The translations under genes were made by a program, and so were the position numbers. This document shows, in pieces, positions 1-64,000 of a stretch of 64,000 nucleotides of DNA. The DNA comes from Tessaracoccus palaemonis (GTDB lineage: Bacteria > Actinomycetota > Actinomycetes > Propionibacteriales > Propionibacteriaceae), in NCBI RefSeq assembly GCF_019316905.1, contig NZ_CP079216.1:496001-560000 (forward strand), read 5' to 3'. The notes below the pieces were generated by a model. The model had not been told where the DNA came from. It searched no databases and saw nothing but the letters and a program-made list of their open reading frames with translations. Each line of letters opens with the position of its first letter. Within the stretch, counting starts at the first letter, position 1.

Positions 1-1059
1 GCCCGCGCCCTGTCCTACAACTCCCGCATCCTCGTCATGGACGAGCCGACCGCGGCGCTCACCCTCGCCGAGACCGATGCCCTGTTCGGCATGATCCGTG
101 ACTTCGTCACGCCCGAGACCGGCCTGATCTACATCTCGCACCGCATGCCGGAGATCGAGGAGATCACCGACCGCGTCTCCGTGCTGCGCGACGGCCAGTA
201 CGTCGGCACCGTGACCACCAAGGAGGTCGAGATGCGCGAGATCATCTCGATGATGGTCGGCCGCGAGGTCTCCGGCGACGCCCGCCCCCGCACGCACGTC
301 ACCTCCGACGAGGTCGTCCTCAAGGTCGACGGGGTCAGCACCCGCAACCTGCTCGAGGATGTCAGCTTCGAGGTCCGCAAGGGCGAGGTCCTCGGCTTCG
401 CCGGCCTGATGGGCGCCGGCCGCACCGAGGTCGCCCGCTGCGTCTTCGGCGCCGACCCCCGCACGTCGGGCGACATCCACATGCACGGCCGGAAGATCGC
501 CATCCACGGGGCGGCCGACGCCGTCCGCGCGGGCATCGGGTACCTCTCCGAGGACCGCAAGCAGTTCGGCCTCCTGCTCGACCAGGACATCAAGGCCAAC
601 ACCGCGATGGCCGCCATGAGCACCTTCAACAAGGCCGGCTACATCCTCGACGCGAAGATCCGCGAGGTCGGCGAGGAGTACAGCAAGCGGCTGCGCGTGA
701 AGACGCCGAGCGTCAACCAGATCATCGGCAAGCTGTCCGGCGGCAACCAGCAGAAGGTCGTCATCGCCAAGTGGCTGGTCCGCGACTGCGACGTGCTGAT
801 CTTCGACGAGCCCACCCGCGGCATCGACGTCGGCGCCAAGGAGGAGATCTACGACCTGATCGAGTCGCTGTCCGCGCAGGGCAAGGCGATCATCGTCATC
901 AGCTCCGAGCTGCCCGAGGTGCTGCGCCTGTCCCACCGCATCGCCGTCATGGCCCAGGGCCGCATCACCGGCTTCCTCGACAACGAGGATGCCACCCAGG
1001 AAAACATCATGGAGCTCGCCACCGTCGGCAAGTCCCAGTCGAAAGGAAACGCAGCGTGA
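1..1059 (+). CDS. Sugar ABC transporter ATP-binding protein, RbsA-like (5' truncated by window edge)
   Basis: This is the C-terminal 352 residues of a tandem-ATPase sugar importer subunit that would energise the permease and binding protein encoded next. The reading frame is open from the first base, so the start lies outside the window. The visible part begins at Walker B of the first nucleotide-binding domain (LVMDEPTAAL), followed by its H-loop (ISHRM). The second domain has the degenerate Walker A typical of this family (GLMGAGRTE), the signature LSGGNQQKV and Walker B LIFDEPTRGID. RbsA proteins are about 500 residues, so roughly 150 are missing. The stop overlaps the permease GTG start (GTGA), which implies translational coupling. 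The fucose genes downstream suggest L-fucose or a related deoxy sugar as substrate; that assignment is inference. Confidence 0.93.
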   Translation, partial: ARALSYNSRILVMDEPTAALTLAETDALFGMIRDFVTPETGLIYISHRMPEIEEITDRVSVLRDGQYVGTVTTKEVEMREIISMMVGREVSGDARPRTHVTSDEVVLKVDGVSTRNLLEDVSFEVRKGEVLGFAGLMGAGRTEVARCVFGADPRTSGDIHMHGRKIAIHGAADAVRAGIGYLSEDRKQFGLLLDQDIKANTAMAAMSTFNKAGYILDAKIREVGEEYSKRLRVKTPSVNQIIGKLSGGNQQKVVIAKWLVRDCDVLIFDEPTRGIDVGAKEEIYDLIESLSAQGKAIIVISSELPEVLRLSHRIAVMAQGRITGFLDNEDATQENIMELATVGKSQSKGNAA

Positions 1060-2054
1060 GCACCGCAGCCGCCGCCCCGACCGCAGCCCCGTCCAAGGCC
1101 GGTCAGATCCTGAGATCCTCGCTCCAGCAGCTGTTCGTCTTCGCAGCGCTGATCGTGGTGTTCGTGTTCTTCATGATCTTCGCGAACAACTTCGGCCCGG
1201 GCATCATCCCTGACATCCTGCTCCAGGCCGCCGCCATCGGCACCATGGCACTGGGCGCGACGTTCATCATCGCCACCGGCGGCATCGACCTGTCGGTCGG
1301 CACGGGCATGACCTTCTGTGCCGTGATGGCGGGCGTGTTCATGTCAAGCGCCTTCATGAACCTTCCGCTCGGCATCGGCCTGCTGCTGACCATCCTGGTC
1401 GGCATCGCCATCGGCCTTGTCAACGGCTTCCTGATCGCCTACCTCGACATCCCGCCGTTCATCGCGACGCTGGCCATGATGATGGTCACCCGCGGCCTGT
1501 CGCTGATCATCTCCAAGTCGTCGTCGATCAAGATCGAGAACCCCGACTACTCGGCCATCTCGAACGGGCGCATCCTGCCGTTCCTGTCGAACGCGGCGCT
1601 GATCTTCGTCGTCCTCGGCATCGTGGCGGCGTTCCTGCTCGGCAAGACGCTGCTCGGCCGCTACGCCCTGGCGATCGGCTCCAACGAGGAGGCCACGCGC
1701 CTGTCCGGCATCAACGTGCGCCTGTGGAAGATGCTCGTCTACGTCACCGCCGGCATCTTCACAGCGCTCGGCGCCATCCTCTACTCCGGTCGGTTCGGCT
1801 TCGTGCAGCCCGCGGAGGGCCTCGGCATGGAGCTGCAGGTCATCGCGGCCGTCGTCATCGGCGGCACGTCGCTGTCGGGCGGCCGCGCCAACATCGTCGG
1901 CACCATGATGGGCGCCCTGCTCATGATGACGCTCACCGTCGGCCTCCAGATGATGGGCATCCCCAACCAGTGGCAGCTCGTCGTCACCGGCGTCATCGTC
2001 CTCCTGGCGGTCTACGCCGACATCCTGCGCCGCAAGCGCTCCACGGCCGTCTAG
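1056..2054 (+). CDS. Sugar ABC transporter permease, RbsC-like
   Basis: A membrane permease of 332 residues of the ribose/xylose/galactose importer family (BPD_transp_2). The GTG at 1056 is chosen because it overlaps the upstream stop (GTGA) and follows a GAAAGGAAA ribosome-binding site; the open frame upstream of it is only a shadow of the ATPase gene. The protein has about eight to ten hydrophobic segments, starting with one at residues about 25-50, and the family motif GGTSLSGGRANIVGT near the C-terminal third. It would form the inner-membrane channel with the ATPase before it and the binding protein after it. Length and hydrophobicity pattern are normal for RbsC. Confidence 0.93.
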   Translation: MSTAAAAPTAAPSKAGQILRSSLQQLFVFAALIVVFVFFMIFANNFGPGIIPDILLQAAAIGTMALGATFIIATGGIDLSVGTGMTFCAVMAGVFMSSAFMNLPLGIGLLLTILVGIAIGLVNGFLIAYLDIPPFIATLAMMMVTRGLSLIISKSSSIKIENPDYSAISNGRILPFLSNAALIFVVLGIVAAFLLGKTLLGRYALAIGSNEEATRLSGINVRLWKMLVYVTAGIFTALGAILYSGRFGFVQPAEGLGMELQVIAAVVIGGTSLSGGRANIVGTMMGALLMMTLTVGLQMMGIPNQWQLVVTGVIVLLAVYADILRRKRSTAV

Positions 2055-2130
2055 GCCCCCTCGAGTCAGATTCTCACCAACCCATACCCGCCGGGAGGAT
2101 CCACCTCCCGGAACAGAAAGGAAACCCGCC

Positions 2131-3186
2131 ATGCGCATGCTGCGTACCGCACTGGCACTGTCGTCAGTGCTCGCCCTGGGCCTGACGGCCTGCTCCACCT
2201 CGAGTTCGACGACGACGTCGGCGCCGGCCACCGGCACCGAGACCTCCGCCGCCGCGACGGAGTCCGCCTCCTCCGCGCCGGTGAACACCGATGACCTGAC
2301 CGCCGACATCACCAAGGGCGATGGCACCAAGACCATCTACCTGGTCTCCAAGGGCTTCCAGCACCGCTTCTGGCAGGCCGTCAAGGAGGGCGCGGAGCAG
2401 GCAGGTGAGGAGTTCGGCTACAAGGTCGAGTTCGTCGGTCCCGAGAACGAGCAGGCCGTCACCCAGCAGCTCGACCAGCTGACCACCGCCCTCCAGCAGA
2501 AGCCGGCCGCGATCGGCTTCGCCGCTCTGGACTCCGGCGCGGCCAGCTCCGTCCTCGACCAGATCAAGGCCGCCGACATCCCCGTCATCGCCTTCGACTC
2601 CGGCGTCGACTCCGACATCCCGCTGACCACCGTGTCGACCGACAACACCGCCGCCGCCGCGGCCGCCGCCGAGCACATGAGCGAGCTCATCGGTGGCAAG
2701 GGCACCGTCGGCCTGGTCTGCCACGACCAGACGTCGCGCACCGGCCAGGAGCGTTGCCAGGGCTTCCAGGACTGGATGAAGACCAACGCGCCCGACATCA
2801 CGCTGCTGGAGCCGCAGTACGCCGGTGAGGTCGGCCTGGCCGCCAACACGGCCAAGGCCATGATCACCGCCAACCCGGACATGGTCGGCATCTACGGCAC
2901 CAACGAGGCCGCTGCCATCGGCGCACTGCAGGGCACCACCGAGTCCGGCAAGGACCTCACCGTCGTCGGCTTCGACTCCGGCAAGGCCCAGCTCGACGCG
3001 ATCCGCAACGGCGAGCAGGCCGGCGCCATCACGCAGTCCCCGGTCAAGATGGGCTACCTCACCGTGGTCGCCGCCATCCGCGCCATCGACGGCCTCGAGG
3101 TGCCCGCGACGATCGACTCCGGCTTCGCCTGGTACGACAAGTCCAACATCGACGATCCCGACATCGCCGCCAACCTCTACGAGTGA
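2131..3186 (+). CDS. Sugar-binding lipoprotein of the ABC transporter (RbsB-like)
   Basis: A 351-residue extracellular solute-binding protein. The N-terminus is a lipoprotein signal peptide with lipobox LTAC (Cys about residue 24), followed by a low-complexity Ser/Thr/Ala linker to about residue 55. The rest is a type I periplasmic-binding fold (Peripla_BP_4) with the usual VGPENEQAVTQQ region in the first lobe and VVGFDSG in the second. The ATG follows AGAAAGGAAAC. It is third in the ATPase-permease-binding protein order and directly precedes fucI, so L-fucose or a similar 6-deoxy sugar is the expected ligand. Family alone does not fix the ligand. Confidence 0.92.
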   Translation: MRMLRTALALSSVLALGLTACSTSSSTTTSAPATGTETSAAATESASSAPVNTDDLTADITKGDGTKTIYLVSKGFQHRFWQAVKEGAEQAGEEFGYKVEFVGPENEQAVTQQLDQLTTALQQKPAAIGFAALDSGAASSVLDQIKAADIPVIAFDSGVDSDIPLTTVSTDNTAAAAAAAEHMSELIGGKGTVGLVCHDQTSRTGQERCQGFQDWMKTNAPDITLLEPQYAGEVGLAANTAKAMITANPDMVGIYGTNEAAAIGALQGTTESGKDLTVVGFDSGKAQLDAIRNGEQAGAITQSPVKMGYLTVVAAIRAIDGLEVPATIDSGFAWYDKSNIDDPDIAANLYE

Positions 3187-3315
3187 CCTCCTGCTGGGTC
3201 CTGCCCAGCGGGAATCCGGGTGGCCGTCCCAGCGGCGGCCACCCGGTACCCATCGACATTCCCCGGCCCGCCTGCCAAGGGCCGGAACCCAGCACGACCA
3301 GAGAAGGTGTCATCC

Positions 3316-5079
3316 GTGACCAACTACCCGAAGATCGGCATCCGCCCCATCATCGATGGGCGTCGTCGAGGAGTCCGTGAGAGCCTCGAGGACCAGACGA
3401 TGAACATGGCCAGGCGCGTCGCCGCGCTGTACGAGGCCGAACTGCGGTACCCGGACGGCACCCCCGTCCAGGTCGTGATCGCCGACTCGACCATCGGCGG
3501 CGTCGCGGAGGCCCAGGCCACCGCGACCAAGTTCCGCCTCGAGGGCGTCGGCCTGACCCTGAGCGTCACCCCCTGCTGGTGCTACGGCACCGAGACCATC
3601 GACATGGACCGCACCATGCCGCACGCGATCTGGGGCTTCAACGGCTCCGAGCGGCCCGGCGCCGTCTACCTGGCCGCCGCCCTGGCCGGCCACGCGCAGC
3701 TCGGCATCCCCGCCTTCGGCATCTACGGCGAGCACGTCCAGGACGCCGACGACGAGACCATCCCCGACGAGGTCCGTTCCCGCCTGCTCGACTACGCCAC
3801 CGCCGGCCTCGCCGTCGCCCAGATGCGCGGCCGTTCCTACCTCGCCATGGGCGGGGTCTCCATGGGCATCGCCGGCTCCGTCGTCAAGGACGACTTCTGG
3901 AGCAAGTACCTCGGCATGCGCAACGAGTACATCGACATGAGCGAGTTCGACCGCCGCGTCCGCGAGAACATCTTCGACCCGGAGGAGTTCGACAAGGCAT
4001 ACGCCTGGATCCGCGAGAACTTCACGCAGGGCGAGGACTTCAACCCCGACGCGCTGAAGATGAGCGACAAGCACGAGGACTGGTGGATCTACTGCACCAA
4101 GATGACGCTCATCGCCCGTGACCTGATGGTCGGCAACCCGCGTCTCGCGGAGCTGGGCTTCGGCGAGGAGGCCGGGGGCCACGGCGCGATCGCCGCGGGC
4201 TTCCAGGGCCAGCGCCAGTGGACCGACGGCATGCCCAACGGCGACGTGATGGAGACCATCCTGAACACGCAGTTCGACTGGAACGGCCCCCGCCCGGCCT
4301 ACGTCATGGCCACCGAGAACGACGCCCTGAACGGCGCCTCCATGCTGTTCAACCACCTCCTGACGAACCAGGCGCAGCTGTTCAGCGACGTCCGCACGTT
4401 CTGGAGCCCCGAGGCCGTCGAACGCGTCACCGGGCACAAGCTCACCGGTCGCGCGTCGGGCGGCATCATCGACCTGCGCAACTCCGGCTCCACGACCCTC
4501 GACGGCACCTTCGCCGCCACGCAGGACGGCGAGCACGTCATCAAGGACTGGTGGGACCTCACCGAGGCCGACACGCAGGCCATGCTGGACGCCACCACCT
4601 TCCACCCGGCCAACGTCGAGTACTTCCGAGGCGGCGGCTTCTCCACGCACTTCCGCTCGGCCGGCGAGGTGCCCGTGACGATGTGCCGCATCAACCTGGT
4701 CGACGGGCTCGGCCCGGTCATCCAGATCGCGGAGGGCTGGACCGTCGAGCTGCCCGACGAGGTCGCCACGACCATCGAGGTCCGCACCGACCGCGCCTGG
4801 CCGACCACCTGGTTCGTGCCGAACCTGACGGGCGAGGGCGCGTTCACCAGCGTCTATGAGGTGATGAACCAGTGGGGCGCCAACCACGGCGCCATCGCGT
4901 ACGGCCACATCGGCGCCAAGCTGATCACGCTCGCCGCGATGCTCCGCATCCCGGTGAACATGCACAACGTGCCCGACGAGCAGGTGTTCCGCCCGAAGGC
5001 CTGGTCCGCGTTCGGCACGCGCGACCTCGAGGGCGCCGACTTCCGCGCCTGCGACGCCTACGGCCCGCTCTACGGCTGA
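3316..5079 (+). CDS. fucI: L-fucose isomerase
   Basis: Converts L-fucose to L-fuculose (also D-arabinose to D-ribulose) in the cytoplasm, using Mn2+. The 587-residue product is collinear with E. coli FucI (591 residues): N-terminal [50 protein letters not shown] and [12 protein letters not shown]. The metal-binding Glu and Asp lie in VMETILN and ATENDALNG, and the conserved His in NWGANHG. The GTG at 3316 is chosen because it follows GAGAAGG by eight bases and begins the conserved PKIGIRP region; earlier in-frame starts add a non-homologous proline-rich stretch. It sits between the importer and an FGGY kinase. Confidence 0.97.
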
Positions 5080-5153
5080 GTCACACCACAAACCGGGAGG
5101 GGCGGGCGTCCGCGCGCCCGCCCCTCCCCACCCCCAACCACCCAGGAGATCGC

Positions 5154-6566
5154 GTGCCCCCCGTCACCGCCCTCGCCGTCGACCTCGGCTCGTCGTCCGG
5201 GCGCATCGTCGCAGGAACGTTCGACGGCGCCACGATCACCGAGACCGAGGTCCACCGCTTCCCGCACCGGGCCACCCTCGTCGACGGGTACCTCTGCTGG
5301 GACCTCGACGCGATCTGGACCGAGATCGTCGCAGGATTGCGCGAGGCCGTCCAGCAGTTCCCGGGCGCGGTCAGCGTCTCCGTCGACACCTGGGGCGTCG
5401 ACTACGTTCCGCTCGACGCCGCCGACCTCCCCGTCACTCCCGGCCGCTGCTACCGCGACGAGCGCACCGTCCGCACGCACGATGCCTTCCGCTCCAGGTT
5501 GGATGACGAGGCCGCCTGGGCCGCGACCGGCATCGCACCGGCCACCATCAACACGGCCAACCAGCTGTTCGCCTTCCTCACGGAGGAGCCCGACGCCGCC
5601 GCCCGCACGGCCAGCGTCCTCCTGCTGCCCGACTACTTCACGTGGAAGCTGTCCGGTGTGAAGGGCTGGTCCCGCTCGCACGCCTCGAGCTCCGGCCTGT
5701 GCACGCCCGGAGTCCGTGACTTCTCCGACGACGTGCTCGGCGCACTGGGCATCCCGCGTGGCTGGTTCGGCGACGTCACCGCCGAGCTGGACGCCGTCGG
5801 TCCGTGCTCCGTCGACGGGCTGTCTGCTCTGACCGTCGTGCGCGCCGGCGCCCACGACACGGCCTGCGCCACGCACGCGCTGCTGCGCGACGTGACGCAG
5901 GAGTCATACTTCCTCAGCTGCGGGTCGTGGTCGGTGCTGGGAGTCCTGCGTGACGAGCCGTTGCTCAGCGCCCGCGCCCGCGAGATCGGCCTGACGAACG
6001 AGGCCACCGCCGACGGCGGGCTGCGGCCGCTGTTCAACATCACCGGGCTGTGGATCCTGCAGGAGTTGCAGCGCGAGTGGGCCGCCGAGGCCCGGGAGGC
6101 GGACATCGCCCGGCTGGTCGAGTTGGCCGCTGCCGCGCCGACGCTGGCCGCGCTGATCGATCCGGACGAGCCCCGTTTCGCGCAGGCGGGCGGGATGCTT
6201 GCCCGGATCGGTGAGGCGCTGGACGAGCAGGGCATCGACGTCGCGACGCTGACGCAGGGGGCGGTCGTCCGCCTGGTGCTGGAGTCGCTCGCGGAGCGCT
6301 ACGCCCGCGGGCTCGCCGAGCTGGCGGAGCTCACCGGCGCTCCCGCCCGTCAGCTGAACCTGATGGGCGGCGGGTCCCGGAACGCCCTGCTGTGCCAGCT
6401 GACCGCCGACCGGACGGGCGTGCCGGTGATCGCGGGGCCCGTCGAGGCATCCGCGCTGGGGTCGCTGATCGCGCAGCTCGAGGTGCTCGGCCATCTTGAC
6501 CCTGCCGACCGCAACGCGGTCATCGCGGCCACCGCCCGCACCGTCGAGTATCGGCCGCGGGCATGA
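5154..6566 (+). CDS. FGGY-family carbohydrate kinase, rhamnulokinase-like; probable L-fuculokinase
   Basis: A 470-residue sugar kinase. The N-terminal ATPase-fold motif is AVDLGSSSGRIVAG; the probable catalytic Asp is in SVDTWGVDYVPLD; the C-terminal nucleotide-binding motif is NLMGGGSRNALLCQLTAD. These sequences match rhamnulokinase (RhaB) better than E. coli FucK, but the immediate neighbour is fucI, so phosphorylation of L-fuculose at O1 is the likeliest role. The GTG at 5154 is preceded by CAGGAGA and begins the FGGY fold; upstream in-frame codons lie inside fucI in another frame. No class II fuculose-1-phosphate aldolase gene is visible, so the pathway is incomplete within the window. 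Confidence 0.88.
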   Translation: MPPVTALAVDLGSSSGRIVAGTFDGATITETEVHRFPHRATLVDGYLCWDLDAIWTEIVAGLREAVQQFPGAVSVSVDTWGVDYVPLDAADLPVTPGRCYRDERTVRTHDAFRSRLDDEAAWAATGIAPATINTANQLFAFLTEEPDAAARTASVLLLPDYFTWKLSGVKGWSRSHASSSGLCTPGVRDFSDDVLGALGIPRGWFGDVTAELDAVGPCSVDGLSALTVVRAGAHDTACATHALLRDVTQESYFLSCGSWSVLGVLRDEPLLSARAREIGLTNEATADGGLRPLFNITGLWILQELQREWAAEAREADIARLVELAAAAPTLAALIDPDEPRFAQAGGMLARIGEALDEQGIDVATLTQGAVVRLVLESLAERYARGLAELAELTGAPARQLNLMGGGSRNALLCQLTADRTGVPVIAGPVEASALGSLIAQLEVLGHLDPADRNAVIAATARTVEYRPRA

Positions 6567-6615
6567 GCGCGGAGATCCTCCGCGGGGTCGCCTCCGTCGG
6601 CCCGGTCGCGGCCCC

Positions 6616-6621
6616 TAGGGT
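6616..6621 (+). promoter_or_regulatory. -10 hexamer TAGGGT for a leaderless LacI-family gene
   Basis: TAGGGT ends six bases before the ATG at 6628. Actinobacterial sigma-A promoters use TANNNT about 7 bases before the transcription start, so the mRNA would start at or near the A of the ATG. There is no ribosome-binding site in between. Confidence 0.6.
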
Positions 6622-6627
6622 GCAGGC

Positions 6628-7614
6628 ATGACCCCCGAATCCAGACGCGTGAACCTGCGCGACATCGCGGAGGACTCAGGCGTGTCCATCCAGACCGTGT
6701 CCCGCGTCGTGCGCGGGATCAACGTCGTCGCGGAGGAGACCCGCGTCCGGGTGATGGCCAGCGTCGAGCGCCTCGGGTACCGCCCGAACCTGGCGGCCCG
6801 CTCGCTGTCGGCGCACCGCACCGGCCAGGTCATCGTGCTGGTGGCCGTTCCTCTGCTCTACGGGCACGCCACCACGTTCGTCGAGGTCTGCCAGGAGCTG
6901 GCCGAGCTGCAGCTGCATGCCGTGGCCAGCATCGCGCCGCCGCGCGAGGGCGTCGTCCCGGACCTGCAGGACCTCATCCCCGTCACGGCCGACGGGGTCA
7001 TCATCCTGGGCGGTAGGACGGAGCCGTCGCCCTGGGTGGTGGACGTCGCCGCGCGGATGCCCACGGTCCTCATCGGACGCGTGCACTCGCTGCCACCACA
7101 CTCCGCCGGGGTCTCGCTCGATCACAGGGCCGGCGCCATCTCCGCAGTCAGGCACCTGATCGACCGCGGCGCCCGCCGGATCGTCCACGTGGCCGGGCCG
7201 CAGGACTGGATTGACGCCTACGAGCGGCTGGCCGGATACCACGAGGCCATCGCCGAGGCCGACCTCGAGCCGGTCGTGCTCCACGCCGGCTCCTGGGACG
7301 CCGCGGACGCCGGTCCGCTGATGGGGCAGCTGCCCGAGGGCACCGACGCGGTCTTCGCGGCCAACGACCAGCTCGCACTCGGCGCCATGACGGCGCTGCA
7401 GAAGCGCGGGCTGAGCGTGCCCGGAGACGTCCGCGTCGTCGGCTTCGACGACATGGCGGGCGTCGGGTTCCTGAATCCGGGCCTCACCACGGTCCGGCAG
7501 GACTTCCGTGCCATCGGACGTCTCGCGGTGCAGTCTCTGCACCGGCTGCTCACGGCCGACGAGGTCGGGGCGATCCGCGTCGACGCCGACCTGATCGTCC
7601 GGGAGTCGACCTGA
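6628..7614 (+). CDS. LacI-family transcriptional regulator of the fucose locus
   Basis: A 328-residue repressor-type regulator. Residues about 8-60 form the LacI helix-turn-helix (LRDIAEDSGVSIQTVSRVV, then the hinge-proximal RPNLAARSL); the remainder is a periplasmic-binding-protein-like effector domain ending in the usual VVGFDDM and TTVRQDF motifs. It lies between the kinase and fucU on the same strand with its own leaderless promoter, so it is probably the local regulator responding to a fucose-derived effector. The effector and its operators are not visible; the operon promoter is left of the window. Confidence 0.9.
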   Translation: MTPESRRVNLRDIAEDSGVSIQTVSRVVRGINVVAEETRVRVMASVERLGYRPNLAARSLSAHRTGQVIVLVAVPLLYGHATTFVEVCQELAELQLHAVASIAPPREGVVPDLQDLIPVTADGVIILGGRTEPSPWVVDVAARMPTVLIGRVHSLPPHSAGVSLDHRAGAISAVRHLIDRGARRIVHVAGPQDWIDAYERLAGYHEAIAEADLEPVVLHAGSWDAADAGPLMGQLPEGTDAVFAANDQLALGAMTALQKRGLSVPGDVRVVGFDDMAGVGFLNPGLTTVRQDFRAIGRLAVQSLHRLLTADEVGAIRVDADLIVREST

Positions 7615-7656
7615 GCCGCCGAACTCATCGGCACATATCCATCTGAGAGGAACACC

Positions 7657-8100
7657 ATGCTGTACGGACCCATGCTCCACCCCCAGCTGATCGGGGCGCT
7701 CGCACGCGCGGGCCACGGTGGCAAGATCCTGATCACCGACGGGAACTACCCGGGTGTCAGCGGCGCGAACCCGGCCGCCGAGCGGATCTGGCTCAACCTC
7801 GCGCCCGGCCTGCTGACCGTGTCGCAGGTCCTCGACGTCGTCAAGCAGACGATCCCGATCGAACAGCTGGGGCTCATGGTCCCCGCGGCCGACGCGAAGG
7901 GCATCGAGCTGCCGGAGTCGATCCCGGCCCACGACGAGTACCGCGCAGCCCTGCCCGGCGTCGAGGTGGCCATGATCCCGCGCTGGGACTTCTACGACGC
8001 GGCCAAGACGAGCGACGTGTCGGTCGTCGTCATCACCGCCGACCAGCGCCTCTACGCCAACGTCCTCCTCACCGTCGGAGTCCGCGCCCCTGGCGAGTGA
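7657..8100 (+). CDS. fucU: L-fucose mutarotase / RbsD-FucU family protein
   Basis: A 147-residue protein of the RbsD/FucU mutarotase family, which interconverts the alpha and beta anomers of L-fucose before isomerisation. Diagnostic features are the N-terminal LHPQLIGALARAGHGGKI and the following ITDGNYPG, and the C-terminal WDFYDAAKTSDVSVVVITAD. The ATG at 7657 follows GAGAGGAACACC. Its position after fucI, the kinase and the LacI gene favours FucU over ribose-specific RbsD. It is the last gene of the locus; the downstream gap to the convergent LysE gene is filled by repeats. Confidence 0.9.
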   Translation: MLYGPMLHPQLIGALARAGHGGKILITDGNYPGVSGANPAAERIWLNLAPGLLTVSQVLDVVKQTIPIEQLGLMVPAADAKGIELPESIPAHDEYRAALPGVEVAMIPRWDFYDAAKTSDVSVVVITADQRLYANVLLTVGVRAPGE

Positions 8101-8108
8101 CGGAGCCC

Positions 8109-8131
8109 GGTTCCCTGAGCTTGTCGAGAGG
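8109..8131. repeat. R1 short palindromic repeat
   Basis: One copy of the REP-like family whose core is TTCCCTGAGCTTGTCGA (reverse TCGACAAGCTCAGGGAA). It lies directly after fucU and eight bases before an R2 palindrome. Confidence 0.75.
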
Positions 8132-8140
8132 TCCCTCGGT

Positions 8141-8217
8141 GCGCATAACTGTGGGCAGGTCCGGAGCACCCGGCTTATATCCGGGTGCTTCGGTTCTGGC
8201 CACAGTTGTGTACGGGG
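8141..8217. repeat. R2 palindromic element, copy A
   Basis: Imperfect palindrome of about 77 bp. The outer arms are ATAACTGTGGGCAG and CTGGCCACAGTTGTG; the inner arms GCACCCGG and CCGGGTGC are a perfect 8-bp pair around CTTATAT. It lies between the convergent fucU and LysE genes. The same design recurs at 10101, 16688 and 30819. Confidence 0.8.
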
Positions 8218-8308
8218 TGGCAGGGTGCCGAGGCTGGGAGTTGTGGGAGCGAGGACGACGGGGAGTGCCGGTGGCTGACGGGTGGGGAGGCCTGTTCGGT
8301 CAACGGGC

Positions 8309-8363
8309 ACTTCGACAGGCTCAGCACAGCCCTGTCGAAGGGCTTCGAGCTTGTCGAGAGGGG
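8309..8363. repeat. R1 repeats, two adjacent copies
   Basis: TTCGACAGGCTCAGCAC, CCTGTCGAAGGGC and TTCGAGCTTGTCGAGAGG follow one another, forming a nested inverted repeat. As at 16564-16681, the R1 block runs straight into an R2-type palindrome. Confidence 0.7.
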
Positions 8364-8370
8364 CCCCTAT

Positions 8371-8456
8371 CGTGCACAACAATGCCCATTTCAGGCCGGC
8401 TGTACCTATATCGCAGCGGATCCGACATAGGCATTCTTGTGGCTCTTGTGCACGGG
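8371..8456. repeat. Diverged R2-like palindrome
   Basis: GTGCACAA (8372-8379) is mirrored by TTGTGCAC (8446-8453), and AATGCC by GGCATT, over a span of about 86 bp. Size, position after R1 repeats and the GTGCAC/TTGTG ends resemble R2, but the central part differs. The remaining gap 8218-8308 shows no gene or clear signal. Confidence 0.5.
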
Positions 8457-8470
8457 TCCCCGGACGCAGT

Positions 8471-9076
8471 TCACCGCTGGCCGGAGAGCGAGACGACCAT
8501 CGCGCCGCCGAAGATGCAGAGGAAGCAGCCGGCGGCCCGGGTGAGCCAGGGAAGGAAGCGCTCCATCCGCAGCAGGGTGATTCGGGACCCGAGCATGAAG
8601 GCGACGAAGACGTCCCAGGTCAGGACGACGGCGACCATCCACGCGCCGTACAGGGGGAGAGGGGCGTCGGCGCCGAGTGCAGCGCCGAGGCTTACATAGA
8701 AGAGCGCATTCTTCGGGTTGAGCAGCCCCGACGACAGCCCGACGGCCACGTTCCTCAGCCAGCCAGTGCTCGCGAGAGGCGCATCGTCGCGGAGGTCGAT
8801 GCGCGCGTCGGACCTCAGGAAGGCGACGCCCACCGAGATCAGGAAGAGCCCGCCTACGAGCTGGATCACGTCGTGGACGATGGGACTGGACACGAACGAC
8901 AGGCCGGCGAACGCGGCGCAGATGAGGATGCCGTTCGCCGTCGCGATTCCCAGGCAGGTGCCGGTGGCGCTCCGCCACCCGTGTGTCATCGAGGTGCGGG
9001 CGATGAGGAGGAAGTCGACCCCCGGAATCAACAGGGCCAGGAAATGGGCGACGGCGACGGCGGCAAACTGCTCCAT
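8471..9076 (-). CDS. LysE/RhtB family amino-acid exporter
   Basis: A 201-residue integral membrane protein of the LysE/RhtB superfamily, which exports amino acids or small metabolites. The N-terminus has the family pattern AHFLALLIPGVDFLLI and then AFLRSDARID in the middle loop; about six hydrophobic segments are present and the length is typical (about 200). The ATG at 9076 is preferred because GAAGGAAGCC immediately precedes it; an ATG 24 bases earlier lacks such a site. It lies about 100 bp downstream of an AraC-family gene on the same strand, a common regulator-exporter pairing. Substrate unknown. Confidence 0.88.
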   Translation of the reverse strand: MEQFAAVAVAHFLALLIPGVDFLLIARTSMTHGWRSATGTCLGIATANGILICAAFAGLSFVSSPIVHDVIQLVGGLFLISVGVAFLRSDARIDLRDDAPLASTGWLRNVAVGLSSGLLNPKNALFYVSLGAALGADAPLPLYGAWMVAVVLTWDVFVAFMLGSRITLLRMERFLPWLTRAAGCFLCIFGGAMVVSLSGQR

Positions 9077-9148
9077 GGCTTCCTTCGGGTGTGAGGGCAT
9101 GACCCGCACATCATCGAAGGATCGAAGCGTTGCGTCTTGTACGTTCTT

Positions 9149-9184
9149 GCCGTCAGCGCCGTCAGCGCCGTCAGGGCCGTCAGC
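9149..9184. repeat. Four tandem 9-bp units GCCGTCAGC
   Basis: Four units in register (third unit ends GG) lie at the 3' end of the AraC gene; the AraC stop codon falls within the last unit. Each unit carries TGA on the minus strand, so extra stops follow the true one. Confidence 0.7.
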
Positions 9185-9968
9185 GCCGGTACTCGCCGGG
9201 CGAGGTCGCGACGTGTGCTCGGAAGACGCGGTGGAAGTGACTCTGATCGACGAAGCCCATGTCGTTGGCTGTATCGGCGATCGAGCGACCCTCCCGGAGC
9301 AGGTGGCGGGCTCGGACGATGCGCGCATTCTGACGCCACGCCAGCGGGGGCAGGCCGGTCGTCCGGCGGACGGCGCGGATGAGCTGGAACTTGGTCATGT
9401 CGAGCGACGAGGCGAGCTCATCGAGCGACGGGTTGACCTCCTCCATGAGCAGGCGACTCAGCACAGGACGCAGTTCCTCAAGGAGCTCCGGGTCAACCTC
9501 GGCAGTCACCCGGTACACAGGGGCTGCCTGCTCCAACCCGGTCAGGGCATCCCGGAAAAGCTGCGCGAGCCGGTCCTCGGACGGGTCGGCGAAGACGGCA
9601 TCGGTGAGAGCGGTGAGGAGCGCGTGGAGGCCTGGCCGGCGGAAGACGCTGATCCCGTCGAACAGGGGGCTGTGGTCCGGATCCGGCAGGAGCGACGCGC
9701 CCCAGCTCTGGTCCAGGTGGACCATCCGGTGGAGCCAGCGGCTCCGGTCCGGGTTGCAGGCGTGCGCCTGCCCGGCCGGGATGACCACAATGTCCCCGGC
9801 CTCGAGGGGGATGGTGCCATCGAGGGGCCCGGCAAGAAGCGAATCCCCCGCGTCGATCACGCCGATGGAGAGCGCGTCGTGGGTGTGGACCCGGTAGCAG
9901 GTGTTCTCCTGGCAGGACCGCCGCGCCTCCAGGTGTGTCAATGCCGTGCTGCGCCAGAACTCAGTCAT
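9180..9968 (-). CDS. AraC-family transcriptional regulator
   Basis: A 262-residue regulator. The N-terminal half is a cupin-like sensing domain (VHTHDALSIGVIDAG near residues 27-41, then DIVVIPAGQAHAC). The C-terminal part holds two helix-turn-helix motifs: the first around LDMTKFQLIRAVRRTTG, the second around SIADTANDMGFVDQSHFHRVF, ending in the family signature SPGEYRR. A TAGTCT hexamer on the minus strand at 10026-10031 is a plausible -10 with a leader of about 50 nt. It lies upstream of the LysE-type exporter on the same strand and probably controls it; AraC regulators next to LysE exporters are common. Inducer unknown. Confidence 0.9.
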   Translation of the reverse strand: MTEFWRSTALTHLEARRSCQENTCYRVHTHDALSIGVIDAGDSLLAGPLDGTIPLEAGDIVVIPAGQAHACNPDRSRWLHRMVHLDQSWGASLLPDPDHSPLFDGISVFRRPGLHALLTALTDAVFADPSEDRLAQLFRDALTGLEQAAPVYRVTAEVDPELLEELRPVLSRLLMEEVNPSLDELASSLDMTKFQLIRAVRRTTGLPPLAWRQNARIVRARHLLREGRSIADTANDMGFVDQSHFHRVFRAHVATSPGEYRR

Positions 9969-10100
9969 CCACCAGTCAGTCCCTTCGCGGCCGCGACAGG
10001 GTGAGGAGCCGTCGCGGACCCGTCCAGACTAGGCAGAATCCGGTCCTGGCGTGCCGGATCGCGCCAGCCTGAGACGGCGCCAGCCGCTCGGCGGTCCCGG

Positions 10101-10178
10101 CGCGCACAACTGTGGCCAGGTCCGGAGCACTCGGCATATTTCCGCGTGCTGCTGCTCTGGCCACAGTTGTGTACGGGG
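10101..10178. repeat. R2 palindromic element, copy B
   Basis: Best-preserved copy: CACAACTGTGGCCAG (10105-10119) and CTGGCCACAGTTGTG (10157-10171) are a perfect 15-bp inverted repeat, with GCAC/GTGC inside. It lies upstream of the AraC gene, between it and the ChvE-like operon end. Confidence 0.85.
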
Positions 10179-10212
10179 TGGTGGGCTCGACGGCGGGAGT
10201 CGTGGAACGCCA

Positions 10213-10242
10213 CAGGCCCGACCCCCTTCGGGGCCGGGCCTG
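10213..10242 (-). terminator. Hairpin terminator of the ChvE-like operon
   Basis: CAGGCCCG and CGGGCCTG enclose a CCCC/GGGG inner stem with a TTC loop, 25 bp after the binding-protein stop on the minus strand. There is no strong U-tract. Confidence 0.6.
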
Positions 10243-10267
10243 CTCTTGACCGGAGTCAGCCTCGGGA

Positions 10268-11380
10268 TCAGCCCTCGGCGGCCTCGATGAGCTTCATGCG
10301 CTCCGGATCATTGGCGAAGACGTCCTTGAGGTTGTCCTTCGTCACGACGATCGGGTCGAGCTGGTAGATCGCGACGTCGGTGGCGCCGTTGTCCTCGGTG
10401 GCGTCGGGGGCAGGAAGCTCCTCGCCCTTCTGCGCGGCGACGATCAGCTCGACGGTCTTGCTCACCAGGTCCTCGGTGGGCTTGGCGACGGTCGAGTACT
10501 GCTTGCCCTGGGCGATCCAGCTGATCGACTCGTTCTCGGCGTCCAGGCCGGAGACGACGGGGATGTCCTGACCGGCCTGCTCCGCGGACGTGATGATCGC
10601 GCGGGCGATGCCGTCGTTGGGGGACAGGACGCCGTCGATCTTCTTGTCGGAGTAGAAGCCCGACAGCAGCGAATCCATGCGGGCCTGGGCCTTGGAGTTG
10701 TCCCAGTCCTGCGTGGCGACCTGCGTGAAGTCCGTCTGGCCGGAGACCACGACGAGCGTGCCGTCGTCGATCTTCGGCTGCAGGACGCTCATCGCGCCCT
10801 CGAAGAACTTCGGCGCGTTCGGGTCGGCGGGGCCGCCGCCGAACAGCTCGATGTTGTAGGGCCCGTCGCCCTTCTCCGCGGCGAGGCCGTCGAGGAGGGC
10901 CTGGCCCTGCAGCTCGCCGGTGCGCACCGAGCCGAACTGGATCACTCCGTCGACCGCGGTGGTGTTCTCGATCAGGCGGTCATAACCGAAGACCTTGACG
11001 CCGGCGTCGTGGGCCGTCTCGAGGACGGAGCCGAGCTGGGTGCCGTCGATGGGGCCGACGACGATCGCCTTGGCGCCCTGCTCGATCATGGCCTCGATCT
11101 GCTGCTGCTGCTGCGGGACCTTGTTGTCGGCGGCCTGGATGAGGGGCTTGAAACCGGCGTCGGTGAGCTGGTCCTCGAACATGGTCTCCGCCTCCTTCCA
11201 GTTCTGCGTGCCGAGCCAGGGGAGCGCGACGCCGATGGTGGCGTCCGCCGCGAAGCCGGCCGCGGCGGAGCCGCTCCCGGTCGCCTCAGCGGTCGTTCCC
11301 TCGCGGCCGCCGCCGCAGGCCGTGAGGCTCATGCCGGCGACGATCAGCGACGCGATGAGGGGTGCTGCTCTGAACTTCAT
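10268..11380 (-). CDS. Sugar-binding lipoprotein, ChvE/XylF-like
   Basis: A 370-residue solute-binding lipoprotein (lipobox LTAC, Cys about residue 22), with a short Gly/Ser linker and then a type I periplasmic-binding fold. The pattern WKEAETMFEDQLTDAG, QQQQQIEAMIEQGAKAIVVGP and FGYDRL, with the second-lobe GVLSPNDGIARA, is that of ChvE/XylF multiple-sugar binders. The ATG follows GGGAAAGGAAACC. It is the last gene of a minus-strand ATPase-permease-binding protein operon, convergent with nothing and closed by a hairpin. Xylose, arabinose, galactose or glucose are likely ligands; the sequence does not decide. Confidence 0.92.
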   Translation of the reverse strand: MKFRAAPLIASLIVAGMSLTACGGGREGTTAEATGSGSAAAGFAADATIGVALPWLGTQNWKEAETMFEDQLTDAGFKPLIQAADNKVPQQQQQIEAMIEQGAKAIVVGPIDGTQLGSVLETAHDAGVKVFGYDRLIENTTAVDGVIQFGSVRTGELQGQALLDGLAAEKGDGPYNIELFGGGPADPNAPKFFEGAMSVLQPKIDDGTLVVVSGQTDFTQVATQDWDNSKAQARMDSLLSGFYSDKKIDGVLSPNDGIARAIITSAEQAGQDIPVVSGLDAENESISWIAQGKQYSTVAKPTEDLVSKTVELIVAAQKGEELPAPDATEDNGATDVAIYQLDPIVVTKDNLKDVFANDPERMKLIEAAEG

Positions 11381-11467
11381 CGTGGTTTCCTTTCCCGGAT
11401 GGGTAAATGAGGGGTTGGTTGCCAGTGGGCCGGTCGGCCCACTGAGGATTGGTGGTTGAGGCTTCGG

Positions 11468-12706
11468 TCAGTCGGTGGTCGACACGGGGTTTGGCTTGTC
11501 CTTGGCGAAGCGGCGTGTCATGGCGCCGATCACCGAAGGCTTGCCCTGGACCTTGTTGCGGACGTCGAAGGCGACGGCGGCGAGCAGGACGAGGCCCTTG
11601 ATGACCTGCGTCTGGTCGGCCCCGACGCCCATCAGCATCAGGCCGCTGTTCAGGACGGCCATGACGAGGCCGCCGATCATGGATCCGACGACCGTGCCGA
11701 TGCCGCCCGAGACGGCGGCGCCGCCGATGAAGACTGCGGCGATGGCGTCGAGCTCCCACATGGTGCCGTCGGAGGGGCCGGCGGACGTGGCGCGTCCGAC
11801 GAACAGGATGCCGGCGATGGCGGCGAGGAAGGACATGTTCATCATCACGACGAAGTAGACCTTCGGGACGCTGACGCCGGACAGGGCGGCGGCGGCCTTG
11901 TTGCCGCCGACGGCGTAGATGTGGCGGCCGAGGCGGGTGCGCTGCGTGATGACGTGGTAGATGATCACCAGGGCGACGAGGATCAGGCCGGGGATCGGGA
12001 ACGACGTGCCGGGTCGGCCGGAGCCGAACAGGTACGTGAGGTAACCGATGACCACGACGATGAGCGCGAGCCGGACGACGGTGGCCCAGAGCGGGGCCTC
12101 GTGGTTGCGGGCCAGCAGACTCGCCCGGCGACGGAGCTCGTGGTAGATGAACCAGGCGGCGGCGATGATGCCGAGCACCAGCGTCGAGTTGTTCATGCCC
12201 GTGAAGGCGGGGCCCCACTCGGGCAGGTAGCCGGCGCCGAGCACCTGGAACTCGCGCGGGACGGGCACGGAGATCGAGTGCGACATCCAGATCACGAGGC
12301 CGCGGAAGATCATCATGCCTGCGAGTGTCGTGATGAAGCCTGGGATGCCCATCTTCGCGAGCCAGAAGCCGTGCCAGGCGCCGACGAGGATGCCGACGAC
12401 GATGCCGAGCAGGAGGCCCGCCCACCATGGAAGGCCCCAGTCCCGGATGCTGATGGCCACGCTCATGCCGACGAAGGCCGCGACAGAGCCGACCGAGAGG
12501 TCGATGTGCCCCACCACGATGACCATCACCATGCCGATGGCCAGCACCAGCACGTAGGCGTTGCCGGAGATGAGGTTCTGGAAGTTGGAGGCGGTCAGCA
12601 TGCGGCCGCCGGAGATGACGTCGAAGATGACGACGAGCGCGACCAGCGCCAGCGCCATGGTGTACTGCTGGAGGCTTCCTCCGAACACCTGCTTGAGATG
12701 CTTCAT
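11468..12706 (-). CDS. Sugar ABC transporter permease, GguB/XylH/MmsB-like
   Basis: A 412-residue permease of the BPD_transp_2 family, longer than RbsC (about 320) as is usual for the XylH/GguB branch, with about ten or more hydrophobic segments. Motifs include VGHIDLSVGSVAAFVGM near residue 75, AVGGNKAAAALSG and IGGAAVSGGIGTVVGSMIGG near the C-terminal third. It starts 22 bp after the ATPase stop and precedes the binding-protein gene, so all three form one operon. The ribosome-binding site is weak (GGGACT), which suggests coupling to the ATPase gene. Confidence 0.92.
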   Translation of the reverse strand: MKHLKQVFGGSLQQYTMALALVALVVIFDVISGGRMLTASNFQNLISGNAYVLVLAIGMVMVIVVGHIDLSVGSVAAFVGMSVAISIRDWGLPWWAGLLLGIVVGILVGAWHGFWLAKMGIPGFITTLAGMMIFRGLVIWMSHSISVPVPREFQVLGAGYLPEWGPAFTGMNNSTLVLGIIAAAWFIYHELRRRASLLARNHEAPLWATVVRLALIVVVIGYLTYLFGSGRPGTSFPIPGLILVALVIIYHVITQRTRLGRHIYAVGGNKAAAALSGVSVPKVYFVVMMNMSFLAAIAGILFVGRATSAGPSDGTMWELDAIAAVFIGGAAVSGGIGTVVGSMIGGLVMAVLNSGLMLMGVGADQTQVIKGLVLLAAVAFDVRNKVQGKPSVIGAMTRRFAKDKPNPVSTTD

Positions 12707-12728
12707 GGTTAGTCCCGGTCCTTGGCTC

Positions 12729-14288
12729 TCAGATCTGTGCCGGGTCCGCCGGCGCGGTGGAAGTGGTGGTCATGCGGCGCATGAGGGTCTCCTGGTCGGC
12801 ATCGGCCGAGGCGAGCTCACCCGTGATCTCGCCCTCCCGGATGGTGTAGATGCGGTCCGTGATGCCGAGCAGTTCTGGCAGCTCCGACGAGACGACGATC
12901 ACAGCCTTGCCCTCGTCGGCCAGGGCGTGGATCAGCTTGTAGATCTCGTACTTGGCCCCGACGTCGATGCCTCGGGTCGGCTCGTCGAGGATGAGCACCT
13001 GCGGCGAGGTGTACATCCACTTGGCCAGGACGACCTTCTGCTGGTTTCCGCCGGACAGCGTGGCGACCCCGGAGTCGACGGAGGCGGTCTTGATCCGAAG
13101 ATCGCGTCGGTATGTCTCGGCGACGTCCGCCTCCTTGTCGAGCTGCAGGAGCCCGCGGGAGACGATGCCCTTCAGATTGGCAAGCACGATGGTCGACTTG
13201 ATGGAGTCGATGAGGTTGAGGCCGAGGCTCTTGCGGTCCTCCGTCACATAGGCGAGGCCGCAGGTGATGGCCTGCTGCACGCTCGTGGGCGCGATCTCCT
13301 TACCGTCGAGCCACATCCGGCCCTCCAGGTAGGTGCCGTACGAGCGCCCGAACAGTGACCGCATCAGCTCGGTCCGGCCGGCCCCCATCAGGCCGGCGAA
13401 GCCGACGACCTCCCCGCGGCGCACGGTGAAGGACTCGTTCTTCGCCACGAGGCGACCCGGCAGTGACGGGTGTTCCACGGTCCAGCCCTGCACCTCGAAC
13501 AGTGTCTCCCCGATGTGCGGCTCGCGGGTGGGGTAGCGGTTCTCGATCGAGCGGCCGACCATCGCCTTGATGATGCGGTCCTCGTCCACCTGCCCGGCAA
13601 CGACGTCGTAGGTGTCGACCGTCTTTCCGTCGCGGATCACCGTGACGGCGTCGGAGACCTCGGCGATCTCGTTGAGCTTGTGCGAGATCATGATGCACGT
13701 GATGCCGCGGCCCTTCAGCCCCCGCATCAGATCGAGCAGGTTCTCCGAGTCGTCCTCGTTGAGGGCGGAGGTCGGCTCGTCGAGAATCAGCAGGCGCACA
13801 TTCTTCGACAGCGCCTTGGCGATCTCGATGAGCTGCTGCTGGCCGACGCCGAGGGTCTTGACGGGGGTGTCGGGATCGACATCCAGACCGACCCGCGCGA
13901 GCAGTTCGGCCGCCTGGGTGCGGGCTGCGTCCCAGTCGATCAGCATCCCGCGGACCACCTCGGAGCCGAGGAAGATGTTCTCTGTCACTGACAGCTCGGG
14001 GATGAGCGCCAGCTCCTGGTGGATGATGACGATCCCGCGTTCCTCCGACTCGCGGATCGACGCGAATCGCATCTCCTCGCCGTCGAACAGGATCCGACCG
14101 TCGTACGTGCCGTGGGCGTACACGCCCGAGAGCACCTTCATGAGGGTGGACTTGCCGGCTCCGTTCTCGCCGCAGATCGCGTGGATGTCGCCACGTCGCA
14201 CCTGCATCGTCACGTTGTCGAGCGCCCTGACGCCGGGGAACTCCTTGGTGATCCCCACCATCTCCAGCAGCACTGGGTTGTCCGTCAC
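12729..14288 (-). CDS. Sugar ABC transporter ATP-binding protein, GguA/MmsA-like
   Basis: A 519-residue tandem ATPase. Domain 1: Walker A GENGAGKST, signature-like LGVGQQQLIEIAK, Walker B LILDEPTSALN, H-loop ISHKL. Domain 2: degenerate Walker A GLMGAGRTE, signature LSGGNQQKVVLAK, Walker B LILDEPTRGID. The GTG at 14288 is chosen because GGGAGG lies six bases upstream and the homologous region begins there; a longer in-frame reading adds 30 non-conserved residues. It is the first gene of the importer operon and is divergent from a ROK-family regulator across about 310 bp, the usual layout for xylose-type importers under ROK/XylR control. Confidence 0.93.
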   Translation of the reverse strand: MTDNPVLLEMVGITKEFPGVRALDNVTMQVRRGDIHAICGENGAGKSTLMKVLSGVYAHGTYDGRILFDGEEMRFASIRESEERGIVIIHQELALIPELSVTENIFLGSEVVRGMLIDWDAARTQAAELLARVGLDVDPDTPVKTLGVGQQQLIEIAKALSKNVRLLILDEPTSALNEDDSENLLDLMRGLKGRGITCIMISHKLNEIAEVSDAVTVIRDGKTVDTYDVVAGQVDEDRIIKAMVGRSIENRYPTREPHIGETLFEVQGWTVEHPSLPGRLVAKNESFTVRRGEVVGFAGLMGAGRTELMRSLFGRSYGTYLEGRMWLDGKEIAPTSVQQAITCGLAYVTEDRKSLGLNLIDSIKSTIVLANLKGIVSRGLLQLDKEADVAETYRRDLRIKTASVDSGVATLSGGNQQKVVLAKWMYTSPQVLILDEPTRGIDVGAKYEIYKLIHALADEGKAVIVVSSELPELLGITDRIYTIREGEITGELASADADQETLMRRMTTTSTAPADPAQI

Positions 14289-14355
14289 GTTGCCTCCCGT
14301 CTTCGATGACTCAAGCCGTTCGACTCCGAATCGGCTGGGTTTGACTACTGAAGCC

Positions 14356-14561
14356 AACGTTAAGCCTGCGTCCTTCATGGCGTCAACAACTAAACACAGC
14401 CTGTTATCAGAATGTGACCAAGTTCCTCACGTGGAGCGGTGCCGGTGGGCCGTCAGCAGCGGTCACACACCTAGTCGATCGATGTTTGACGACGATCGGG
14501 CGCGACGTCAGGCCTGGATTCGTAGCTTGAAGTCAAGCCCGCCGAGGCGGTTGTTAACGTT
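14356..14561. promoter_or_regulatory. Divergent control region with paired AACGTTAA / TTAACGTT and a GCTTGA-TCAAGC dyad
   Basis: The region between the GguA-like and ROK genes contains AACGTTAA at 14356-14363 and its reverse complement TTAACGTT at 14554-14561, each near one divergent start. The dyad GCTTGA-AG-TCAAGC lies at 14525-14538. These are candidate operators for the adjacent ROK regulator. No binding data exist here; this is pattern-based. Confidence 0.45.
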
Positions 14562-14586
14562 TCCAGTTGGATTCGGAGCGTGATGA

Positions 14587-14592
14587 TAGGCT
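14587..14592 (+). promoter_or_regulatory. -10 hexamer TAGGCT for a leaderless ROK gene
   Basis: TAGGCT ends seven bases before a GTG at 14600 that begins the ROK reading frame with no ribosome-binding site. This supports the 14600 start over an in-frame TTG at 14567, which would lie upstream of the inferred transcription start. Confidence 0.55.
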
Positions 14593-14599
14593 TCGACGC

Positions 14600-15754
14600 G
14601 TGATCGACGGTATCGGCGCCAGGGGTTCGCAGTCTTCGCTGCGCGAAGCCAACAGCGCGGCCGTCGTCGAGGCGGTCAGGCAGTACGGGCAGATCACCCA
14701 GGTGGAGCTCGCAGCCGTCACCGGCCTCTCGCCCGCCACCGTCTCCAACCTTGTCAAGACGTTGCAGTCCGCCGGAGTCGTGCAGACCACCGCGACCGTC
14801 CGCTCGGGGCGGCGCGCCCAGGCCGTCTCCCTCGTCCGATCCTCGGACCTCTCAGTCGGTGTGCACATCGGGCGCCGGCGCGTCGAGGTGATCGTCGCGG
14901 ACGCCTCGTGGACCGTCAACGCGAATCAACATCTTCCGCTGCCGCTGGACCACCGCGACGATACGACTCTGGACCGGATCGCGCTGCTTGTGGGCGAGCT
15001 CACGGAGCAGGTCGGCGCGTCGCTCGACGACGTCGCCGCCGTCGGGCTGACCATGCCAGGCGTGGGCGGGGCCGTATACGAGGCGCTCACCGGGTGGGAG
15101 CAGATCGACGTGGCGGACCAGTTGACGCGCATCCTCGGGCGGCGCGTGGTCGCGGTGCCGGAGGCTGAGGCCGCTGCAGTGGCGGAGGCGCGGTACGGGG
15201 CGCTGCGCGGAGTGGGGTCGGCGCTCGTCGTGCGTGCCTCGTCGACCACCACGTCGTCGCTCGTCGTCGGGGGTCAGCCGCTGCAGGGACTCGGTGTCGC
15301 AGCTGGGGCCCTCGGCCATGTTTCCGCGGACGCCTCGGGCCGGATCTGCCGTTGCGGTGCCCGCGGCTGCCTCAACACCGTCGCCTCGCACCTCGCTCTC
15401 GCGGATCTGCTGCGCGTGACGCACGGCCCGCTCAGCCTCCGCGCGATCGTGCAGCGGGCGAACGACGGCGACCCGGGGTGCCGTCAGGTGGTCTCGCACG
15501 CGGCGACGGCCATCGGTACGGCCATCGCGGACGCGGCCACCCTGCTAGCGCCCGAGCGCATCTGCCTCACGGGGGCGCTGACGGCCACCGGGGATCTGTT
15601 CACCGACGCGGTCCGCGCTGTCCTCAGGACGCGCCCGCTGCTGCCGTCGGGCAAGGGTTTCGTCGTGGTCGGGGAGTGTGAGGACGCGGAGGCGCGTGGG
15701 GCTTTGGCCGCGGCCAGTGACGGCATGGACCCTCTGAGGAGCAGGGAGAGATGA
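14600..15754 (+). CDS. ROK-family transcriptional regulator (XylR/NagC-like)
   Basis: A 384-residue protein. Residues about 10-70 are a winged helix-turn-helix (ITQVELAAVTGLSPATVSNLVKTLQ), and the rest is an actin-like ROK sugar-binding domain. The ROK zinc motif is present as CRCGARGC followed by Leu-Asn where the usual final Glu would be. The start is uncertain: GTG 14600 fits a leaderless mRNA, and TTG 14567 would add 11 residues. It is divergent from the GguAB/ChvE-like importer, which it probably represses, and its stop overlaps the start of a second sugar-type ATPase gene (ATGA). Confidence 0.88.
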   Translation: MIDGIGARGSQSSLREANSAAVVEAVRQYGQITQVELAAVTGLSPATVSNLVKTLQSAGVVQTTATVRSGRRAQAVSLVRSSDLSVGVHIGRRRVEVIVADASWTVNANQHLPLPLDHRDDTTLDRIALLVGELTEQVGASLDDVAAVGLTMPGVGGAVYEALTGWEQIDVADQLTRILGRRVVAVPEAEAAAVAEARYGALRGVGSALVVRASSTTTSSLVVGGQPLQGLGVAAGALGHVSADASGRICRCGARGCLNTVASHLALADLLRVTHGPLSLRAIVQRANDGDPGCRQVVSHAATAIGTAIADAATLLAPERICLTGALTATGDLFTDAVRAVLRTRPLLPSGKGFVVVGECEDAEARGALAAASDGMDPLRSRER

Positions 15755-16518
15755 TGAGAGACTCCACAGCGTTGTTGAGGCTCACCGACGTCGACAAGGT
15801 CTTCGGGGGTGTGCACGCCCTGACGGGAGTGAACCTTGAGGTGCGCAGGGGGGAGGTCGTTGCGCTCGTCGGGGACAACGCCGCTGGAAAGTCGACCGTC
15901 GCGCGCCTGATCGCAGGCGTGTACCAGCCGGATCACGGCACCATCGAACTCAAGGGCGAGGTCGTCAGCATCCCGAGTGCCAAGGCAGCGATCGCCATGG
16001 GCATCGCCACGGTGTTCCAGGAGTTCGCGCTCGTCGAGCAGTTGGACGTGACGAGCAACATCTTCCTGGGCCGCGAGATCGTCTCGGGTGGGCTCCTCGA
16101 CCGCGCGAGGATGGATGAACTGGCCCGCAGCTACCTCGGCCGCCTGCGGACCCGCATCGCGGATCTCGACCAGCCCCTGCGCGGCCTGTCAGCCGGCCAG
16201 CGTCAGTGCGTCGCCATCGCAAGGACGCTGGTGAGCGACCCCTGCCTGGTCGTCCTGGACGAGCCCACCGCCTCGCTGTCCGTCAGCCAGACCGCCGAGG
16301 TGCTGAGCTACATCGAGGACCTCCGCGACATGGGCCTCGGCGTGATCCTGATCAGCCACAACCTGAGCGACGTGCGCGCGGTGGCCGACCGGATCGAGGT
16401 CCTCCGACACGGTCGCAACAACGGCTCCTTCCAGTCGGGCGCGGCCAGCTACGAGGAGATCATCGCGGCCATCACGGGCGCCACCCGCGCCCGGTCGCCG
16501 CACCCGTCTGCGCCGTGA
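15751..16518 (+). CDS. Single-domain sugar-type ABC ATPase (FrcA-like), no permease nearby
   Basis: A 255-residue ATPase with one nucleotide-binding domain of the RbsA/GguA class. Walker A is GDNAAGKST (Ala replaces the usual Gly), the signature is LSAGQRQCVAIAR, Walker B is LVVLDEPTASL and the H-loop is ISHNL. A GAGGAGCAGGGAGAG sequence precedes the ATG at 15751; a second ATG follows immediately. The start overlaps the ROK stop. FrcA of the fructose importer is also single-domain, so it could work with a permease encoded elsewhere, or energise the GguB-like permease across the promoter. Next gene is convergent. Confidence 0.85.
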   Translation: MMRDSTALLRLTDVDKVFGGVHALTGVNLEVRRGEVVALVGDNAAGKSTVARLIAGVYQPDHGTIELKGEVVSIPSAKAAIAMGIATVFQEFALVEQLDVTSNIFLGREIVSGGLLDRARMDELARSYLGRLRTRIADLDQPLRGLSAGQRQCVAIARTLVSDPCLVVLDEPTASLSVSQTAEVLSYIEDLRDMGLGVILISHNLSDVRAVADRIEVLRHGRNNGSFQSGAASYEEIIAAITGATRARSPHPSAP

Positions 16519-16563
16519 CCTGAACGTCGGGCCGGGGTAGTCGGACGCCTCGCTGCGCTCGGC

Positions 16564-16681
16564 GCCCCTCGACAGGCTCGGAGAACCGTGGGCTGACCTC
16601 GGGTTGTTGAGAACTTCGACGGGGCTCGGTGACCCGGTTCCCTGAGCTTGTTGAAGGGCCTCGAGCTTGTCGAGAGGGGCT
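16564..16681. repeat. Cluster of R1 repeats
   Basis: Several R1 units in both orientations: CTCGACAGGCTCGGAGAACC, GGTTCCCTGAGCTTGTTGAA and TCGAGCTTGTCGAGAGG. They lead directly into an R2 palindrome. Confidence 0.7.
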
Positions 16682-16687
16682 CCTGTC

Positions 16688-16768
16688 GCGCACAACTGTG
16701 GCCAGGTCCGGAGCACTCGGTCTATGTGCGGGTGCTTCGGCTATATCCACAGTTATGCACGAACGGGG
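16688..16768. repeat. R2 palindromic element, copy C
   Basis: Left arm CACAACTGTGGCCAG; right arm diverged to ATATCCACAGTTATGCAC; inner arms around GAGCACTCGG and GGGTGCTTCGG. It lies between convergent genes (16518 and 16870). Confidence 0.75.
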
Positions 16769-16820
16769 TCGGGCCGAGTTGGCGCACCGGGATCCCGGGT
16801 GGGCTGCAGGTGAACGACAA

Positions 16821-16855
16821 CCGGCCCGGTCCCTCCCGCGAGGAGACCGGGCCGG
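16821..16855 (-). terminator. Hairpin terminator of the efflux operon
   Basis: CCGGCCCGGT and ACCGGGCCGG form a perfect 10-bp stem 14 bp beyond the stop of the last operon gene on the minus strand. Confidence 0.65.
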
Positions 16856-16869
16856 CGGGCGTCGGCGGA

Positions 16870-19140
16870 TCAGCGTTGGGGGCCGCTGCCCCCACCGAAG
16901 GAGGACCCGCCGCCGAACGACGAGCCGCCGCCCATCGACGAGCCGCCGCCGAAGCCGGACCCACCGCCCATGCCGCCTCCCATGGAGGAGGTGGACGAGT
17001 CGGACGTCGGGATCGCCTCGGACGTGTCGGAGAGGACGAGGGCGTCGCCGTCGGCGAGGCCGTCGGTGACCTCGACGTGCGTGGTGCCGCGGATGCCGAG
17101 CGTCACGTCCTGGGTGGAGACCTGGCCGTCCGACACGACCCTGACGGTGCCGGAGTCGGACCCTGTCAGCGTGATCGCCGAGATCGGTGCGAGCAGCGCG
17201 TCGGCGCTGGAGGCGACGGTGATCGTCAGGTTCGCCGAGGTCCCCGCCACCAGACCGGCGGCCGGCTCGGCGACGACGACGCTCACAGTGTAGGTCGTCG
17301 CGCCCGACGTGGGCAGCAGCGCGATGGTGCCGACGCTGCCCTCGGAGGTGCCGCCGGTGGCGTCGGAGGCCGAAACCTCCTGGCCGACCGCGACCTTGCC
17401 GATGTCGGTGACGGCCACCTCGACGGGGATCGAGACGCTGTCCTCGGTGCTCACCGTGACCACGTCGGAGGTGGCGGCCGTCCCGCCCACGACGAACGGC
17501 ATCGCCGTGAGCACGCCGTCGGCCGGCGCGACGAGCGTCGCGCCCTCGAGCGCGAGCTCGGCGGACGCGTAGTCCAGCTCGGCCTGCTGCAGCGCGACCT
17601 CGGCCTGGTCCACGGTCTGCGACGTGCCGCCGGCGGAACCGCCGCCGGAGACGGAGCCCGAACCCGACGCGGAGGAACCGGAGGCTGACGAGCCAGACGA
17701 CGAGCCGGCGGATGCGGAGCCGCTCTGGGCGTCGGTGGAACCGGACTGCGAGCCGGTAGAGCCGCTCTGATCGTCGGTCGAGCCGCCCTGCGTGTCGCTG
17801 GAACCGCCCGACGACCCGCCCGACGAGCCGTCCTGGGCTCCCGACCCGCCCTGCGAGGTGCCGGAATCGGAGCCACCGGTGTTGTCGGAATCGTCGCCGG
17901 TGTTGTCGGAGCCGGTGTCCGCGACGGCCGCGTCCGCCCAGGCGACCAGCGCGTCGATCGCGTCGTCCAGCTCGGTGGTCGCGTCGCCCACGCTCTGCTC
18001 GTTGGTGCTCAGCCCCTCGAGTGCGGTGATGCAGGCGGTCAGGTCGACGGTGGTGCCGGTCGTGTCGTCCGTCCCGGTGCTCTCGGACGCGCTGGGTTCC
18101 GGGGTGGCGCTGTCGCTGGCCGAGGCGGTGGGCTCGGACGTCGGCTCGGTCGTCGATGCGGAGGCCGACGGCGAGGCGCTCACGGTGGCGGTCTCCGTCG
18201 GCTCCGGCGTGGGGCTGGCGGTCGTCGTGGCCGACGGGGTCGCGGACGGATCCTCGGTGGAGTAGTCCGCGTTCGTGATGACCAGGCTGGTGGTGCTCGA
18301 CGAGTTCGTGGCGTCGGTCGGCGACGCCTCGTCTGCCGTCGCGGTGCAGGTCGACGTGGCCGAGCTGACCGCGGAGGTCAGGTTCTGCCACGCGGTCGCG
18401 TAGGCGGCGCGGGCCGCCTTCAGCCGCTTCTTGGCCGCCTTGAGGTCCGCCGCCGTCGTGTCCTCCGCCTGCGGGGTCTCGTCGGACGGGGACGTGGTCG
18501 TGTCCGCCGAGGGCGTCTTAGTGGCCGAAGCGCTGGGGGTGGTCGAGGAGCCGCTGCCCGCGGAGTCCGCGGAGCCCGTGGACGACCCGGTGGAACCGGA
18601 GGTCGACCCGGTGGAACCGGAGGTCGAGCCGGAGGAGCCCGAGGCCGAACCCGTCGCGCCCGACGTGCTGCCGGTACTCCCACTGGAGGAACCGGTGCTC
18701 GCGCTGGACTCGTCCGACGAACTCGACGAACTCGAGTCGTCGTCGGAGTCGGCCGCCTCCTGCGCCGTCTCCAGGGCCTCCTCGGCCTCGGCGAGTGTGA
18801 GGGCCGCGTCGTCGAGGGCATCGGAGAGGTCCGTGGTGTCGATGGTGGCGATCTCGTCGCCCGCCTCGACGGTGTCCCCGACCTGCCTCGAGACGGAGGT
18901 GACCTCGGCGCTGGCCGGGAAGGAGGCGCTGACGTCTCCGACGGCCGCGACCGTCCCTGTGCCGCTGAGCGTCTGGGTCACCTCTCCGGTCGTGACGGTG
19001 CCGGTGACCAGCGTGCTGGCTTCGGAGGGTCGGCTGAGCGCCCAGGCGCCGGTGCCGGCGAGGCCCAGCGCGACGACGGTCGCGCCGGTCAGCACGATCC
19101 GGCGGGTCCGCGCCCGCCGCTTCGCCTCAGCCCTGGTCAT
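16870..19140 (-). CDS. Membrane fusion protein (HlyD/RND-adaptor family) with large Ser/Thr/Gly insertions
   Basis: A 756-residue adaptor, about twice the usual length. A basic N-terminus and one membrane segment (residues about 14-35) are followed by the first half of a barrel-sandwich domain (SEVTSVSRQVGDTVEAGDEIATI-type region). The hairpin that normally follows is interrupted by three low-complexity Ser/Thr/Gly/Pro/Glu stretches, separated by two short helical segments each containing a Cys. The second barrel half (VAPADGVLTAM) and beta-barrel follow, and the tail is Gly/Met/Ser-rich. Its ATG overlaps the preceding lipoprotein stop (ATGA). It is last in the operon: adaptor, ATPase, permease, lipoprotein, this adaptor. 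Role: probably extracytoplasmic partner of the MacB-like permease. Confidence 0.85.
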   Translation of the reverse strand: MTRAEAKRRARTRRIVLTGATVVALGLAGTGAWALSRPSEASTLVTGTVTTGEVTQTLSGTGTVAAVGDVSASFPASAEVTSVSRQVGDTVEAGDEIATIDTTDLSDALDDAALTLAEAEEALETAQEAADSDDDSSSSSSSDESSASTGSSSGSTGSTSGATGSASGSSGSTSGSTGSTSGSTGSSTGSADSAGSGSSTTPSASATKTPSADTTTSPSDETPQAEDTTAADLKAAKKRLKAARAAYATAWQNLTSAVSSATSTCTATADEASPTDATNSSSTTSLVITNADYSTEDPSATPSATTTASPTPEPTETATVSASPSASASTTEPTSEPTASASDSATPEPSASESTGTDDTTGTTVDLTACITALEGLSTNEQSVGDATTELDDAIDALVAWADAAVADTGSDNTGDDSDNTGGSDSGTSQGGSGAQDGSSGGSSGGSSDTQGGSTDDQSGSTGSQSGSTDAQSGSASAGSSSGSSASGSSASGSGSVSGGGSAGGTSQTVDQAEVALQQAELDYASAELALEGATLVAPADGVLTAMPFVVGGTAATSDVVTVSTEDSVSIPVEVAVTDIGKVAVGQEVSASDATGGTSEGSVGTIALLPTSGATTYTVSVVVAEPAAGLVAGTSANLTITVASSADALLAPISAITLTGSDSGTVRVVSDGQVSTQDVTLGIRGTTHVEVTDGLADGDALVLSDTSEAIPTSDSSTSSMGGGMGGGSGFGGGSSMGGGSSFGGGSSFGGGSGPQR

Positions 19141-20053
19141 CGGTTGCCGCCGCCCATGCCGCGACCGCCCATGGAGCACTCGCCGTCGGTGGCCTCGCTC
19201 AGCGCGATCGAGGTGGCCGTGACGGCGCCGGTGTCATCCGTGTCGCCCTGTGCCAGCGCGCACACGCCCTCGACGGCGTCGTCCGAGGACGCGTCCTTGG
19301 TGGTCGTGATCGTCGTGTCGTCGCTCACGGTGAAGGTGCTCTCGGAGTCGTCCGTGCCCTTCACCGTGACCGTGTCTCCGTCGACGGCCGTGATCTCGCC
19401 CGAGATGAACGACCCGCCGCCCATGCCGCCGCCCTCGGGGGCGCCCGACGGCATCGACCCGGGGTCCATGCTGGCCATGTCGCTCGGCATGTCGGTGGGC
19501 ATCGAGCTCGGGTCCATGCTCGGCATCCCGCTGGGGGCGCCGCTCGCATCATCGGACGGACGCTCGCCGCCTCCGCCGAACCCGCCGCTGAAGCCGCCCG
19601 TGCAGCCGTCGTCGGTGGCCGAGGTCACGGTGAGCGACGACGCGGTCACCGTCGAGTCGTCGTCGCCGGTACCCATTCCGCTGACGCACAGCCCGGTGGC
19701 GAGGTCGTCGATGGATCCGGTGACCTGCGTCGTGAACGTCGTGTCGTCGGTGTAGGTGACGGCCGTCTGGCCGTCGTCGCCCTGCACCTGCAGCGTGGAG
19801 TCCTGCACCGCGGCGATGATCCCGAACGTGCCGTTCATCTGCATCCCGCCGCCCTGGCCTCCGCCCTGGCCTCCGGGGGCGCCCGAGGCGGCCGCGTCGG
19901 GCTGGCCGGTCGACTGCGCCGACGGGGCGGCGCTGGTCTCAGCCGAGGAACCGGAGCAGCCCGCCAGGGCCAGTGCCGCGACCGCGGCGAGGGAGGTGGC
20001 GATGCGGAAGGTACGCGTGGTCATGTGTCGTGTCCTGTTCGAAGAGATGGTCA

Positions 20054-20054
<1 letters not shown>
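19137..20054 (-). CDS. Lipoprotein with two DUF5666-like domains and a Met-rich linker
   Basis: A 305-residue lipoprotein (lipobox LAGC). Two beta-rich DUF5666-like segments, roughly residues 75-150 and 215-290, flank a linker with repeated Met-Pro/Asp-Met spacing (SGMPSMDPSSMPTDMPSD) and Gly-Met-Gly motifs; it ends MGGRGMGGG. The ATG at 20054 overlaps the permease stop (TGATG) with a GAGG about nine bases upstream; the ATG at 20024 would also give a good signal peptide. It is translationally coupled on both sides. Function unknown; Met-rich linkers of this kind can bind Cu(I) or Ag(I), which is only an inference here. Confidence 0.75.
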
Positions 20055-21965
<1,911 letters not shown>

Positions 21966-21969
<4 letters not shown>

Positions 21970-23264
21970 TGGTTCGGGCCCCCGCCCTGGCCACCGCCGG
22001 GGAAGCCGCCCGAGCCGCCGTCGGGCATCTGGCCGCCGGACATCTGGCTGAAGTCCGGCATCTGGCCGTCGGTCGGGAACTGGCCGTCGGTCTGGCCGGA
22101 TTCTGAGCTGTTGCCCGTGCCGCGCGTGGCCATGGTGACCTCGATCTGGTCGCCCTCGGCGAGGCCGTCGGTGATGACGACGGTCGAGTCGACCGTGTCG
22201 CCCGTGGTGACCTCGGTGGTGGTGGCGACGCCGTCGACGAGCTTCTGCACGGTCGAGGTGCCGTCGGTGGTGGTGATGGCGGAGGCCGGGATCGCGATGA
22301 CGTCCGAGAGCTGGGAGACGATGATCTCGGCGGTGACGCTGGAGCCGGAGTAGAGGCCCTCCTGCTTGCCGGTCAGGGAGATGGTCACCGGGAACGATGC
22401 GGTGCCGGAGCTGGACGAGGAGGCGGTGACCGCGACGGAGGTGACGGTGCCGTAGAGGGTGTCGGAGGCGCCGTCGACCGTCAGCTCGGCCTGGAGGCCT
22501 GTCTTCACCGACGCGATGTCGGAGGAGGAGACGGTGGTGGAGACCGTGTAGGCGTCCTTGGAGATCAGGACGATCGCGGCCGACGAGGTGGTGCTCGTCG
22601 TGGTCGAGCCGCCCATGGCGGAGGTCGAGCCGCCGGAGCTGGAGCTGCCGCCGGAGGAGGAGCCGGTCGAGTCGCCCTCCTCGATGTTGACCTCGGCGAC
22701 CAGCCCGTCGAAGGGTGCTGTCATGGTGGCGCTGGCGAGGTTGGCCTTCGCGGTGGTGACGGCGTTCTTCTTGACCTGCACGGAGGCCTCGGCCGCCTTG
22801 ATCGCGGCGTCGCTAGAGTCGTCGTCGTCCTCGAGGTCGGCGAGGGTTTCCTTGGCCGCGGTCAGGTCGGCCTTCGCGGAGTCGTAGGCGATCTGCAGCG
22901 ACGAGTCGTCGATCGTGGCGAGCGTGTCGCCCTCCTCGACGGTGTCGCCCACCTCGACCTTGACCTTCTCGACGGTGCTGGAGGAGTCGAAGCTGAGGTC
23001 GGCCTCACGCTCGGGGGAGAGCGTGCCCGTGGCCTCGACCGTCGTCTTCAGCGTCGTCGTGGAGACGGTCAGCGTCTGGGTCGTGGAGGCGGCGGCCGTG
23101 GTGTCGGGCCGGCTGACCAGGTACCAGGTGCCGGTCGCGGCACCCGCGAGGACCACCACGGTGGCCAGCGTGGCGATCACCTTGCCCTTGCGCGATCTGG
23201 GCCACAGCTGCAGTCGGCGTCGCTTGGGCTTGGGTGTCTCGTCGGTTTCGACAGTCTCGCTCAT
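21966..23264 (-). CDS. Membrane fusion protein (MacA/YknX-like), first gene of the efflux operon
   Basis: A 432-residue HlyD-family adaptor of ordinary length. A cytoplasmic basic segment and one membrane anchor (residues about 29-50) precede a barrel-sandwich domain with PEREADLSF and VEVGDTVEEGDTLATI, a short predicted coiled-coil hairpin (ADLTAAKETLADLEDD to VQVKKNAVTTAKANLA), the second half PFDGLVAEVNIEEGD, and beta-barrel domains. The tail is Gly/Met/Asp/Gln-rich (MPDFSQMSGGQMPDGGSGG), like the tails of the other secreted proteins of the operon. CAGGAAGATCAG precedes the ATG. It heads the operon and probably carries its promoter. Confidence 0.92.
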
Positions 23265-23443
23265 CTGATCTTCCTGGGCGTGGTTCCGGCCTGGCAGTTC
23301 CCGGGTCGCTGCAATCCTCTGCTCGGCGTCTGTGCCGATGTTGGGCCGAACCTGTGGTCGACCTGTGGTTTCGGGCTCCGGACCCCGTCGGACAGCGTCG
23401 ATTCGACACGTATCCCGGCGGATGCGGCCGAAACGGTACCCAC

Positions 23444-23449
23444 TAGGCT
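23444..23449 (+). promoter_or_regulatory. -10 hexamer TAGGCT upstream of the ECF sigma gene
   Basis: TAGGCT lies about 93 bp before the sigma-factor ATG. The transcribed leader would contain a small hairpin, GAAATCC (23475-23481) pairing with GGATTTC (23486-23492), and a strong GAGGAGGGA ribosome-binding site. Confidence 0.4.
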
Positions 23450-23542
23450 CAATGGCTCGACGCGCCGCCGACCGGAAATCCGTCCGGATTTCGTGTCAAC
23501 CCGCTGAAGGGTCCGAAGCGTTGGCACGCATGAGGAGGGAAC

Positions 23543-24070
23543 ATGACCGACACCATCCCCGCGCCGGACCGGGCGCTGGCTCTGGACGACGGCCGCGACT
23601 TCGACCGCTTCGTCGCGGCCCGCGCCGGTCGCCTCTACCGGGCCGCCTGGTTCCTCACCAGCGACCCGCACAAGGCGGAGGACCTGGTCCAGACTGCGCT
23701 GGCGAAGGCGTTCGGCCGCTACCTGATGCTGCCGGACGACGAGGCCTTCGAGGCCTACGTCCGCACGACGCTCTACCGCACCTACGTCAGCTGGTGGCGG
23801 CGCCGCTGGAACGCCGAGGTGCCGACGGCCGAGCTGCCCGAGGGCCCGACCGCGGGGACGGACGCGACCACCAGGCTCGACCTGGCGCGCGCCCTCGACG
23901 CGCTCCCGAAGATGCAGCGGGCCGTGCTCGTCCTGCGCTACTTCGAGGACCGCTCCGTGACGGAGACCGCCGAGCTGCTCGGCGTCTCCGAGTCGACGGT
24001 CAAGACCCACGCCTCACGCGGCTGCGCGGCCCTGCGCGGCTCCCATCACCTGAGCCAGGAGAACCGATGA
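23543..24070 (+). CDS. ECF sigma factor, SigE/Sigma-70 family
   Basis: A 175-residue group IV sigma factor. Region 2 spans residues about 20-85 (DFDRFVAARAGRLYRAAWFLTSDPHKAEDLVQTAL, then YVRTTLYRTYVSWWRRR), and region 4 spans about 105-165 (LPKMQRAVLVLRYFEDRSVTETAELLG, then SESTVKTHASRG). This is the actinobacterial SigE-type subfamily. The ATG follows GAGGAGGGAAC. Its stop overlaps the start of the next gene (ATGA), so the two are co-translated. Nothing in the sequence shows the inducing signal or its target promoters. Confidence 0.9.
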   Translation: MTDTIPAPDRALALDDGRDFDRFVAARAGRLYRAAWFLTSDPHKAEDLVQTALAKAFGRYLMLPDDEAFEAYVRTTLYRTYVSWWRRRWNAEVPTAELPEGPTAGTDATTRLDLARALDALPKMQRAVLVLRYFEDRSVTETAELLGVSESTVKTHASRGCAALRGSHHLSQENR

Positions 24071-25071
24071 GCTCCAACGACATCCACGACCTGTTCACCG
24101 CGAACGCGCCGGAGGAGCCCTCGACCCAGGGCTGGGCCGACGCCGTCCGCGGACGCCGGCGCCGCCGTCGGGTCGTGACCGGGGTCGCGGCCGGCGGGCT
24201 CGCCGTCGCGCTGGCGGTCCCGCTGGGCGCGACCCTGCTGAACCGTCCCGCCCAGATCGCGTCGCCGGCAAAGGCCTCGACGCTGACCGCGGCAGAGGCG
24301 TGCGCCGACGCGCGTACCCAGGCCGAGGCCTTTGCCGCCCTGGGCGGCGAGGCGTTGCAGGAGGGCGCGGTGCGCGCGTGGCTCTGCGGCGACGAGCAGA
24401 CCGAGGAGGGAAGCGCGTTCGGGACGGCCGGCCCCACCTACCCGATCACCCAGGGGGTCGACGAGGCCATCGCCTGGTACCTCGACGCGCCCGAGGCTGA
24501 CCCCATGGCCGCCTGCACGATGGAGTACATCCTCACCTACACCGTCGCCTTCGAGTATGAGGACGGCTCGATCGCCCCGGTCCAGGGTCAGTTGCACGGT
24601 TGCCGCACCGTGACCGACGGCGCAACCATCCGGTCGGGCGGCGACGAGTTCTACGCGCTGCTGCAGGACCTGTGGGCCGAGAACCGCGGGGAGGACTTCG
24701 TGGCCGAGGTGGAGCCCTGCACCATGACGGCCACCATGGGCGAGGTCGCGGATCCGGCCGACGCGACGTCGGCTGCGCTGTGCCAGGCCGACGCCGACGG
24801 CAACCGAGTCGCGTCGCGGCTGACGGCCGAGCAGGCGTCCGCCGTCGGCCTGTCCGTCTCGGAGACGGCCACGACGGCACCCGACGCCATCACCTACCCG
24901 GACCGGGTCACCACGCTGCAACTCTTCGACGCGGCGGGCTCACTGCTCAGCCTCGACGCGCTCGACGACGGCTCATTCCTGTTCTATGCCGGCGACGCGG
25001 CCCGCGTCTGGACCCCGGGCGCCGAGTTGCGTGCAGAACTCGAGGAGGCCGCGGCCCTGCCGTTGCCCTGA
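24067..25071 (+). CDS. Single-pass membrane protein partnered with the ECF sigma factor
   Basis: A 334-residue protein of unknown family. A short cytoplasmic region rich in Arg (GRRRRRR, about residues 29-36) precedes one membrane segment (VVTGVAAGGLAVALAVPLGA) and a secreted domain of about 270 residues with five or six Cys, including CGDEQTEEG, CTMEY, GCRTV and PCTMT. It is coupled to the sigma gene, the usual place for an anti-sigma factor, but the cytoplasmic part (about 30 residues) is short and has no zinc-binding HXXXCXXC motif. It may regulate the sigma factor or be a simple operon partner. It converges on the lipoate ligase gene. Confidence 0.7.
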   Translation: MSSNDIHDLFTANAPEEPSTQGWADAVRGRRRRRRVVTGVAAGGLAVALAVPLGATLLNRPAQIASPAKASTLTAAEACADARTQAEAFAALGGEALQEGAVRAWLCGDEQTEEGSAFGTAGPTYPITQGVDEAIAWYLDAPEADPMAACTMEYILTYTVAFEYEDGSIAPVQGQLHGCRTVTDGATIRSGGDEFYALLQDLWAENRGEDFVAEVEPCTMTATMGEVADPADATSAALCQADADGNRVASRLTAEQASAVGLSVSETATTAPDAITYPDRVTTLQLFDAAGSLLSLDALDDGSFLFYAGDAARVWTPGAELRAELEEAAALPLP

Positions 25072-25082
25072 CCACGCCGTGA

Positions 25083-25110
25083 GCGTCCGCCGTGATGTCG
25101 TGACGGACGC
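25083..25110. terminator. Bidirectional hairpin between convergent genes
   Basis: GCGTCCG (25083-25089) and CGGACGC (25104-25110) form a perfect 7-bp stem in the 49-bp gap between the sigma-partner gene and the lipoate ligase gene. Confidence 0.45.
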
Positions 25111-25120
25111 CGCAGCTGCC

Positions 25121-26170
25121 TCAGGGGATCCGCTTCGTCCACTCGTCTGAGGAGAACTTCGTCTCCACGAGCTCCTTCGCCCTGGCCAGCTCGGACTCCG
25201 AGTAGTCGCGTCGGGTGGTCGTGTACAGCGACTCGAAGTGCGCGAGGAACGCCGCGATGATCTCGTCGCGGGGGAGCTGGGTCTGCGAGCGCAGCGGGTC
25301 CACGCGCTTGTTCGCCGACTTCGTCCCCTTGTCGGAGAGCTTCTCGCGCCCGATGCGCAGCACCTCGAGCATCTTGTCCGCGTCGATGTCGTAGGCCATG
25401 GTGACGTGGTGCACCACGACGCCGCCCGTCACGCGGCGCTGCGCGGCGCCAGCGATCTTGCCCTTGTCGGAGGCGATGTCGTTGAGGGGCACGTAGCGGG
25501 CGTTGACGCCGAGCGTCTTCAGCGCACCCATGACCCACTGGTCGAGGAACTCGTAGCTGCGCTCGAAGCTCAGCCCCTCGACGAGCGAGGTGGGGACGAC
25601 CAGGGAGTACGTGACGCAGTTGCCGGGCTCCATGAACATCGCTCCGCCGCCGGTGATGCGGCGCACGACGTTGATGCCGTGCCGCTCGCGCCCCTCGTCG
25701 TCGATCTCGTTCCTGTACGACTGGAAGGAGCCGATCACGACGAGCGGCTGGTCCCAGTCCCAGATGCGCAGGCTCGGGCGGATCTCGCCGTGCGCGAGCT
25801 CGGCGGCGAGGACCTCGTCGAGGGCGACGTGCATCCTCGGGTCCATCGTGACGGGGCCGATGACGTCGAACGTGAGGTCGGACCAGTCGATCGCGTGGCC
25901 GAGCGCGCGGCGCACCGCGATGCCGACGGCCTCGGGGGTGAACCCGATCATCCGGGTCACCGGGTCGAGTCGCCCTGTGATGGCCGCGGCGATGTCGGCG
26001 ACGGAGGAGGAGTCGGCGAGGCCGACGAGGGCGGAGTTGATGTCGTCGAGCGCCTCGTCGGGCTCGAGGAAGAAGTCGCCCGACACGAACGCCGAGGAGA
26101 TCACGCCCTCGGCCGTCTCGACGTCGACGGCGACCAGCTTGCCGCCAGGGACCTTGTATTCACCACGCAT
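25121..26170 (-). CDS. Lipoate-protein ligase family protein with N-terminal accessory domain
   Basis: A 349-residue member of the BPL/LplA/LipB family, which attaches lipoate or octanoate to E2 and GcvH proteins. The catalytic domain covers about residues 100-300: RRITGGGAMFM, CVTYSLVVP, and the lysine motif DKGKIAGAAQ followed by HHVTMAYDID. The first about 80 residues (GGKLVAVDVET, SGDFFLEPDEAL) look like the small accessory domain that is C-terminal in E. coli LplA, so the domain order is permuted. It is monocistronic with a leaderless-type promoter. It could lipoylate the E2 at 32756. Confidence 0.85.
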   Translation of the reverse strand: MRGEYKVPGGKLVAVDVETAEGVISSAFVSGDFFLEPDEALDDINSALVGLADSSSVADIAAAITGRLDPVTRMIGFTPEAVGIAVRRALGHAIDWSDLTFDVIGPVTMDPRMHVALDEVLAAELAHGEIRPSLRIWDWDQPLVVIGSFQSYRNEIDDEGRERHGINVVRRITGGGAMFMEPGNCVTYSLVVPTSLVEGLSFERSYEFLDQWVMGALKTLGVNARYVPLNDIASDKGKIAGAAQRRVTGGVVVHHVTMAYDIDADKMLEVLRIGREKLSDKGTKSANKRVDPLRSQTQLPRDEIIAAFLAHFESLYTTTRRDYSESELARAKELVETKFSSDEWTKRIP

Positions 26171-26177
26171 GGGCTCG

Positions 26178-26183
26178 AGCCTA
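26178..26183 (-). promoter_or_regulatory. -10 hexamer TAGGCT for a leaderless lipoate ligase gene
   Basis: On the minus strand TAGGCT is followed by seven bases and then the ATG at 26170, with no ribosome-binding site. Confidence 0.6.
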
Positions 26184-26227
26184 CCGAGTCCGCGCAGGTG
26201 CGATTACGCTGAAGGTGGGAGGACGCG

Positions 26228-27451
26228 ATGAGGCGACTGACTCGATTGAGCGCCAGGGTGGCGGCCGCGGTGGCCGTCGCGGCGATGCTGGCCGCCTGCG
26301 GGGGCGGCGCAGGCGAGGAGGTCGAGGGCTCCGGCGCGGTGCTGGACCTGCCCTTCGACACCACCCCGCATGTGTCCGACGCGGCCGCCGCGAGCGAACG
26401 CCTCGGCTGGGACGTGGCGCTGGCCATCACGGACGCCAACGCGATCGTGTCGCCGAGTTCGCTGTCGATGTCCATCGCGCTGCTCGGCGAGGGCGCGGAG
26501 GGTGCGTCGCAGACGAGCATCGAACAGGCGACGGGACTCGCCGGCGACGAGCGGTCGGCGGCCTTCGGCGCGCTCCGCCAGGCGCTGACCGACTACGAGG
26601 ACCTCCCGAAGTCGGTGTCGGCGGACTCGCCACCGCAGACCCCGCTCGTGCATCAGGCCAGCCAGGTCGTCGCGATCTCCGCGCCCGTCGGACGCGAGTT
26701 CCTCGAGCGGATCAAGACCTACTACGACGCCGGCGCGACCCAGGCCGAGCCGGGCGACGCTCAGGCGGTGCTCGACGCGTGGGTGAAGAAGAACACGGCG
26801 GGGCTGATAGAGAAGTCGGGGATCGAGGTGGGCGGCGACACCCGCGCCGTCGTGCAGGACGCGGTCCTGTTCGCGGCCGCCTGGCGCACGCCGTTCGGCT
26901 CGGACACAGTGCTCGACTTCGCGCGCGAGGGCGGGTCGGCGCCGGTCGACGGGGTGGTCGAGACACTGGACGTCGCCTACGCGGAGACGGACCGCTGGGC
27001 CGCCGCCCGCCTGCCGTACGACGACGCGCTCGCGGCGGACGTGATCCTGCCGGCCCCGGGCCTGACACCGTCGGACCTGACCGCGGAGGACCTCGCCGAC
27101 GCGCGCGAGGCGCTCGACGGGGCGACCCCCGAGTCGGTGACCGTCACGATGCCGACGTTCGACCTAGCGTCGAAGGTGGACCTGCTGAAGGCGCTGCCGT
27201 CGGTCGACCTGGGCGACGTGGGCGGCATCTCGCCCGGCACCTACGTCGGCCAGTGGGTCCAGCAGGCACGGCTGGCGGTGAGCGCGAAGGGGACGGTCGG
27301 CGCCGCCGTCACCGAGGCGGCGACGGAGACCAGCGCCGTGATGCCCGAGCACACGCTGACCCTCGACCGCCCCTATGTGCTGCGGGTGCTTGACACCCGC
27401 ACCGGCTGGCCGCTGTTCCTGGCCAGGATCGCCGACCCGACGGCGGAGTGA
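26228..27451 (+). CDS. Serpin-family lipoprotein (serine protease inhibitor)
   Basis: A 407-residue secreted lipoprotein (lipobox LAAC) with a serpin fold. Recognisable serpin segments are NAIVSPSSLSMSIALLGEGAEG (about residues 71-92; only part quoted by position), WVKKNTAGLIEK, VQDAVLFAAAWRTPF, the reactive-centre hinge AKGTVGAAVTEAATE in place of the usual E-G-T-E-A-A-A-A-T, and the closing LDRPYVLRV and PLFLARIADP. The Ala-rich hinge suggests a functional inhibitory serpin, though the reactive loop is short and the P1 residue cannot be fixed by eye. GGGAGGACGCG precedes the ATG. Divergent from the lipoate ligase gene. Confidence 0.85.
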   Translation: MRRLTRLSARVAAAVAVAAMLAACGGGAGEEVEGSGAVLDLPFDTTPHVSDAAAASERLGWDVALAITDANAIVSPSSLSMSIALLGEGAEGASQTSIEQATGLAGDERSAAFGALRQALTDYEDLPKSVSADSPPQTPLVHQASQVVAISAPVGREFLERIKTYYDAGATQAEPGDAQAVLDAWVKKNTAGLIEKSGIEVGGDTRAVVQDAVLFAAAWRTPFGSDTVLDFAREGGSAPVDGVVETLDVAYAETDRWAAARLPYDDALAADVILPAPGLTPSDLTAEDLADAREALDGATPESVTVTMPTFDLASKVDLLKALPSVDLGDVGGISPGTYVGQWVQQARLAVSAKGTVGAAVTEAATETSAVMPEHTLTLDRPYVLRVLDTRTGWPLFLARIADPTAE

Positions 27452-27475
27452 CCGGCGGCCCGCTGAGTCAACCTC

Positions 27476-27966
27476 GGTTCCCTGAGCCTGTCGAAGGGCC
27501 CTGAGCCAACCCCGGTTCCCTGAGCCAACCCCGGTTCCCTGAGCTTGTCGAAGGGTTGAGCCAATCCCGGTTCCCTGAGCCTGTCGAAGGGCCCTGAGCT
27601 TGTCGAAGGGTTGCCCGGGGCCGACGTCGGGCTGGGTCCTCTCGCTTCGCTCGAGGCTCCTCGACAGGCTCGGAGATCCGTCGCAAGGCCCGTCGAACGG
27701 CTGAGCTTGCCCCGGTTCCCCGAGCCTGCCCCGGTTCCCTGAGCTTGTCGAAGGGTTGCCCGGGGCCGACGTCGGGCTGGGTCCTCTCGCTTCGCTCAAG
27801 GCTCCTCGACAGGCTCGGAGATCCGTCGCAAAGCCCGTCGAACGGCTGCGCTTGCCCGGTTCCCTGAGCTTGTCGAAGGGCCCTGAGCTTGTCGAAGGGT
27901 TGCCCGGGGCCGACGTCGGGCTGGGTCCTCTCGCTTCGCTCAAGGCTGCTCGACAGGCTCGGAGAC
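27476..27966. repeat. Large array of R1 repeats with a 144-bp tandem superunit
   Basis: The region between the convergent serpin and helicase genes is almost all R1 units (GGTTCCCTGAGCTTGTCGAA and reverse CTCGACAGGCTCGGAGA). A longer unit starting TTGCCCGGGGCCGACGTCGG begins at 27611, 27756 and 27900, a period of about 144 bp. Translations in several frames are open but repetitive and are not genes. Confidence 0.85.
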
Positions 27967-27985
27967 CCAGGCCGTGAGCAGGCGA

Positions 27986-28089
27986 AGACGCCACCCTTAT
28001 CGACCGACGCTACCGCTCTCGACACATGCCACCGCCAGGGCGGTGGCATGTGTGAAGAAGGGAGGCGTTTGTCGATAAGGGTGGCGTCT
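27986..28089. repeat. R3 nested palindrome, copy 1, with perfect 19-bp ends
   Basis: AGACGCCACCCTTATCGAC (27986-28004) is mirrored exactly by the sequence ending at 28089. Inside, ACACATGCCACCGCC (28022-28036) and GGCGGTGGCATGTGT (28039-28053) form a perfect 15-bp hairpin with an AG loop. There is no coding capacity. Similar elements lie at 40470 and 47953. Confidence 0.85.
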
Positions 28090-28124
28090 CTGGTGGCGGC
28101 CGCAGGTGGCAGGCCGCCGTCGGG

Positions 28125-29615
28125 TCAGCGACCCCGGCGGCGGTTGGCGGAGAAGTCTGCGGCGCTGTGCGACGACGAGTGCTGCGCGGGACGACGCGAG
28201 GACTGGCGGGAGCCGTCGCGTGCGGGCTTGCTGTGACCGCGGTGCGAGTCGTCGCGCGACGGTGACGAGGGTCGCTCAGAGGAGCGGCCTCGACCAGACC
28301 CGTTCGGGCGACCCGACCCGTTGCCACGACCCGACCCGTTCGCGGGACGCGAGCCGCCGCGACGACCGCGGCCTCCGCCGTTGCCCTGAGGTTGCTGGGG
28401 CTGCTTCGGCGCGACGCCGGCCAGTTCCGCGGCCTCGGTGGGGGACAGGAACACGCGCTCACCAGGGGTGATGTCGTGCAGGATCTGCGCGCCGGGGGCG
28501 GCGTCGTCGACCTGCGGCTTGATCTTGGCCTGGCGCATCAGCGTCGCGACGTCGGCGCGCTGCGACGAGGTCTGCAGCGTGACGACCTTGCCGGAGTGCC
28601 CGGCGCGGGCCGTGCGGCCGGAACGGTGCAGGTACGCCTTGTGCTCCGCCGGCGGGTCGGCGTGGATCACGAGGGACACATCGTCGACGTGGATGCCGCG
28701 TGCGGCGATGTCGGTGGCGACGAGCGTCGAGACGCGGCCCGAATGGAACGCCTCCATGTTGCGGGTGCGGGCGTTCTGGCTCAGGTTGCCGTGCAGGTCA
28801 ACCGCAGGAACGCCCAGGCCGTTGAGCTGCTTGGCGAGCTTCTTGGCGCCGTACTTCGTGCGGGTGAACACGATGGTGTTGCCGGGGGCTGCGGCCAGCT
28901 CGGCCACGACGCGGGTGCGGTCGTCGCCGTCGATGCGCAGGACGTGGTGCTCCATCGTCGCGACGGGAGACAGCTCAGAGTCGGCCTCGTGCGTGACGGG
29001 GTTGTGGAGGAACTGCTTGACCAGCGTGTTGACGCCCGCGTCGAGCGTGGCGGAGAACAGCATGCGCTGCCCGCTGCCGGGCGTGGCCTGCAGGATCTTG
29101 CGGACGCCGGGCAGGAAGCCCATGTCGGCCATGTGGTCGGCCTCGTCGATGACGGTGATCTCGACAGAGCCGAGGTCGACGAGACCCTGGCCCATCAGGT
29201 CGAGCAGGCGGCCGGGGCACGCGATGAGCACGTCGACGCCGCGCGCCAGCGCCTTGGCCTGCGGGTTCTGGCCGACGCCGCCGAAGACGACGGTCGAGGT
29301 CAGGCGCGTGGTCTTCTCGAGGATGACGTGCGACTCGTGGATCTGCGTGGCGAGCTCGCGGGTCGGCGCGAGAATCAGGGAGCGGGGGCGCTTCGGCTGC
29401 GGGCGCTTGGGGTCGGCGACGAGTCGCGCGACGAGCGGGAGCAGGAACGCGAAGGTCTTGCCGGAGCCGGTGCGGCCGCGGCCGAGCACGTCGCGCCCGG
29501 CCAGCGAATCGGGCAGCGTCGCGGCCTGGATCGGGGTGGGGGTGTCGATGCCCTGGGTTGCGAGGGCGTCGACGAGGGAAGTGGGCACGCCGAGGCGCGC
29601 GAAGGATTCTGACAA
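28125..29615 (-). CDS. DEAD-box RNA helicase (RhlE-type)
   Basis: A 496-residue ATP-dependent RNA helicase. Motifs in order: Q-motif (FARLGVPTSL to TPIQAATLP), I (TGSGKT), Ia (PTRELATQ), II as IDEADHMADMGF (DEAD), III (SAT), and helicase-C motifs VATDIAARGIHV and HRSGRTARAGHSG. From about residue 405 a basic Gly/Arg/Ser/Asn-rich tail (RGRRGGSRPANGSG and following) is likely an RNA-binding extension. The start is TTG at 29615, needed to include the Q-motif; no good ribosome-binding site is visible. It is convergent with the serpin gene and monocistronic. Probable roles: ribosome assembly or mRNA turnover, especially in cold. Confidence 0.93.
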   Translation of the reverse strand: MSESFARLGVPTSLVDALATQGIDTPTPIQAATLPDSLAGRDVLGRGRTGSGKTFAFLLPLVARLVADPKRPQPKRPRSLILAPTRELATQIHESHVILEKTTRLTSTVVFGGVGQNPQAKALARGVDVLIACPGRLLDLMGQGLVDLGSVEITVIDEADHMADMGFLPGVRKILQATPGSGQRMLFSATLDAGVNTLVKQFLHNPVTHEADSELSPVATMEHHVLRIDGDDRTRVVAELAAAPGNTIVFTRTKYGAKKLAKQLNGLGVPAVDLHGNLSQNARTRNMEAFHSGRVSTLVATDIAARGIHVDDVSLVIHADPPAEHKAYLHRSGRTARAGHSGKVVTLQTSSQRADVATLMRQAKIKPQVDDAAPGAQILHDITPGERVFLSPTEAAELAGVAPKQPQQPQGNGGGRGRRGGSRPANGSGRGNGSGRPNGSGRGRSSERPSSPSRDDSHRGHSKPARDGSRQSSRRPAQHSSSHSAADFSANRRRGR

Positions 29616-29897
29616 GGTGTCTGTGACCTATCGGGAGTGTCTCACCGATGGAGAAGCTTCAAGAGCTGGAAGGCGACTGAGGCAGGGCTTGGAGTGGCCT
29701 GCGCGCCGGCGGCCCGGGGTAAGACTGGGCGGACCGCTGGGTTATACCTTACCTTCAGATGCCCGGAAACGTGTATTCCGGCTTGTCAGGAGAACTTCCC
29801 AGGCAGGCCGACGGCTCGGCGCGGCCGTGCCGCGGCGCATCCCCCGCCGTCCGTTGTCCGTCGACCCTGGCCCGCTCCGTCGTCGGCGGCTCCACTG

Positions 29898-29933
29898 CCG
29901 AAAATCGTTCAGTGGTCGATTCTCCCCGGTCCG
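29898..29933. repeat. R4 element, copy a
   Basis: Reverse orientation of GGACCGGGGAGAATCGACC followed by ACTGAACGATTTTCGG. It lies in the 499-bp gap between the helicase and phosphatase genes, which otherwise shows no gene. Confidence 0.75.
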
Positions 29934-29980
29934 GTGACGACTATCGCCCACTGCCAACCTCCACTCAGCTCCGGTCTGTG

Positions 29981-30036
29981 CCCGAAAGGCGTTCAGTGGT
30001 CGATTCTCCCCGGTCCGGCATCGAGAATCGCCCACG
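29981..30036. repeat. R4 element, copy b (longest)
   Basis: About 56 bp, reverse orientation, extending the core with GGCGATTCTCGATGCC. CGATTCTC and GAGAATCG are an 8-bp inverted repeat within it. It lies 48 bp after copy a in the same orientation. Confidence 0.75.
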
Positions 30037-30114
30037 GCACGACGCTGGTGCTCCTGCGGCGAGCCCGACGTGCCTTCGAGCGGCGGGGACCGGCCGTCGT
30101 GAACGGAGCTAGAG

Positions 30115-30753
30115 CTAGAGGGACGATCGCGTGGCGGCTGCGCCCTCGGGGCCGACCAGCGTGCAGAGTCGCCGGTCCGTCGGGCCGCCGAACTCCATGA
30201 GGAGCGCGGCTCCGGCGGGACGGAGGTCGATGGCGATGCCGAGGGACACCGGCCAGCCGAGGAAACGACAGACGAACGACCTGGAGAAGTGCCCGTGCGA
30301 CACGACCACGACGTCGGAACTCTCCAGCCGCTCGGACACGATCTCGACGGCGCGGTCCACCCGTACCGTCATCTCATCCACCGATTCCCCGCCGGGCGCG
30401 CCACCCGTCCAGATCGTCCACCCCTGCGCACCCTGGTCATGGATCTGAGCGCGGGTCAGGCCCTCGTAGTCGCCGTAGTCCCACTCGGCAAACACGTCGT
30501 CCGTCTCGTCGACCGTGAGCCCGGCCAGCGCCGCCGTCCGCTGTGCCCGGATGCGTGGGGAGGCGAAGACATAGGGATCGACGAGGCCGAGCCGCTCCCG
30601 GATCCCCACGAGTGCCCGCGCGTCGGCGGCGCCCTTCTCCGTGAGGTCGATGTCGGTGCGTCCGGTGTGCCGGTTCGTCATCGACCATTCGGTCTGGCCG
30701 TGCCGGATCAACAGCACCCGGCCGGTGGTGCGCCCGCCCTGCGACTCGCTCAT
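30115..30753 (-). CDS. Histidine phosphatase family protein (phosphoglycerate-mutase-like)
   Basis: A 212-residue member of the branch 1 histidine phosphatase superfamily. The phospho-accepting His is in LLIRHGQTEW, with SPRIRAQRTA as the second Arg motif, EWDYGDYEGL as the acid region and VVSHGHFSR as the second catalytic His. This pattern fits small-molecule phosphatases (GpmB, CobC, acid phosphatase types) rather than true glycolytic phosphoglycerate mutase, which is encoded at 48083. Substrate unknown. Monocistronic with a leaderless-type promoter. Confidence 0.88.
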   Translation of the reverse strand: MSESQGGRTTGRVLLIRHGQTEWSMTNRHTGRTDIDLTEKGAADARALVGIRERLGLVDPYVFASPRIRAQRTAALAGLTVDETDDVFAEWDYGDYEGLTRAQIHDQGAQGWTIWTGGAPGGESVDEMTVRVDRAVEIVSERLESSDVVVVSHGHFSRSFVCRFLGWPVSLGIAIDLRPAGAALLMEFGGPTDRRLCTLVGPEGAAATRSSL

Positions 30754-30759
30754 GCCCGG

Positions 30760-30765
30760 AGCCTA
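30760..30765 (-). promoter_or_regulatory. -10 hexamer TAGGCT for a leaderless phosphatase gene
   Basis: On the minus strand TAGGCT is followed by six bases and the ATG at 30753, without a ribosome-binding site. Confidence 0.6.
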
Positions 30766-30818
30766 GTTGTCGAGGGGCGCGCCGACCCGTCCCCGACCGC
30801 GCCGGCCGGGTTCCCCGT

Positions 30819-30895
30819 CGCGCATAACTGTGGCTAGAGCCGGAGCACGCGTCGTATATCCGAGTGCTGCGGCTCTACCCACTTTTGTGCACGGG
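30819..30895. repeat. R2 palindromic element, copy D
   Basis: Left arm CGCATAACTGTGGCTAG, right arm CTACCCACTTTTGTGCACG, inner arms CGGAGCACGC and GAGTGCTGCGG. More diverged than copies A-C, but with the same length and arm order. Confidence 0.7.
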
Positions 30896-30993
30896 ACAGC
30901 CTGCCCGCATTGGCCGAGCGGCCGACGGGCCAGCCGGCGGGTCTCCGACCGGTCAGCGGACCGGGGGGAGGTTGTGTGCGCTTCTCGGCGACT

Positions 30994-31029
30994 GACCGGG
31001 GAGAATCGACCACTGCCCGATTTTCCGGG
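30994..31029. repeat. R4 element, copy c
   Basis: GACCGGGGAGAATCGACCAC followed by TGCCCGATTTTCCGG, forward orientation, just after the end of the aldolase gene. The rest of the gap 30896-31088 holds short direct repeats of GTCAGTCGTCG and no gene. Confidence 0.75.
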
Positions 31030-31088
31030 AAGCGGCGAGGGTCAGTCGTCGGGAAGCGGCTGGGTCAGTCGTCGAGCAGAGGCGAGGG

Positions 31089-31766
31089 TCAGTCGTCGGG
31101 GAGGGACCGGGTGCCGTAGACCGACTCCCAGTCACTGATGAACGTGTCGACGGCGTTGGTGATGTCCGGCACCGACAGCGCCTGGCGCAGCAGCTTGGGC
31201 GACAGCGTGACGGCATCCGCCCCGGCCTCCAGGGCGTGCGACACCTGCACGATGTTCTTGAAGCTGGCGGCCATGATCTTGCAGGGGGCGTCGAAACGAC
31301 GGATGAAACCGGACAGCGCGGTCAGCGTGCCCTTGGTGTCGATGTCAAGCGACTGCATCCGGTTGTAGTAGGGCGCGAGGTAGTCGACGCCGGACGCGAT
31401 GGCGAGGAAGCCCTGCGTCTTGGAGTAGATCGCGGTCGCGGTCACGTGGACGCCCTCCGCCTTGAGGGTGCGCATGGCGAGGATGCCGGCCTCGGTGGTG
31501 GGGATCTTGGGGTAGACCTTTTCGTCGATCTTGTCGAGCAGCCTGTGCGCGTCGTCGATCATGCCCTGGGCCGTCTTCTGCAGCACCTGCACGTGCAGCG
31601 TGCGGTCGGGGCCGATGATCTCGCGGATCCGGCGGAGGTGCTTGTAGACGTCGACCCGGCCCTCCTTCTTCAGGATCGACGGGTTCGTCGTCACGCCCGT
31701 GACGGGGTAGATGGGCGTGAGGCGCTCGATGTCGTCGAGGTTGGCAGTGTCGAACAGGATGTCCAT
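31089..31766 (-). CDS. Transaldolase-like fructose-6-phosphate aldolase family protein
   Basis: A 225-residue member of the small transaldolase/FSA family, similar in size to E. coli FSA (220). The Schiff-base Lys is K87 in VYPKIPTTEAG, and GVTTNPSIL (residues about 24-32) and TAIYSKTQGFLA are family positions. FSA enzymes cleave or form ketose phosphates at C3-C4 with dihydroxyacetone or hydroxyacetone as donor; some relatives act as true transaldolases. GAAAGGCGACC precedes the ATG. It is divergent from the DeoR-E2-E3-E1 operon across 221 bp with shared TTCGAA motifs, so it probably belongs to the same pathway. Confidence 0.87.
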   Translation of the reverse strand: MDILFDTANLDDIERLTPIYPVTGVTTNPSILKKEGRVDVYKHLRRIREIIGPDRTLHVQVLQKTAQGMIDDAHRLLDKIDEKVYPKIPTTEAGILAMRTLKAEGVHVTATAIYSKTQGFLAIASGVDYLAPYYNRMQSLDIDTKGTLTALSGFIRRFDAPCKIMAASFKNIVQVSHALEAGADAVTLSPKLLRQALSVPDITNAVDTFISDWESVYGTRSLPDD

Positions 31767-31903
31767 GGTCGCCTTTCGAGGTGCGGAAGCTGGTCCATTC
31801 CACCACGGAGCCGGGTGCGGAGCGCCAGTCCCGAGCGGGGCGGATGCTCAAACACCGGCCTCGTCGCGGGACTGTCCCAGCCTATGCCCAGGTTTTCCGA
31901 ACT

Positions 31904-31987
31904 TTCGAATCGCCCCCTGTTTTGAAACCGCTTCGAAACTGCTAGGCTCGTGAAACGAAAGCTAATCGAAGACAACGAGGTTTCGAA
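31904..31987. promoter_or_regulatory. Three TTCGAA palindromes: candidate DeoR operators
   Basis: TTCGAA occurs at 31904-31909, 31932-31937 and 31982-31987, each in a CTTTCGAA/CTTCGAAAC/TTTCGAAG context, with GTGAAACGAAAG between the last two. The middle copy lies between the -35 region and the -10 of the DeoR promoter and the last abuts the DeoR start codon, positions suited to autorepression. Inference from pattern and context. Confidence 0.55.
31943..31948 (+). promoter_or_regulatory. -10 hexamer TAGGCT of the DeoR-E2-E3-E1 operon
   Basis: TAGGCT with an upstream TTGAAA (31922-31927) gives a plausible sigma-A promoter; the predicted leader is about 33 nt. Confidence 0.55.
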
Positions 31988-32740
31988 GTGACGCAGGAGA
32001 GAGCCAGCCGCGAAGAGGCGATCCTCACGCGCCTGACTGACGACGGCACGCTCACCGTCGCCTCCATGGCCGAGAAGCTCGGCGTGTCCGAGGTCACCAT
32101 CCGCGGCGATCTCCGCGCCCTCGAACAGCGCGGCATGCTGGTGCGGACGCGTGGCGGCGCACGCCCCAGCTCCTTCAAGACGATCCTCCAGCGCGAGAAG
32201 GTCAACGTCGAGGCCAAGCAGCGCATCGCGGCCTTCGCCGCCTCGATGATCACCGACGGTGACACGGTCATGATGGAGGCAGGGACCACCGTCGCCTCGA
32301 TCACCGGTCACCTCGCGCAGCGCCGCGACGTCCAGATCGTCACCAACTCGACGCTCGTGTTCAACGTCGCCCGCACCAACCCCGCGCTCAACATCATCCT
32401 CGCCGGGGGGGTGTTCCGCCGGGAGTCCGAGTCGCTCGTCGGTCCCGACGCCGAGCGCACCGTCTCCGACTTCAACACCCGTCTCGCCTTCCTCGGCACC
32501 GACGGGTTCTCCCCCGAACGGGGGCTCACCACCCGGTTCGTCGACGGCGCCCAGGTCGCCGCGCTCATGAGCCGCCGCGCCGAGGAGACCTGGCTGGTCG
32601 CCGACTCCTCCAAGTTCGGCCAGGCCGGGTTCGTCAGTTTTCTGCCCCTCGACAAGGTCACCGGGATCATCACAGATTCCGGGCTCGTCGCAGGGGCCGC
32701 TTCAGCACTGCAAGAGCACACGCGTGTGTGCATCGTCTAG
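31988..32740 (+). CDS. DeoR-family transcriptional regulator
   Basis: A 250-residue sugar-responsive repressor. Residues about 6-60 are the DeoR winged helix-turn-helix (REEAILTRLTDDGTLTVASM, SEVTIRGDLRALEQRG), and the C-terminal domain (DeoRC) has the sugar-phosphate-binding pattern DTVMMEAGTT, TNSTLVFNV and LGTDGFSPERG. The start is GTG at 31988, preceded by ACGAGG. It is the first gene of the operon; the E2 gene follows after 15 bp. DeoR regulators usually respond to phosphorylated sugars, which supports a sugar-phosphate substrate for the operon. Confidence 0.92.
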   Translation: MTQERASREEAILTRLTDDGTLTVASMAEKLGVSEVTIRGDLRALEQRGMLVRTRGGARPSSFKTILQREKVNVEAKQRIAAFAASMITDGDTVMMEAGTTVASITGHLAQRRDVQIVTNSTLVFNVARTNPALNIILAGGVFRRESESLVGPDAERTVSDFNTRLAFLGTDGFSPERGLTTRFVDGAQVAALMSRRAEETWLVADSSKFGQAGFVSFLPLDKVTGIITDSGLVAGAASALQEHTRVCIV

Positions 32741-32755
32741 GGAAGGTCAACGTCT

Positions 32756-34150
32756 ATGGCAACCGTCGTAGTCATGCCGCAGCTCGGCAACTCTGTCGAG
32801 TCCTGCCTGATCGTGTCGTGGCAGGTGGGTCTCGGCGACGAGATCGCCGAGAACGCCATCGTGTGTGAGGTCGAGACCGACAAGGCCTCGATGGAGGTCC
32901 CGACCTCGGCCGCCGGCACCGTACTCGCCATCCTCTGGGACGAGGGCGACGACGTCCCCGTCAAGGAGCCGCTCCTGGTGGTCGGCGCGGCGGGCGAGGA
33001 CCCGGCCGATGCCCTGGCCGCAGCCGGCTGGAAGGGCAGGGGCGACGACGAAGCTGCCATCCCCGGAGCCGCCGCCGCAGCCGAGGCCGCCCCCGAGGCT
33101 GAGGCCCCCGCCGCCCCGGTCGAGCGCGTCGCCTCCACCGGCGCCTCCAGCCCGCGGGCCCGCACGCTGGCCGCAGCCAACCACCTCGACATCAACGACG
33201 TCGCCGAAGGCTCCGGCCCCGGCGGACGCGTCATCGAGCGCGACGTCACCGCTGCCCTCGCCCACGCAACCAAGGGATCGGCCCGCGCCGGCGCCCACGG
33301 CTCGGGCGCCGCCGGCACCGGCCTCGGCGGCCGCGTCACGACGGCGGACCTCGCCGCAGGCACACCGGCCGTGGACACCGACGGCGACGTTTCGACAGGC
33401 TCAACGAACCGGGTGGGGGCAGCGCCGGTGACCGGCTCCCGCGAGTTCCCCGGCGCCTCGACGACGACGCCGCTCAAGGGCATCCGCAAGACCATCGCGG
33501 ACCGCATGATGCATTCGCTGGCCAGCTCCGCCCAGCTGACCTACACCTCGACGGCCAACGCGGCCGGCCTGCTCGCGCTCCGCAAGAGGCTCAAGGGCTC
33601 GCCCGAGGAGCTCGGCCTCAGCAAGGTGACCATCGGCGACCTGGTCGGCTATGCCGCCGTCAAGGCCGCGGCCAAGAACACCGGCCACAACGCCCACCTC
33701 GCCGACGGGAAGCTCACCGTCTTCGAGCAGGTCCACCTCGGCTTCGCGTGCGATACCCCGCGCGGCCTGCTGGTCCCAACGGTCCGCAATGCCTCCGAGA
33801 TGGGGCTGCGCGAGTTCTCCGCCGTCAGCAAGGACCTCGCACAGCAGGCCATCGGCGGCAGCATCAGCCCCGACCTGCTGCAGGGCGCCACCTTCACGGT
33901 CAGCAACCTCGGCGGCTTCGGCATCGAGTCCTTCACCCCGCTGCTGAACGTGCCCCAGGTCGCCATCCTCGGCGTCGACGCGATCTTCCCGCGCGCCGTG
34001 GTCAACGCCGACGGCAGCTTCGGCGTCGAGCAGCGCATCGGCTTCTCGCTGACCGCCGACCACCGCGTGATCGACGGCGCCGACGCCGCCCGCTTCCTGC
34101 AGGACCTCGTCGCCTACGTCGAGAACATCGACATCACCGTCCTCGGCTGA
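32756..34150 (+). CDS. Dihydrolipoamide acyltransferase (E2) of a 2-oxoacid/acetoin-type dehydrogenase complex
   Basis: A 464-residue E2. Residues 1-78 are a single lipoyl domain with the lipoylated Lys at K43 (VETDKASMEV). An Ala/Glu/Pro linker follows, then a peripheral-subunit-binding domain (about residues 131-170, SPRARTLAAANHLDINDV) that holds E1/E3, a second linker, and the catalytic acyltransferase core (about 230-464) with the catalytic DHRVIDGADAARFL near the C-terminus. The second linker includes a stretch encoded by an R1 repeat (33390-33412). AGGGAAGG precedes the ATG. It is co-transcribed with E3 and a fused E1. Confidence 0.93.
   Translation: MATVVVMPQLGNSVESCLIVSWQVGLGDEIAENAIVCEVETDKASMEVPTSAAGTVLAILWDEGDDVPVKEPLLVVGAAGEDPADALAAAGWKGRGDDEAAIPGAAAAAEAAPEAEAPAAPVERVASTGASSPRARTLAAANHLDINDVAEGSGPGGRVIERDVTAALAHATKGSARAGAHGSGAAGTGLGGRVTTADLAAGTPAVDTDGDVSTGSTNRVGAAPVTGSREFPGASTTTPLKGIRKTIADRMMHSLASSAQLTYTSTANAAGLLALRKRLKGSPEELGLSKVTIGDLVGYAAVKAAAKNTGHNAHLADGKLTVFEQVHLGFACDTPRGLLVPTVRNASEMGLREFSAVSKDLAQQAIGGSISPDLLQGATFTVSNLGGFGIESFTPLLNVPQVAILGVDAIFPRAVVNADGSFGVEQRIGFSLTADHRVIDGADAARFLQDLVAYVENIDITVLG
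33390..33412 (+). repeat. R1 repeat inside the E2 coding sequence
   Basis: TTTCGACAGGCTCAACGAAC matches the intergenic R1 core and encodes Ser-Thr-Gly-Ser-Thr-Asn-Arg in the linker before the E2 catalytic core. The insert keeps the frame. Confidence 0.7.
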
Positions 34151-34167
34151 GACAAGGAGCAACGCAC

Positions 34168-35538
34168 ATGAGCACCACCTTCGACGTCATCGTTCTGGGC
34201 GGCGGCCCCGGCGGCTACATCGCCGCCGAGCGCCTCGGGCACGCGAAGAAGAACGTCCTCCTCATCGAGGCCGACGCGCTGGGCGGCACCTGCCTGAACG
34301 TCGGCTGCATCCCCACCAAGGCGCTGCTGAACGCGGCGAAGACCTACGAGCACGCCGTGCACGGCGCCCAGCTGGGCGTCCGCGTCGACGGCGCCAGCGT
34401 CGACTGGGCCGAACTGCAGAAGTGGAAGAACAAGACCGTCGCGACGCTGGTCGGCGGCGTCGGCGCGGCCGAGAAGAAGGCCGGCGTCACCGTCGTCAAG
34501 GGCTACGGTCGCTTCGACGGCCCGGGTCGCGTCACGGTCGACGGCACCACCTACACGGCCGAACACGTCATCCTGGCCACCGGCTCCGTCCCGGTCATGC
34601 CGCCCATCCCCGGCGCCGCGGACAACCCCCGCGTCCTCGACTCCACCGGCATGCTGTCGGTCCCCGAGATCCCGGCCCGCCTCGCCGTCATCGGCGGCGG
34701 CGTCATCGGGCTCGAGTTCGCCAGCCTGTTCGCGATGCTCGGCTCCGAGGTCACCGTCATCGAGATGCTGCCCGAGGTCGTCCCCTTCATGGACGACGAG
34801 CTCGCAGCCCAGCTCCGCAAGGGCCTCGCCGACATCGACGTGAAGCTCGAGTGCAAGGTCACCAGCATCGACGGCGGCACCGTCCACTACGAGACCATGG
34901 CCGGCACCGCCGAGTCGGTCGACGCCGACGTCGTGCTGATGGCCGTCGGCCGCCGCCCCGCCGTCGCCGGCTGGGGCGCCGAGGACTCCAGCCTGGAGTT
35001 CTCCGGCAAGGGCGTGGTCGTCGACGACCGGATGCGCACCAACCTGCCCAACGTGTGGGCCGTCGGCGACGTCACCGGCCGCTCGCTGCTGGCGCACGCC
35101 GCCTACCGGATGGGCGAGATTGCGGTGGCGAACATCCTCGACCCCGAGGCGTTCCGCCGCGGCGAGATCATGCGCTGGAACACCATCCCGTGGGCCGTGT
35201 ACTCCAACCCGGAGGCGGCCGGCATCGGGCTGACCGAGTCCCAGGCGAGGGCCAAGGGGATCGACGTCAAGTCCGTGACCGTCCCCGGCTACCTGTCCGG
35301 CCGCTTCGTCGCCGAGTCCGGCGTCAAGGCCCCCGGCGCCGCCAAGCTCATCTGGGACGGCGCCACCGGCCAGGTGCTCGGCATCCACGTGCTCGGCTCC
35401 TACGCCTCCGAGATGATCTGGGGCGCCTCCGTCGTACTCGAGACCGAAGTCAGCATCACCGACCTGCGCCAGGTCGTCTTCCCCCACCCCACCGTCAGCG
35501 AACTCATCCGTGAGGCCGCCTGGGCCGCCCAGGCCTGA
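34168..35538 (+). CDS. Dihydrolipoamide dehydrogenase (E3)
   Basis: A 456-residue flavoprotein that reoxidises dihydrolipoyl E2 with NAD+. It has the FAD-binding [17 protein letters not shown], the redox-active disulfide in [15 protein letters not shown] (about residues 38-52), the NAD-binding [13 protein letters not shown] (about 170-182), and the C-terminal interface His-Glu in [16 protein letters not shown] 34168 follows ACAAGGAGC; upstream in-frame codons lie inside the E2 gene in another frame. The gene uses the same ACAAGGAG translation signal as its neighbours, and sits between E2 and E1. Confidence 0.94.
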
Positions 35539-35561
35539 GCCCCGACAAGGAGACACGAAAC

Positions 35562-38021
35562 ATGCCAAAGAACCTCATCGTCGACCCGAGCAACGTCCGC
35601 TCCGCCTCGACCATCACCGCCCCCGAGATCCCGGTCAACCAGTACCGGCCGAACTTCGCCGCAGAGCTCGACAAGTACGGCAAGCAGGGGCTCATCGACA
35701 TCCTGCACGACATGATCGCCGTGCGGCAGTTCGAGACCATGCTGAACTCGATCAAGACCACCGGCGCGTGGAACGGCGTCGAGTACAACCACCGCGGCCC
35801 CGCGCACCTCTCCATCGGGCAGGAGTCGGCCGTCGTCGGCCAGGCCTCGCAGCTCGACCCGGAGGACTTCCTGTTCGGCTCGCACCGCAGCCACGGCGAG
35901 ATCCTCGCCAAGTGCTTCTCCGCGGCCCGCAAACTCGACCCCGCGCAGGTCGAGGACATCATGAAGACGTTCCTCGACGGTGAGACGCTCGCCTTCGCCG
36001 AGCAGGTCGGCTACGACAGCGCCGCCGACCTGACCGAGAACTTCATCCTCTACGGCACCGTCGCCGAGACGTTCGCCCGCAAGGCCGGCTTCAACCGCGG
36101 CCTCGGCGGCTCCATGCACGCCTTCTTCGCGCCCTTCGGCTCGATGCCGAACAACGCGATCGTCGGCGGCTCGGCCGACATCGCCACCGGCTCGGCGCTT
36201 TTCAAGCTGATCAACCGCAAGTCCGGCATCGTCATCGCCAACATCGGCGACGCCTCCATGGGCTGCGGCCCCGTCTGGGAGGCCATGGCCATGGCGTCCA
36301 TGGACCAGTACCGCAGCCTCTGGAACGACGGCGTGAACGGCAACCCGCCGATCTGGTTCAACTTCTTCAACAACTTCTACGGCATGGGCGGCCAGACCTC
36401 CGGCGAGACCATGGGCTACGACATCCTCGCCCGCGTCGGCATGGGCGTGAACCCCGAGGCCATGCACGCCGAGCGCGTCGACGGGCTCAACCCGCTCGCC
36501 GTCGCCGACGCCGTCACCCGCAAGCGCCAGCTCCTCGTCGAGGGTCGCGGCCCGGTGCTGACCGACACCATCACCTACCGCTTCTCCGGCCACTCGCCGT
36601 CCGACGCGTCCTCCTACCGCACGCGCGAGGAGGTCGAGCTGTGGGAGCAGCACGACGGCCTGAAGAACTACGCCGCCTACCTCGTCGAGAACGGCGTCCT
36701 CAGCCAGGGCGAGGTCGACGACCTCCAGGCCAAGTTCGATGAGCGTCTCACGAAGGTGATCGCCATCGCCACGAAGGACGAGGTCTCCTCGCCGCGCGTC
36801 GGGATGGACTTCATCGAGTCCGTCATGTACTCCAACGGCAACGTCGAGGCCTTCGACGACCGCACCCCCGAGCTCAAGCAGCCGCTCGAGGAGAACGCCC
36901 GCGTCAAGTCGCTGGCCGCCAAGGTCCGCACCGCCACCGACGCCAACGGCAAGCCCGTCAGCAAGGCCAAGGCCTACTCCTACCGTGACGCGCTGTTCGA
37001 GGCCGTCGCCCACCGCTTCGCCACCGACCCGACCCTGGCCGCCTGGGGCGAGGAGAACCGCGACTGGGGCGGCGCGTTCGCCGTCTACCGCGGCCTGACC
37101 GAGCTGCTGCCGTACCACCGCCTGTTCAACTCGCCCATCTCCGAGGCCGCCATCATCGGCGCCGGCGTCGGCTACGCCCTGTCCGGCGGCCGCGCGATCG
37201 TCGAGCTGATGTACTGCGACTTCCTCGGCCGCGCCGGCGACGAGATCTTCAACCAGGCCGCCAAGTGGCAGTCCATGTCCGCCGGCCTGCTGAAGATGCC
37301 GCTCGTCATGCGCGTCTCCGTCGGATCCAAGTACGGCGCCCAGCACTCGCAGGACTGGGCGGCGCTGGTCGCCCACATGCCCGGGCTCAAGGTCTACTAC
37401 CCGTCGACCCCGTACGACGCCAAGGGCATGATGAACCTCGCCCTGCGCGGCACCGATCCCGTGGTGTTCTTCGAGTCCCAGCTGCTGTACGACAAGGCTG
37501 AGGAGTTCGTCGCCGACGGCGTCCCGACCGGCTACTACGAGGTGCCCGAGGGCGAGCCCGTCGTGCGCCGCGAGGGCACCGACCTGACCGTCGCGGTCAT
37601 CGGCCCCACCCTCTACCGCGTGATGGAGGCCGCCGACCTGCTGCAGGAGAAGTACGGCATCTCCACCGAGGTCATCGACCTGCGCTTCGTCGCCCCGCTG
37701 AACCTCGACCCGATCGTCGAGTCGGTGAAGAAGACCGGCCGCCTCGTGCTGACCTCCGACGCGGTGGACCGCGGCTCGTTCCTCCACACCGTCGCGTCGC
37801 AGATCCAGACCCTGGCCTTCGACCACCTCGACGCGCCCGTCACGGTCGTCGGCTCCCGCAACGCCATCACCCCGGCGGCCGAGCTGGAGAAGGAGTTCTT
37901 CCCGCAGCCCGAGTGGCTGCTCGACGCGATCCACGAGCGCGTGCTGCCGCTCAAGGGCCACGTCCCGACCACCAACCAGACCGACGCCGAGATCGCCCGC
38001 CGTTCGCGGCAGGGCCTCTGA
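35562..38021 (+). CDS. Thiamine-diphosphate-dependent E1 component, alpha and beta fused
   Basis: An 819-residue E1. The first half (about 40-420) is an E1-alpha/TPP domain: [21 protein letters not shown], and the diphosphate-binding region [10 protein letters not shown] through FNFFNNFYG (GDA replaces the usual GDG). The second half (about 470-815) is an E1-beta domain: [33 protein letters not shown] (family segment), [13 protein letters not shown], and the C-terminal [10 protein letters not shown]. Pyruvate and acetoin dehydrogenases usually have separate alpha and beta chains. With E2 and E3 it would make an acyl-CoA by oxidative cleavage; the partners of this operon argue for an acyloin or 1-deoxyketose rather than pyruvate. 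Confidence 0.9.
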
Positions 38022-38032
38022 CAAGGAGAGAC

Positions 38033-39379
38033 ATGCTCCGCGAGCGCATCAACGACCCGTCGCTGACGCCCGCCGAGCGCGTGGCGGCCCTGCAGGAGTA
38101 CCTGCAGGGCTCGCCCGCGTTCCCGGACTTCGTGACCGAGTCGAACAACCACGTCCACACCATCTACAGCTTCAGCCCGTACACGCCCGCGATGGCGGCG
38201 CTGCGGGCCCGCGAGGCCGGGCTGATGGTTGTCGGCTCCGTCGACCACGACTCGGCCGCGGGCGCGGGCGAGATGGCGGCCGCCGCCGACGCCGTCGGCC
38301 TCGGGTCGGTGACCGGCTTCGAGTGCCGCGTCTACCTGTACAGCGCCGATGAGGTCGCCGAGGGGCGCGCCCCGCTGCACGACCGCAAGCTCAACAACCC
38401 CGACACCGCGGGCATCGCCTACATGACCGTCCAGGGGATCCCGGCGTCGCAGCGGGAGCGGGTCGCCGAATACCTGGCGCCCATCCGGGCCGCCCGCCTC
38501 GCGCGGACCGCGCGGATGGTTGAGCGGGCCAACGCGATCCTCGAGGGCCTCGGGGCGCCCGTGCTGGACTTCCAGCGCGACGTCGTCGACCGGTCGCAGT
38601 ACGAAGGCGGCGGAGAGGTGACCGAGCGGCACCTGCTCGCAGGCATCGCCGACAAGCTCATCGAGCGCTACGGCCGCGGCCGGGCGCTGGTGGACGGGCT
38701 CGGCGAGCTGGGCCTCGAGCTGTCGGACAAGGTCGCGGCGCAGCTGGGCGACGAGGCGAACCCGTACCTGGAGTTCGACCTGCTCGGTGTCATGAAGGCC
38801 GGCTTCCTCGACCAGATCTACCTCGTCCCGGACCGGGAGGAGTGCCCGACGATGGCGGAGGTCGCGGCCTTCGCGACGTCCGTCGGCGCCATTCCTGCCT
38901 ACGCCTACCTCGGCGACGTGACCGCGTCGCCGACGGGCGACAAGAAGGCCGAGAAGTTCGAGGATGACTTCCTCGACGAGCTGGTCGCCGAGCTCCGCCG
39001 GCTCGGGATGCCCGCCATCACGTACATGCCGCCGCGCAACACGGCGGAGCAGATGGCGCGCCTCGCGTCGCTCGCGGCCGACAACGGCCTCCTCGAGGTG
39101 TCCGGCGTCGACATCAACACCCCGCGCCAGCAGTTCAACTGCCCGGAGCTGCAGCGCCGGGAGCTGGCGCACCTGAACGACGCGACGTGGGCGATGGTCG
39201 CGCACGAGCGGCTCGCCGAGGCCGACCTCGACCTCGGTCTGTTCGCCGAGGCCGGCCCGCTGGCGTCGCTCCCGCTGTCCGAGCGGGTCCGGCGCTACAG
39301 CGCCGTCGGGCGGTCGCTCGTGGCCGGCACCAGCACCGTCGGCGAGGCCGCCGATGCCCTGAGGAAGGAAGCAGCATGA
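38033..39379 (+). CDS. PHP-domain metal-dependent hydrolase of unknown substrate
   Basis: A 448-residue protein. A PHP fold is indicated by the metal-binding N-H-V-H (H40, H42) followed by SVDHDS (D71-H72), and later conserved His/Asp positions such as SGVDINTPRQ. PHP proteins are phosphoesterases (histidinol phosphatase, polymerase exonuclease, small-molecule phosphatases). The ATG follows ACAAGGAGAGAC, 11 bp after the E1 stop; an earlier in-frame region overlaps E1. Its stop overlaps the SDR start. In this setting it may dephosphorylate or hydrolyse a pathway intermediate, which is inference. I do not recognise a named family. Confidence 0.75.
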   Translation: MLRERINDPSLTPAERVAALQEYLQGSPAFPDFVTESNNHVHTIYSFSPYTPAMAALRAREAGLMVVGSVDHDSAAGAGEMAAAADAVGLGSVTGFECRVYLYSADEVAEGRAPLHDRKLNNPDTAGIAYMTVQGIPASQRERVAEYLAPIRAARLARTARMVERANAILEGLGAPVLDFQRDVVDRSQYEGGGEVTERHLLAGIADKLIERYGRGRALVDGLGELGLELSDKVAAQLGDEANPYLEFDLLGVMKAGFLDQIYLVPDREECPTMAEVAAFATSVGAIPAYAYLGDVTASPTGDKKAEKFEDDFLDELVAELRRLGMPAITYMPPRNTAEQMARLASLAADNGLLEVSGVDINTPRQQFNCPELQRRELAHLNDATWAMVAHERLAEADLDLGLFAEAGPLASLPLSERVRRYSAVGRSLVAGTSTVGEAADALRKEAA

Positions 39380-40461
39380 GCATCCTGGAGATCGCGCCGC
39401 TCGTCCGCGGCGCCTACCTGGCCGCCCGCAACGTGCCGGTGATCCTGTCGCCGTCGGACGAGGCGGAGCTGGACCTGAGCGTCGAGTCGGTGGATCAGCT
39501 GGCCGGGGCGTTCCCCGTCGAGCTGCCGGACACCGTCGCGGTGACGGTCGCGGGGGAGCGGCACGCGTTCCGCGCCCACACCGTCGGAGCTGTGTCGCCG
39601 CTGCCGCACGGCAAGGACGCTGAAGCCTCGGCGGCCGAGCCACGGTCGCGGGTCGTCGCCGGGAAGGTGGCGCTCGTCACCGGAGGCGCGCAGGGGTTCG
39701 GGGCGGAGATCGTCCGTGGGCTTGTCGCCTCCGGGGCCTTCGTCTACATCGCCGACCTGAACGCCGACGGGGCTGCGAAGCTTGCCGACGAGCTCGGCCC
39801 GCACACCGCGGCGCTGACGGTCAACGTCGCCGATGAGGAGTCGGTGGCGGCCATGACCGGGCAGATTGCGGCCACCACGGGCGGCCTCGACCTCGTCGTG
39901 TCCAACGCCGGCATCGTCCGTGCGGGCAGCGTGCTGGAGCAGGATGCCTCCGCGTTCCGGCTCACCACCGACATCAACTACGTCGCGTTCTTCCTTGTCA
40001 CCAAGCACCTGGGCGGCCTGATGGCCGCGCAGCGTCGCACGGCGCCGACCTGGACCACCGACATCGTGCAGATCAACTCCAAGTCCGGCCTGGTCGGCTC
40101 GAACAAGAACGGCGCGTACGCCGGGTCGAAGTTCGGGGGCATCGGGCTGGTGCAGAGCTTCGCGCTGGAGCTGGTCGAGCACGGTATCAAGGTGAACGCG
40201 ATCTGCCCGGGCAACTTCCTCGATGGCCCGCTGTGGTCCGACCCCGACCGCGGCCTGTTCGTGCAGTACCTGCGCTCCGGCAAGGTGCCCGGCGCGACGA
40301 CGATCGAGGAGGTCCGCCGCTTCTACGAGGCCAAGGTGCCCCTCAACCGCGGCACCTACGGGTCCGACGTCATGCGGGCGCTGTACTACCTCGTCGAGCA
40401 GGAGTACGAGACCGGCCAGGCGCTCCCCGTCACCGGCGGCCAGGTGATGCTGAGTAGCTGA
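39376..40461 (+). CDS. SDR oxidoreductase, sorbitol-6-phosphate 2-dehydrogenase-like, with N-terminal extension
   Basis: A 361-residue protein. Residues about 95-361 are a classical short-chain dehydrogenase: cofactor motif VTGGAQGFGAEIV, SNAG, catalytic Ser in INSKSG and Tyr/Lys in AYAGSKFGG. The stretch SKSGLVGSNKNGAY, NAICPGNFLDGPLW, RFYEAKVPLNRG and the ending TGGQVML resemble sorbitol-6-phosphate dehydrogenase (SrlD). The N-terminal about 90 residues are an extra domain that I do not recognise. The ATG at 39376 overlaps the PHP stop (ATGA) with AGGAAGGA upstream. It is the last gene of the operon; likely polyol or polyol-phosphate oxidation to a ketose. Confidence 0.87.
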   Translation: MSILEIAPLVRGAYLAARNVPVILSPSDEAELDLSVESVDQLAGAFPVELPDTVAVTVAGERHAFRAHTVGAVSPLPHGKDAEASAAEPRSRVVAGKVALVTGGAQGFGAEIVRGLVASGAFVYIADLNADGAAKLADELGPHTAALTVNVADEESVAAMTGQIAATTGGLDLVVSNAGIVRAGSVLEQDASAFRLTTDINYVAFFLVTKHLGGLMAAQRRTAPTWTTDIVQINSKSGLVGSNKNGAYAGSKFGGIGLVQSFALELVEHGIKVNAICPGNFLDGPLWSDPDRGLFVQYLRSGKVPGATTIEEVRRFYEAKVPLNRGTYGSDVMRALYYLVEQEYETGQALPVTGGQVMLSS

Positions 40462-40469
40462 TCGGCTGG

Positions 40470-40574
40470 CCGACGCCACCCTTCCCGACGGACGCCACCC
40501 TTCTCGACACATGCCACCGCCATGGCGGTGGCATGTGTGAAGAGCGGTGGCGTCGGTGAAGAAGGGTGGCGTCT
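40470..40574. repeat. R3 nested palindrome, copy 2
   Basis: Two GACGCCACCCTT units on the left and reversed units on the right flank a perfect palindrome, ACACATGCCACCGCCATG continued to its mirror (40507-40538). It starts nine bases after the SDR stop. Confidence 0.8.
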
Positions 40575-40597
40575 GGGTTGAGGGTGCACAGGCAGAA

Positions 40598-40627
40598 GGC
40601 CCGGCGTCCAGATTCTGGGACCGGGCC
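40598..40627 (+). terminator. Hairpin GGCCCGG / CCGGGCC after the SDR operon
   Basis: A 7-bp perfect stem with a 16-base loop, just beyond the R3 element. Together with the next hairpin it is the likely end of the DeoR-E2-E3-E1-PHP-SDR transcript. Confidence 0.4.
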
Positions 40628-40672
40628 GCGCGTCGATTTCGCCGACGGGGCCGGCACGTCGCACAATAGGGC

Positions 40673-40705
40673 GGGACCCGAGCAAATATGAGTTGCTCGG
40701 GTCCC
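40673..40705 (+). terminator. Perfect 13-bp hairpin, terminator-like
   Basis: GGGACCCGAGCAA (40673-40685) and TTGCTCGGGTCCC (40693-40705) with loop ATATGAG, followed by TGTGTGTT. It could instead be the 5' hairpin of the structured region that follows. Confidence 0.5.
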
Positions 40706-40734
40706 TGTGTGTTGACCGACGGTGGGCCGTCGCC

Positions 40735-40858
40735 GATCTGACGGACGTCCGGGTATTCCTCGCCCCCATGCCCTGGGAGCCCCGCGGGCCGCAGCCTGCG
40801 GGTACGAGGAAGAAGGACTCTTCCGTCGGGTGATCCGCCCGGGACGACCGTCCGGATC
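40735..40858 (+). ncRNA. Candidate structured RNA, unidentified family
   Basis: Nested pairings close a domain of about 124 nt: GATC-GGACG (40735-40747, TGAC bulged) with CGTCC-GATC (40849-40858); CCGGG (40749-40753) with CCCGG (40838-40842); TTCCTCG (40756-40762) with CGAGGAA (40805-40811); CCCGC (40781-40785) with GCGGG (40798-40802); and a GAAG/CTTC hairpin near 40812-40823. There is no ORF with coding features. It does not match the conserved motifs I know for tmRNA, RNase P RNA, SRP RNA or common riboswitches. The strand is assumed from CsbD downstream. Confidence 0.4.
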
Positions 40859-41230
40859 TGATCGATGTACCGTTACCCGCCGCCTCGTCTCTGCGGCCCC
40901 GCGGGCTTGACGCCCGCTCCAGGTGAGGAGCTCCGGTGCATCTCTCGGTGTGAGGCCGTGGTCAGCGTTCCACCGCCTGAGGACTGTCCGCCGTGTGTTC
41001 GCACCGCCGCTGCGCGTGCCCTCTGAGGAGGTGATGGACGTCGGTCTGGCTGTCCTCGCGAATCCCCTCGCGGGTTTTCGTACAGGAATGTCTACTCCTC
41101 CGGCTCGGCGTTGGCAAGAGGTTCCGAGGAATCAGAGGAGAAAACCCTAGCCGAAACGGCGTGTCGCCTTGCATGCGGGTCCCTGGGTGGCCTTCCCGAG
41201 GTGGCGTTCGTCGTCGGGCATGGGGGCTGT
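40859..41230. other. Gene-free, hairpin-rich stretch between SDR and csbD genes
   Basis: There is no credible gene on either strand. Hairpins include GCGGGC/GCCCGC (40901-40917), CGCG/CGCG around 41058-41073, and a two-part stem CTCCTC...CTCGG with CCGAG...GAGGAG (41095-41140). It may be a continuation of the candidate RNA or a long 5' leader. Confidence 0.4.
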
Positions 41231-41247
41231 GGGCGGTTTTCGACGGC

Positions 41248-41283
41248 GGACCGGGGAGAATCGACCACTGACCGATTTTCCGA
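41248..41283. repeat. R4 element, copy d
   Basis: GGACCGGGGAGAATCGACC followed by ACTGACCGATTTTCCG, forward orientation, preceded by GGGCGGTTTTCGACGGC as in copy b. Confidence 0.75.
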
Positions 41284-41408
41284 GCGCCTCCGGGGCCCGG
41301 TGGGGACGCGGCGGGCGCGAGGTGGTCGGCTGCATGGGCGGGCCAGGCTCCGCGAGTCGCTGCCGAAACCTCTCTGACAAGGGTCTATGTAGAGATTTCT
41401 CCGAACCT

Positions 41409-41435
41409 GTTCCCCCTGGTCCCCCACCGGCGTAT
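41409..41435 (+). promoter_or_regulatory. Candidate stress-sigma (SigB/SigH-type) promoter of csbD
   Basis: GTTCC (41409-41413), 15 bases, GGCGTAT (41429-41435), then about 42 nt to the CsbD start. This resembles the actinobacterial stress promoter GTTT/GGGTAT with one or two mismatches. csbD genes are typically under general-stress sigma control. Confidence 0.4.
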
Positions 41436-41477
41436 GGTGAATCTCGTACCCGTCCCCTACTACTCGGGAGGCAATCT

Positions 41478-41705
41478 ATGGGCATCGATGATGCGGCCCA
41501 AGAGGCCGTCGGTAAGGCCAAGGAAGGCGTCGGCGAGGCCATCGGAAACGAGGACCTTCGCCAAGACGGAGTCAAGGATCGAATCGAGGCCAACGCCAAA
41601 CAAGTCGCTGATGACGCCAAGAGGCGCATGGGTGACGTGGGCAGCGGTTTGGCCGACAAGGTCGAATCTCTCAAGGACAAGTTGACCGCCAAGGGCGACA
41701 AGTAG
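41478..41705 (+). CDS. CsbD-family stress protein
   Basis: A 75-residue, highly charged, Gly/Ala/Lys-rich protein of the CsbD family. The start MGIDDAAQEAVGKAKEGVG and the repeated amphipathic helical pattern (KDRIEANAKQVADDAKRR) are typical. CsbD proteins are induced by general stress in B. subtilis and many actinobacteria, but their biochemical role is unknown. GGGAGG lies nine bases before the ATG. It is monocistronic, with a strong terminator 32 bp after the stop and a possible stress promoter. Confidence 0.88.
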   Translation: MGIDDAAQEAVGKAKEGVGEAIGNEDLRQDGVKDRIEANAKQVADDAKRRMGDVGSGLADKVESLKDKLTAKGDK

Positions 41706-41736
41706 CGCCGGCGCATCCTGGCATCCAGAACTAGAC

Positions 41737-41766
41737 AACGGGGCCGCCCTCATGGGCGGCCCCGTT
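41737..41766 (+). terminator. Strong intrinsic terminator of csbD
   Basis: AACGGGGCCGCCC and GGGCGGCCCCGTT form a perfect 13-bp stem with loop TCAT, followed by CTTCTT. The remainder of the gap to 41943 holds no other clear signal. Confidence 0.8.
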
Positions 41767-41943
41767 CTTCATGCCCGCCCGGCGTGGCTGCCATGCTTCG
41801 CCTCCCCGGCGAAACGCGGCTGACATGGCTCTTCCTGCACCTTCTCCACAGGCGGAGGACGTGGACCTGCACGTCTGCACGGCCGGCCTCTGTTAGCGGG
41901 GGGCGGGCTCAGCCCGGGACCGGTGGCGTGGTTGGATTGCCCC

Positions 41944-43437
41944 ATGACAGCTCGGAAGATCGGCGTCACCGAGGTAGTGCTCCGTGACGCGCATCAAAGC
42001 TTGATGGCAACCCGCATGGCCATGGAAGACATGGTCGGCGCCTGCGAGGACATCGATAACGCCGGCTACTGGTCGGTTGAGTGTTGGGGCGGGGCGACGT
42101 TCGACGCCTGCATCCGCTTCCTCAACGAGGATCCCTGGAAGCGCCTGCGTACGTTCCGTGAGTTGCTTCCCAACTCGCGGCTCCAGATGCTGCTCCGCGG
42201 CCAGAACCTCCTCGGCTACCGCCACTACGAGGACATGGTCGTCGAGAAGTTCGTTGACAAGGCAGCCGAGAACGGCATGGACGTGTTCCGTGTGTTCGAC
42301 GCGCTGAACGACCCGCGCAACATGGCGCGGGCGATGGCGGCGGTGAAGGCCTCGGGCAAGCATGCCCAGGGCACCATCTGCTACACCATCTCCCCGGTCC
42401 ACACCGTCGACGGCTACATCAAGCTCGCCGGCCAGCTGCTGGACATGGGCGCCGAGTCGATCGCGCTCAAGGACATGGCTGCACTGCTGCAGCCGCAGCC
42501 CGCCTACGACATCGTCAAGGGCATCAAGGACACCTACGGTGATGTGCAGATCAACGTGCACTGCCACTCCACCACCGGCGTGACGCTCGTCTCGCTGATG
42601 AAGGCCATCGAGGCTGGCGCCGACGTCGTCGACACCGCGATCTCGTCCATGTCGCTCGGCCCGGGTCACAACCCCACCGAGTCGCTCGTGGCGATGCTCG
42701 AGGGCACCGAGTACACGACCGACCTCGACATGGACCGCCTCCTGAGGATCCGTGACCACTTCGCGGCCGTGCGCCCGAAGTACCAGGAGTTCGAGTCCGC
42801 CACGCTGGTCGACACGAACATCTTCTCCTCGCAGATCCCCGGCGGCATGCTGTCGAACATGGAGTCGCAGCTGAAGGCCCAGGGTGCGGGCGACCGCATC
42901 AACGAGGTCATGGCCGAGGTCCCGCGGGTCAAGGCCGACGCCGGCCACCCGCCACTGGTCACCCCGTCGTCGCAGATCGTCGGCACCCAGGCCGTTTTCA
43001 ACGTCCTCATGGGCCGCTACAAGGTCATGACGGGCGAGTTCGCCGACCTGATGCTCGGCTACTACGGCGAGTGCCTCGGCGAGCGTAATCCCGAGGTCGT
43101 GGAGCTGGCCAAGATCCAGACCAAGAAGGAGCCGATCACCGTCCGCCCGGCGGACCTGCTCGAGCCCGAGTGGGACAAGCTGGTCTCCGACGCGTCGAAC
43201 CTCGACGGCTTCGACGGGTCCGACGAGGACGTGCTCACCAACGCGATGTTCCCCGGTGTCGCGCCCAAGTTCTTCGCGAGCCGCGCCGAGGGCCCCAAGA
43301 ACGTCGGAAAGACCCCCGCCCAGCTCGCTGCCGAGGCCGCCAAGGCCGCGGGCAACGTGCCGGGTATCAAGGTCCCCGTCAACTACAACGTCACCATCGC
43401 CGGTCAGTCGCACAGCGTGACTGTCGAGCCGGCCTGA
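41944..43437 (+). CDS. Methylmalonyl-CoA carboxyltransferase 5S subunit
   Basis: The 497-residue 5S subunit of transcarboxylase, which transfers the carboxyl group from biotin of the 1.3S subunit to pyruvate, forming oxaloacetate. It is collinear with the Propionibacterium freudenreichii 5S protein: VVLRDAHQSLMATRMAMED at the N-terminus, DAHQ and HCHSTTG (H-x-H metal ligands), ALKDMAALL (carbamylated Lys) and TPSSQIVGTQAVFNV. The start ATG 41944 is chosen because homology begins there; no ribosome-binding site is evident and TTGGAT lies six bases before a possible leaderless start. First gene of the four-gene transcarboxylase operon. Confidence 0.97.
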   Translation: MTARKIGVTEVVLRDAHQSLMATRMAMEDMVGACEDIDNAGYWSVECWGGATFDACIRFLNEDPWKRLRTFRELLPNSRLQMLLRGQNLLGYRHYEDMVVEKFVDKAAENGMDVFRVFDALNDPRNMARAMAAVKASGKHAQGTICYTISPVHTVDGYIKLAGQLLDMGAESIALKDMAALLQPQPAYDIVKGIKDTYGDVQINVHCHSTTGVTLVSLMKAIEAGADVVDTAISSMSLGPGHNPTESLVAMLEGTEYTTDLDMDRLLRIRDHFAAVRPKYQEFESATLVDTNIFSSQIPGGMLSNMESQLKAQGAGDRINEVMAEVPRVKADAGHPPLVTPSSQIVGTQAVFNVLMGRYKVMTGEFADLMLGYYGECLGERNPEVVELAKIQTKKEPITVRPADLLEPEWDKLVSDASNLDGFDGSDEDVLTNAMFPGVAPKFFASRAEGPKNVGKTPAQLAAEAAKAAGNVPGIKVPVNYNVTIAGQSHSVTVEPA

Positions 43438-43447
43438 AGGAGGACCA

Positions 43448-45004
43448 ATGGCTAAGCAGCACACGATGGACGAGCGCCTCGAGCAGCTCGCCGAGCGTCG
43501 AGCCAAGGTTGAGGCCGGAGGCGGTGAGAAGAAGCTGGAGAAGCAGCGCGAGAAGGGCAAGATGACCGCCCGCGAACGCCTCGCGGCCCTGCTCGACGAG
43601 AACTCGTTCCAGGAGACCGGCGCCTTCCGTCGCAACCGGACGACCACGTTCGGCATGGACAAGGCCGACATGCCCGCCGACGGCGTCGTCACCGGTTCCG
43701 GCGCGGTGTTCGGCCGCCCGGTGCACGTCGCCTCCCAGGACTTCACGGTCATGGGCGGCTCCGCCGGCGAGGCGCACTCGATCAAGGTCACCGAGGCACT
43801 GAAGGCCTCGCTGCAGACGGGCACCCCGTTCGTGTTCATCAACGACTCGGGCGGCGCCCGGGTCCAGGAGGGCATCGACTCGCTGTCCGGTTACGGCAAG
43901 GTGTTCTACGCCAACGTCCTGCTGTCCGGCGCCGTGCCGCAGATCTCGATCATCGCCGGCCCCTGCGCCGGTGGCGCGGCCTACTCGCCCGCCCTGACCG
44001 ACTTCATCATCCAGACCCGCAAGGCCCACATGTTCATCACGGGCCCTGGCGTGATCAAGCAGGTCACCGGAGAGAACGTCACGCAGGACGAGCTCGGCGG
44101 TGCCGACGCGCACATGTCCCGCTCCGGCGTCGTCCACTTCGTGGCCGATGACGACGAGCAGGCCATCCTGATCGCGCAGAAGCTCCTGAGCTTCCTGCCG
44201 CAGAACAACACCGAGGACGCCCCGATCGTCGATCCCGACGACGTGGTGGAGTCGAACCCGAAGCTCCGCGACATCATCCCCGTCGAGAGCAACAAGGGCT
44301 ACGACGTCCGCGATGTCATCAACGAGATCGTCGACCACCGCGACTTCCTCGAGGTCCAGGCCGGGTGGGCCATGAACATCGTCGTCGGCTTCGGCCGCGT
44401 CGTGGGCCGCACCGTCGGCATCATCGCCAACCAGCCGAGCGTCATGTCCGGCGTGCTCGACATCGACTCCTCGGACAAGTCCAGCAAGTTCGTCCGCTTC
44501 TGCAACGCGTTCAACATCCCGGTGCTGAACCTCGTCGACGTCCCCGGCTTCCTGCCCGGCGTCGCGCAGGAGCACAACGGCATCATCCGCCACGGCGCGA
44601 AGATGCTGTACGCGTACTCCGCGGCGACGGTCCCGAAGATCACGGTCGTGCTGCGCAAGGCCTACGGCGGCGCGTACCTGGCCATGTGCTCGAAGGACCT
44701 GGGCGCCGACAAGGTGTTCGCCTGGCCGACCGCCGAGATCGCCGTGATGGGCGCCGAGGGCGCGGCCAACGTCGTGTTCCGCAGGGAGATCGACGCGGCC
44801 GAGGACCAGGAGGCCAAGCGGGCCGAGCTGGTCGAGGAGTACCGCGAGACGTTCTCCACGCCGTACATGGCCGCGAGCCGTGGCCTGGTCGACGACATCA
44901 TCGACCCGGCCGACACCCGTCGCCAGGTCGCGATGGCGCTGGAGCTCCTCGTCGGGAAGCGTGAGCTTCGTCCCGCGAAGAAGCACGGCCTCGGGCCGGC
45001 GTGA
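43448..45004 (+). CDS. Methylmalonyl-CoA carboxyltransferase 12S subunit
   Basis: The 518-residue 12S subunit with a crotonase-fold carboxyltransferase. It moves the carboxyl group from methylmalonyl-CoA to biotin on the 1.3S subunit. It has the acetyl-CoA/propionyl-CoA carboxylase beta-type pattern: KMTARERLAALLD, the oxyanion-region FINDSGGARVQEG and GPCAGGAAYSPALTDF, FITGPGVIKQVTGE, and DVPGFLPGVAQE in the C-terminal half. GAAGGAGGACCA precedes the ATG, 10 bp after the 5S stop. It is the middle subunit gene; a small ORF and the biotin carrier follow. Confidence 0.97.
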   Translation: MAKQHTMDERLEQLAERRAKVEAGGGEKKLEKQREKGKMTARERLAALLDENSFQETGAFRRNRTTTFGMDKADMPADGVVTGSGAVFGRPVHVASQDFTVMGGSAGEAHSIKVTEALKASLQTGTPFVFINDSGGARVQEGIDSLSGYGKVFYANVLLSGAVPQISIIAGPCAGGAAYSPALTDFIIQTRKAHMFITGPGVIKQVTGENVTQDELGGADAHMSRSGVVHFVADDDEQAILIAQKLLSFLPQNNTEDAPIVDPDDVVESNPKLRDIIPVESNKGYDVRDVINEIVDHRDFLEVQAGWAMNIVVGFGRVVGRTVGIIANQPSVMSGVLDIDSSDKSSKFVRFCNAFNIPVLNLVDVPGFLPGVAQEHNGIIRHGAKMLYAYSAATVPKITVVLRKAYGGAYLAMCSKDLGADKVFAWPTAEIAVMGAEGAANVVFRREIDAAEDQEAKRAELVEEYRETFSTPYMAASRGLVDDIIDPADTRRQVAMALELLVGKRELRPAKKHGLGPA

Positions 45005-45015
45005 TCGGAACAGCC

Positions 45016-45276
45016 ATGGAAGACGAAACGCTCAAGGAGCTGCGCCACCTCGTCGCGCAGCTCACGGAGAAGGTCTCGACCCTCGAGACGAAGATCCAGC
45101 GGCTGGAAGCCCAGCAGCAGATCCCCGAAGAGGACCTCGTCGCGATCGGCGCGGCCCTGGCCGCATACTTCGGCTACGCGCCGAAGGTGCGCGCCATCCG
45201 CTTCGGCTCGCAGTCCAAGTGGGCCACCGCCGCCCGCGAGCGCGTCCACGACCGTTCCGTCCCGCACGTCCGCTAA
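45016..45276 (+). CDS. Small coiled-coil protein of the transcarboxylase operon
   Basis: An 86-residue protein (91 from the alternative GTG at 45001 that overlaps the 12S stop). The first about 40 residues are a predicted coiled coil (LKELRHLVAQLTEKVSTLE); the second half (LVAIGAALAAYFGYAPKVRAIRF, then SKWATAARERVHDRS) resembles the small segment found in decarboxylase/carboxylase systems near the biotin carrier, which often reads A-A-x-A-A-Y-x-G. It lies between the 12S and 1.3S genes, where several transcarboxylase operons carry a small conserved ORF. Likely an assembly or stabilising subunit; no direct evidence. Confidence 0.75.
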   Translation: MEDETLKELRHLVAQLTEKVSTLETKIQRLEAQQQIPEEDLVAIGAALAAYFGYAPKVRAIRFGSQSKWATAARERVHDRSVPHVR

Positions 45277-45285
45277 GGAAGAAGA

Positions 45286-45645
45286 ATGAAGCTCAAGGTG
45301 ACCGTCAACGCGACGGAGTACGAGATCGACGTGGAGGTGGAGCAGGAGGAGCGTCCTCAGCTCGGCCCGATCGTGATCGGTGTCAACGGTGGGTCCAACC
45401 CCATCCCGACCAAGGCGTCCGTGACCGCCGTCAGCAGCAACGCCGTCGTGGCGCCGCTGGCCGGTTCGGTGGCCCGCATCCTGGTGGCCGAGGGCGACGA
45501 GATCGAGGCCGGTCAGGTCCTCCTCGTCCTCGAGGCCATGAAGATGGAGACCGAGATCACCGCGCCTGCCGCGGGCAAGGTCTCTGCGATCCTCGTCGCC
45601 CCCGGCGACGCGGTTCAGGGCGGTCAGGCTCTCATCGAGCTCTGA
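45286..45645 (+). CDS. Methylmalonyl-CoA carboxyltransferase 1.3S biotin carrier subunit
   Basis: A 119-residue biotin carboxyl carrier. The N-terminus [18 protein letters not shown] binds the other subunits, a Pro/Gly/Asn linker follows, and the C-terminal biotinyl domain has the biotin attachment Lys at K86 in [19 protein letters not shown] precedes the ATG. It is the last gene of the transcarboxylase operon and is followed by a long GC-rich hairpin. Length matches the Propionibacterium 1.3S subunit (123 residues). Confidence 0.97.
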
Positions 45646-45660
45646 CTCCCAGCGCACCCA

Positions 45661-45700
45661 GCGGCGCCCCGGACGGTCTCCCCGTCCGGGGCGTCGCCGC
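45661..45700 (+). terminator. Terminator of the transcarboxylase operon
   Basis: GCGGCGCCCCGGACGG pairs with CCGTCCGGGGCGTCGCCGC around TCTC, 15 bp after the 1.3S stop. Confidence 0.75.
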
Positions 45701-45723
45701 GTTCCCCGGTGGATCGGCCCCAC

Positions 45724-45729
45724 TAGTCT
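45724..45729 (+). promoter_or_regulatory. -10 hexamer TAGTCT of the AI-2E family gene
   Basis: TAGTCT lies 31 bp before the ATG at 45761, leaving a short leader with CAAGGAGACC. Confidence 0.5.
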
Positions 45730-45760
45730 GGGAGGTGACCGACGCATGCAAGGAGACCGG

Positions 45761-47191
45761 ATGAGTGACCAGTCGCCAGCGCCCCTCGACGACGACACGT
45801 CGCCGACGCAGTTCGACGAGCACGCGGCCGGGGCGCTCCCGGCGCCAGACCCGATGGAACCCGTCGACCGGGCGGAGGTCATCGCCGAGGGCGGCCGCAA
45901 GGTCTCCGAGTGGAGCGCACGCTTCCTCCTGATCGCCGCGGCGCTCGGGGTGCTGGGCTGGGGGCTCAGCAAGGTCTGGGACGGGCTCCTCCCGCTGCTG
46001 CTCGCGCTGCTCATCTCGTCGGTCCTGTGGCCCGTCGTGGCGAAGTTGAAGAAGTGGCGCGTCCCCTACGGCCTCGGCGCGCTGATCGCCCTGCTGTTGG
46101 CCGCCGGATTCGTCGCGGCGATGCTGTCCTACGTCGCGCCGTCGGTCGTGTCGCAGTGGCCGCAGTTGTGGAGTTCCGCCATCACGGGCGTGCGGAGGCT
46201 GCAGGACTGGGTCGCCGGGCCGCCCTTCAACGTGCACGACGACGAGCTGAACCTCTGGATCGATCAGGCGCTGAGCTGGCTGCAGACTCACAGCAGCGAG
46301 CTGCTGGGGCAGGCCGTCAGCCTCGGCGGCAGCGTCGGCAGCGGGGTCGTGAAGCTCCTCCTGACGCTTGTGCTGACCTTCTTCTTCCTGAAGGACGGCG
46401 TGAAGTTCATCGGCGTTGTGCAGGGGGTCGTGGGTCGCCGCGCCGGGTTCCACGCCTCGGAGTTGCTGACGCGGATGTGGAACACGCTGTCCGGCTACAT
46501 CCGCACGCAGGCGATCGTCAGCTTCGTCGACGCCTTCTTCATCGGGCTGGGCCTCGTGCTGCTCGGTGTCCCGTTGGCGATGCCGATCGCCGTGCTGACC
46601 TTCATGGCAGGGTTCATCCCCGTCGTCGGTGCCGTGTCGGCGGGCACGCTGGCCGTCCTGGTCGCGCTGGTGTCGAACGGCTTCTACACGGCCCTGTTCG
46701 TCCTGATCCTGATCATCGGCGTGCAGCAGCTGGAGGGGAACATCCTGCAGCCCCTCCTGCAGTCGAAGGTCATGAAGCTGCACCCGGTGGTCATCCTGAT
46801 CAGCGTGGTGCTCGGCGGCGTGTGGGCCGGGATCATCGGCATGTTCCTCGCAGTGCCCGTCGTCGCCGTGCTCGCGGTCGTGTTCCGCTACCTGGGGGAT
46901 CTGATGGACCTCAGGACGGGGGAGAAGGTCGCGGGCGACATCGCCTGGGCCACCGATGAGGGCCAGCACGTCGCCTCGGAGTCCGAACGGGCCTCGGTCC
47001 TGTTCCGGGCGGCGCTCTCGCTCGCCCGGCTCCGCCACGATCCCGTCGCGACCCACACCCCGCACCAGGCCACCGAACCCGATGATGCGAGCCCTGACGT
47101 ACCCGCCGCGGGGCCGCGATCGGCCACGGGGAGGCCGCGGCTGCCGTCCCTGCCGCGCCCGTGGCGGCGCCGTGGGGACGCTGACCAGTAG
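45761..47191 (+). CDS. AI-2E family transporter (UPF0118/TqsA-like) membrane protein
   Basis: A 476-residue membrane protein. A soluble acidic N-terminus of about 60 residues is followed by eight or so hydrophobic segments, with the AI-2E_transport pattern LTLVLTFFFLKDG, LLGVPLAMPIAVLTFM, GFIPVVGAVSAGTLAVLVAL (by segment) and QQLEGNILQPLLQSK near the end. ATG 45761 has CAAGGAGACCGG immediately upstream and is preferred over ATG 45746. The family includes an autoinducer-2 exporter and Na+/H+ antiporters, so function is open. It is convergent with the SDR gene, one base away. Confidence 0.87.
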   Translation: MSDQSPAPLDDDTSPTQFDEHAAGALPAPDPMEPVDRAEVIAEGGRKVSEWSARFLLIAAALGVLGWGLSKVWDGLLPLLLALLISSVLWPVVAKLKKWRVPYGLGALIALLLAAGFVAAMLSYVAPSVVSQWPQLWSSAITGVRRLQDWVAGPPFNVHDDELNLWIDQALSWLQTHSSELLGQAVSLGGSVGSGVVKLLLTLVLTFFFLKDGVKFIGVVQGVVGRRAGFHASELLTRMWNTLSGYIRTQAIVSFVDAFFIGLGLVLLGVPLAMPIAVLTFMAGFIPVVGAVSAGTLAVLVALVSNGFYTALFVLILIIGVQQLEGNILQPLLQSKVMKLHPVVILISVVLGGVWAGIIGMFLAVPVVAVLAVVFRYLGDLMDLRTGEKVAGDIAWATDEGQHVASESERASVLFRAALSLARLRHDPVATHTPHQATEPDDASPDVPAAGPRSATGRPRLPSLPRPWRRRGDADQ

Positions 47192-47192
47192 G

Positions 47193-47924
47193 TCAGCCCC
47201 TGAACACCTTGTACTGCGCGGCCTGCGCCCGGGGGCGGATCGTGATCCGGTCGAGGTTGACGTGCGCGGGGCGTGTCGCCATGAACGAGATGGTGTCCGC
47301 CACGTCGTCGGCCGTCAGGGGCTCGTCGACGCCCGCGTAGACCTTGTCGGCCTTCTCCTTGTCGCCGGCGAAGCGGGTCAGCGCGAACTCGTCGGTGCGC
47401 ACCATGCCGGGGCAGATCTCCATGATCCGGACCGGCTGGTCGAACAGCTCGAGGCGGAGCGCCTCCACGACGGCGCGCTCGCCCGCCTTCGCCGCGCAGT
47501 AGCCGGCTCCGCCCTCGTAGCCCCAGTCGGCGGCGGTCGAGGTGACGAAGATGATGGCCCCGCCGGCTGCGGTGAGCGCCGGAAGGAGGGCCTTGGTGAC
47601 GCGGGTCGTGCCGATCAGGTTCGTGGCGAGCATCTGCTCCCACGCGTCGAGGTCGGCCTCGGCGACCGGCTCGAGCCCGACGGCCCCGCCGGCGTTGTTG
47701 ACGAGCACGTCCAGGGTGTCGCCGACCTCGGCGGCGAGGCGTGCGACGTCGTCGGCCGAGGTGATGTCGCAGGCGACGGCGACGCCGTCGATCTCCGCGG
47801 CCAGGGCCTCGACCCGGTCCGCGCGGCGGGCCGCGCAGACGACACGGAAACCCTCCGCTGCGAGGCGGCGCGCGGTGGCGGCGCCGATTCCTGAACTTGC
47901 TCCGGTGACGAGTGCGGTAGGCAT
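47193..47924 (-). CDS. SDR-family NADP-dependent oxidoreductase (YdfG-like)
   Basis: A 243-residue short-chain dehydrogenase. It has the cofactor motif VTGASSGIGAATARR, AARRADRVEALA (Arg residues favour NADP), NNAGG, catalytic Ser in VTSTAADWG and Tyr/Lys in GYCAAKAGE, and an ending NLDRITIRPRAQAA typical of serine/3-hydroxy acid dehydrogenase YdfG-like enzymes. The ATG at 47924 has TAGAGT seven bases upstream and no ribosome-binding site, so a leaderless start is likely. Substrate unknown. Confidence 0.88.
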   Translation of the reverse strand: MPTALVTGASSGIGAATARRLAAEGFRVVCAARRADRVEALAAEIDGVAVACDITSADDVARLAAEVGDTLDVLVNNAGGAVGLEPVAEADLDAWEQMLATNLIGTTRVTKALLPALTAAGGAIIFVTSTAADWGYEGGAGYCAAKAGERAVVEALRLELFDQPVRIMEICPGMVRTDEFALTRFAGDKEKADKVYAGVDEPLTADDVADTISFMATRPAHVNLDRITIRPRAQAAQYKVFRG

Positions 47925-47931
47925 GCCCCTC

Positions 47932-47937
47932 ACTCTA
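47932..47937 (-). promoter_or_regulatory. -10 hexamer TAGAGT for a leaderless SDR gene
   Basis: On the minus strand TAGAGT is followed by seven bases and the ATG at 47924. Confidence 0.55.
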
Positions 47938-47952
47938 GGCCCCATTCCCTCG

Positions 47953-48076
47953 GCCGACGCCACCCCTCCCGCCAGACGCCACCCCTAACGACGGACGCCA
48001 CCCCTGTCGACCGATGCCACCGCCAGGGCGGTGGCATGTGCGACGAAGGGTGGCGTCTGCCGGTAAGGGTGGTGTG
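47953..48076. repeat. R3 nested palindrome, copy 3
   Basis: Three left units of GACGCCACCCC and two right reversed units flank GCCACCGCC/GGCGGTGGC. It lies between the SDR promoter and the end of gpmA. Confidence 0.8.
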
Positions 48077-48082
48077 TGGCGA

Positions 48083-48835
48083 CTACTTCTTCTTGCCCTG
48101 GTTCTTCACGGCCTCGATGGACGCCTTCGCGGCCTCCGGGTCGAGGTAGCGGCCGCCCGGCGTGACGGGCTTGAAGTTCTCGTCCAGCTCGTAGAACAGC
48201 GGGATCCCGGTCGGGATGTTCAGGCCGGCGATGTCCTCGTCCGAGATGCCGTCGAGGTGCTTGACCAGCGCGCGCAGCGAGTTGCCGTGCGCGGTGACCA
48301 GCACGGTCTTGCCCTCGGCCAGGTCGGGGACGATGTGCGCCTCCCAGTAGGGCAGCAGGCGGGCGACGACGTCCTTCAGGCACTCGGTGCGGGGACGCTC
48401 GGCCTCGGGGATGTCGGCGTAGCGGGCATCGTGGAACTGCGAGAACTCGTCGGCGATGTCGATCAGCGGCGGCGGGGTGTCGTAGCTGCGGCGCCAGAGC
48501 ATGAACTGCTCCTCGCCGTAGGTCTCCAGCGTCTGGGCCTTGTCTTTGCCCTGCAGCGCGCCGTAGTGGCGCTCGTTCAGGCGCCAGTTGCGCTTGACGG
48601 GGATCCAGTGCCGGTCACAGCCGTCGAGCGCGAGATACGCGGTGTGGATGGCGCGACGCAGCAGCGAGGTGTGCAGGATGTCGGGGAGCAGGCCCTCCGA
48701 CTTCAGCAGCTTCGCGGCGTTCTTGCCCTCCGCGATGCCCTTCTCGTTGATGTCGACGTCCACCCAACCGGTGAAGAGATTCTTGGCATTCCACTCGCTC
48801 TCGCCATGGCGGAGCAGGATCAACTTCGCGGTCAT
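48083..48835 (-). CDS. gpmA: 2,3-bisphosphoglycerate-dependent phosphoglycerate mutase
   Basis: A 250-residue glycolytic enzyme interconverting 3- and 2-phosphoglycerate. The phosphohistidine is H10 in [18 protein letters not shown]; other family marks are [26 protein letters not shown] and [16 protein letters not shown] with the second catalytic His. The ATG at 48835 ([11 protein letters not shown]) matches the family N-terminus and has a TAGGGT hexamer seven bases upstream, so the mRNA is probably leaderless. It lies between an R3 repeat and a polysaccharide deacetylase gene on the same strand. Confidence 0.96.
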
Positions 48836-48842
48836 GGTCCCA

Positions 48843-48848
48843 ACCCTA
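48843..48848 (-). promoter_or_regulatory. -10 hexamer TAGGGT for leaderless gpmA
   Basis: On the minus strand TAGGGT is followed by seven bases and the ATG at 48835. A CGCCGCG/CGCGGCG hairpin at 48891-48910 may end the upstream deacetylase transcript. Confidence 0.6.
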
Positions 48849-48910
48849 CAACGGGCACCGGAGCGCTCCCGGAGCGGCATGGGTTCGATGCGCCGCGGGT
48901 GCTCGCGGCG

Positions 48911-49969
48911 TCAGGAGATGGTGCCGAAGGAGTAGCCGGCGTGCTTGAACGCCCTGATCATCGCGCCGACGGACTCGGACGTCAGTTTCTTCTCATGCGT
49001 GTCGTGACCGAGCACGACGATCACGTGGTATCCTTCGCGGACCTGGATCGTGGCGTTCTTCACGGTCTGCTTGACCGTCTTCGGTCGATCCGAGGTGGGC
49101 GCGCTGTCGCGGGTGTCCGAGTTCCAGTCGATCCACGTGATGCCGCGCTGGGCGAGCGCCCGGTCCGCGCCCTCCAGCCCGGTCCAGGACATGTGCCCGC
49201 CGGGGTAGCGCCACGACTGCGGCGCGTAGTCATCGCCGAGCACCTCGCGGATGCGCGCCACCGTCCGGTCACATTCCTGCGTGATCGTCTCTGTGCTGCC
49301 CCGACGTCCGGGATACAACAGCGAGTAGTCGTGTGACCAGCTGTGCGGGCTGACCGAGTGCCCCTCGGCGATCTGCCGGGAGAGTACGTCGGGCGCCGAC
49401 CCGATCTGGGAACCCACGACGAAGAAGGTCGCGTGGACGCGGGCCTTCTTCAGGGCGTCGAGGATGACGTGGCTCGTCTGCGGATTCGGGCCGTCGTCGA
49501 AGGTCAGGAAGACGATCTTCTTGTCGGGGCGCCGCTTCGTGCCGGTCAGCCAGGCGTTGACGGTGCTGGCCGGATAGACGTAGCCGGCCTTGTCGGCGGC
49601 CCAGTTGTGGTTGGTGCCGGGCCTGAGCAGGGTCAGGTCCGCAGGGGGATCGGTCACCTCCGCTGAGGGGACATCGGGGGTGGGCGTGCTCGGCGCGGCG
49701 GTCGGCTGCGTCGGGCCGGCCGGGCTGGGGGGTGACGCACTCGTCGTCGGGATCGAGGTCGTCGGGGTCGAGGTCGGCGGGGCCGAGGTCGGGGTCGTCG
49801 TCCGCGCGGTGGCCGGCATGGATGACGAGGCGGTGTGCGAGGCGACGGGGCTGGAACCCGGGCCCGGGGCCGCGTCGCCCGCGACGGTCGTGAGCCCGGC
49901 CGGGGCGCATGCGGTCAGGGACACGGCGACAGCGGCGACGGTTGCGAGCGCGGCGCGCTGCAGGGGCAT
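48911..49969 (-). CDS. Polysaccharide deacetylase (NodB-homology) lipoprotein
   Basis: A 352-residue secreted lipoprotein (lipobox LTAC). Residues about 30-130 are a Thr/Ser/Pro-rich linker of the cell-wall-spanning type. The NodB domain starts at about residue 155 with KIVFLTFDDGPNPQTSH (catalytic Asp and metal Asp) and continues with ATFFVVGSQI and SVSPHSWSHDYSLL (metal His pair), SWRYPGGHMSWTG and the C-terminal VIVVLGHDTHEKK. This pattern fits peptidoglycan or chitooligosaccharide deacetylases. GGAGGTGCAG precedes ATG 49969. Likely cell-wall modification outside the cytoplasmic membrane. Confidence 0.9.
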   Translation of the reverse strand: MPLQRAALATVAAVAVSLTACAPAGLTTVAGDAAPGPGSSPVASHTASSSMPATARTTTPTSAPPTSTPTTSIPTTSASPPSPAGPTQPTAAPSTPTPDVPSAEVTDPPADLTLLRPGTNHNWAADKAGYVYPASTVNAWLTGTKRRPDKKIVFLTFDDGPNPQTSHVILDALKKARVHATFFVVGSQIGSAPDVLSRQIAEGHSVSPHSWSHDYSLLYPGRRGSTETITQECDRTVARIREVLGDDYAPQSWRYPGGHMSWTGLEGADRALAQRGITWIDWNSDTRDSAPTSDRPKTVKQTVKNATIQVREGYHVIVVLGHDTHEKKLTSESVGAMIRAFKHAGYSFGTIS

Positions 49970-50000
49970 TTCTGCACCTCCGGGGAAGACGACCGTGCCG

Positions 50001-50006
50001 ACAATA
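50001..50006 (-). promoter_or_regulatory. -10 hexamer TATTGT of the deacetylase gene
   Basis: On the minus strand TATTGT lies 31 bases before the ATG at 49969, giving a short leader that contains GGAGG. Confidence 0.45.
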
Positions 50007-50011
50007 CGACT

Positions 50012-50054
50012 CGACCCGGCGACGACCAATCGGAGCGTGGTCGTCGCCGGGTCG
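50012..50054 (-). terminator. Long hairpin after phoU
   Basis: CGACCCGGCGACGACC (50012-50027) and GGTCGTCGCCGGGTCG (50039-50054) form a perfect 16-bp stem, 28 bp after the phoU stop. Confidence 0.65.
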
Positions 50055-50082
50055 GACCCTGGGCCCCGGGCGGGGCACACGG

Positions 50083-50748
50083 TCAGGCGTTGGGCCAGTC
50101 CTCGCCTTCCGGGACCTGGCCGGTGATGATGTAGATGACGCGGCGGCCGACGGCGACGGCGTGGTCGGCGTAGCGCTCGAAGTAGCGGCCGAGCAACGCC
50201 ACATCCACGGCACCTTCGATGCTGATGTCGGAGTCCTCCGCCAGCATGGTGGTGAACTGGTCGGCGCGGAGATCGTCCATCCGCTCGTCGATCTCGACCA
50301 GTCGCTTGGCCTGGTTTGCGTCGCGGTCGTGCAGCGAGAGCCTGGCCACGTCGATGACCTCGATGGCGATGTCAGCCATCTCGGCGAAGCTCGCCTGAAA
50401 CTGCGGCGGGACGGCGTGCGCCGGATAGCGCAGTCGGGCGATCTTCGCGACGTGCGCAGCCAGGTCGCCCATGCGCGCCAGTTCGAAGACGACGCGGATC
50501 GCGGAGACGATGATGCGCAGCTCGCCGGCGACAGGAGCCTGCAGCGCGAGGAGGGAGAGGCACTTGTACTCCATCTCCTCGTGGAGCCGGTCCAGCTCGG
50601 CGTCGTTCGTGATGACGGTCTCGGCCTTGGTCAGGTCGGCCGTCAGCAGCGCCTCGGAAGCCGTCTTGATGGCTGCCTCCGCGAGCTCGGCCATGTGGAC
50701 GAGGCGGTCGATGATCGAATCGAGCTCCTCGTGGTAGCTGGTGCGCAT
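50083..50748 (-). CDS. phoU: Phosphate signalling protein PhoU
   Basis: A 221-residue all-helical PhoU with two repeated three-helix domains. Family segments are YHEELDSIIDRLVHMAELAE at the start, DRLHEEMEYKCLSLLALQ (metal-binding E-x-x-x-D type region) and the second repeat ERMDDLRADQFTTML with YFERYADHAVAVGRRV near the C-terminus. PhoU mediates between the Pst phosphate importer and the SenX3-type kinase. AAGGAGGAG precedes the ATG. It is divergent from senX3-regX3 with a PHO box between them. Confidence 0.95.
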   Translation of the reverse strand: MRTSYHEELDSIIDRLVHMAELAEAAIKTASEALLTADLTKAETVITNDAELDRLHEEMEYKCLSLLALQAPVAGELRIIVSAIRVVFELARMGDLAAHVAKIARLRYPAHAVPPQFQASFAEMADIAIEVIDVARLSLHDRDANQAKRLVEIDERMDDLRADQFTTMLAEDSDISIEGAVDVALLGRYFERYADHAVAVGRRVIYIITGQVPEGEDWPNA

Positions 50749-50779
50749 GGTGCTGTCGCTCCTCCTTGTGGGTGGCGCC

Positions 50780-50785
50780 GAGTCT
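50780..50785 (-). promoter_or_regulatory. -10 hexamer TAGACT of phoU
   Basis: On the minus strand TAGACT lies 31 bases before the ATG at 50748. Confidence 0.45.
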
Positions 50786-50846
50786 AGCCGGGCGCGACGA
50801 TCGGCACCGAGGCTAGACCAGGCAGATGAACGGGGGTCTTCATGGC

Positions 50847-50874
50847 GTGAACCACAGGTGAACGACGCGTGAAA
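50847..50874. promoter_or_regulatory. PHO box: three 11-bp direct repeats of GTGAAC
   Basis: GTGAAC, GTGAAC and GTGAAA start at 50847, 50858 and 50869, an exact 11-bp period. On the other strand this is GTTCAC-N5 repeated, the known binding site of RegX3/PhoP in actinobacteria. It lies in the 200-bp region between divergent phoU and senX3. Confidence 0.75.
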
Positions 50875-50935
50875 CCTCGCCGGAGGCGTCCCACCCGTCG
50901 GGAATCACGCTCAGGCCGGGGCTTCCCGATCACCG

Positions 50936-50941
50936 TATGAT
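50936..50941 (+). promoter_or_regulatory. -10 hexamer TATGAT for leaderless senX3
   Basis: TATGAT is followed by seven bases and the ATG at 50949, with no ribosome-binding site. The ATG at 50937 or 50940 would lie inside this hexamer. Confidence 0.6.
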
Positions 50942-50948
50942 GGCGGCC

Positions 50949-52118
50949 ATGCATCCAGCGTTTGCCGGTCTCATCGGGGCCGGGCTCGCCCTCCTGTGCT
51001 GCCTGTTCGCCTACCTGATCCACCGCGGACGTGAGGCGTGGCGGCAGCTCGAGGCACAGCGGAACGCCGACCGGGTCTCGCCTGAGCTGCGGGAGGCGTT
51101 GACCGCCATCCGTAACGGGGCACTGCTCGTCGGGGCCGACGACGAGGTCCTCGTCGTCAACGACGTCGGAGAGGCCATGACGCTGGCCCGAGGCACGCGC
51201 GTCGGATTCCCGGCGTTGCTGGAGCGGGTCCGCAGCGTCCGCGAGGACGGGCATCCGTTCAGCGGAGTCGTGCTGCGTGAGCGGCAGCCCGGCGAGGAGA
51301 AGCTCGAGCTGTCAGTCAACGTGGTCCGGTTGAGCGACGACAAGGTGCTCGTGATCGCCGTCGACGAGTCGACGCTGCGCCGCATCGAGGCGGCCCGCCG
51401 GGACTTCGTCGCGAACATCTCCCATGAACTGAAGACCCCGATCGGCGCGATCAGCGTGCTGTCCGAGGCGGTGGAGGCCGCCCGCGACGACCCGGAGGCC
51501 GTCGAGAGGTTCGCCGGCAGGCTGCAACGGGAGACCGCGCGGCTGGCCGAGCTCACCAACCAGATCATCGACCTGTCCCGACTGCAGACCGAGGACCCCA
51601 TGCTGACGCGCGAGGTCGTGGATCTCTGGGACGTCGTCGACGAGGCCGTCTCACGGTCGCGGGAGAAGGCCGCAGCCCGCCACGTGACGCTGACCGTGGC
51701 CCGCACGGCCCACCTGGCGGTCAACGGCGACCGCTGGCAGCTCGCCGACGCCGTCACCAACCTGACCGTCAACGCGATCAACTACTCCGACGAACGCGCG
51801 CGCGTCGCCGTCAGCCTCGTCGAGATGTTCGAGGACGGGCAGAGCTGGGCGGACATCAAGGTCTCCGACAACGGCATCGGCATCCGCCCCGAGGACCAGG
51901 ACCGGATCTTCGAGCGGTTCTACCGCGTCGACTACGGGCGCTCCCGCGAGACGGGCGGCACCGGCCTCGGCCTGTCCATCGTCAAACACATCGCGCGGGC
52001 GCACGGCGGCAGCGTGCGCGTATGGTCACGCCCGGGACACGGGTCGACCTTCACGCTGCGGCTCCCGCTGAACCGCGCCGACCCGCACTACCGAGAACTG
52101 GAAATGGAGGGCAGCTGA
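50949..52118 (+). CDS. senX3: Sensor histidine kinase SenX3
   Basis: A 389-residue phosphate-responsive sensor kinase. One clear N-terminal membrane segment (FAGLIGAGLALLCCLFAYLI) is followed by a PAS-like domain (residues about 45-140), the dimerisation/phosphoacceptor H-box NISHELKTPIGAI with His about residue 159, and the ATPase domain with N-box LTNLTVNAINYS, KVSDNGIGI, F-box IFERFYRVD and GGTGLGLSIVKHIARAHGG (by motif). The start was chosen from the -10 hexamer seven bases before ATG 50949; ATG 50937 is the alternative. Its stop overlaps regX3 (TGATG). Confidence 0.93.
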   Translation: MHPAFAGLIGAGLALLCCLFAYLIHRGREAWRQLEAQRNADRVSPELREALTAIRNGALLVGADDEVLVVNDVGEAMTLARGTRVGFPALLERVRSVREDGHPFSGVVLRERQPGEEKLELSVNVVRLSDDKVLVIAVDESTLRRIEAARRDFVANISHELKTPIGAISVLSEAVEAARDDPEAVERFAGRLQRETARLAELTNQIIDLSRLQTEDPMLTREVVDLWDVVDEAVSRSREKAAARHVTLTVARTAHLAVNGDRWQLADAVTNLTVNAINYSDERARVAVSLVEMFEDGQSWADIKVSDNGIGIRPEDQDRIFERFYRVDYGRSRETGGTGLGLSIVKHIARAHGGSVRVWSRPGHGSTFTLRLPLNRADPHYRELEMEGS

Positions 52119-52798
52119 TGGCCCGGATCCTGATCATCGAGGACGAGGAGTCCTACCGCGAGGCGCTGAGCTTCATGCTCGGCAAGGAGGGCTTCGAGGT
52201 CGTCACAGCCTCGGACGGCACCCAGGGGATCGCGTTGTTCGACGCCCAGGGCGCCGACCTCGTGCTGCTCGACCTCATGATGCCGGGCATCTCCGGGCTT
52301 GAGGTGTGTCGCCAGCTGCGCGCCCGCAGCGGCGTGCCCATCGTGATGGTGACCGCCCGCGACGCCGAGGTCGACAAGGTCGTCGGGCTGGAGATCGGGG
52401 CCGACGACTACGTCACCAAGCCGTTCAGCCACCGGGAGCTGGTGGCCCGCATCAGGGCCGTGCTGCGGCGCGGCCAGGAGCAGGCTGTGCTGCTGCCCGA
52501 TGTCGTGGAGGCCGGCGGCGTCCGCCTCGACGTGGAGCGTCACCAGGTCGTCGTGGACGGCAACGACGTTCACCTCGCCCTGCGGGAGTTCGAACTGCTG
52601 GAACTGCTGCTGCGCAACGCGGGCAGGGTCATGACCCGTGGGCAGCTGATCGACCGGATCTGGGGCAGCAACTATGTGGGCGACACCAAGACCCTCGACG
52701 TCCACGTCAAGCGGCTGCGCGCGAAGGTCGAGCAGGACCCGGCCGAGCCGCGACGGCTCGTGACGGTCCGCGGGCTCGGCTACAAGTTCGAGGCCTGA
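52118..52798 (+). CDS. regX3: Response regulator RegX3 (OmpR/PhoB family)
   Basis: A 226-residue regulator. The receiver domain has E8-D9, the phosphoacceptor D52 in LLDLMMPG and the conserved Lys in YVTKPFS. The C-terminal winged helix ends with [15 protein letters not shown] and TVRGLGYKF. The ATG at 52118 overlaps the senX3 stop with GGAGGGCAGCTG before it. It would bind the PHO box at 50847 and the pst/phosphate regulon elsewhere. It is convergent, four bases away, with the next gene. Confidence 0.95.
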
Positions 52799-52802
52799 GG
52801 GG

Positions 52803-53300
52803 TCAGGCGGCGCCCTGGGCCGCCGACCATTCCTCGGCGAAGTCCGGGTGCTCCGAGGAGTAGACGGGGGCCTCGATGGTGGCGCTCTGCCCGTCGGCGA
52901 AAGCGACGGTGATGGTGGCGTTGCGGCCGAGGATGAGCGCCGGATCGGAGAACAAGGTGTCGGCGCCGTCCAGCGTGACGGTGGCGCCCTTGGCCAGGTC
53001 CGCGGTGTAGGCGATGCTCTGCGCCGTCCCGAACGAGCCGTCCTCGGCCTGCGGAGCGACGCTGATGCCGACCACCTCGGCGGCGGCGTCGCGCGAGGTG
53101 ATGCCGCCCGCGACGATCGCGTCGCCGGCCTCGTCGGAGACGATCATGAAGTTGCGGAGCTTCAGGCCGCCGACGTCGGTCTGCGTGCCCGCCGCCGGCG
53201 GCGCCTCCTCCTGCCAGCCGCTTGCGGTGCAGGCGCTCAGCGAAACGGCGAGCGCTGCGGACGCGACGAGAGCCGTCAGACGGCTCAGGGGCTTGCTCAT
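52803..53300 (-). CDS. Small lipoprotein (LpqE-like position next to carD)
   Basis: A 165-residue lipoprotein (lipobox LSAC). After the signal peptide it reads [23 protein letters not shown] and then a beta-rich domain ending [11 protein letters not shown], with alternating hydrophobic residues and no Cys, compatible with a PCu_AC/DUF461-type fold. In Mycobacterium tuberculosis lpqE lies divergent from carD in the same place, so it may be the LpqE equivalent; similarity is only by position and type. GGAGGTTCCTGAA precedes the ATG. Function unknown. Confidence 0.75.
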
Positions 53301-53428
53301 TTCAGGAACCTCCGGAAGCGGGGCGTGGGTGGCCACATCCTAGCCAGATCGGGGTGGCGGTGTGCGACACCGCGTCACAAAGCCAGCGCTGCCAGCGAAC
53401 GACTCTGGGCGGAGGAAGTCCGGGCTGC

Positions 53429-53434
53429 TAGAAT
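53429..53434 (+). promoter_or_regulatory. -10 hexamer TAGAAT of carD
   Basis: TAGAAT with transcription start expected near 53441 leaves a leader of about 20 nt with GAAAGGGG before the ATG at 53460. Confidence 0.55.
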
Positions 53435-53459
53435 TGGCTGTGGAAAGGGGTCTTCTAGT

Positions 53460-53945
53460 ATGACTTTTTCGATCGGTGAGACCGTTGTCTACCCCAATCA
53501 CGGTACTGCGGTCATCGAGGACATCGAAAATCGGACCATCAAGGGTGAGGACAAGCTCTTCCTCGTTCTTCGAGTAATCGGCCAGAACGATCTTGTGATC
53601 AAGGTCCCGGCCTGCAACCTCGACCTCGTGGGTGTTCGCGACGTCGTTGACGCTGACGGGCTGGAGAGAGTCTTCTCCGTCCTCCGCGCTGAGCACACCG
53701 AGGAGCCGGCCAACTGGTCGCGTCGATTCAAGGCCAACATGGAGAAGCTCCACTCCGGCAACGTCATCAAGGTCTCCGAGGTCGTCCGCGACCTGTGGCG
53801 CCGCGATCGCGACAAGGGCCTGTCGGCCGGCGAGAAGCGGATGCTGGCGAAGGCCCGCGCCATCCTGGTCGCCGAGCTCGCGCTTGCCGAGCACGTCGAG
53901 GAGGACAAGGCAGAGATCATGCTGGACGAGGTTCTCGCCTCCTGA
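53460..53945 (+). CDS. carD: CarD-family RNA polymerase-binding transcription regulator
   Basis: A 161-residue global regulator that binds RNA polymerase beta and stabilises open promoter complexes. It is collinear with M. tuberculosis CarD: N-terminal RID domain ([34 protein letters not shown]) and helical C-terminal domain with the promoter-wedging Trp in [15 protein letters not shown], then [20 protein letters not shown]. The ATG at 53460 follows GAAAGGGG. It is followed 17 bp later by ispD, the same order as in mycobacteria. Confidence 0.97.
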
Positions 53946-53962
53946 AGATCCCAGACACACCC

Positions 53963-54661
53963 GTGACATCTTCTGATGCGCCGGCCGTCGCCGTTGTGGT
54001 GGCGGCCGGTTCTGGTTCCCGGCTGGGCGCCGCCGTCCCCAAGGCGCTCGTTGAACTCGACGGCGTGACGCTGGTGCGTCGCGCCGTCGATGCGTTGACC
54101 GACGCGGGCATCGACGAGATCGTCGTGACGATCCCGGAGGGACTGGCTGGCGAGTTCGCCGTGGCTCTCGCAGGGGCCGACGGCCGGGTCGCGTCGGTCG
54201 TCGGCGGTGCCACGCGGCAGGACTCGGTCCGGCTTGGGCTCGCGGCGCTGACCGCCCCCGCCGACGCGATCGTGCTGGTCCACGACGCCGCCCGTTCGCT
54301 GGTGCCGGCCGATACCGTCCGCGGGGTCGTCGCCGCGGTCCGCGACGGGGCCGACTGCGTCATCCCCGTCATTCCCGTCGTCGACTCCGTACGTCGGGTC
54401 ACCGGGCCGGGCAACGAGGTCGTCGACCGCGCCGACCTGCGCGCGGTGCAGACCCCGCAGGCCGCGCGGCTGCGCGTGCTGCGCGACGCCCACGACCTCG
54501 TGGCGCGCGACGGCGTCGACGTCACCGACGACGCGACCGTCTGCGAGTACGCCGGCCTCAGCGTCACGCTGGTGCCCGGACACCGCGACGCGCTCAAGAT
54601 CACCGAACCGATCGACCTGGTGCTCGCCCGGGCGATCCTGGAACAGAGGCGGCAGTCATGA
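53963..54661 (+). CDS. ispD: 2-C-methyl-D-erythritol 4-phosphate cytidylyltransferase
   Basis: The 232-residue MEP-pathway enzyme that adds CMP to methylerythritol phosphate. The CTP-binding loop is [17 protein letters not shown] near the N-terminus, followed by [20 protein letters not shown] and the closing [10 protein letters not shown]-type segment ([13 protein letters not shown]). The GTG at 53963 is preferred because it begins the conserved fold; upstream codons overlap carD. The stop overlaps the ispF start. Second gene of the carD-ispD-ispF unit. Confidence 0.96.
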
Positions 54662-55128
54662 TGAGGGTCGGCATCGGAACCGACGTCCACCGGCTCGAGC
54701 CGGGCGTCGAGATGTGGGTCGCGGGGCTCAACTTCCCCGACGAGACCGCCGGGCTCGCCGGCCACTCCGACGGCGACGTCGCCGCCCACGCCGCGTGTGA
54801 CGCGCTGCTCAGCGCGGCAGGGCTCGGTGACCTGGGCTCCAACTACGGCACCGCCGAGCCGGAGTGGGCCGGCGCCAGCGGGGCCGCGTTCCTCGCCGAG
54901 ACGGCCCGACGCGTCCGCGCGGCCGGGTTCGAGATCGGCAACGTGTCCGTGCAGGTCATCGGCAACCGACCGCGGATGTCAGGGCGCCGGAGCGAAGCCG
55001 AGGCCGCGATGTCCGAGGCGTTGGGGGCCCCCGTCAGCGTCAGCGCCACGACCACCGACGGCCTCGGGCTGACCGGCCGCGGCGAGGGCGTCGCTGCTAT
55101 GGCGGTGGCCGCCGTCACACCCGTCTAG
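54658..55128 (+). CDS. ispF: 2-C-methyl-D-erythritol 2,4-cyclodiphosphate synthase
   Basis: The 156-residue MEP-pathway cyclase. The zinc site is D-x-H in GIGTDVHRL with a further His in [17 protein letters not shown], and the C-terminal [14 protein letters not shown] closes the active site. The ATG at 54658 overlaps the ispD stop; a second ATG follows at once. Length is typical (about 160). After it, a membrane protein gene starts eight bases downstream of the stop. Confidence 0.97.
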
Positions 55129-55135
55129 GAGCATC

Positions 55136-56791
55136 GTGCGCAGACTGGCTCTGATGGTCGTGGCCACGATTCTGACCGTTGTCTGGGCGCTCCCGGCGTA
55201 CGCCGATGTCGTCGCCGACGAGGCGACCTACACCGTCGCGGTCGCCGCAGACGGGACCCTGGCCGTCACGCAGACGCTGACGTTCCCGGCGGCACCCGGA
55301 GAGATCGTCCAGGTTCTGCCGACATCCGCCGAGGTCGACTCCGACGGCACCCGTCGCTTCGTCATCACCGACGTCGCCGTCGAGCCTGACGCCGCGACGG
55401 TCGCCACCTCCGACGTCCCCGGCGGGATCGAGGTGCGCATCGCCTCAGACACGGCCGACCCGCTCACCCTGAGCTACACCGTCGCCGGCGCCACCTCCGC
55501 CGGCCGGGACGCGAGCGGGGACCTGACGGTCGTCGCCTGGCCGGTGCTGAGCGGACTGAGCGTCGGTGTCGGATCGGTCACGGGAACCGTCACCGGTCCG
55601 GCCGTCGCGCAGCTGATCGACTGCCAGTCCGGCCCGGTCGGCAGCGTCGGCAAGTGCGCGCTGACCAGCACGGGAACCGTCGACTCCGCCGACGCGACGT
55701 TCCAGGACGGCGCGCGCGTCGCGGGGGAGCAGGTCGTGCTCACCGTCGGCTACCCGGCGACCCACGTCGCGGTGACGGAGGATCTCGTCCACCGTTGGAG
55801 CCTCGACCGCGCGTTCACGCCGGGCTTGCCGCAGACCCTCGCGGCGCTGGCCGTGGCCCTGGTCGGCGGCGCGGCGCTGTGGCTGCTCCACCGGCGTACG
55901 GGCGTCGACGAGGCCGACGGGGCCTCGAGCGCCGTCGCCCTGTTCACTCCCGTCGGTGACGGGGAGGCCGTGCTGAGGCCCGTCGAGGGAGTACGGCCCG
56001 GACACGTCGGGACGCTGGCAGACGAGACCGTCGACCCCGTCGACATCACCGCCACCCTGATCGACCTCGCGGTGCGGGGACATCTCCGCATCGTCGAGCT
56101 GCCGCGCACCGCGCACGGCGCCACCGACTGGCGCCTCGAGCGCCGCGCCGGCGAGGACGAGACCGCAGCGTTCGAGACGCGCCTGCTGGAGGCCGTGGCC
56201 CCCGTCGGCGGATCGGCGCTCGTGTCGAAGCTGCCCGCCGCGGTGTCCGGCGCCCTGCCGGAGGTCCGCGACGCCCTGTACGACGACGTGGTGCGCCGCG
56301 GCTGGTTCGCGTCGCGCCCCGACTCGACCAGATCGACGTGGCGCCGCATCGGCGTCGCCGCGCTGGCTGTGGCGGTGCTGGCGGCCGCGTTGCTGATCGC
56401 CTTCACGAGCCTGGGCCTCCTCGCGCTGGTCCTGCTGGGGCTGGGCGCCGCGACGCTCTGGCTCGCCGACCAGATGCCACGCCGCACGGCGAAGGGGACC
56501 GCGGCGCTGTCCGGACTGCGCACGCTGGCCGGTCAGATGGCGACCGTGCCGACCCGGCAGTTGCCACGCGGCCGGGAGCTCGAGGAGGCGTCGCGCGTGC
56601 TCGGCTACGCCGTCGTGCTGGGCGGCACCGGACGATGGTTGGCGGCCCTCGTCGAGTTCGACGCCGACCAGACCCCCGACCCGACGGCCTTGGACTGGTA
56701 TCACGCGCCGGACACCTGGCACCTGCGCGACCTGCCGTCGTCGCTGGCGCAGTTCATCACGACGGTGCAGGGCCTGCTGATCTCCCGTTGA
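55136..56791 (+). CDS. DUF2207 membrane protein
   Basis: A 551-residue protein with a signal peptide (residues 1-24, cleavage after AYA), an extracytoplasmic beta-rich domain of about 200 residues, a membrane segment at about 235-255 (TLAALAVALVGGAALWLL), a cytoplasmic region with TATLIDLAVRGHLRI (a DUF2207 hallmark), and paired membrane segments around residues 405-445. Function of DUF2207 proteins is unknown. The GTG start follows CTAGGAGCATC and is eight bases from ispF. It may be co-transcribed with carD-ispDF without a functional link. Confidence 0.83.
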   Translation: MRRLALMVVATILTVVWALPAYADVVADEATYTVAVAADGTLAVTQTLTFPAAPGEIVQVLPTSAEVDSDGTRRFVITDVAVEPDAATVATSDVPGGIEVRIASDTADPLTLSYTVAGATSAGRDASGDLTVVAWPVLSGLSVGVGSVTGTVTGPAVAQLIDCQSGPVGSVGKCALTSTGTVDSADATFQDGARVAGEQVVLTVGYPATHVAVTEDLVHRWSLDRAFTPGLPQTLAALAVALVGGAALWLLHRRTGVDEADGASSAVALFTPVGDGEAVLRPVEGVRPGHVGTLADETVDPVDITATLIDLAVRGHLRIVELPRTAHGATDWRLERRAGEDETAAFETRLLEAVAPVGGSALVSKLPAAVSGALPEVRDALYDDVVRRGWFASRPDSTRSTWRRIGVAALAVAVLAAALLIAFTSLGLLALVLLGLGAATLWLADQMPRRTAKGTAALSGLRTLAGQMATVPTRQLPRGRELEEASRVLGYAVVLGGTGRWLAALVEFDADQTPDPTALDWYHAPDTWHLRDLPSSLAQFITTVQGLLISR

Positions 56792-56871
56792 CCGGCACGA
56801 CCGACCCGGAAGGGGGCGGCAGAGGGACGGGGAGCGGGTAGCCTTCTGGCACCTGGAAAGGACGGTGCACC

Positions 56872-57444
56872 ATGACGAACAGGCCGATCCTGGCCGTCGT
56901 CGCGGCGGTGGCTCTCACGGTCGGCGCCTGCGGCTCGGCCGACGAGGCGGGCACCCCGACGGCCACCCGCATGACGAGCTCTGCCGCCGCTGAGGCCTCT
57001 CCCGAGGCCACCTCCGCCTCGCCCAGCGGGCAGACCGCGGCGGAAGCGAGCCCTGCGGCCAGCGAGAGCGCCGACGATACGTCCGACGACACCGAGGACT
57101 CCGCCTCCGGACTCAGCATCGACACGGTGCCCGCGACGATCGGCGACTACACGGCCTTCGCCAACGAGATCACCGGCATCAACTACAGCACCAGCGGCGA
57201 CGCGTCGACGCCCATGATCTACGTCATGTCGATGGGGAGCACCGACAACTTCGACGACCTGCTGGCCGCGCTGGGGGTGGAGGCCACCCCGATCGACGAC
57301 ACCTCGTTCTGCGACGCGTCGGCCAGCGACCCGAGCTGCTATTTCGTCGCCGGCGACGAGGCCTTCTACGTCGGCGCCGACCCGGACATCTCCCAGGCCG
57401 ACGTGGAGACCATCATCCGGGAACTGCAGGCCGCGCTCGCCTGA
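56872..57444 (+). CDS. Lipoprotein of unknown function
   Basis: A 190-residue lipoprotein (lipobox VGAC, Cys about residue 19). Residues 25-78 are an Ala/Ser/Glu/Thr low-complexity linker; the C-terminal about 110 residues form a compact domain with two Cys (SFCDASASDPSCYF) that could make a disulfide, and a final helix DVETIIRELQAAL. Starts of this kind (GDYTAFANEITGINYS) do not match a family I know. GAAAGGACGGTGCACC precedes the ATG. It converges on glyA across an R1 array. Confidence 0.75.
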   Translation: MTNRPILAVVAAVALTVGACGSADEAGTPTATRMTSSAAAEASPEATSASPSGQTAAEASPAASESADDTSDDTEDSASGLSIDTVPATIGDYTAFANEITGINYSTSGDASTPMIYVMSMGSTDNFDDLLAALGVEATPIDDTSFCDASASDPSCYFVAGDEAFYVGADPDISQADVETIIRELQAALA

Positions 57445-57469
57445 TCGCGTCGCCGGGTCGCCGAGCACT

Positions 57470-57974
57470 TCGACAAGCTCAGCACAGGCCTGTCGAGGTG
57501 CCTCGAGCGGAGCGAGAGGAGAACCCTTCGCTGCGCTCAGGGCCCTTCGACAAGCTCAGGGAACCGCAGATCGGGTCGCCGAGCCTGTCGAGGTGCCTCG
57601 AGCGGAGCGACAGGAGAACCCTTCGCTGCGCTCAGGGCCCTTCGACAAGCTCAGGGAACCGCAGAAGCCCCTTCGACAGGCTCAGGGAACCGCAGATCGG
57701 GTCGCCGAGCCTGTCGAGGTGCCTCGAGCGGAGCGAGAGGAGAACCCTTCGCTGCGCTCAGGGCCCTTCGACAAGCTCAGGGAACCGAGACGGCCCTTCG
57801 ACAAGCTCAGGGAACCGGAGAAGGCTCTTCGACGAGCTCAGGGAACCGCAGATCGGGTCGCCGAGCCTGTCGAGGTGCCTCGAGCGGAGCGAGAGGAGAA
57901 CCCTTCGCTGCGCTCAGGGCCCTTCGACAAGCTCAGGGAACCGAGACGGCCCTTCGACGAGCTCAGGGAACCGC
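57470..57974. repeat. Large array of R1 repeats between convergent genes
   Basis: Units of TTCGACAAGCTCAGGGAACC (forward) alternate with GAGCCTGTCGAGGTGCCTCG. The longer unit CCTGTCGAGGTGCCTCGAGC is present at 57489, 57585, 57711 and 57866. The array ends four bases from the glyA stop. Repeated reading frames here are artefacts. Confidence 0.85.
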
Positions 57975-57977
57975 GAC

Positions 57978-59414
57978 TCAGATCTCGAAGCCCGGGTACA
58001 GCGGGTGCGCGCCCACCAGGGCGGCGGCCCCGTCGAGCGAGGTCTGGCGCGCGTCGGCCGTCAGGTCGTACTTCGCCTTGCTCGGCTCGCCCTTCGCGGT
58101 GGTCGTCGGCACGGTGTGCCTCAGCACGCCCGCGATGAGGTCCGCGACGGCGTCCATGTCCGAGGTGGTGAAGCCACGCGACGTCAGGGCCGGGGTGCCG
58201 AGGCGGACGCCGGAGGTGTACCAGGCGCCGTTCGGGTCGTTCGGGACGGAGTTGCGGTTGGTGACGATGCCCGACTCCAGCAGCGCGGCCTCGGCCTGGC
58301 GGCCGGTGATGCCGAAGCTGCCGACATCCATCAGCACGATGTGGTTGTCGGTGCCGCCGGTGACGAGGTTCACGCCGCGGGTCAGCAGGCCCTCGGCGAG
58401 CGCCTTGGCGTTGTCGGCGACGTTTCGCGCATAGGTGCGGAACGCCTCGGTGCGGGCCTCGGCCAGCGCGACGGCCTTGGCGGCCATGACGTGCGACAGC
58501 GGGCCGCCGAGCACGAGCGGGCAGCCGCGGTCGACGCTGGGGGCGAACTCCTCGGTGGCCAGCACCATGCCACCGCGCGGGCCACGCAGCGACTTGTGCG
58601 TCGTCGTGGTCACGACGTGCGCGTAGGGGACCGGGTCCTCCTCGCCGGTGAGCACCTTGCCGGCGACGAGGCCAGCGAAGTGCGCCATGTCGACCATCAG
58701 CACCGCGCCGACCGAGTCGGCGATCTCGCGCATCTTCGCGAAGTTCACGCGGCGCGGGTAGGCGGAGTAGCCGGCGACGATGATCAGCGGCTTGAACTCG
58801 CGGGCCTGGGCGGCGAGCGCGTCGTAGTCGAGCAGCTGTGTCTCGGGGTCGGTGCCGTAGGAGCGCTGGTGGAACATCTTGCCGGAGACGTTCGGGCGGA
58901 AGCCGTGCGTCAGGTGACCGCCCGCGTCGAGCGACATGCCCAGCAGGCGCTGGTCACCGAAGCGGTGCCGCAGCGTCTCCCAGTCCTGCTCGCTGAGGTC
59001 CGCGACGCCCCTGACGCCGAACTCGGACAGCGCGGGGGTCTCGACGCGGTTCGCGAGGATGGCCCAGTAGGCGGTCAGGTTGGCGTCGATGCCGGAGTGC
59101 GGCTGCACGTAGGCGTACTCGGCGCCGAACAGCTCGCGGGCGTGCTCGGCGGCGACGGTCTCGACGGTGTCGACATTCTGGCAGCCCGCGTAGAAGCGGT
59201 GTCCGACGGTGCCCTCGGCGTACTTGTCGCTCAACCACGTGCCCATGGTGGCGAGCACGGGGAGGCTGGCGTAGTTCTCGGAGGCGATCAGCTTGAGGGA
59301 ACCTCGCTGGTCGGTGAGCTCCTGGCGCGTGGCCTGGGCGATGCGGGGCTCCACCTCCCCGATCATTCCGAGCAGGGTCTGGTAGGCCGAAGAGATCGCT
59401 TGGAGGTCGCTCAC
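57978..59414 (-). CDS. glyA: Serine hydroxymethyltransferase, long form
   Basis: A 478-residue PLP enzyme converting serine and tetrahydrofolate to glycine and methylene-tetrahydrofolate. It has [23 protein letters not shown], the Asp/His of [12 protein letters not shown], and the PLP Lys in [14 protein letters not shown]. Compared with E. coli GlyA (417 residues), it has about 40 extra residues after [10 protein letters not shown] ([19 protein letters not shown]) and a modified N-terminal region. The GTG at 59414 follows CAAGGAGCACC. The gene is separated from rlmB by 61 bp on the same strand. Confidence 0.96.
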
Positions 59415-59448
59415 GGTGCTCCTTGAATGAAGGCGACGGGTTACGCCA

Positions 59449-59454
59449 ACTCTA
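59449..59454 (-). promoter_or_regulatory. -10 hexamer TAGAGT of glyA
   Basis: On the minus strand TAGAGT lies 34 bases before the GTG at 59414, in the short gap after rlmB, suggesting glyA has its own promoter. Confidence 0.45.
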
Positions 59455-59475
59455 TCCCGGCGCACCCGCCGCGCG

Positions 59476-60429
59476 TCACTTGCTGGGGAGCCCCGCCCGC
59501 TGCTGAGACACCTCGTACAGGACCACGGAGGCGGCCACCGATGCGTTGAGCGACTCGACGGCGGACGCGATCGGGATGGACACCAGCGCGTCGCACTTCT
59601 CCCGGGTGAGGCGGGCAAGGCCCTCGTCCTCGGAGCCGACGACGATCAGCAGCGGCCCGTCGGCACCCGGGATGCCGGCGACGGGGACGTCGCCCTCGCC
59701 GGCGAGGCCGACGATCGTGAAGCCCATCTTGGAGGCCTGCTCCAGGGCGCGGTTCAGGTTCGTCGCCATCGCGACCGGCACGCGGGCCGCGGCCCCGGCC
59801 GACGTCTTCCACGCCGCGGCCGTCATGGAGGCGGAGCGGCGCGCCGGGATGACGATGCCGACCGCGCCGAACGCGCCGGCGGACCGGATGATCGCGCCCA
59901 GGTTGCGCGGGTCGGTGATGCCATCGAGGGCCACGACGATGCCGTCGGTCTGCGCGGCCTCGGCGAGGAGGTCCTGCGCGTCGGCGTACTCGTAGGCGGG
60001 CAGCTGCAGCGCCACGCCCTGGTGCACGAGCCCGCCGGTGACGCGGTCGAGCTCGCCACGGGTCACCTGCAGCAGCGGCAGGCTCTTCTCCGCGGCGTAC
60101 TTGAAGATCTCCCGGAGCCGGTCGTCACGCTCGGCCCCCTCCGCGACGTAGGCCTGCTTGACCGGCAGGCCGGCCATCAGCGCCTCGTAGACGGGGTTGC
60201 GGCCGACCACCCAGTCCGCGCCGACGGCGGAGCGGCTCGGCCGTTTCGGCGAGGTCTGCTGCTTGCGCTGTGCGGCCTGCTTGGCCTTGTAGGCCTTGTG
60301 ATAGGTGCGGTCCTCCGCCTTGGGCGTGGGACCGCGTCCCTCGAGGGAGCGGCGGATGCGCCCCCCCGACCCGGCGGCCTTGCTCTTTCCCTTGCTGCCA
60401 GCGCCACGACGCTGCGAGTTGCCTGCCAT
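59476..60429 (-). CDS. rlmB: 23S rRNA 2'-O-methyltransferase (SpoU/TrmH family), RlmB-like
   Basis: A 317-residue SPOUT methyltransferase. A basic disordered tail (about residues 1-70) and a substrate-binding domain ([17 protein letters not shown]) precede the knotted catalytic domain with motif 1 [16 protein letters not shown], motif 2 [11 protein letters not shown] and motif 3 [18 protein letters not shown]. It probably methylates a 23S rRNA ribose such as G2251. The ATG lies directly after the cysS stop, so the two genes form one operon, as in many actinobacteria. Confidence 0.93.
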
Positions 60430-61872
60430 CTACTTCTCCAAGCTCCAGGACGCCCCGGTGGGGGTGTCGGTGATCACCAGGCCGAGCCGGGTGAGAGTGT
60501 CGCGGATCGCGTCGGCGGCCGCCCAGTCCTTCGCGGCGCGCGCCGCGGACCGCTGCTCCAGCAACGCCCCGACGAGCCCGTCGACGACGGGGACAAGGTC
60601 GGCCGAGCCACGCGGGTCTCCAGCCCATTCGGGGGCCTCCGGGTCGAGGCCGAAGACCGCCAGCATCGCGGTGACGGCATCGCTGAGGACCCCGACCTGC
60701 GCGCGGTCGGAGGCTGCGAGCGCCTGGTTGCCGGCCTTGATGGCATCGAACAGGGCCGCCGTCGCGGCGGGAGTGGCGAGGTCGTCGTCCATGGCGGCAC
60801 GGAACGCCTCCCACTGAGGGGCGACGGCCTCGGTCGACTCCCAGTCATCGCCGAGGAACTCGCGCGCCCGGCCGACGAAGTTGTCGATGCGGTCGATGGC
60901 CTTCTCCGCCTCCTCGAGCGAGCCGCGGGAGGCCTCGTCGGCGGGAGAGAACTCGATCGTCGAGCGGTAGTGCGGCGAGAGCAGGAAGAAGCGCACGGCC
61001 CGCGGGTCGTAAGCCCGCGTCACCTCGGAAACCAGCGCCGTGTTGCCGAGCGACTTGCTCATCTTCTCGCCGGCCATCGTGACCCAGGCGTTGTGCAGCC
61101 AGTAGCGGGCGAAGCCGTGGCCCGCCGCCGCCGACTGGGCGAGTTCGTTCTCGTGGTGCGGGAAGCGCAGATCGATGCCGCCGCCGTGGATGTCGAAGGT
61201 GTCGCCCAGGTACTTGCCCGCCATGGCGGAGCACTCGATGTGCCAGCCCGGGCGGCCACGGCCCCAGGGGGAGGGCCACGACGCGGTGAGCGGCTCCTCG
61301 GGCTTGTGCCCCTTCCAGAGGGCGAAGTCGCGGGGGTCACGCTTGCCACGCGGGTCGGCGTCGGCGGCGGACTCCATCTCGTCGACCTTCTGGCCGCTGA
61401 GCTCCCCGTAGCGTGGCCAGCTCTTGACGTCGAAGTACACGTCGCCCGAGTGGTCGGGCGCCGGGTAGGCGTGGCCGCACTCGATGAGGACGGAGATGAG
61501 CTCGATCATCTCCGGGATGTGGCCGGTGGCGCGCGGCTCATAGGTCGGGGGCTTGCAGCCGAGCGATGCGTACGCGGCGTGCAGCTCGCGTTCGAAGTGG
61601 TAGGCGTGGGCGAACCACGGGGTGCCCAGCTCGGCGGACTTGGCGAGGATCTTGTCGTCGATGTCGGTGACGTTGGCGACGACGGTGACCTCGTTGCCCT
61701 TTGCCTCGAGCCAGCGGCGCAGGACGTCGAACACGACCTCCTTGCGGATGTGACCGAGGTGCGGGGAGGCCTGCACCGTCAACCCGCAGTGGTAGATCGA
61801 CACCCGGCCCTCGTTCAGCGGGACGAAGGCGCGCACGGACCGCGTCGCAGTGTCATAGAGCTTGAGCGTCAC
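60430..61872 (-). CDS. cysS: Cysteinyl-tRNA synthetase
   Basis: A 480-residue class I synthetase. The N-terminal [15 protein letters not shown] holds a zinc-binding Cys and the HIGH-type [19 protein letters not shown] and [15 protein letters not shown] supply the other zinc ligands; KMSKSLGN is the ATP motif. The C-terminal helical bundle and a final about 50 residues are normal. The GTG at 61872 begins the typical MTLKLYDT start; TAGACT seven bases upstream and no ribosome-binding site suggest a leaderless mRNA. rlmB follows directly. Confidence 0.97.
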
Positions 61873-61879
61873 GCAGCGG

Positions 61880-61885
61880 AGTCTA
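61880..61885 (-). promoter_or_regulatory. -10 hexamer TAGACT for leaderless cysS
   Basis: On the minus strand TAGACT is followed by seven bases and the GTG at 61872. Confidence 0.6.
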
Positions 61886-61895
61886 CCGTGACAAG

Positions 61896-61935
61896 CGCCC
61901 CGACCCCCTGCGCGGGTGCGGAGGGGGCCGGGGCG
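61896..61935 (-). terminator. Terminator of the HtaA/Ig-like protein gene
   Basis: CGCCCCGACCCCC (61896-61908) pairs with GGGGGCCGGGGCG (61923-61935). It lies 12 bp after the stop of the surface-protein gene and just upstream of the cysS promoter. Confidence 0.6.
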
Positions 61936-61947
61936 GTCGGGAGTCGG

Positions 61948-64000
61948 TCAGGCGACCTTGGCGGTGGCCTTGGAGACCTTCGTCGCGGTGGTGTAGCCGG
62001 ACTTCCTGCCGGTGACCTTCACCGTGATCTTCGCGCCCTTCTGGGCGGTCTTGACCGTGATGGTCTTGCTCGTGGCGCCCTTGATCTTCGAGCCGTTCGC
62101 GTACCACTGGTAGGAGTACGAGGTGCCCGAGGTCCAGGTGCCGCGGATCACCGTGAGCTTCTTCCCGACCTTCGCGGTGCCCTTGATGGTGGGGACCTTG
62201 GTGGTCAGCGAGCCCGCGGCGACGGACGAGGTGGCCTTGGAGGTCTTCGACGCGGTCGTGTAGCCGGAGAGCCTGCCGGTCACCTTGACGGTGATCTTCT
62301 TACCCTTCTGGGTGGCGGTCGGCGTGAAGCTCTTGCCGGTGGCGCCCTTGATGGCGGAGCCTCCTGCGTACCACTGGTACGTGTAGGTGGTCCCAGAGGT
62401 CCAGGTGCCGCGGATCGCGGTCAGCGTCCTGCCGACCTTGGCCGTGCCGGAGATCGTCGGTGTCTTGGTGGCGAGCGTCCCCGCCGCGACCTTGACTGCG
62501 GCCGAGGAGGCAGTTGCGGTGTCGTAGCCGTCCTTGGTGCCGGTGACCTTGACCGAGATGGACTTGCCGCTGAGGGCGGAGGTCAGGGCGAGGGCGGACC
62601 TGGTCGCGCCCTTGATGGCGCTGCTGCCGGAGAACCACTGGTACGACAGGTTCGTGCCGGCCGTCCAGGTGCCCGGCTTGGCGGTCAGAGTCGAGCCGAC
62701 CTTGGCGCTGCCGGAGATCGTCGGCTTCCCGACGACCAGGGCGGAGTTGACGGTCTCGACGGTGATGCTCGCCTCATCGGAGGTGGCGGTGCCGAAGATG
62801 TTGGTCGCTACCGCGCGGACTGCCGAGCCGTTGTCGGCGGCGGTCAGAGCCAGGTTCAGTTCGTTGGACGTCGCGCCCTCGATGGGTGCCCACTCGTCGG
62901 AGCCGGCGGCCCGCTTCTCCCAGGCGATGGTCGGGGTGGGGCCACCGGTCGCGGTCACCGAGAAGGTGTGATCGATGCTCGGGACCTCGATGGAGACGTC
63001 GATGTTGGCTGTGACAGGATGCCCGGTGATGGCTGCGGGCGACTCGTCGAAGGAGACGGGGGTGAAGGTCTCGAACGGGGCGTAGGTGACGCCGCCACCT
63101 GCGTAGGTGTAGACGCCGTAGTTGCCACTGCCGACGATGGACTTCGCGTCCAGCTGCACCTCGAAGGTTCCATCGGGGTTGATCACGGCCGCGCCGCGGC
63201 TCTCGCCCCCGATCGCGTCGTAGTCTTCAGCCAAGACACCCCATTTTGTGCTGATGCCGGTGCGAGCGCTGGAGGTCGCGCCGGCGGTCGGCTGCCAGAC
63301 GTCGGCGAACTTGCCGAGGACGATGTAGGAGCCGGCGAACTTGCCGGCCAGGGGCTGGCGGGTGCCGTTGGTGAGGGTGCCGTTGGGCAGGAAGCCGCTG
63401 CCGGTCACCGTGATCGTCTCGCCGTCGGCGTCCAGGCCGGTCGTCTTGGAGACTGTCACGGTCGGTGTGGTCTGCTCGGCGGTGTACCCCACGGTCAGCG
63501 GGGTGGCGACCTTGACCGAGTCGCGGGCGGCGCCGGACGAGTACCAGTAGCTCGACTGGCCGGTCTTCATGTTGAAGTCGACCAGGGACTGCGGGAAGGC
63601 GCCCCAGTAGGCGTTTGCGCGGTTCTGGGCGGTGCCGGTGCCTACTTCGACCTCGACGCCGAGGTAGTCGGGGGTGACGGTGAAGCCGGTCTCTGTCACC
63701 TCGACGCCGGTCAGGTCGGCGAGGACGACCTCGGTCGCGGGGAGGGCGCCCCAGGTGCCGCCGGACATCGAGGCTGCGTATCCGGTGGCGGTCGCGGTGA
63801 GCTGGCCGGTGCCGTCGGCCGCGACGGTCAGGACCGGGTCGCTGGCGGACCAGTAGGTCAGGCCGCCGTAGAAGACGACGCTGAAGTCGCCGTCCCAGGA
63901 GACGGTGGCGGAGCCGTCGGAGTTGATGAGGCCCTCACCCTCGCTGATCTTGACGACGTTGCCCGTCTTGGTCGACGGCTGCCACGCCACGACGTTGGTC
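61948..64000 (-). CDS. Secreted HtaA-domain/Ig-like repeat protein (5' end beyond window)
   Basis: The C-terminal about 683 residues of a large secreted protein; the frame is open to the window edge and no signal peptide is visible. The first about 165 residues resemble an HtaA domain (SWDGDFSVVFYGGLTYWSAS, then the YWGAFPQSLVDFN and SSYWYSSGAARDSVKV region). Later come a stretch with an Ig-like PTPTIAWEKRAAGSDEW and three C-terminal copies of a repeat of about 85 residues, each with GTWTxGT...YQWY...IKGAT. HtaA domains bind haem in Corynebacterium; Ig-like repeats often serve as stalks. No LPXTG sorting signal is present; it ends TKVSKATAKVA. Confidence 0.8.
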   Translation of the reverse strand, partial: TNVVAWQPSTKTGNVVKISEGEGLINSDGSATVSWDGDFSVVFYGGLTYWSASDPVLTVAADGTGQLTATATGYAASMSGGTWGALPATEVVLADLTGVEVTETGFTVTPDYLGVEVEVGTGTAQNRANAYWGAFPQSLVDFNMKTGQSSYWYSSGAARDSVKVATPLTVGYTAEQTTPTVTVSKTTGLDADGETITVTGSGFLPNGTLTNGTRQPLAGKFAGSYIVLGKFADVWQPTAGATSSARTGISTKWGVLAEDYDAIGGESRGAAVINPDGTFEVQLDAKSIVGSGNYGVYTYAGGGVTYAPFETFTPVSFDESPAAITGHPVTANIDVSIEVPSIDHTFSVTATGGPTPTIAWEKRAAGSDEWAPIEGATSNELNLALTAADNGSAVRAVATNIFGTATSDEASITVETVNSALVVGKPTISGSAKVGSTLTAKPGTWTAGTNLSYQWFSGSSAIKGATRSALALTSALSGKSISVKVTGTKDGYDTATASSAAVKVAAGTLATKTPTISGTAKVGRTLTAIRGTWTSGTTYTYQWYAGGSAIKGATGKSFTPTATQKGKKITVKVTGRLSGYTTASKTSKATSSVAAGSLTTKVPTIKGTAKVGKKLTVIRGTWTSGTSYSYQWYANGSKIKGATSKTITVKTAQKGAKITVKVTGRKSGYTTATKVSKATAKVA

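Follow-up and report, generated by a model that had tools for sequence, protein, structure and literature searches.

Gene content and neighborhoods suggest that the cluster at 31089-40461 of the Tessaracoccus palaemonis window (the whole 64-kb stretch of DNA analyzed) most likely breaks down fucose and rhamnose via a carbonyl shift and a cleavage to acetyl-CoA, rather than via the classical aldolase. Its six-gene operon probably provides the later steps of an L-fucose route that needs no aldolase and that in relatives would also serve L-rhamnose.

The operon and the nearby fucose locus

The six operon genes and the divergent FSA-like gene of the original prediction are real, and on a sequence check all seven are open frames at the positions claimed for them. 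The features of this region are:

25121..26170, minus strand: lipoate-protein ligase LplAB (NF053751, 574 bits, cut-off 550)
31089..31766, minus strand: FSA/TalC-like small transaldolase, divergent and accessory (PF00923, 150 bits; PRK12656, 285.3, cut-off 214)
31898..31987, no strand: shared upstream region with CGAAA-type repeats
31988..32740, plus strand: DeoR-family repressor, AgaR/GlpR/SrlR-like (PF00455, 164.8 bits; PF08220, 52.6 bits)
32756..34150, plus strand: E2 with lipoyl, E3-binding and acyltransferase domains (PF00364, PF02817 and PF00198, above cut-off)
34168..35538, plus strand, ATG at 34168: E3 dihydrolipoyl dehydrogenase (TIGR01350, 456.7 bits, cut-off 408.8)
35562..38021, plus strand: fused alpha-beta E1, a thiamine diphosphate enzyme (PF00676, PF02779, PF02780)
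38033..39379, plus strand, ATG at 38033: divergent PHP-type metalloprotein (NF041577, 31 bits, below cut-off)
39376..40461, plus strand: SrlD-like SDR (best NCBIfam model sorbitol-6-phosphate dehydrogenase)

The PHP and SDR genes overlap by 4 bases. By its domain content the E1-E2-E3 complex encoded by the operon is complete, and LplAB, a putative member of the system, could lipoylate its E2. The top PDB matches of the FSA-like protein are fructose-6-phosphate aldolases, and in profile searches the DeoR protein scored below the cut-offs of both the AgaR and the SrlR models.

Two claims made for the signals around these genes were overstated. A translation signal said to be almost uniform, ACAAGGAG, stands ahead of only three of the six operon genes (E3, E1 and PHP), and of the TTCGAA motifs said to be shared by the divergent genes, three copies do lie between them (31904-31987), out of 7 in the 64-kb window versus ~4 expected from base composition. 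The region 31898..31987 is a likely operator to which the DeoR protein would bind, with a sugar phosphate as the signal that it would sense; AACGAAAG or its complement occurs in 11 of the 21 upstream stretches compared. We rejected a regulon defined by common operators: the repeats are present upstream of deoR, and among the upstream stretches compared none was seen ahead of the zinc dehydrogenase gene (ADH) of the same genome.

The fucose locus that had been noticed near the operon is also real, and occupies 1-8100 of the window:

37..1059, plus strand: ribose-type ABC sugar ATPase, truncated at the window edge (RbsA model matched from position 165)
1068..2054, plus strand: ABC sugar permease (PF02653; homology begins about here)
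2131..3186, plus strand: periplasmic sugar-binding protein, RbsB/RhaS-like
3319..5079, plus strand: L-fucose isomerase FucI (NF008220, 993.4 bits, cut-off 775; TIGR01089, 926.5, cut-off 850)
5169..6566, plus strand: FGGY kinase (homology begins about here; TIGR02627 rhamnulokinase, 336 bits, below the cut-off of 528)
6628..7614, plus strand: LacI-family regulator
7657..8100, plus strand: RbsD/FucU family mutarotase (PF05025, 99.8 bits)

We propose that the FGGY kinase is the L-fuculokinase, as it adjoins FucI both here and in the Schaalia-type loci described below. FucI and this adjoining kinase favor the sugar itself as the growth substrate over the free polyol (L-fucitol or L-rhamnitol) that had been suggested. 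They indicate that the polyol phosphate would be an intermediate, whose formation would fall to a distinct SorE-like reductase absent from the original prediction. The SorE-type zinc dehydrogenase of this genome is encoded outside the window and not in the operon (G000:C1:194513-196117). The zinc dehydrogenases (ZnADHs) of other loci are full-length homologs of an annotated SorE (47.7-48.6% identity over 96% to 97%), and the ADHlong of the window genome is 23-27% identical to seven ZnADHs in an alignment that contains a long insertion.

Conservation of the operon and the missing aldolase

Genes in the order DeoR-E2-E3-E1-PHP-SDR turn up repeatedly, in Actinobacteria, Spirochaetes and Kiritimatiellae and also in an Atribacteria MAG; being kept in four such distant groups, this arrangement is more than chance. 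Among the best 80 of 510 PHP relatives, E1 and SDR accompany PHP in 55 loci, including all 22 of the actinobacterial ones, and the co-occurrence of E1, PHP and SDR is thus widespread; a zinc dehydrogenase related to SorE (L-sorbose-1-phosphate reductase) is also found in 47 of the 80. The neighbors of these loci are L-fucose or L-rhamnose genes, which bears out the deoxyhexose context proposed for the window. In eight Schaalia/Actinomyces-type loci the genes stand in a row as FucI-FucK-LacI-FucU-DeoR-E2-E3-E1-PHP-SDR-ADH; FucI also occurs in two further loci (L040 and L110) and RhaA in another (L104).

A survey of 36 genomes of the genus shows E1 in 30, and FucI and ADH in 29 each; the six genomes without E1 lack both of the latter, each of which is absent from one further genome. 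The co-occurrence has p=3.6e-6, a value that overstates independence given the relatedness of genomes within one genus. Three of the genus genomes searched (G002, G005 and G009) have no class II aldolase, and all three carry FucI, E1 and ADH. Likewise, none was found in G476, G480 and G484, which carry the operon and FucI. The two PF00596 matches of the window genome are an AraD beside AraA (score 369.5, cut-off 251) and a rhamnulokinase-RhaD-type fusion; as both class II aldolases are thus accounted for, we rejected AraD or a hidden FucA as the missing enzyme in this genome. All 30 class II aldolase loci that entered the comparison, the window genome's own AraD and 29 fetched elsewhere in the genus search (other genomes or contigs), are AraD-like (43-100%), with four further strong matches lying outside the comparison.

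These patterns bear on the alternative that fucose follows the classical route via an unrecognized aldolase, either the FSA-like protein or a promiscuous AraD or RhaD, while the substrate of the operon is some other polyol or deoxy compound of the shared environment. The window genome has an FSA-like gene, an AraD and the RhaD-type fusion available for this, and a RhaD-like class II aldolase gene is present in 13 of the 80 best loci, 12 of them spirochaetal, which means that the operon does not replace the aldolase everywhere. However, E1 tracks FucI in the genus, three FucI-bearing genomes lack any class II aldolase, and FSA-like genes accompany just four of the 80 loci, a count by which we also set aside the FSA-like protein as the core aldolase and as the recycling step originally assigned to it. 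We regard this alternative as very improbable.

The genus Pontiella offers a physiological comparison. The operon is present in the fucose grower F21T and, presumably, in the fucose grower F1T, while a non-grower on fucose is without E1 and FucI; across the genus, 5 of the 17 genomes with E1 lack FucI, and one genome with FucI lacks E1. For F1T on fucose, acetate, ethanol, H2 and lactate are listed as the main products and 1,2-propanediol is not among them, and its authors found neither fucK nor aldA (PMC7356697). For F21T, 1,2-propanediol is a product of fucose and a fucA gene is reported (PMC7356697), so that this strain probably also runs the classical route. As far as these reported traits go, Pontiella physiology fits the proposed route.

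A proposed carbonyl-shift route

We posit that the route would run from fuculose-1-phosphate through a deoxyhexitol-1-phosphate and a 1-deoxyketose-6-phosphate to acetyl-CoA and a tetrose-4-phosphate. L-fuculose-1-phosphate, made by FucI and the kinase, would be reduced at C2 by the zinc dehydrogenase, as SorE does on L-sorbose-1-phosphate, to give a 6-deoxyhexitol-1-phosphate. The SDR, which we propose oxidizes C5 of this compound, adjoining the methyl group, would then yield a 1-deoxyketose-6-phosphate, an acyloin; this step is modeled on SrlD, whose ketone is distal to the phosphate. E1 would attack the ketone and cleave C4-C5, the acetyl group passing via lipoyl-E2 to CoA while E3 makes NADH. 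The tetrose product would be D-threose-4-phosphate if the C2 reduction gives the fucitol configuration, and L-erythrose-4-phosphate otherwise. As fuculose-1-phosphate and rhamnulose-1-phosphate differ solely at C4, the future aldehyde carbon, one operon can serve both sugars.

The resemblance of the SDR to sorbitol-6-phosphate dehydrogenase holds up: this is its closest NCBIfam model (208.1 bits, below the cut-off of 307 yet the best) and its closest PDB structure (5o3z, E 1.6e-43). We propose the fused E1 as the acyloin-cleaving subunit, and cleavage of the 1-deoxyketose-6-phosphate to acetyl-CoA and an aldose phosphate, close to what had first been predicted, remains the best reading. It might be argued that the locus is a deoxyhexose operon whose complex is an ordinary dehydrogenase for downstream pyruvate or another 2-oxoacid, with PHP, SDR and ADH unrelated to C-C cleavage; indeed, the best models and structures for E1 are those of PDH/BCKDH, and both E2 and E3 are conventional. 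Yet E1 scores below the cut-off of every pyruvate dehydrogenase E1 model that it matched (PRK09212, 243.9 against 321; PRK11892, 242.3 against 454; TIGR03182, 169.6 against 393.85; TIGR03181, 107 against 411.35), the genome has another E1 alpha with an adjoining E1 beta, and an ordinary dehydrogenase gives no account of FucI-bearing genomes without a class II aldolase, so we consider this explanation unlikely. The checks that the original prediction had named as able to refute it did not do so: E1 stays under these cut-offs, and PHP and SDR do co-occur with it.

The PHP protein is harder to place. It matches PF02811 with 15.1 bits, below the Pfam cut-off of 26.4, and 19 of 31 relatives match that model at E up to 1; its match to a solved structure (PDB 3e0f) is limited to the N-terminal third. 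PHP metal motifs are HxH, DHD and a final DxH. In the 31-member alignment H40, H42, D71, H72, E97, H200, D360 and N362 are invariant, such that the last motif has Asn in place of the usual His. We propose that it may act as a tetrose-phosphate isomerase or phosphatase. With little probability, PHP might instead dephosphorylate first, after the carbonyl shift, and leave E1 to cleave a free 1-deoxyketose to acetyl-CoA and free tetrose: its relatives are phosphoesterases and its gene stands between those of E1 and SDR, but the ATP of the kinase would be wasted, and the sub-threshold family score and N362 speak against it. Returning to cleavage of the phosphorylated acyloin, we lean, if only slightly, toward the whole combination, which would make this a third way for bacteria to catabolize deoxyhexoses: a reductase and a dehydrogenase working as a pair to move the C2 carbonyl of fuculose-1-phosphate or rhamnulose-1-phosphate to C5, a dedicated fused-E1 thiamine complex cleaving the product to acetyl-CoA and tetrose phosphate, one enzyme set for both sugars, and PHP as a new metal-dependent tetrose-phosphate isomerase.

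Relationship to known systems and implications

Full-text searches of the open-access literature, which did not cover subscription papers, turned up no account of this route, although it has parallels in several known systems. First, it shares with the FucI-FucK-FucA and RhaA-RhaB-RhaD pathways an isomerase, an FGGY kinase, a mutarotase, a sugar ABC transporter and a ketose-1-phosphate intermediate, but is without FucA and would yield acetyl-CoA and tetrose phosphate as opposed to DHAP and L-lactaldehyde. Second, SorE, a ketose-1-phosphate reductase, followed by SrlD, a hexitol-6-phosphate dehydrogenase, shifts a carbonyl from C2 to C5, and homologs of both are found here; however, the substrate would be a 6-deoxy compound, and its 1-deoxyketose-6-phosphate product cannot join glycolysis as fructose-6-phosphate does. 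Third, the acetoin dehydrogenase system (AcoA, AcoB, AcoC, AcoL) is an E1-E2-E3 complex that splits an acyloin into acetyl-CoA plus aldehyde, as we propose here, but the present E1 is a fused alpha-beta chain of 819 residues in a sugar-phosphate context, and the E2 beside it belongs to the 2-oxoacid acyltransferase type, with 60.9 bits to the AcoC-type model (PRK14875, cut-off 307). Fourth, Rhizobium plasmids carry fused E1s that share 53% identity with this one over 97% of the length and likewise lie beside kinases and sugar ABC transporters; in contrast, their clusters have a lipoyl-domain protein and an alpha/beta hydrolase, and no PHP relative was found on any of the plasmids searched. Finally, RhaEW, a RhaD-type aldolase fused to an SDR of a related family, aligns through the end of its aldolase half with an N-terminal stretch of one relative (L031), but a profile search found no PF00596 aldolase domain in the window SDR, which was therefore rejected as a RhaEW member.

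Mucin, milk glycans and algal fucoidan are all rich in L-fucose, and whether this sugar ends as propanediol and lactate or as acetyl-CoA decides what the neighbors of its consumers are fed. A set of 23 gut genomes from Bacteroidetes, Clostridia and some Actinobacteria, with fucose genes but without fuculose-phosphate aldolase, has been listed as unsolved (PMC5583593); for the actinobacterial members of that list, this operon offers a ready candidate. If true, the route would also account for the growth of Pontiella desulfatans on fucose with propanediol absent from the main products listed (PMC7356697), and its acyloin-cleaving enzyme would be new, as possibly would a tetrose-phosphate isomerase.

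Gene complement and conservation of the operon

The seven genes named by the original prediction are all there and all intact, as judged by their reading frames and domain matches, in a window genome that consists of a single contig of 3.2 Mb:

31988-40461: operon of DeoR, E2, E3, fused alpha-beta E1, a divergent PHP-type metalloprotein (PHP) and SDR
31089-31766, minus strand: divergent FSA-like small transaldolase
25121-26170: lipoate-protein ligase

The window opens with an 8.1-kb stretch that carries an L-fucose locus (ABC transporter, FucI, FGGY kinase, LacI and FucU). Immediately downstream of the operon region lies a transcarboxylase-like gene set of propionibacterial make-up (41923-45645; 5S-like carboxylase domain, carboxyl transferase and biotin carrier). 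A repeat region (27444-28089) comprises about 2.8 copies of a 145-base unit and 19-base CCCTGAGC(C/T)TGTCGAAGGG-type units, with a 51-base inverted repeat inside it (27986-28089).

A scan of 84,980 species genomes with a PHP alignment built from four sequences recovered 510 stretches encoding PHP relatives, and the window proteins were mapped onto the best 80 of these. Besides PHP, which is present in 80/80 by construction, these best 80 of 510 loci carry SDR (73), E1 (57), E3 (52), E2 (51), DeoR (43), either form of a zinc dehydrogenase (ADH; 47), FucI (10), RhaA (9) and the FSA-like gene (4), counts that are lowered because contig ends cut many loci. Sorted by record title, they fall into spirochaetes (50), actinobacteria (22), Verrucomicrobia/Kiritimatiellae (4), Atribacteria (1) and untitled records (3), with E1 and SDR together in 29/50, 22/22, 2/4, 1/1 and 1/3, respectively. 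A whole-genome E1 search covered 16 of the 23 E1-less loci, five genomes of a distant family in the same phylum, and L105, whose E1 adjoins the locus. It recovered a fused E1 in 18/22 genomes: elsewhere in the genome for 13 of the 16 E1-less loci, and, among the five distant-family genomes, on PHP's contig at 57-58% in two, only at 38% in two and not at all in one.

Association with fucose and rhamnose genes

The order FucI-FucK-LacI-FucU-DeoR-E2-E3-E1-PHP-SDR-ADH recurs in eight loci (L042, L044, L045, L048, L049, L050, L053, L067) from Schaalia, Actinomyces and one record titled Sanguibacter, and in none of the eight does the run from FucI to ADH contain an aldolase gene. Elsewhere, ADH, an ABC transporter, FucI and FucK lie behind SDR (L040), a spirochaetal locus has a RhaB-type kinase and FucI (L110), and another has a kinase, RhaA and a RhaD-like gene (L104); the nine RhaA-bearing loci of the best 80 of 510 are all spirochaetal. 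In three Treponema loci (L071, L073, L084) an FGGY kinase lies directly 3' of PHP, without an SDR; hence PHP may act together with the kinase there.

Within the window's genus, 36 genomes were common to the E1, FucI and ADH searches. E1 (at least 80% identity, in one case as fragments) is present in 30, being missing from G001, G011, G012, G013, G017 and G035; these six lack FucI and ADH as well, FucI being additionally missing from G030 and ADH from G014 (60% complete). For E1 with FucI, Fisher's exact p is 3.6e-6, uncorrected for kinship. Three more genus genomes, outside the E1 search, carry FucI and ADH. The E1 frame is in pieces in one genome of the genus (G008:C1 near 1331-1334 kb).

Pontiella offers published growth data. 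According to extracts of the descriptions (PMC7356697, PMC6388578), P. sulfatireligans F21T (locus L109) grows on L-fucose and L-rhamnose, converts fucose to acetate, ethanol, H2 and 1,2-propanediol, and has fucA in a figure legend; P. desulfatans F1T grows on both sugars, its main listed fucose products being acetate, H2, ethanol and lactate; and the authors did not identify fucK in either strain, nor aldA in F1T. An extract on P. agarivorans NLcol2T (PMC10880615) reports no growth on either sugar. Of 28 Pontiella genomes, 17 carry E1 and 13 carry FucI (12 have both, 5 E1 alone, 1 FucI alone and 10 neither; p 0.002). The genome taken as F1T (G493) has the order DeoR-E2-E2-E3-E1-PHP-SDR-ADH-kinase-transketolase; in that taken as NLcol2T (G492), neither E1 nor FucI was found. 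As the absence of FucI alone would also explain the lack of growth, NLcol2T supports the link of the operon to fucose, not the mechanism. Pontiella-type operons show an additional short match to the E2 N-terminal lipoyl domain ahead of E3 (L109 5672-5950; L165 15939-16184). Taken together, the operon is very probably real, widely conserved and linked to deoxyhexose catabolism.

Class II aldolases and a candidate reductase

Class II aldolases were sought with PF00596, which takes in FucA, RhaD and AraD. It has no match in 5/39 genus genomes: G002, G005 and G009, which possess E1, FucI and ADH; G001, which lacks all three; and the only 60% complete G014. Outside the genus it has none in 4/18 genomes searched (G476, G480, G484, G488), with FucI accompanying the operons of G476 and G480 and present in the genome of G484. 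The window genome has two matches: one is AraD, adjoining AraA, and the other a rhamnulose-type fusion of kinase and aldolase. A RhaD-like gene near PHP in 13 of the best 80 of 510 loci (12 spirochaetal, one of Atribacteria) argues against aldolase absence as a general rule.

L113 1009-3474 (G000:C1 near 76 kb): fusion of a rhamnulokinase-type FGGY kinase and a RhaD-type class II aldolase, 821 residues
G000:C1:194513-196117 of the window genome, away from the operon: long-form ADH adjoining an LsrR/DeoR-type regulator

Most non-actinobacterial operons have the zinc dehydrogenase, positioned between or behind SDR. Three plasmid genes annotated sorE (L-sorbose 1-phosphate reductase) match its short form at 47.7-48.6% identity over 96-97%, and unnamed zinc dehydrogenases of the same plasmid set reach 49-50%. 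The longer form takes the equivalent place in actinobacterial operons; the two share 23-27% identity, aligned along their length around an insertion.

A candidate acyloin-cleaving route

Together, SorE and SrlD relocate the C2 carbonyl of L-sorbose-1-phosphate to the carbon distal to the phosphate, and acyloins are the type of substrate that acetoin dehydrogenases use. Acting on a 6-deoxy sugar phosphate, the ADH-SDR pair would yield CH3-CO-CHOH-, an acyloin, whose cleavage would give acetyl-CoA and tetrose-4-phosphate, at a net balance of minus one ATP, plus one NADH and no lactaldehyde. Since fucose and rhamnose differ solely at C4, which would turn into the aldehyde carbon, one operon could serve both. 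The small transaldolase beside the window operon and the transketolase beside the Pontiella operon are in keeping with a C4-phosphate product. Homology and context point to the reactions assigned to ADH, SDR and E1, and that assigned to PHP is a guess. This carbonyl shift with acetyl-CoA-forming cleavage is the best-supported mechanism, and we consider it probable.

Compared with models of named families, E1 scores below the cut-offs of every PDH E1 model matched, E2 below that of AcoC, SDR below that of SrlD and PHP below that of Pfam PHP. Among plasmid E1s, the closest found (53%) belong to Rhizobium and Pleomorphomonas and are likewise fused; their genes adjoin a lipoyl-domain protein, an alpha/beta hydrolase and sugar kinases (L156, L157, L158), and these clusters may form a second family of systems that cleave sugar acyloins. 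SDRs of distant relatives (L031 73-1317; L028 2834-4078) have an N-terminal stretch matching the last part of the aldolase portion in RhaD-SDR fusions, as if the operon SDR had been derived from such a fusion after aldolase loss.

The excerpted text of a rhamnose review (PMC3870299) gives isomerase, kinase and aldolase variants and one non-phosphorylated route, with no mention of Treponema, PHP or a dehydrogenase complex; the open-access papers searched yielded no description of the proposed route. As proposed, the route is a new pathway variant composed of known enzyme families; proof of a tetrose-phosphate product and of an isomerase role for PHP would make it a third kind of deoxyhexose pathway.
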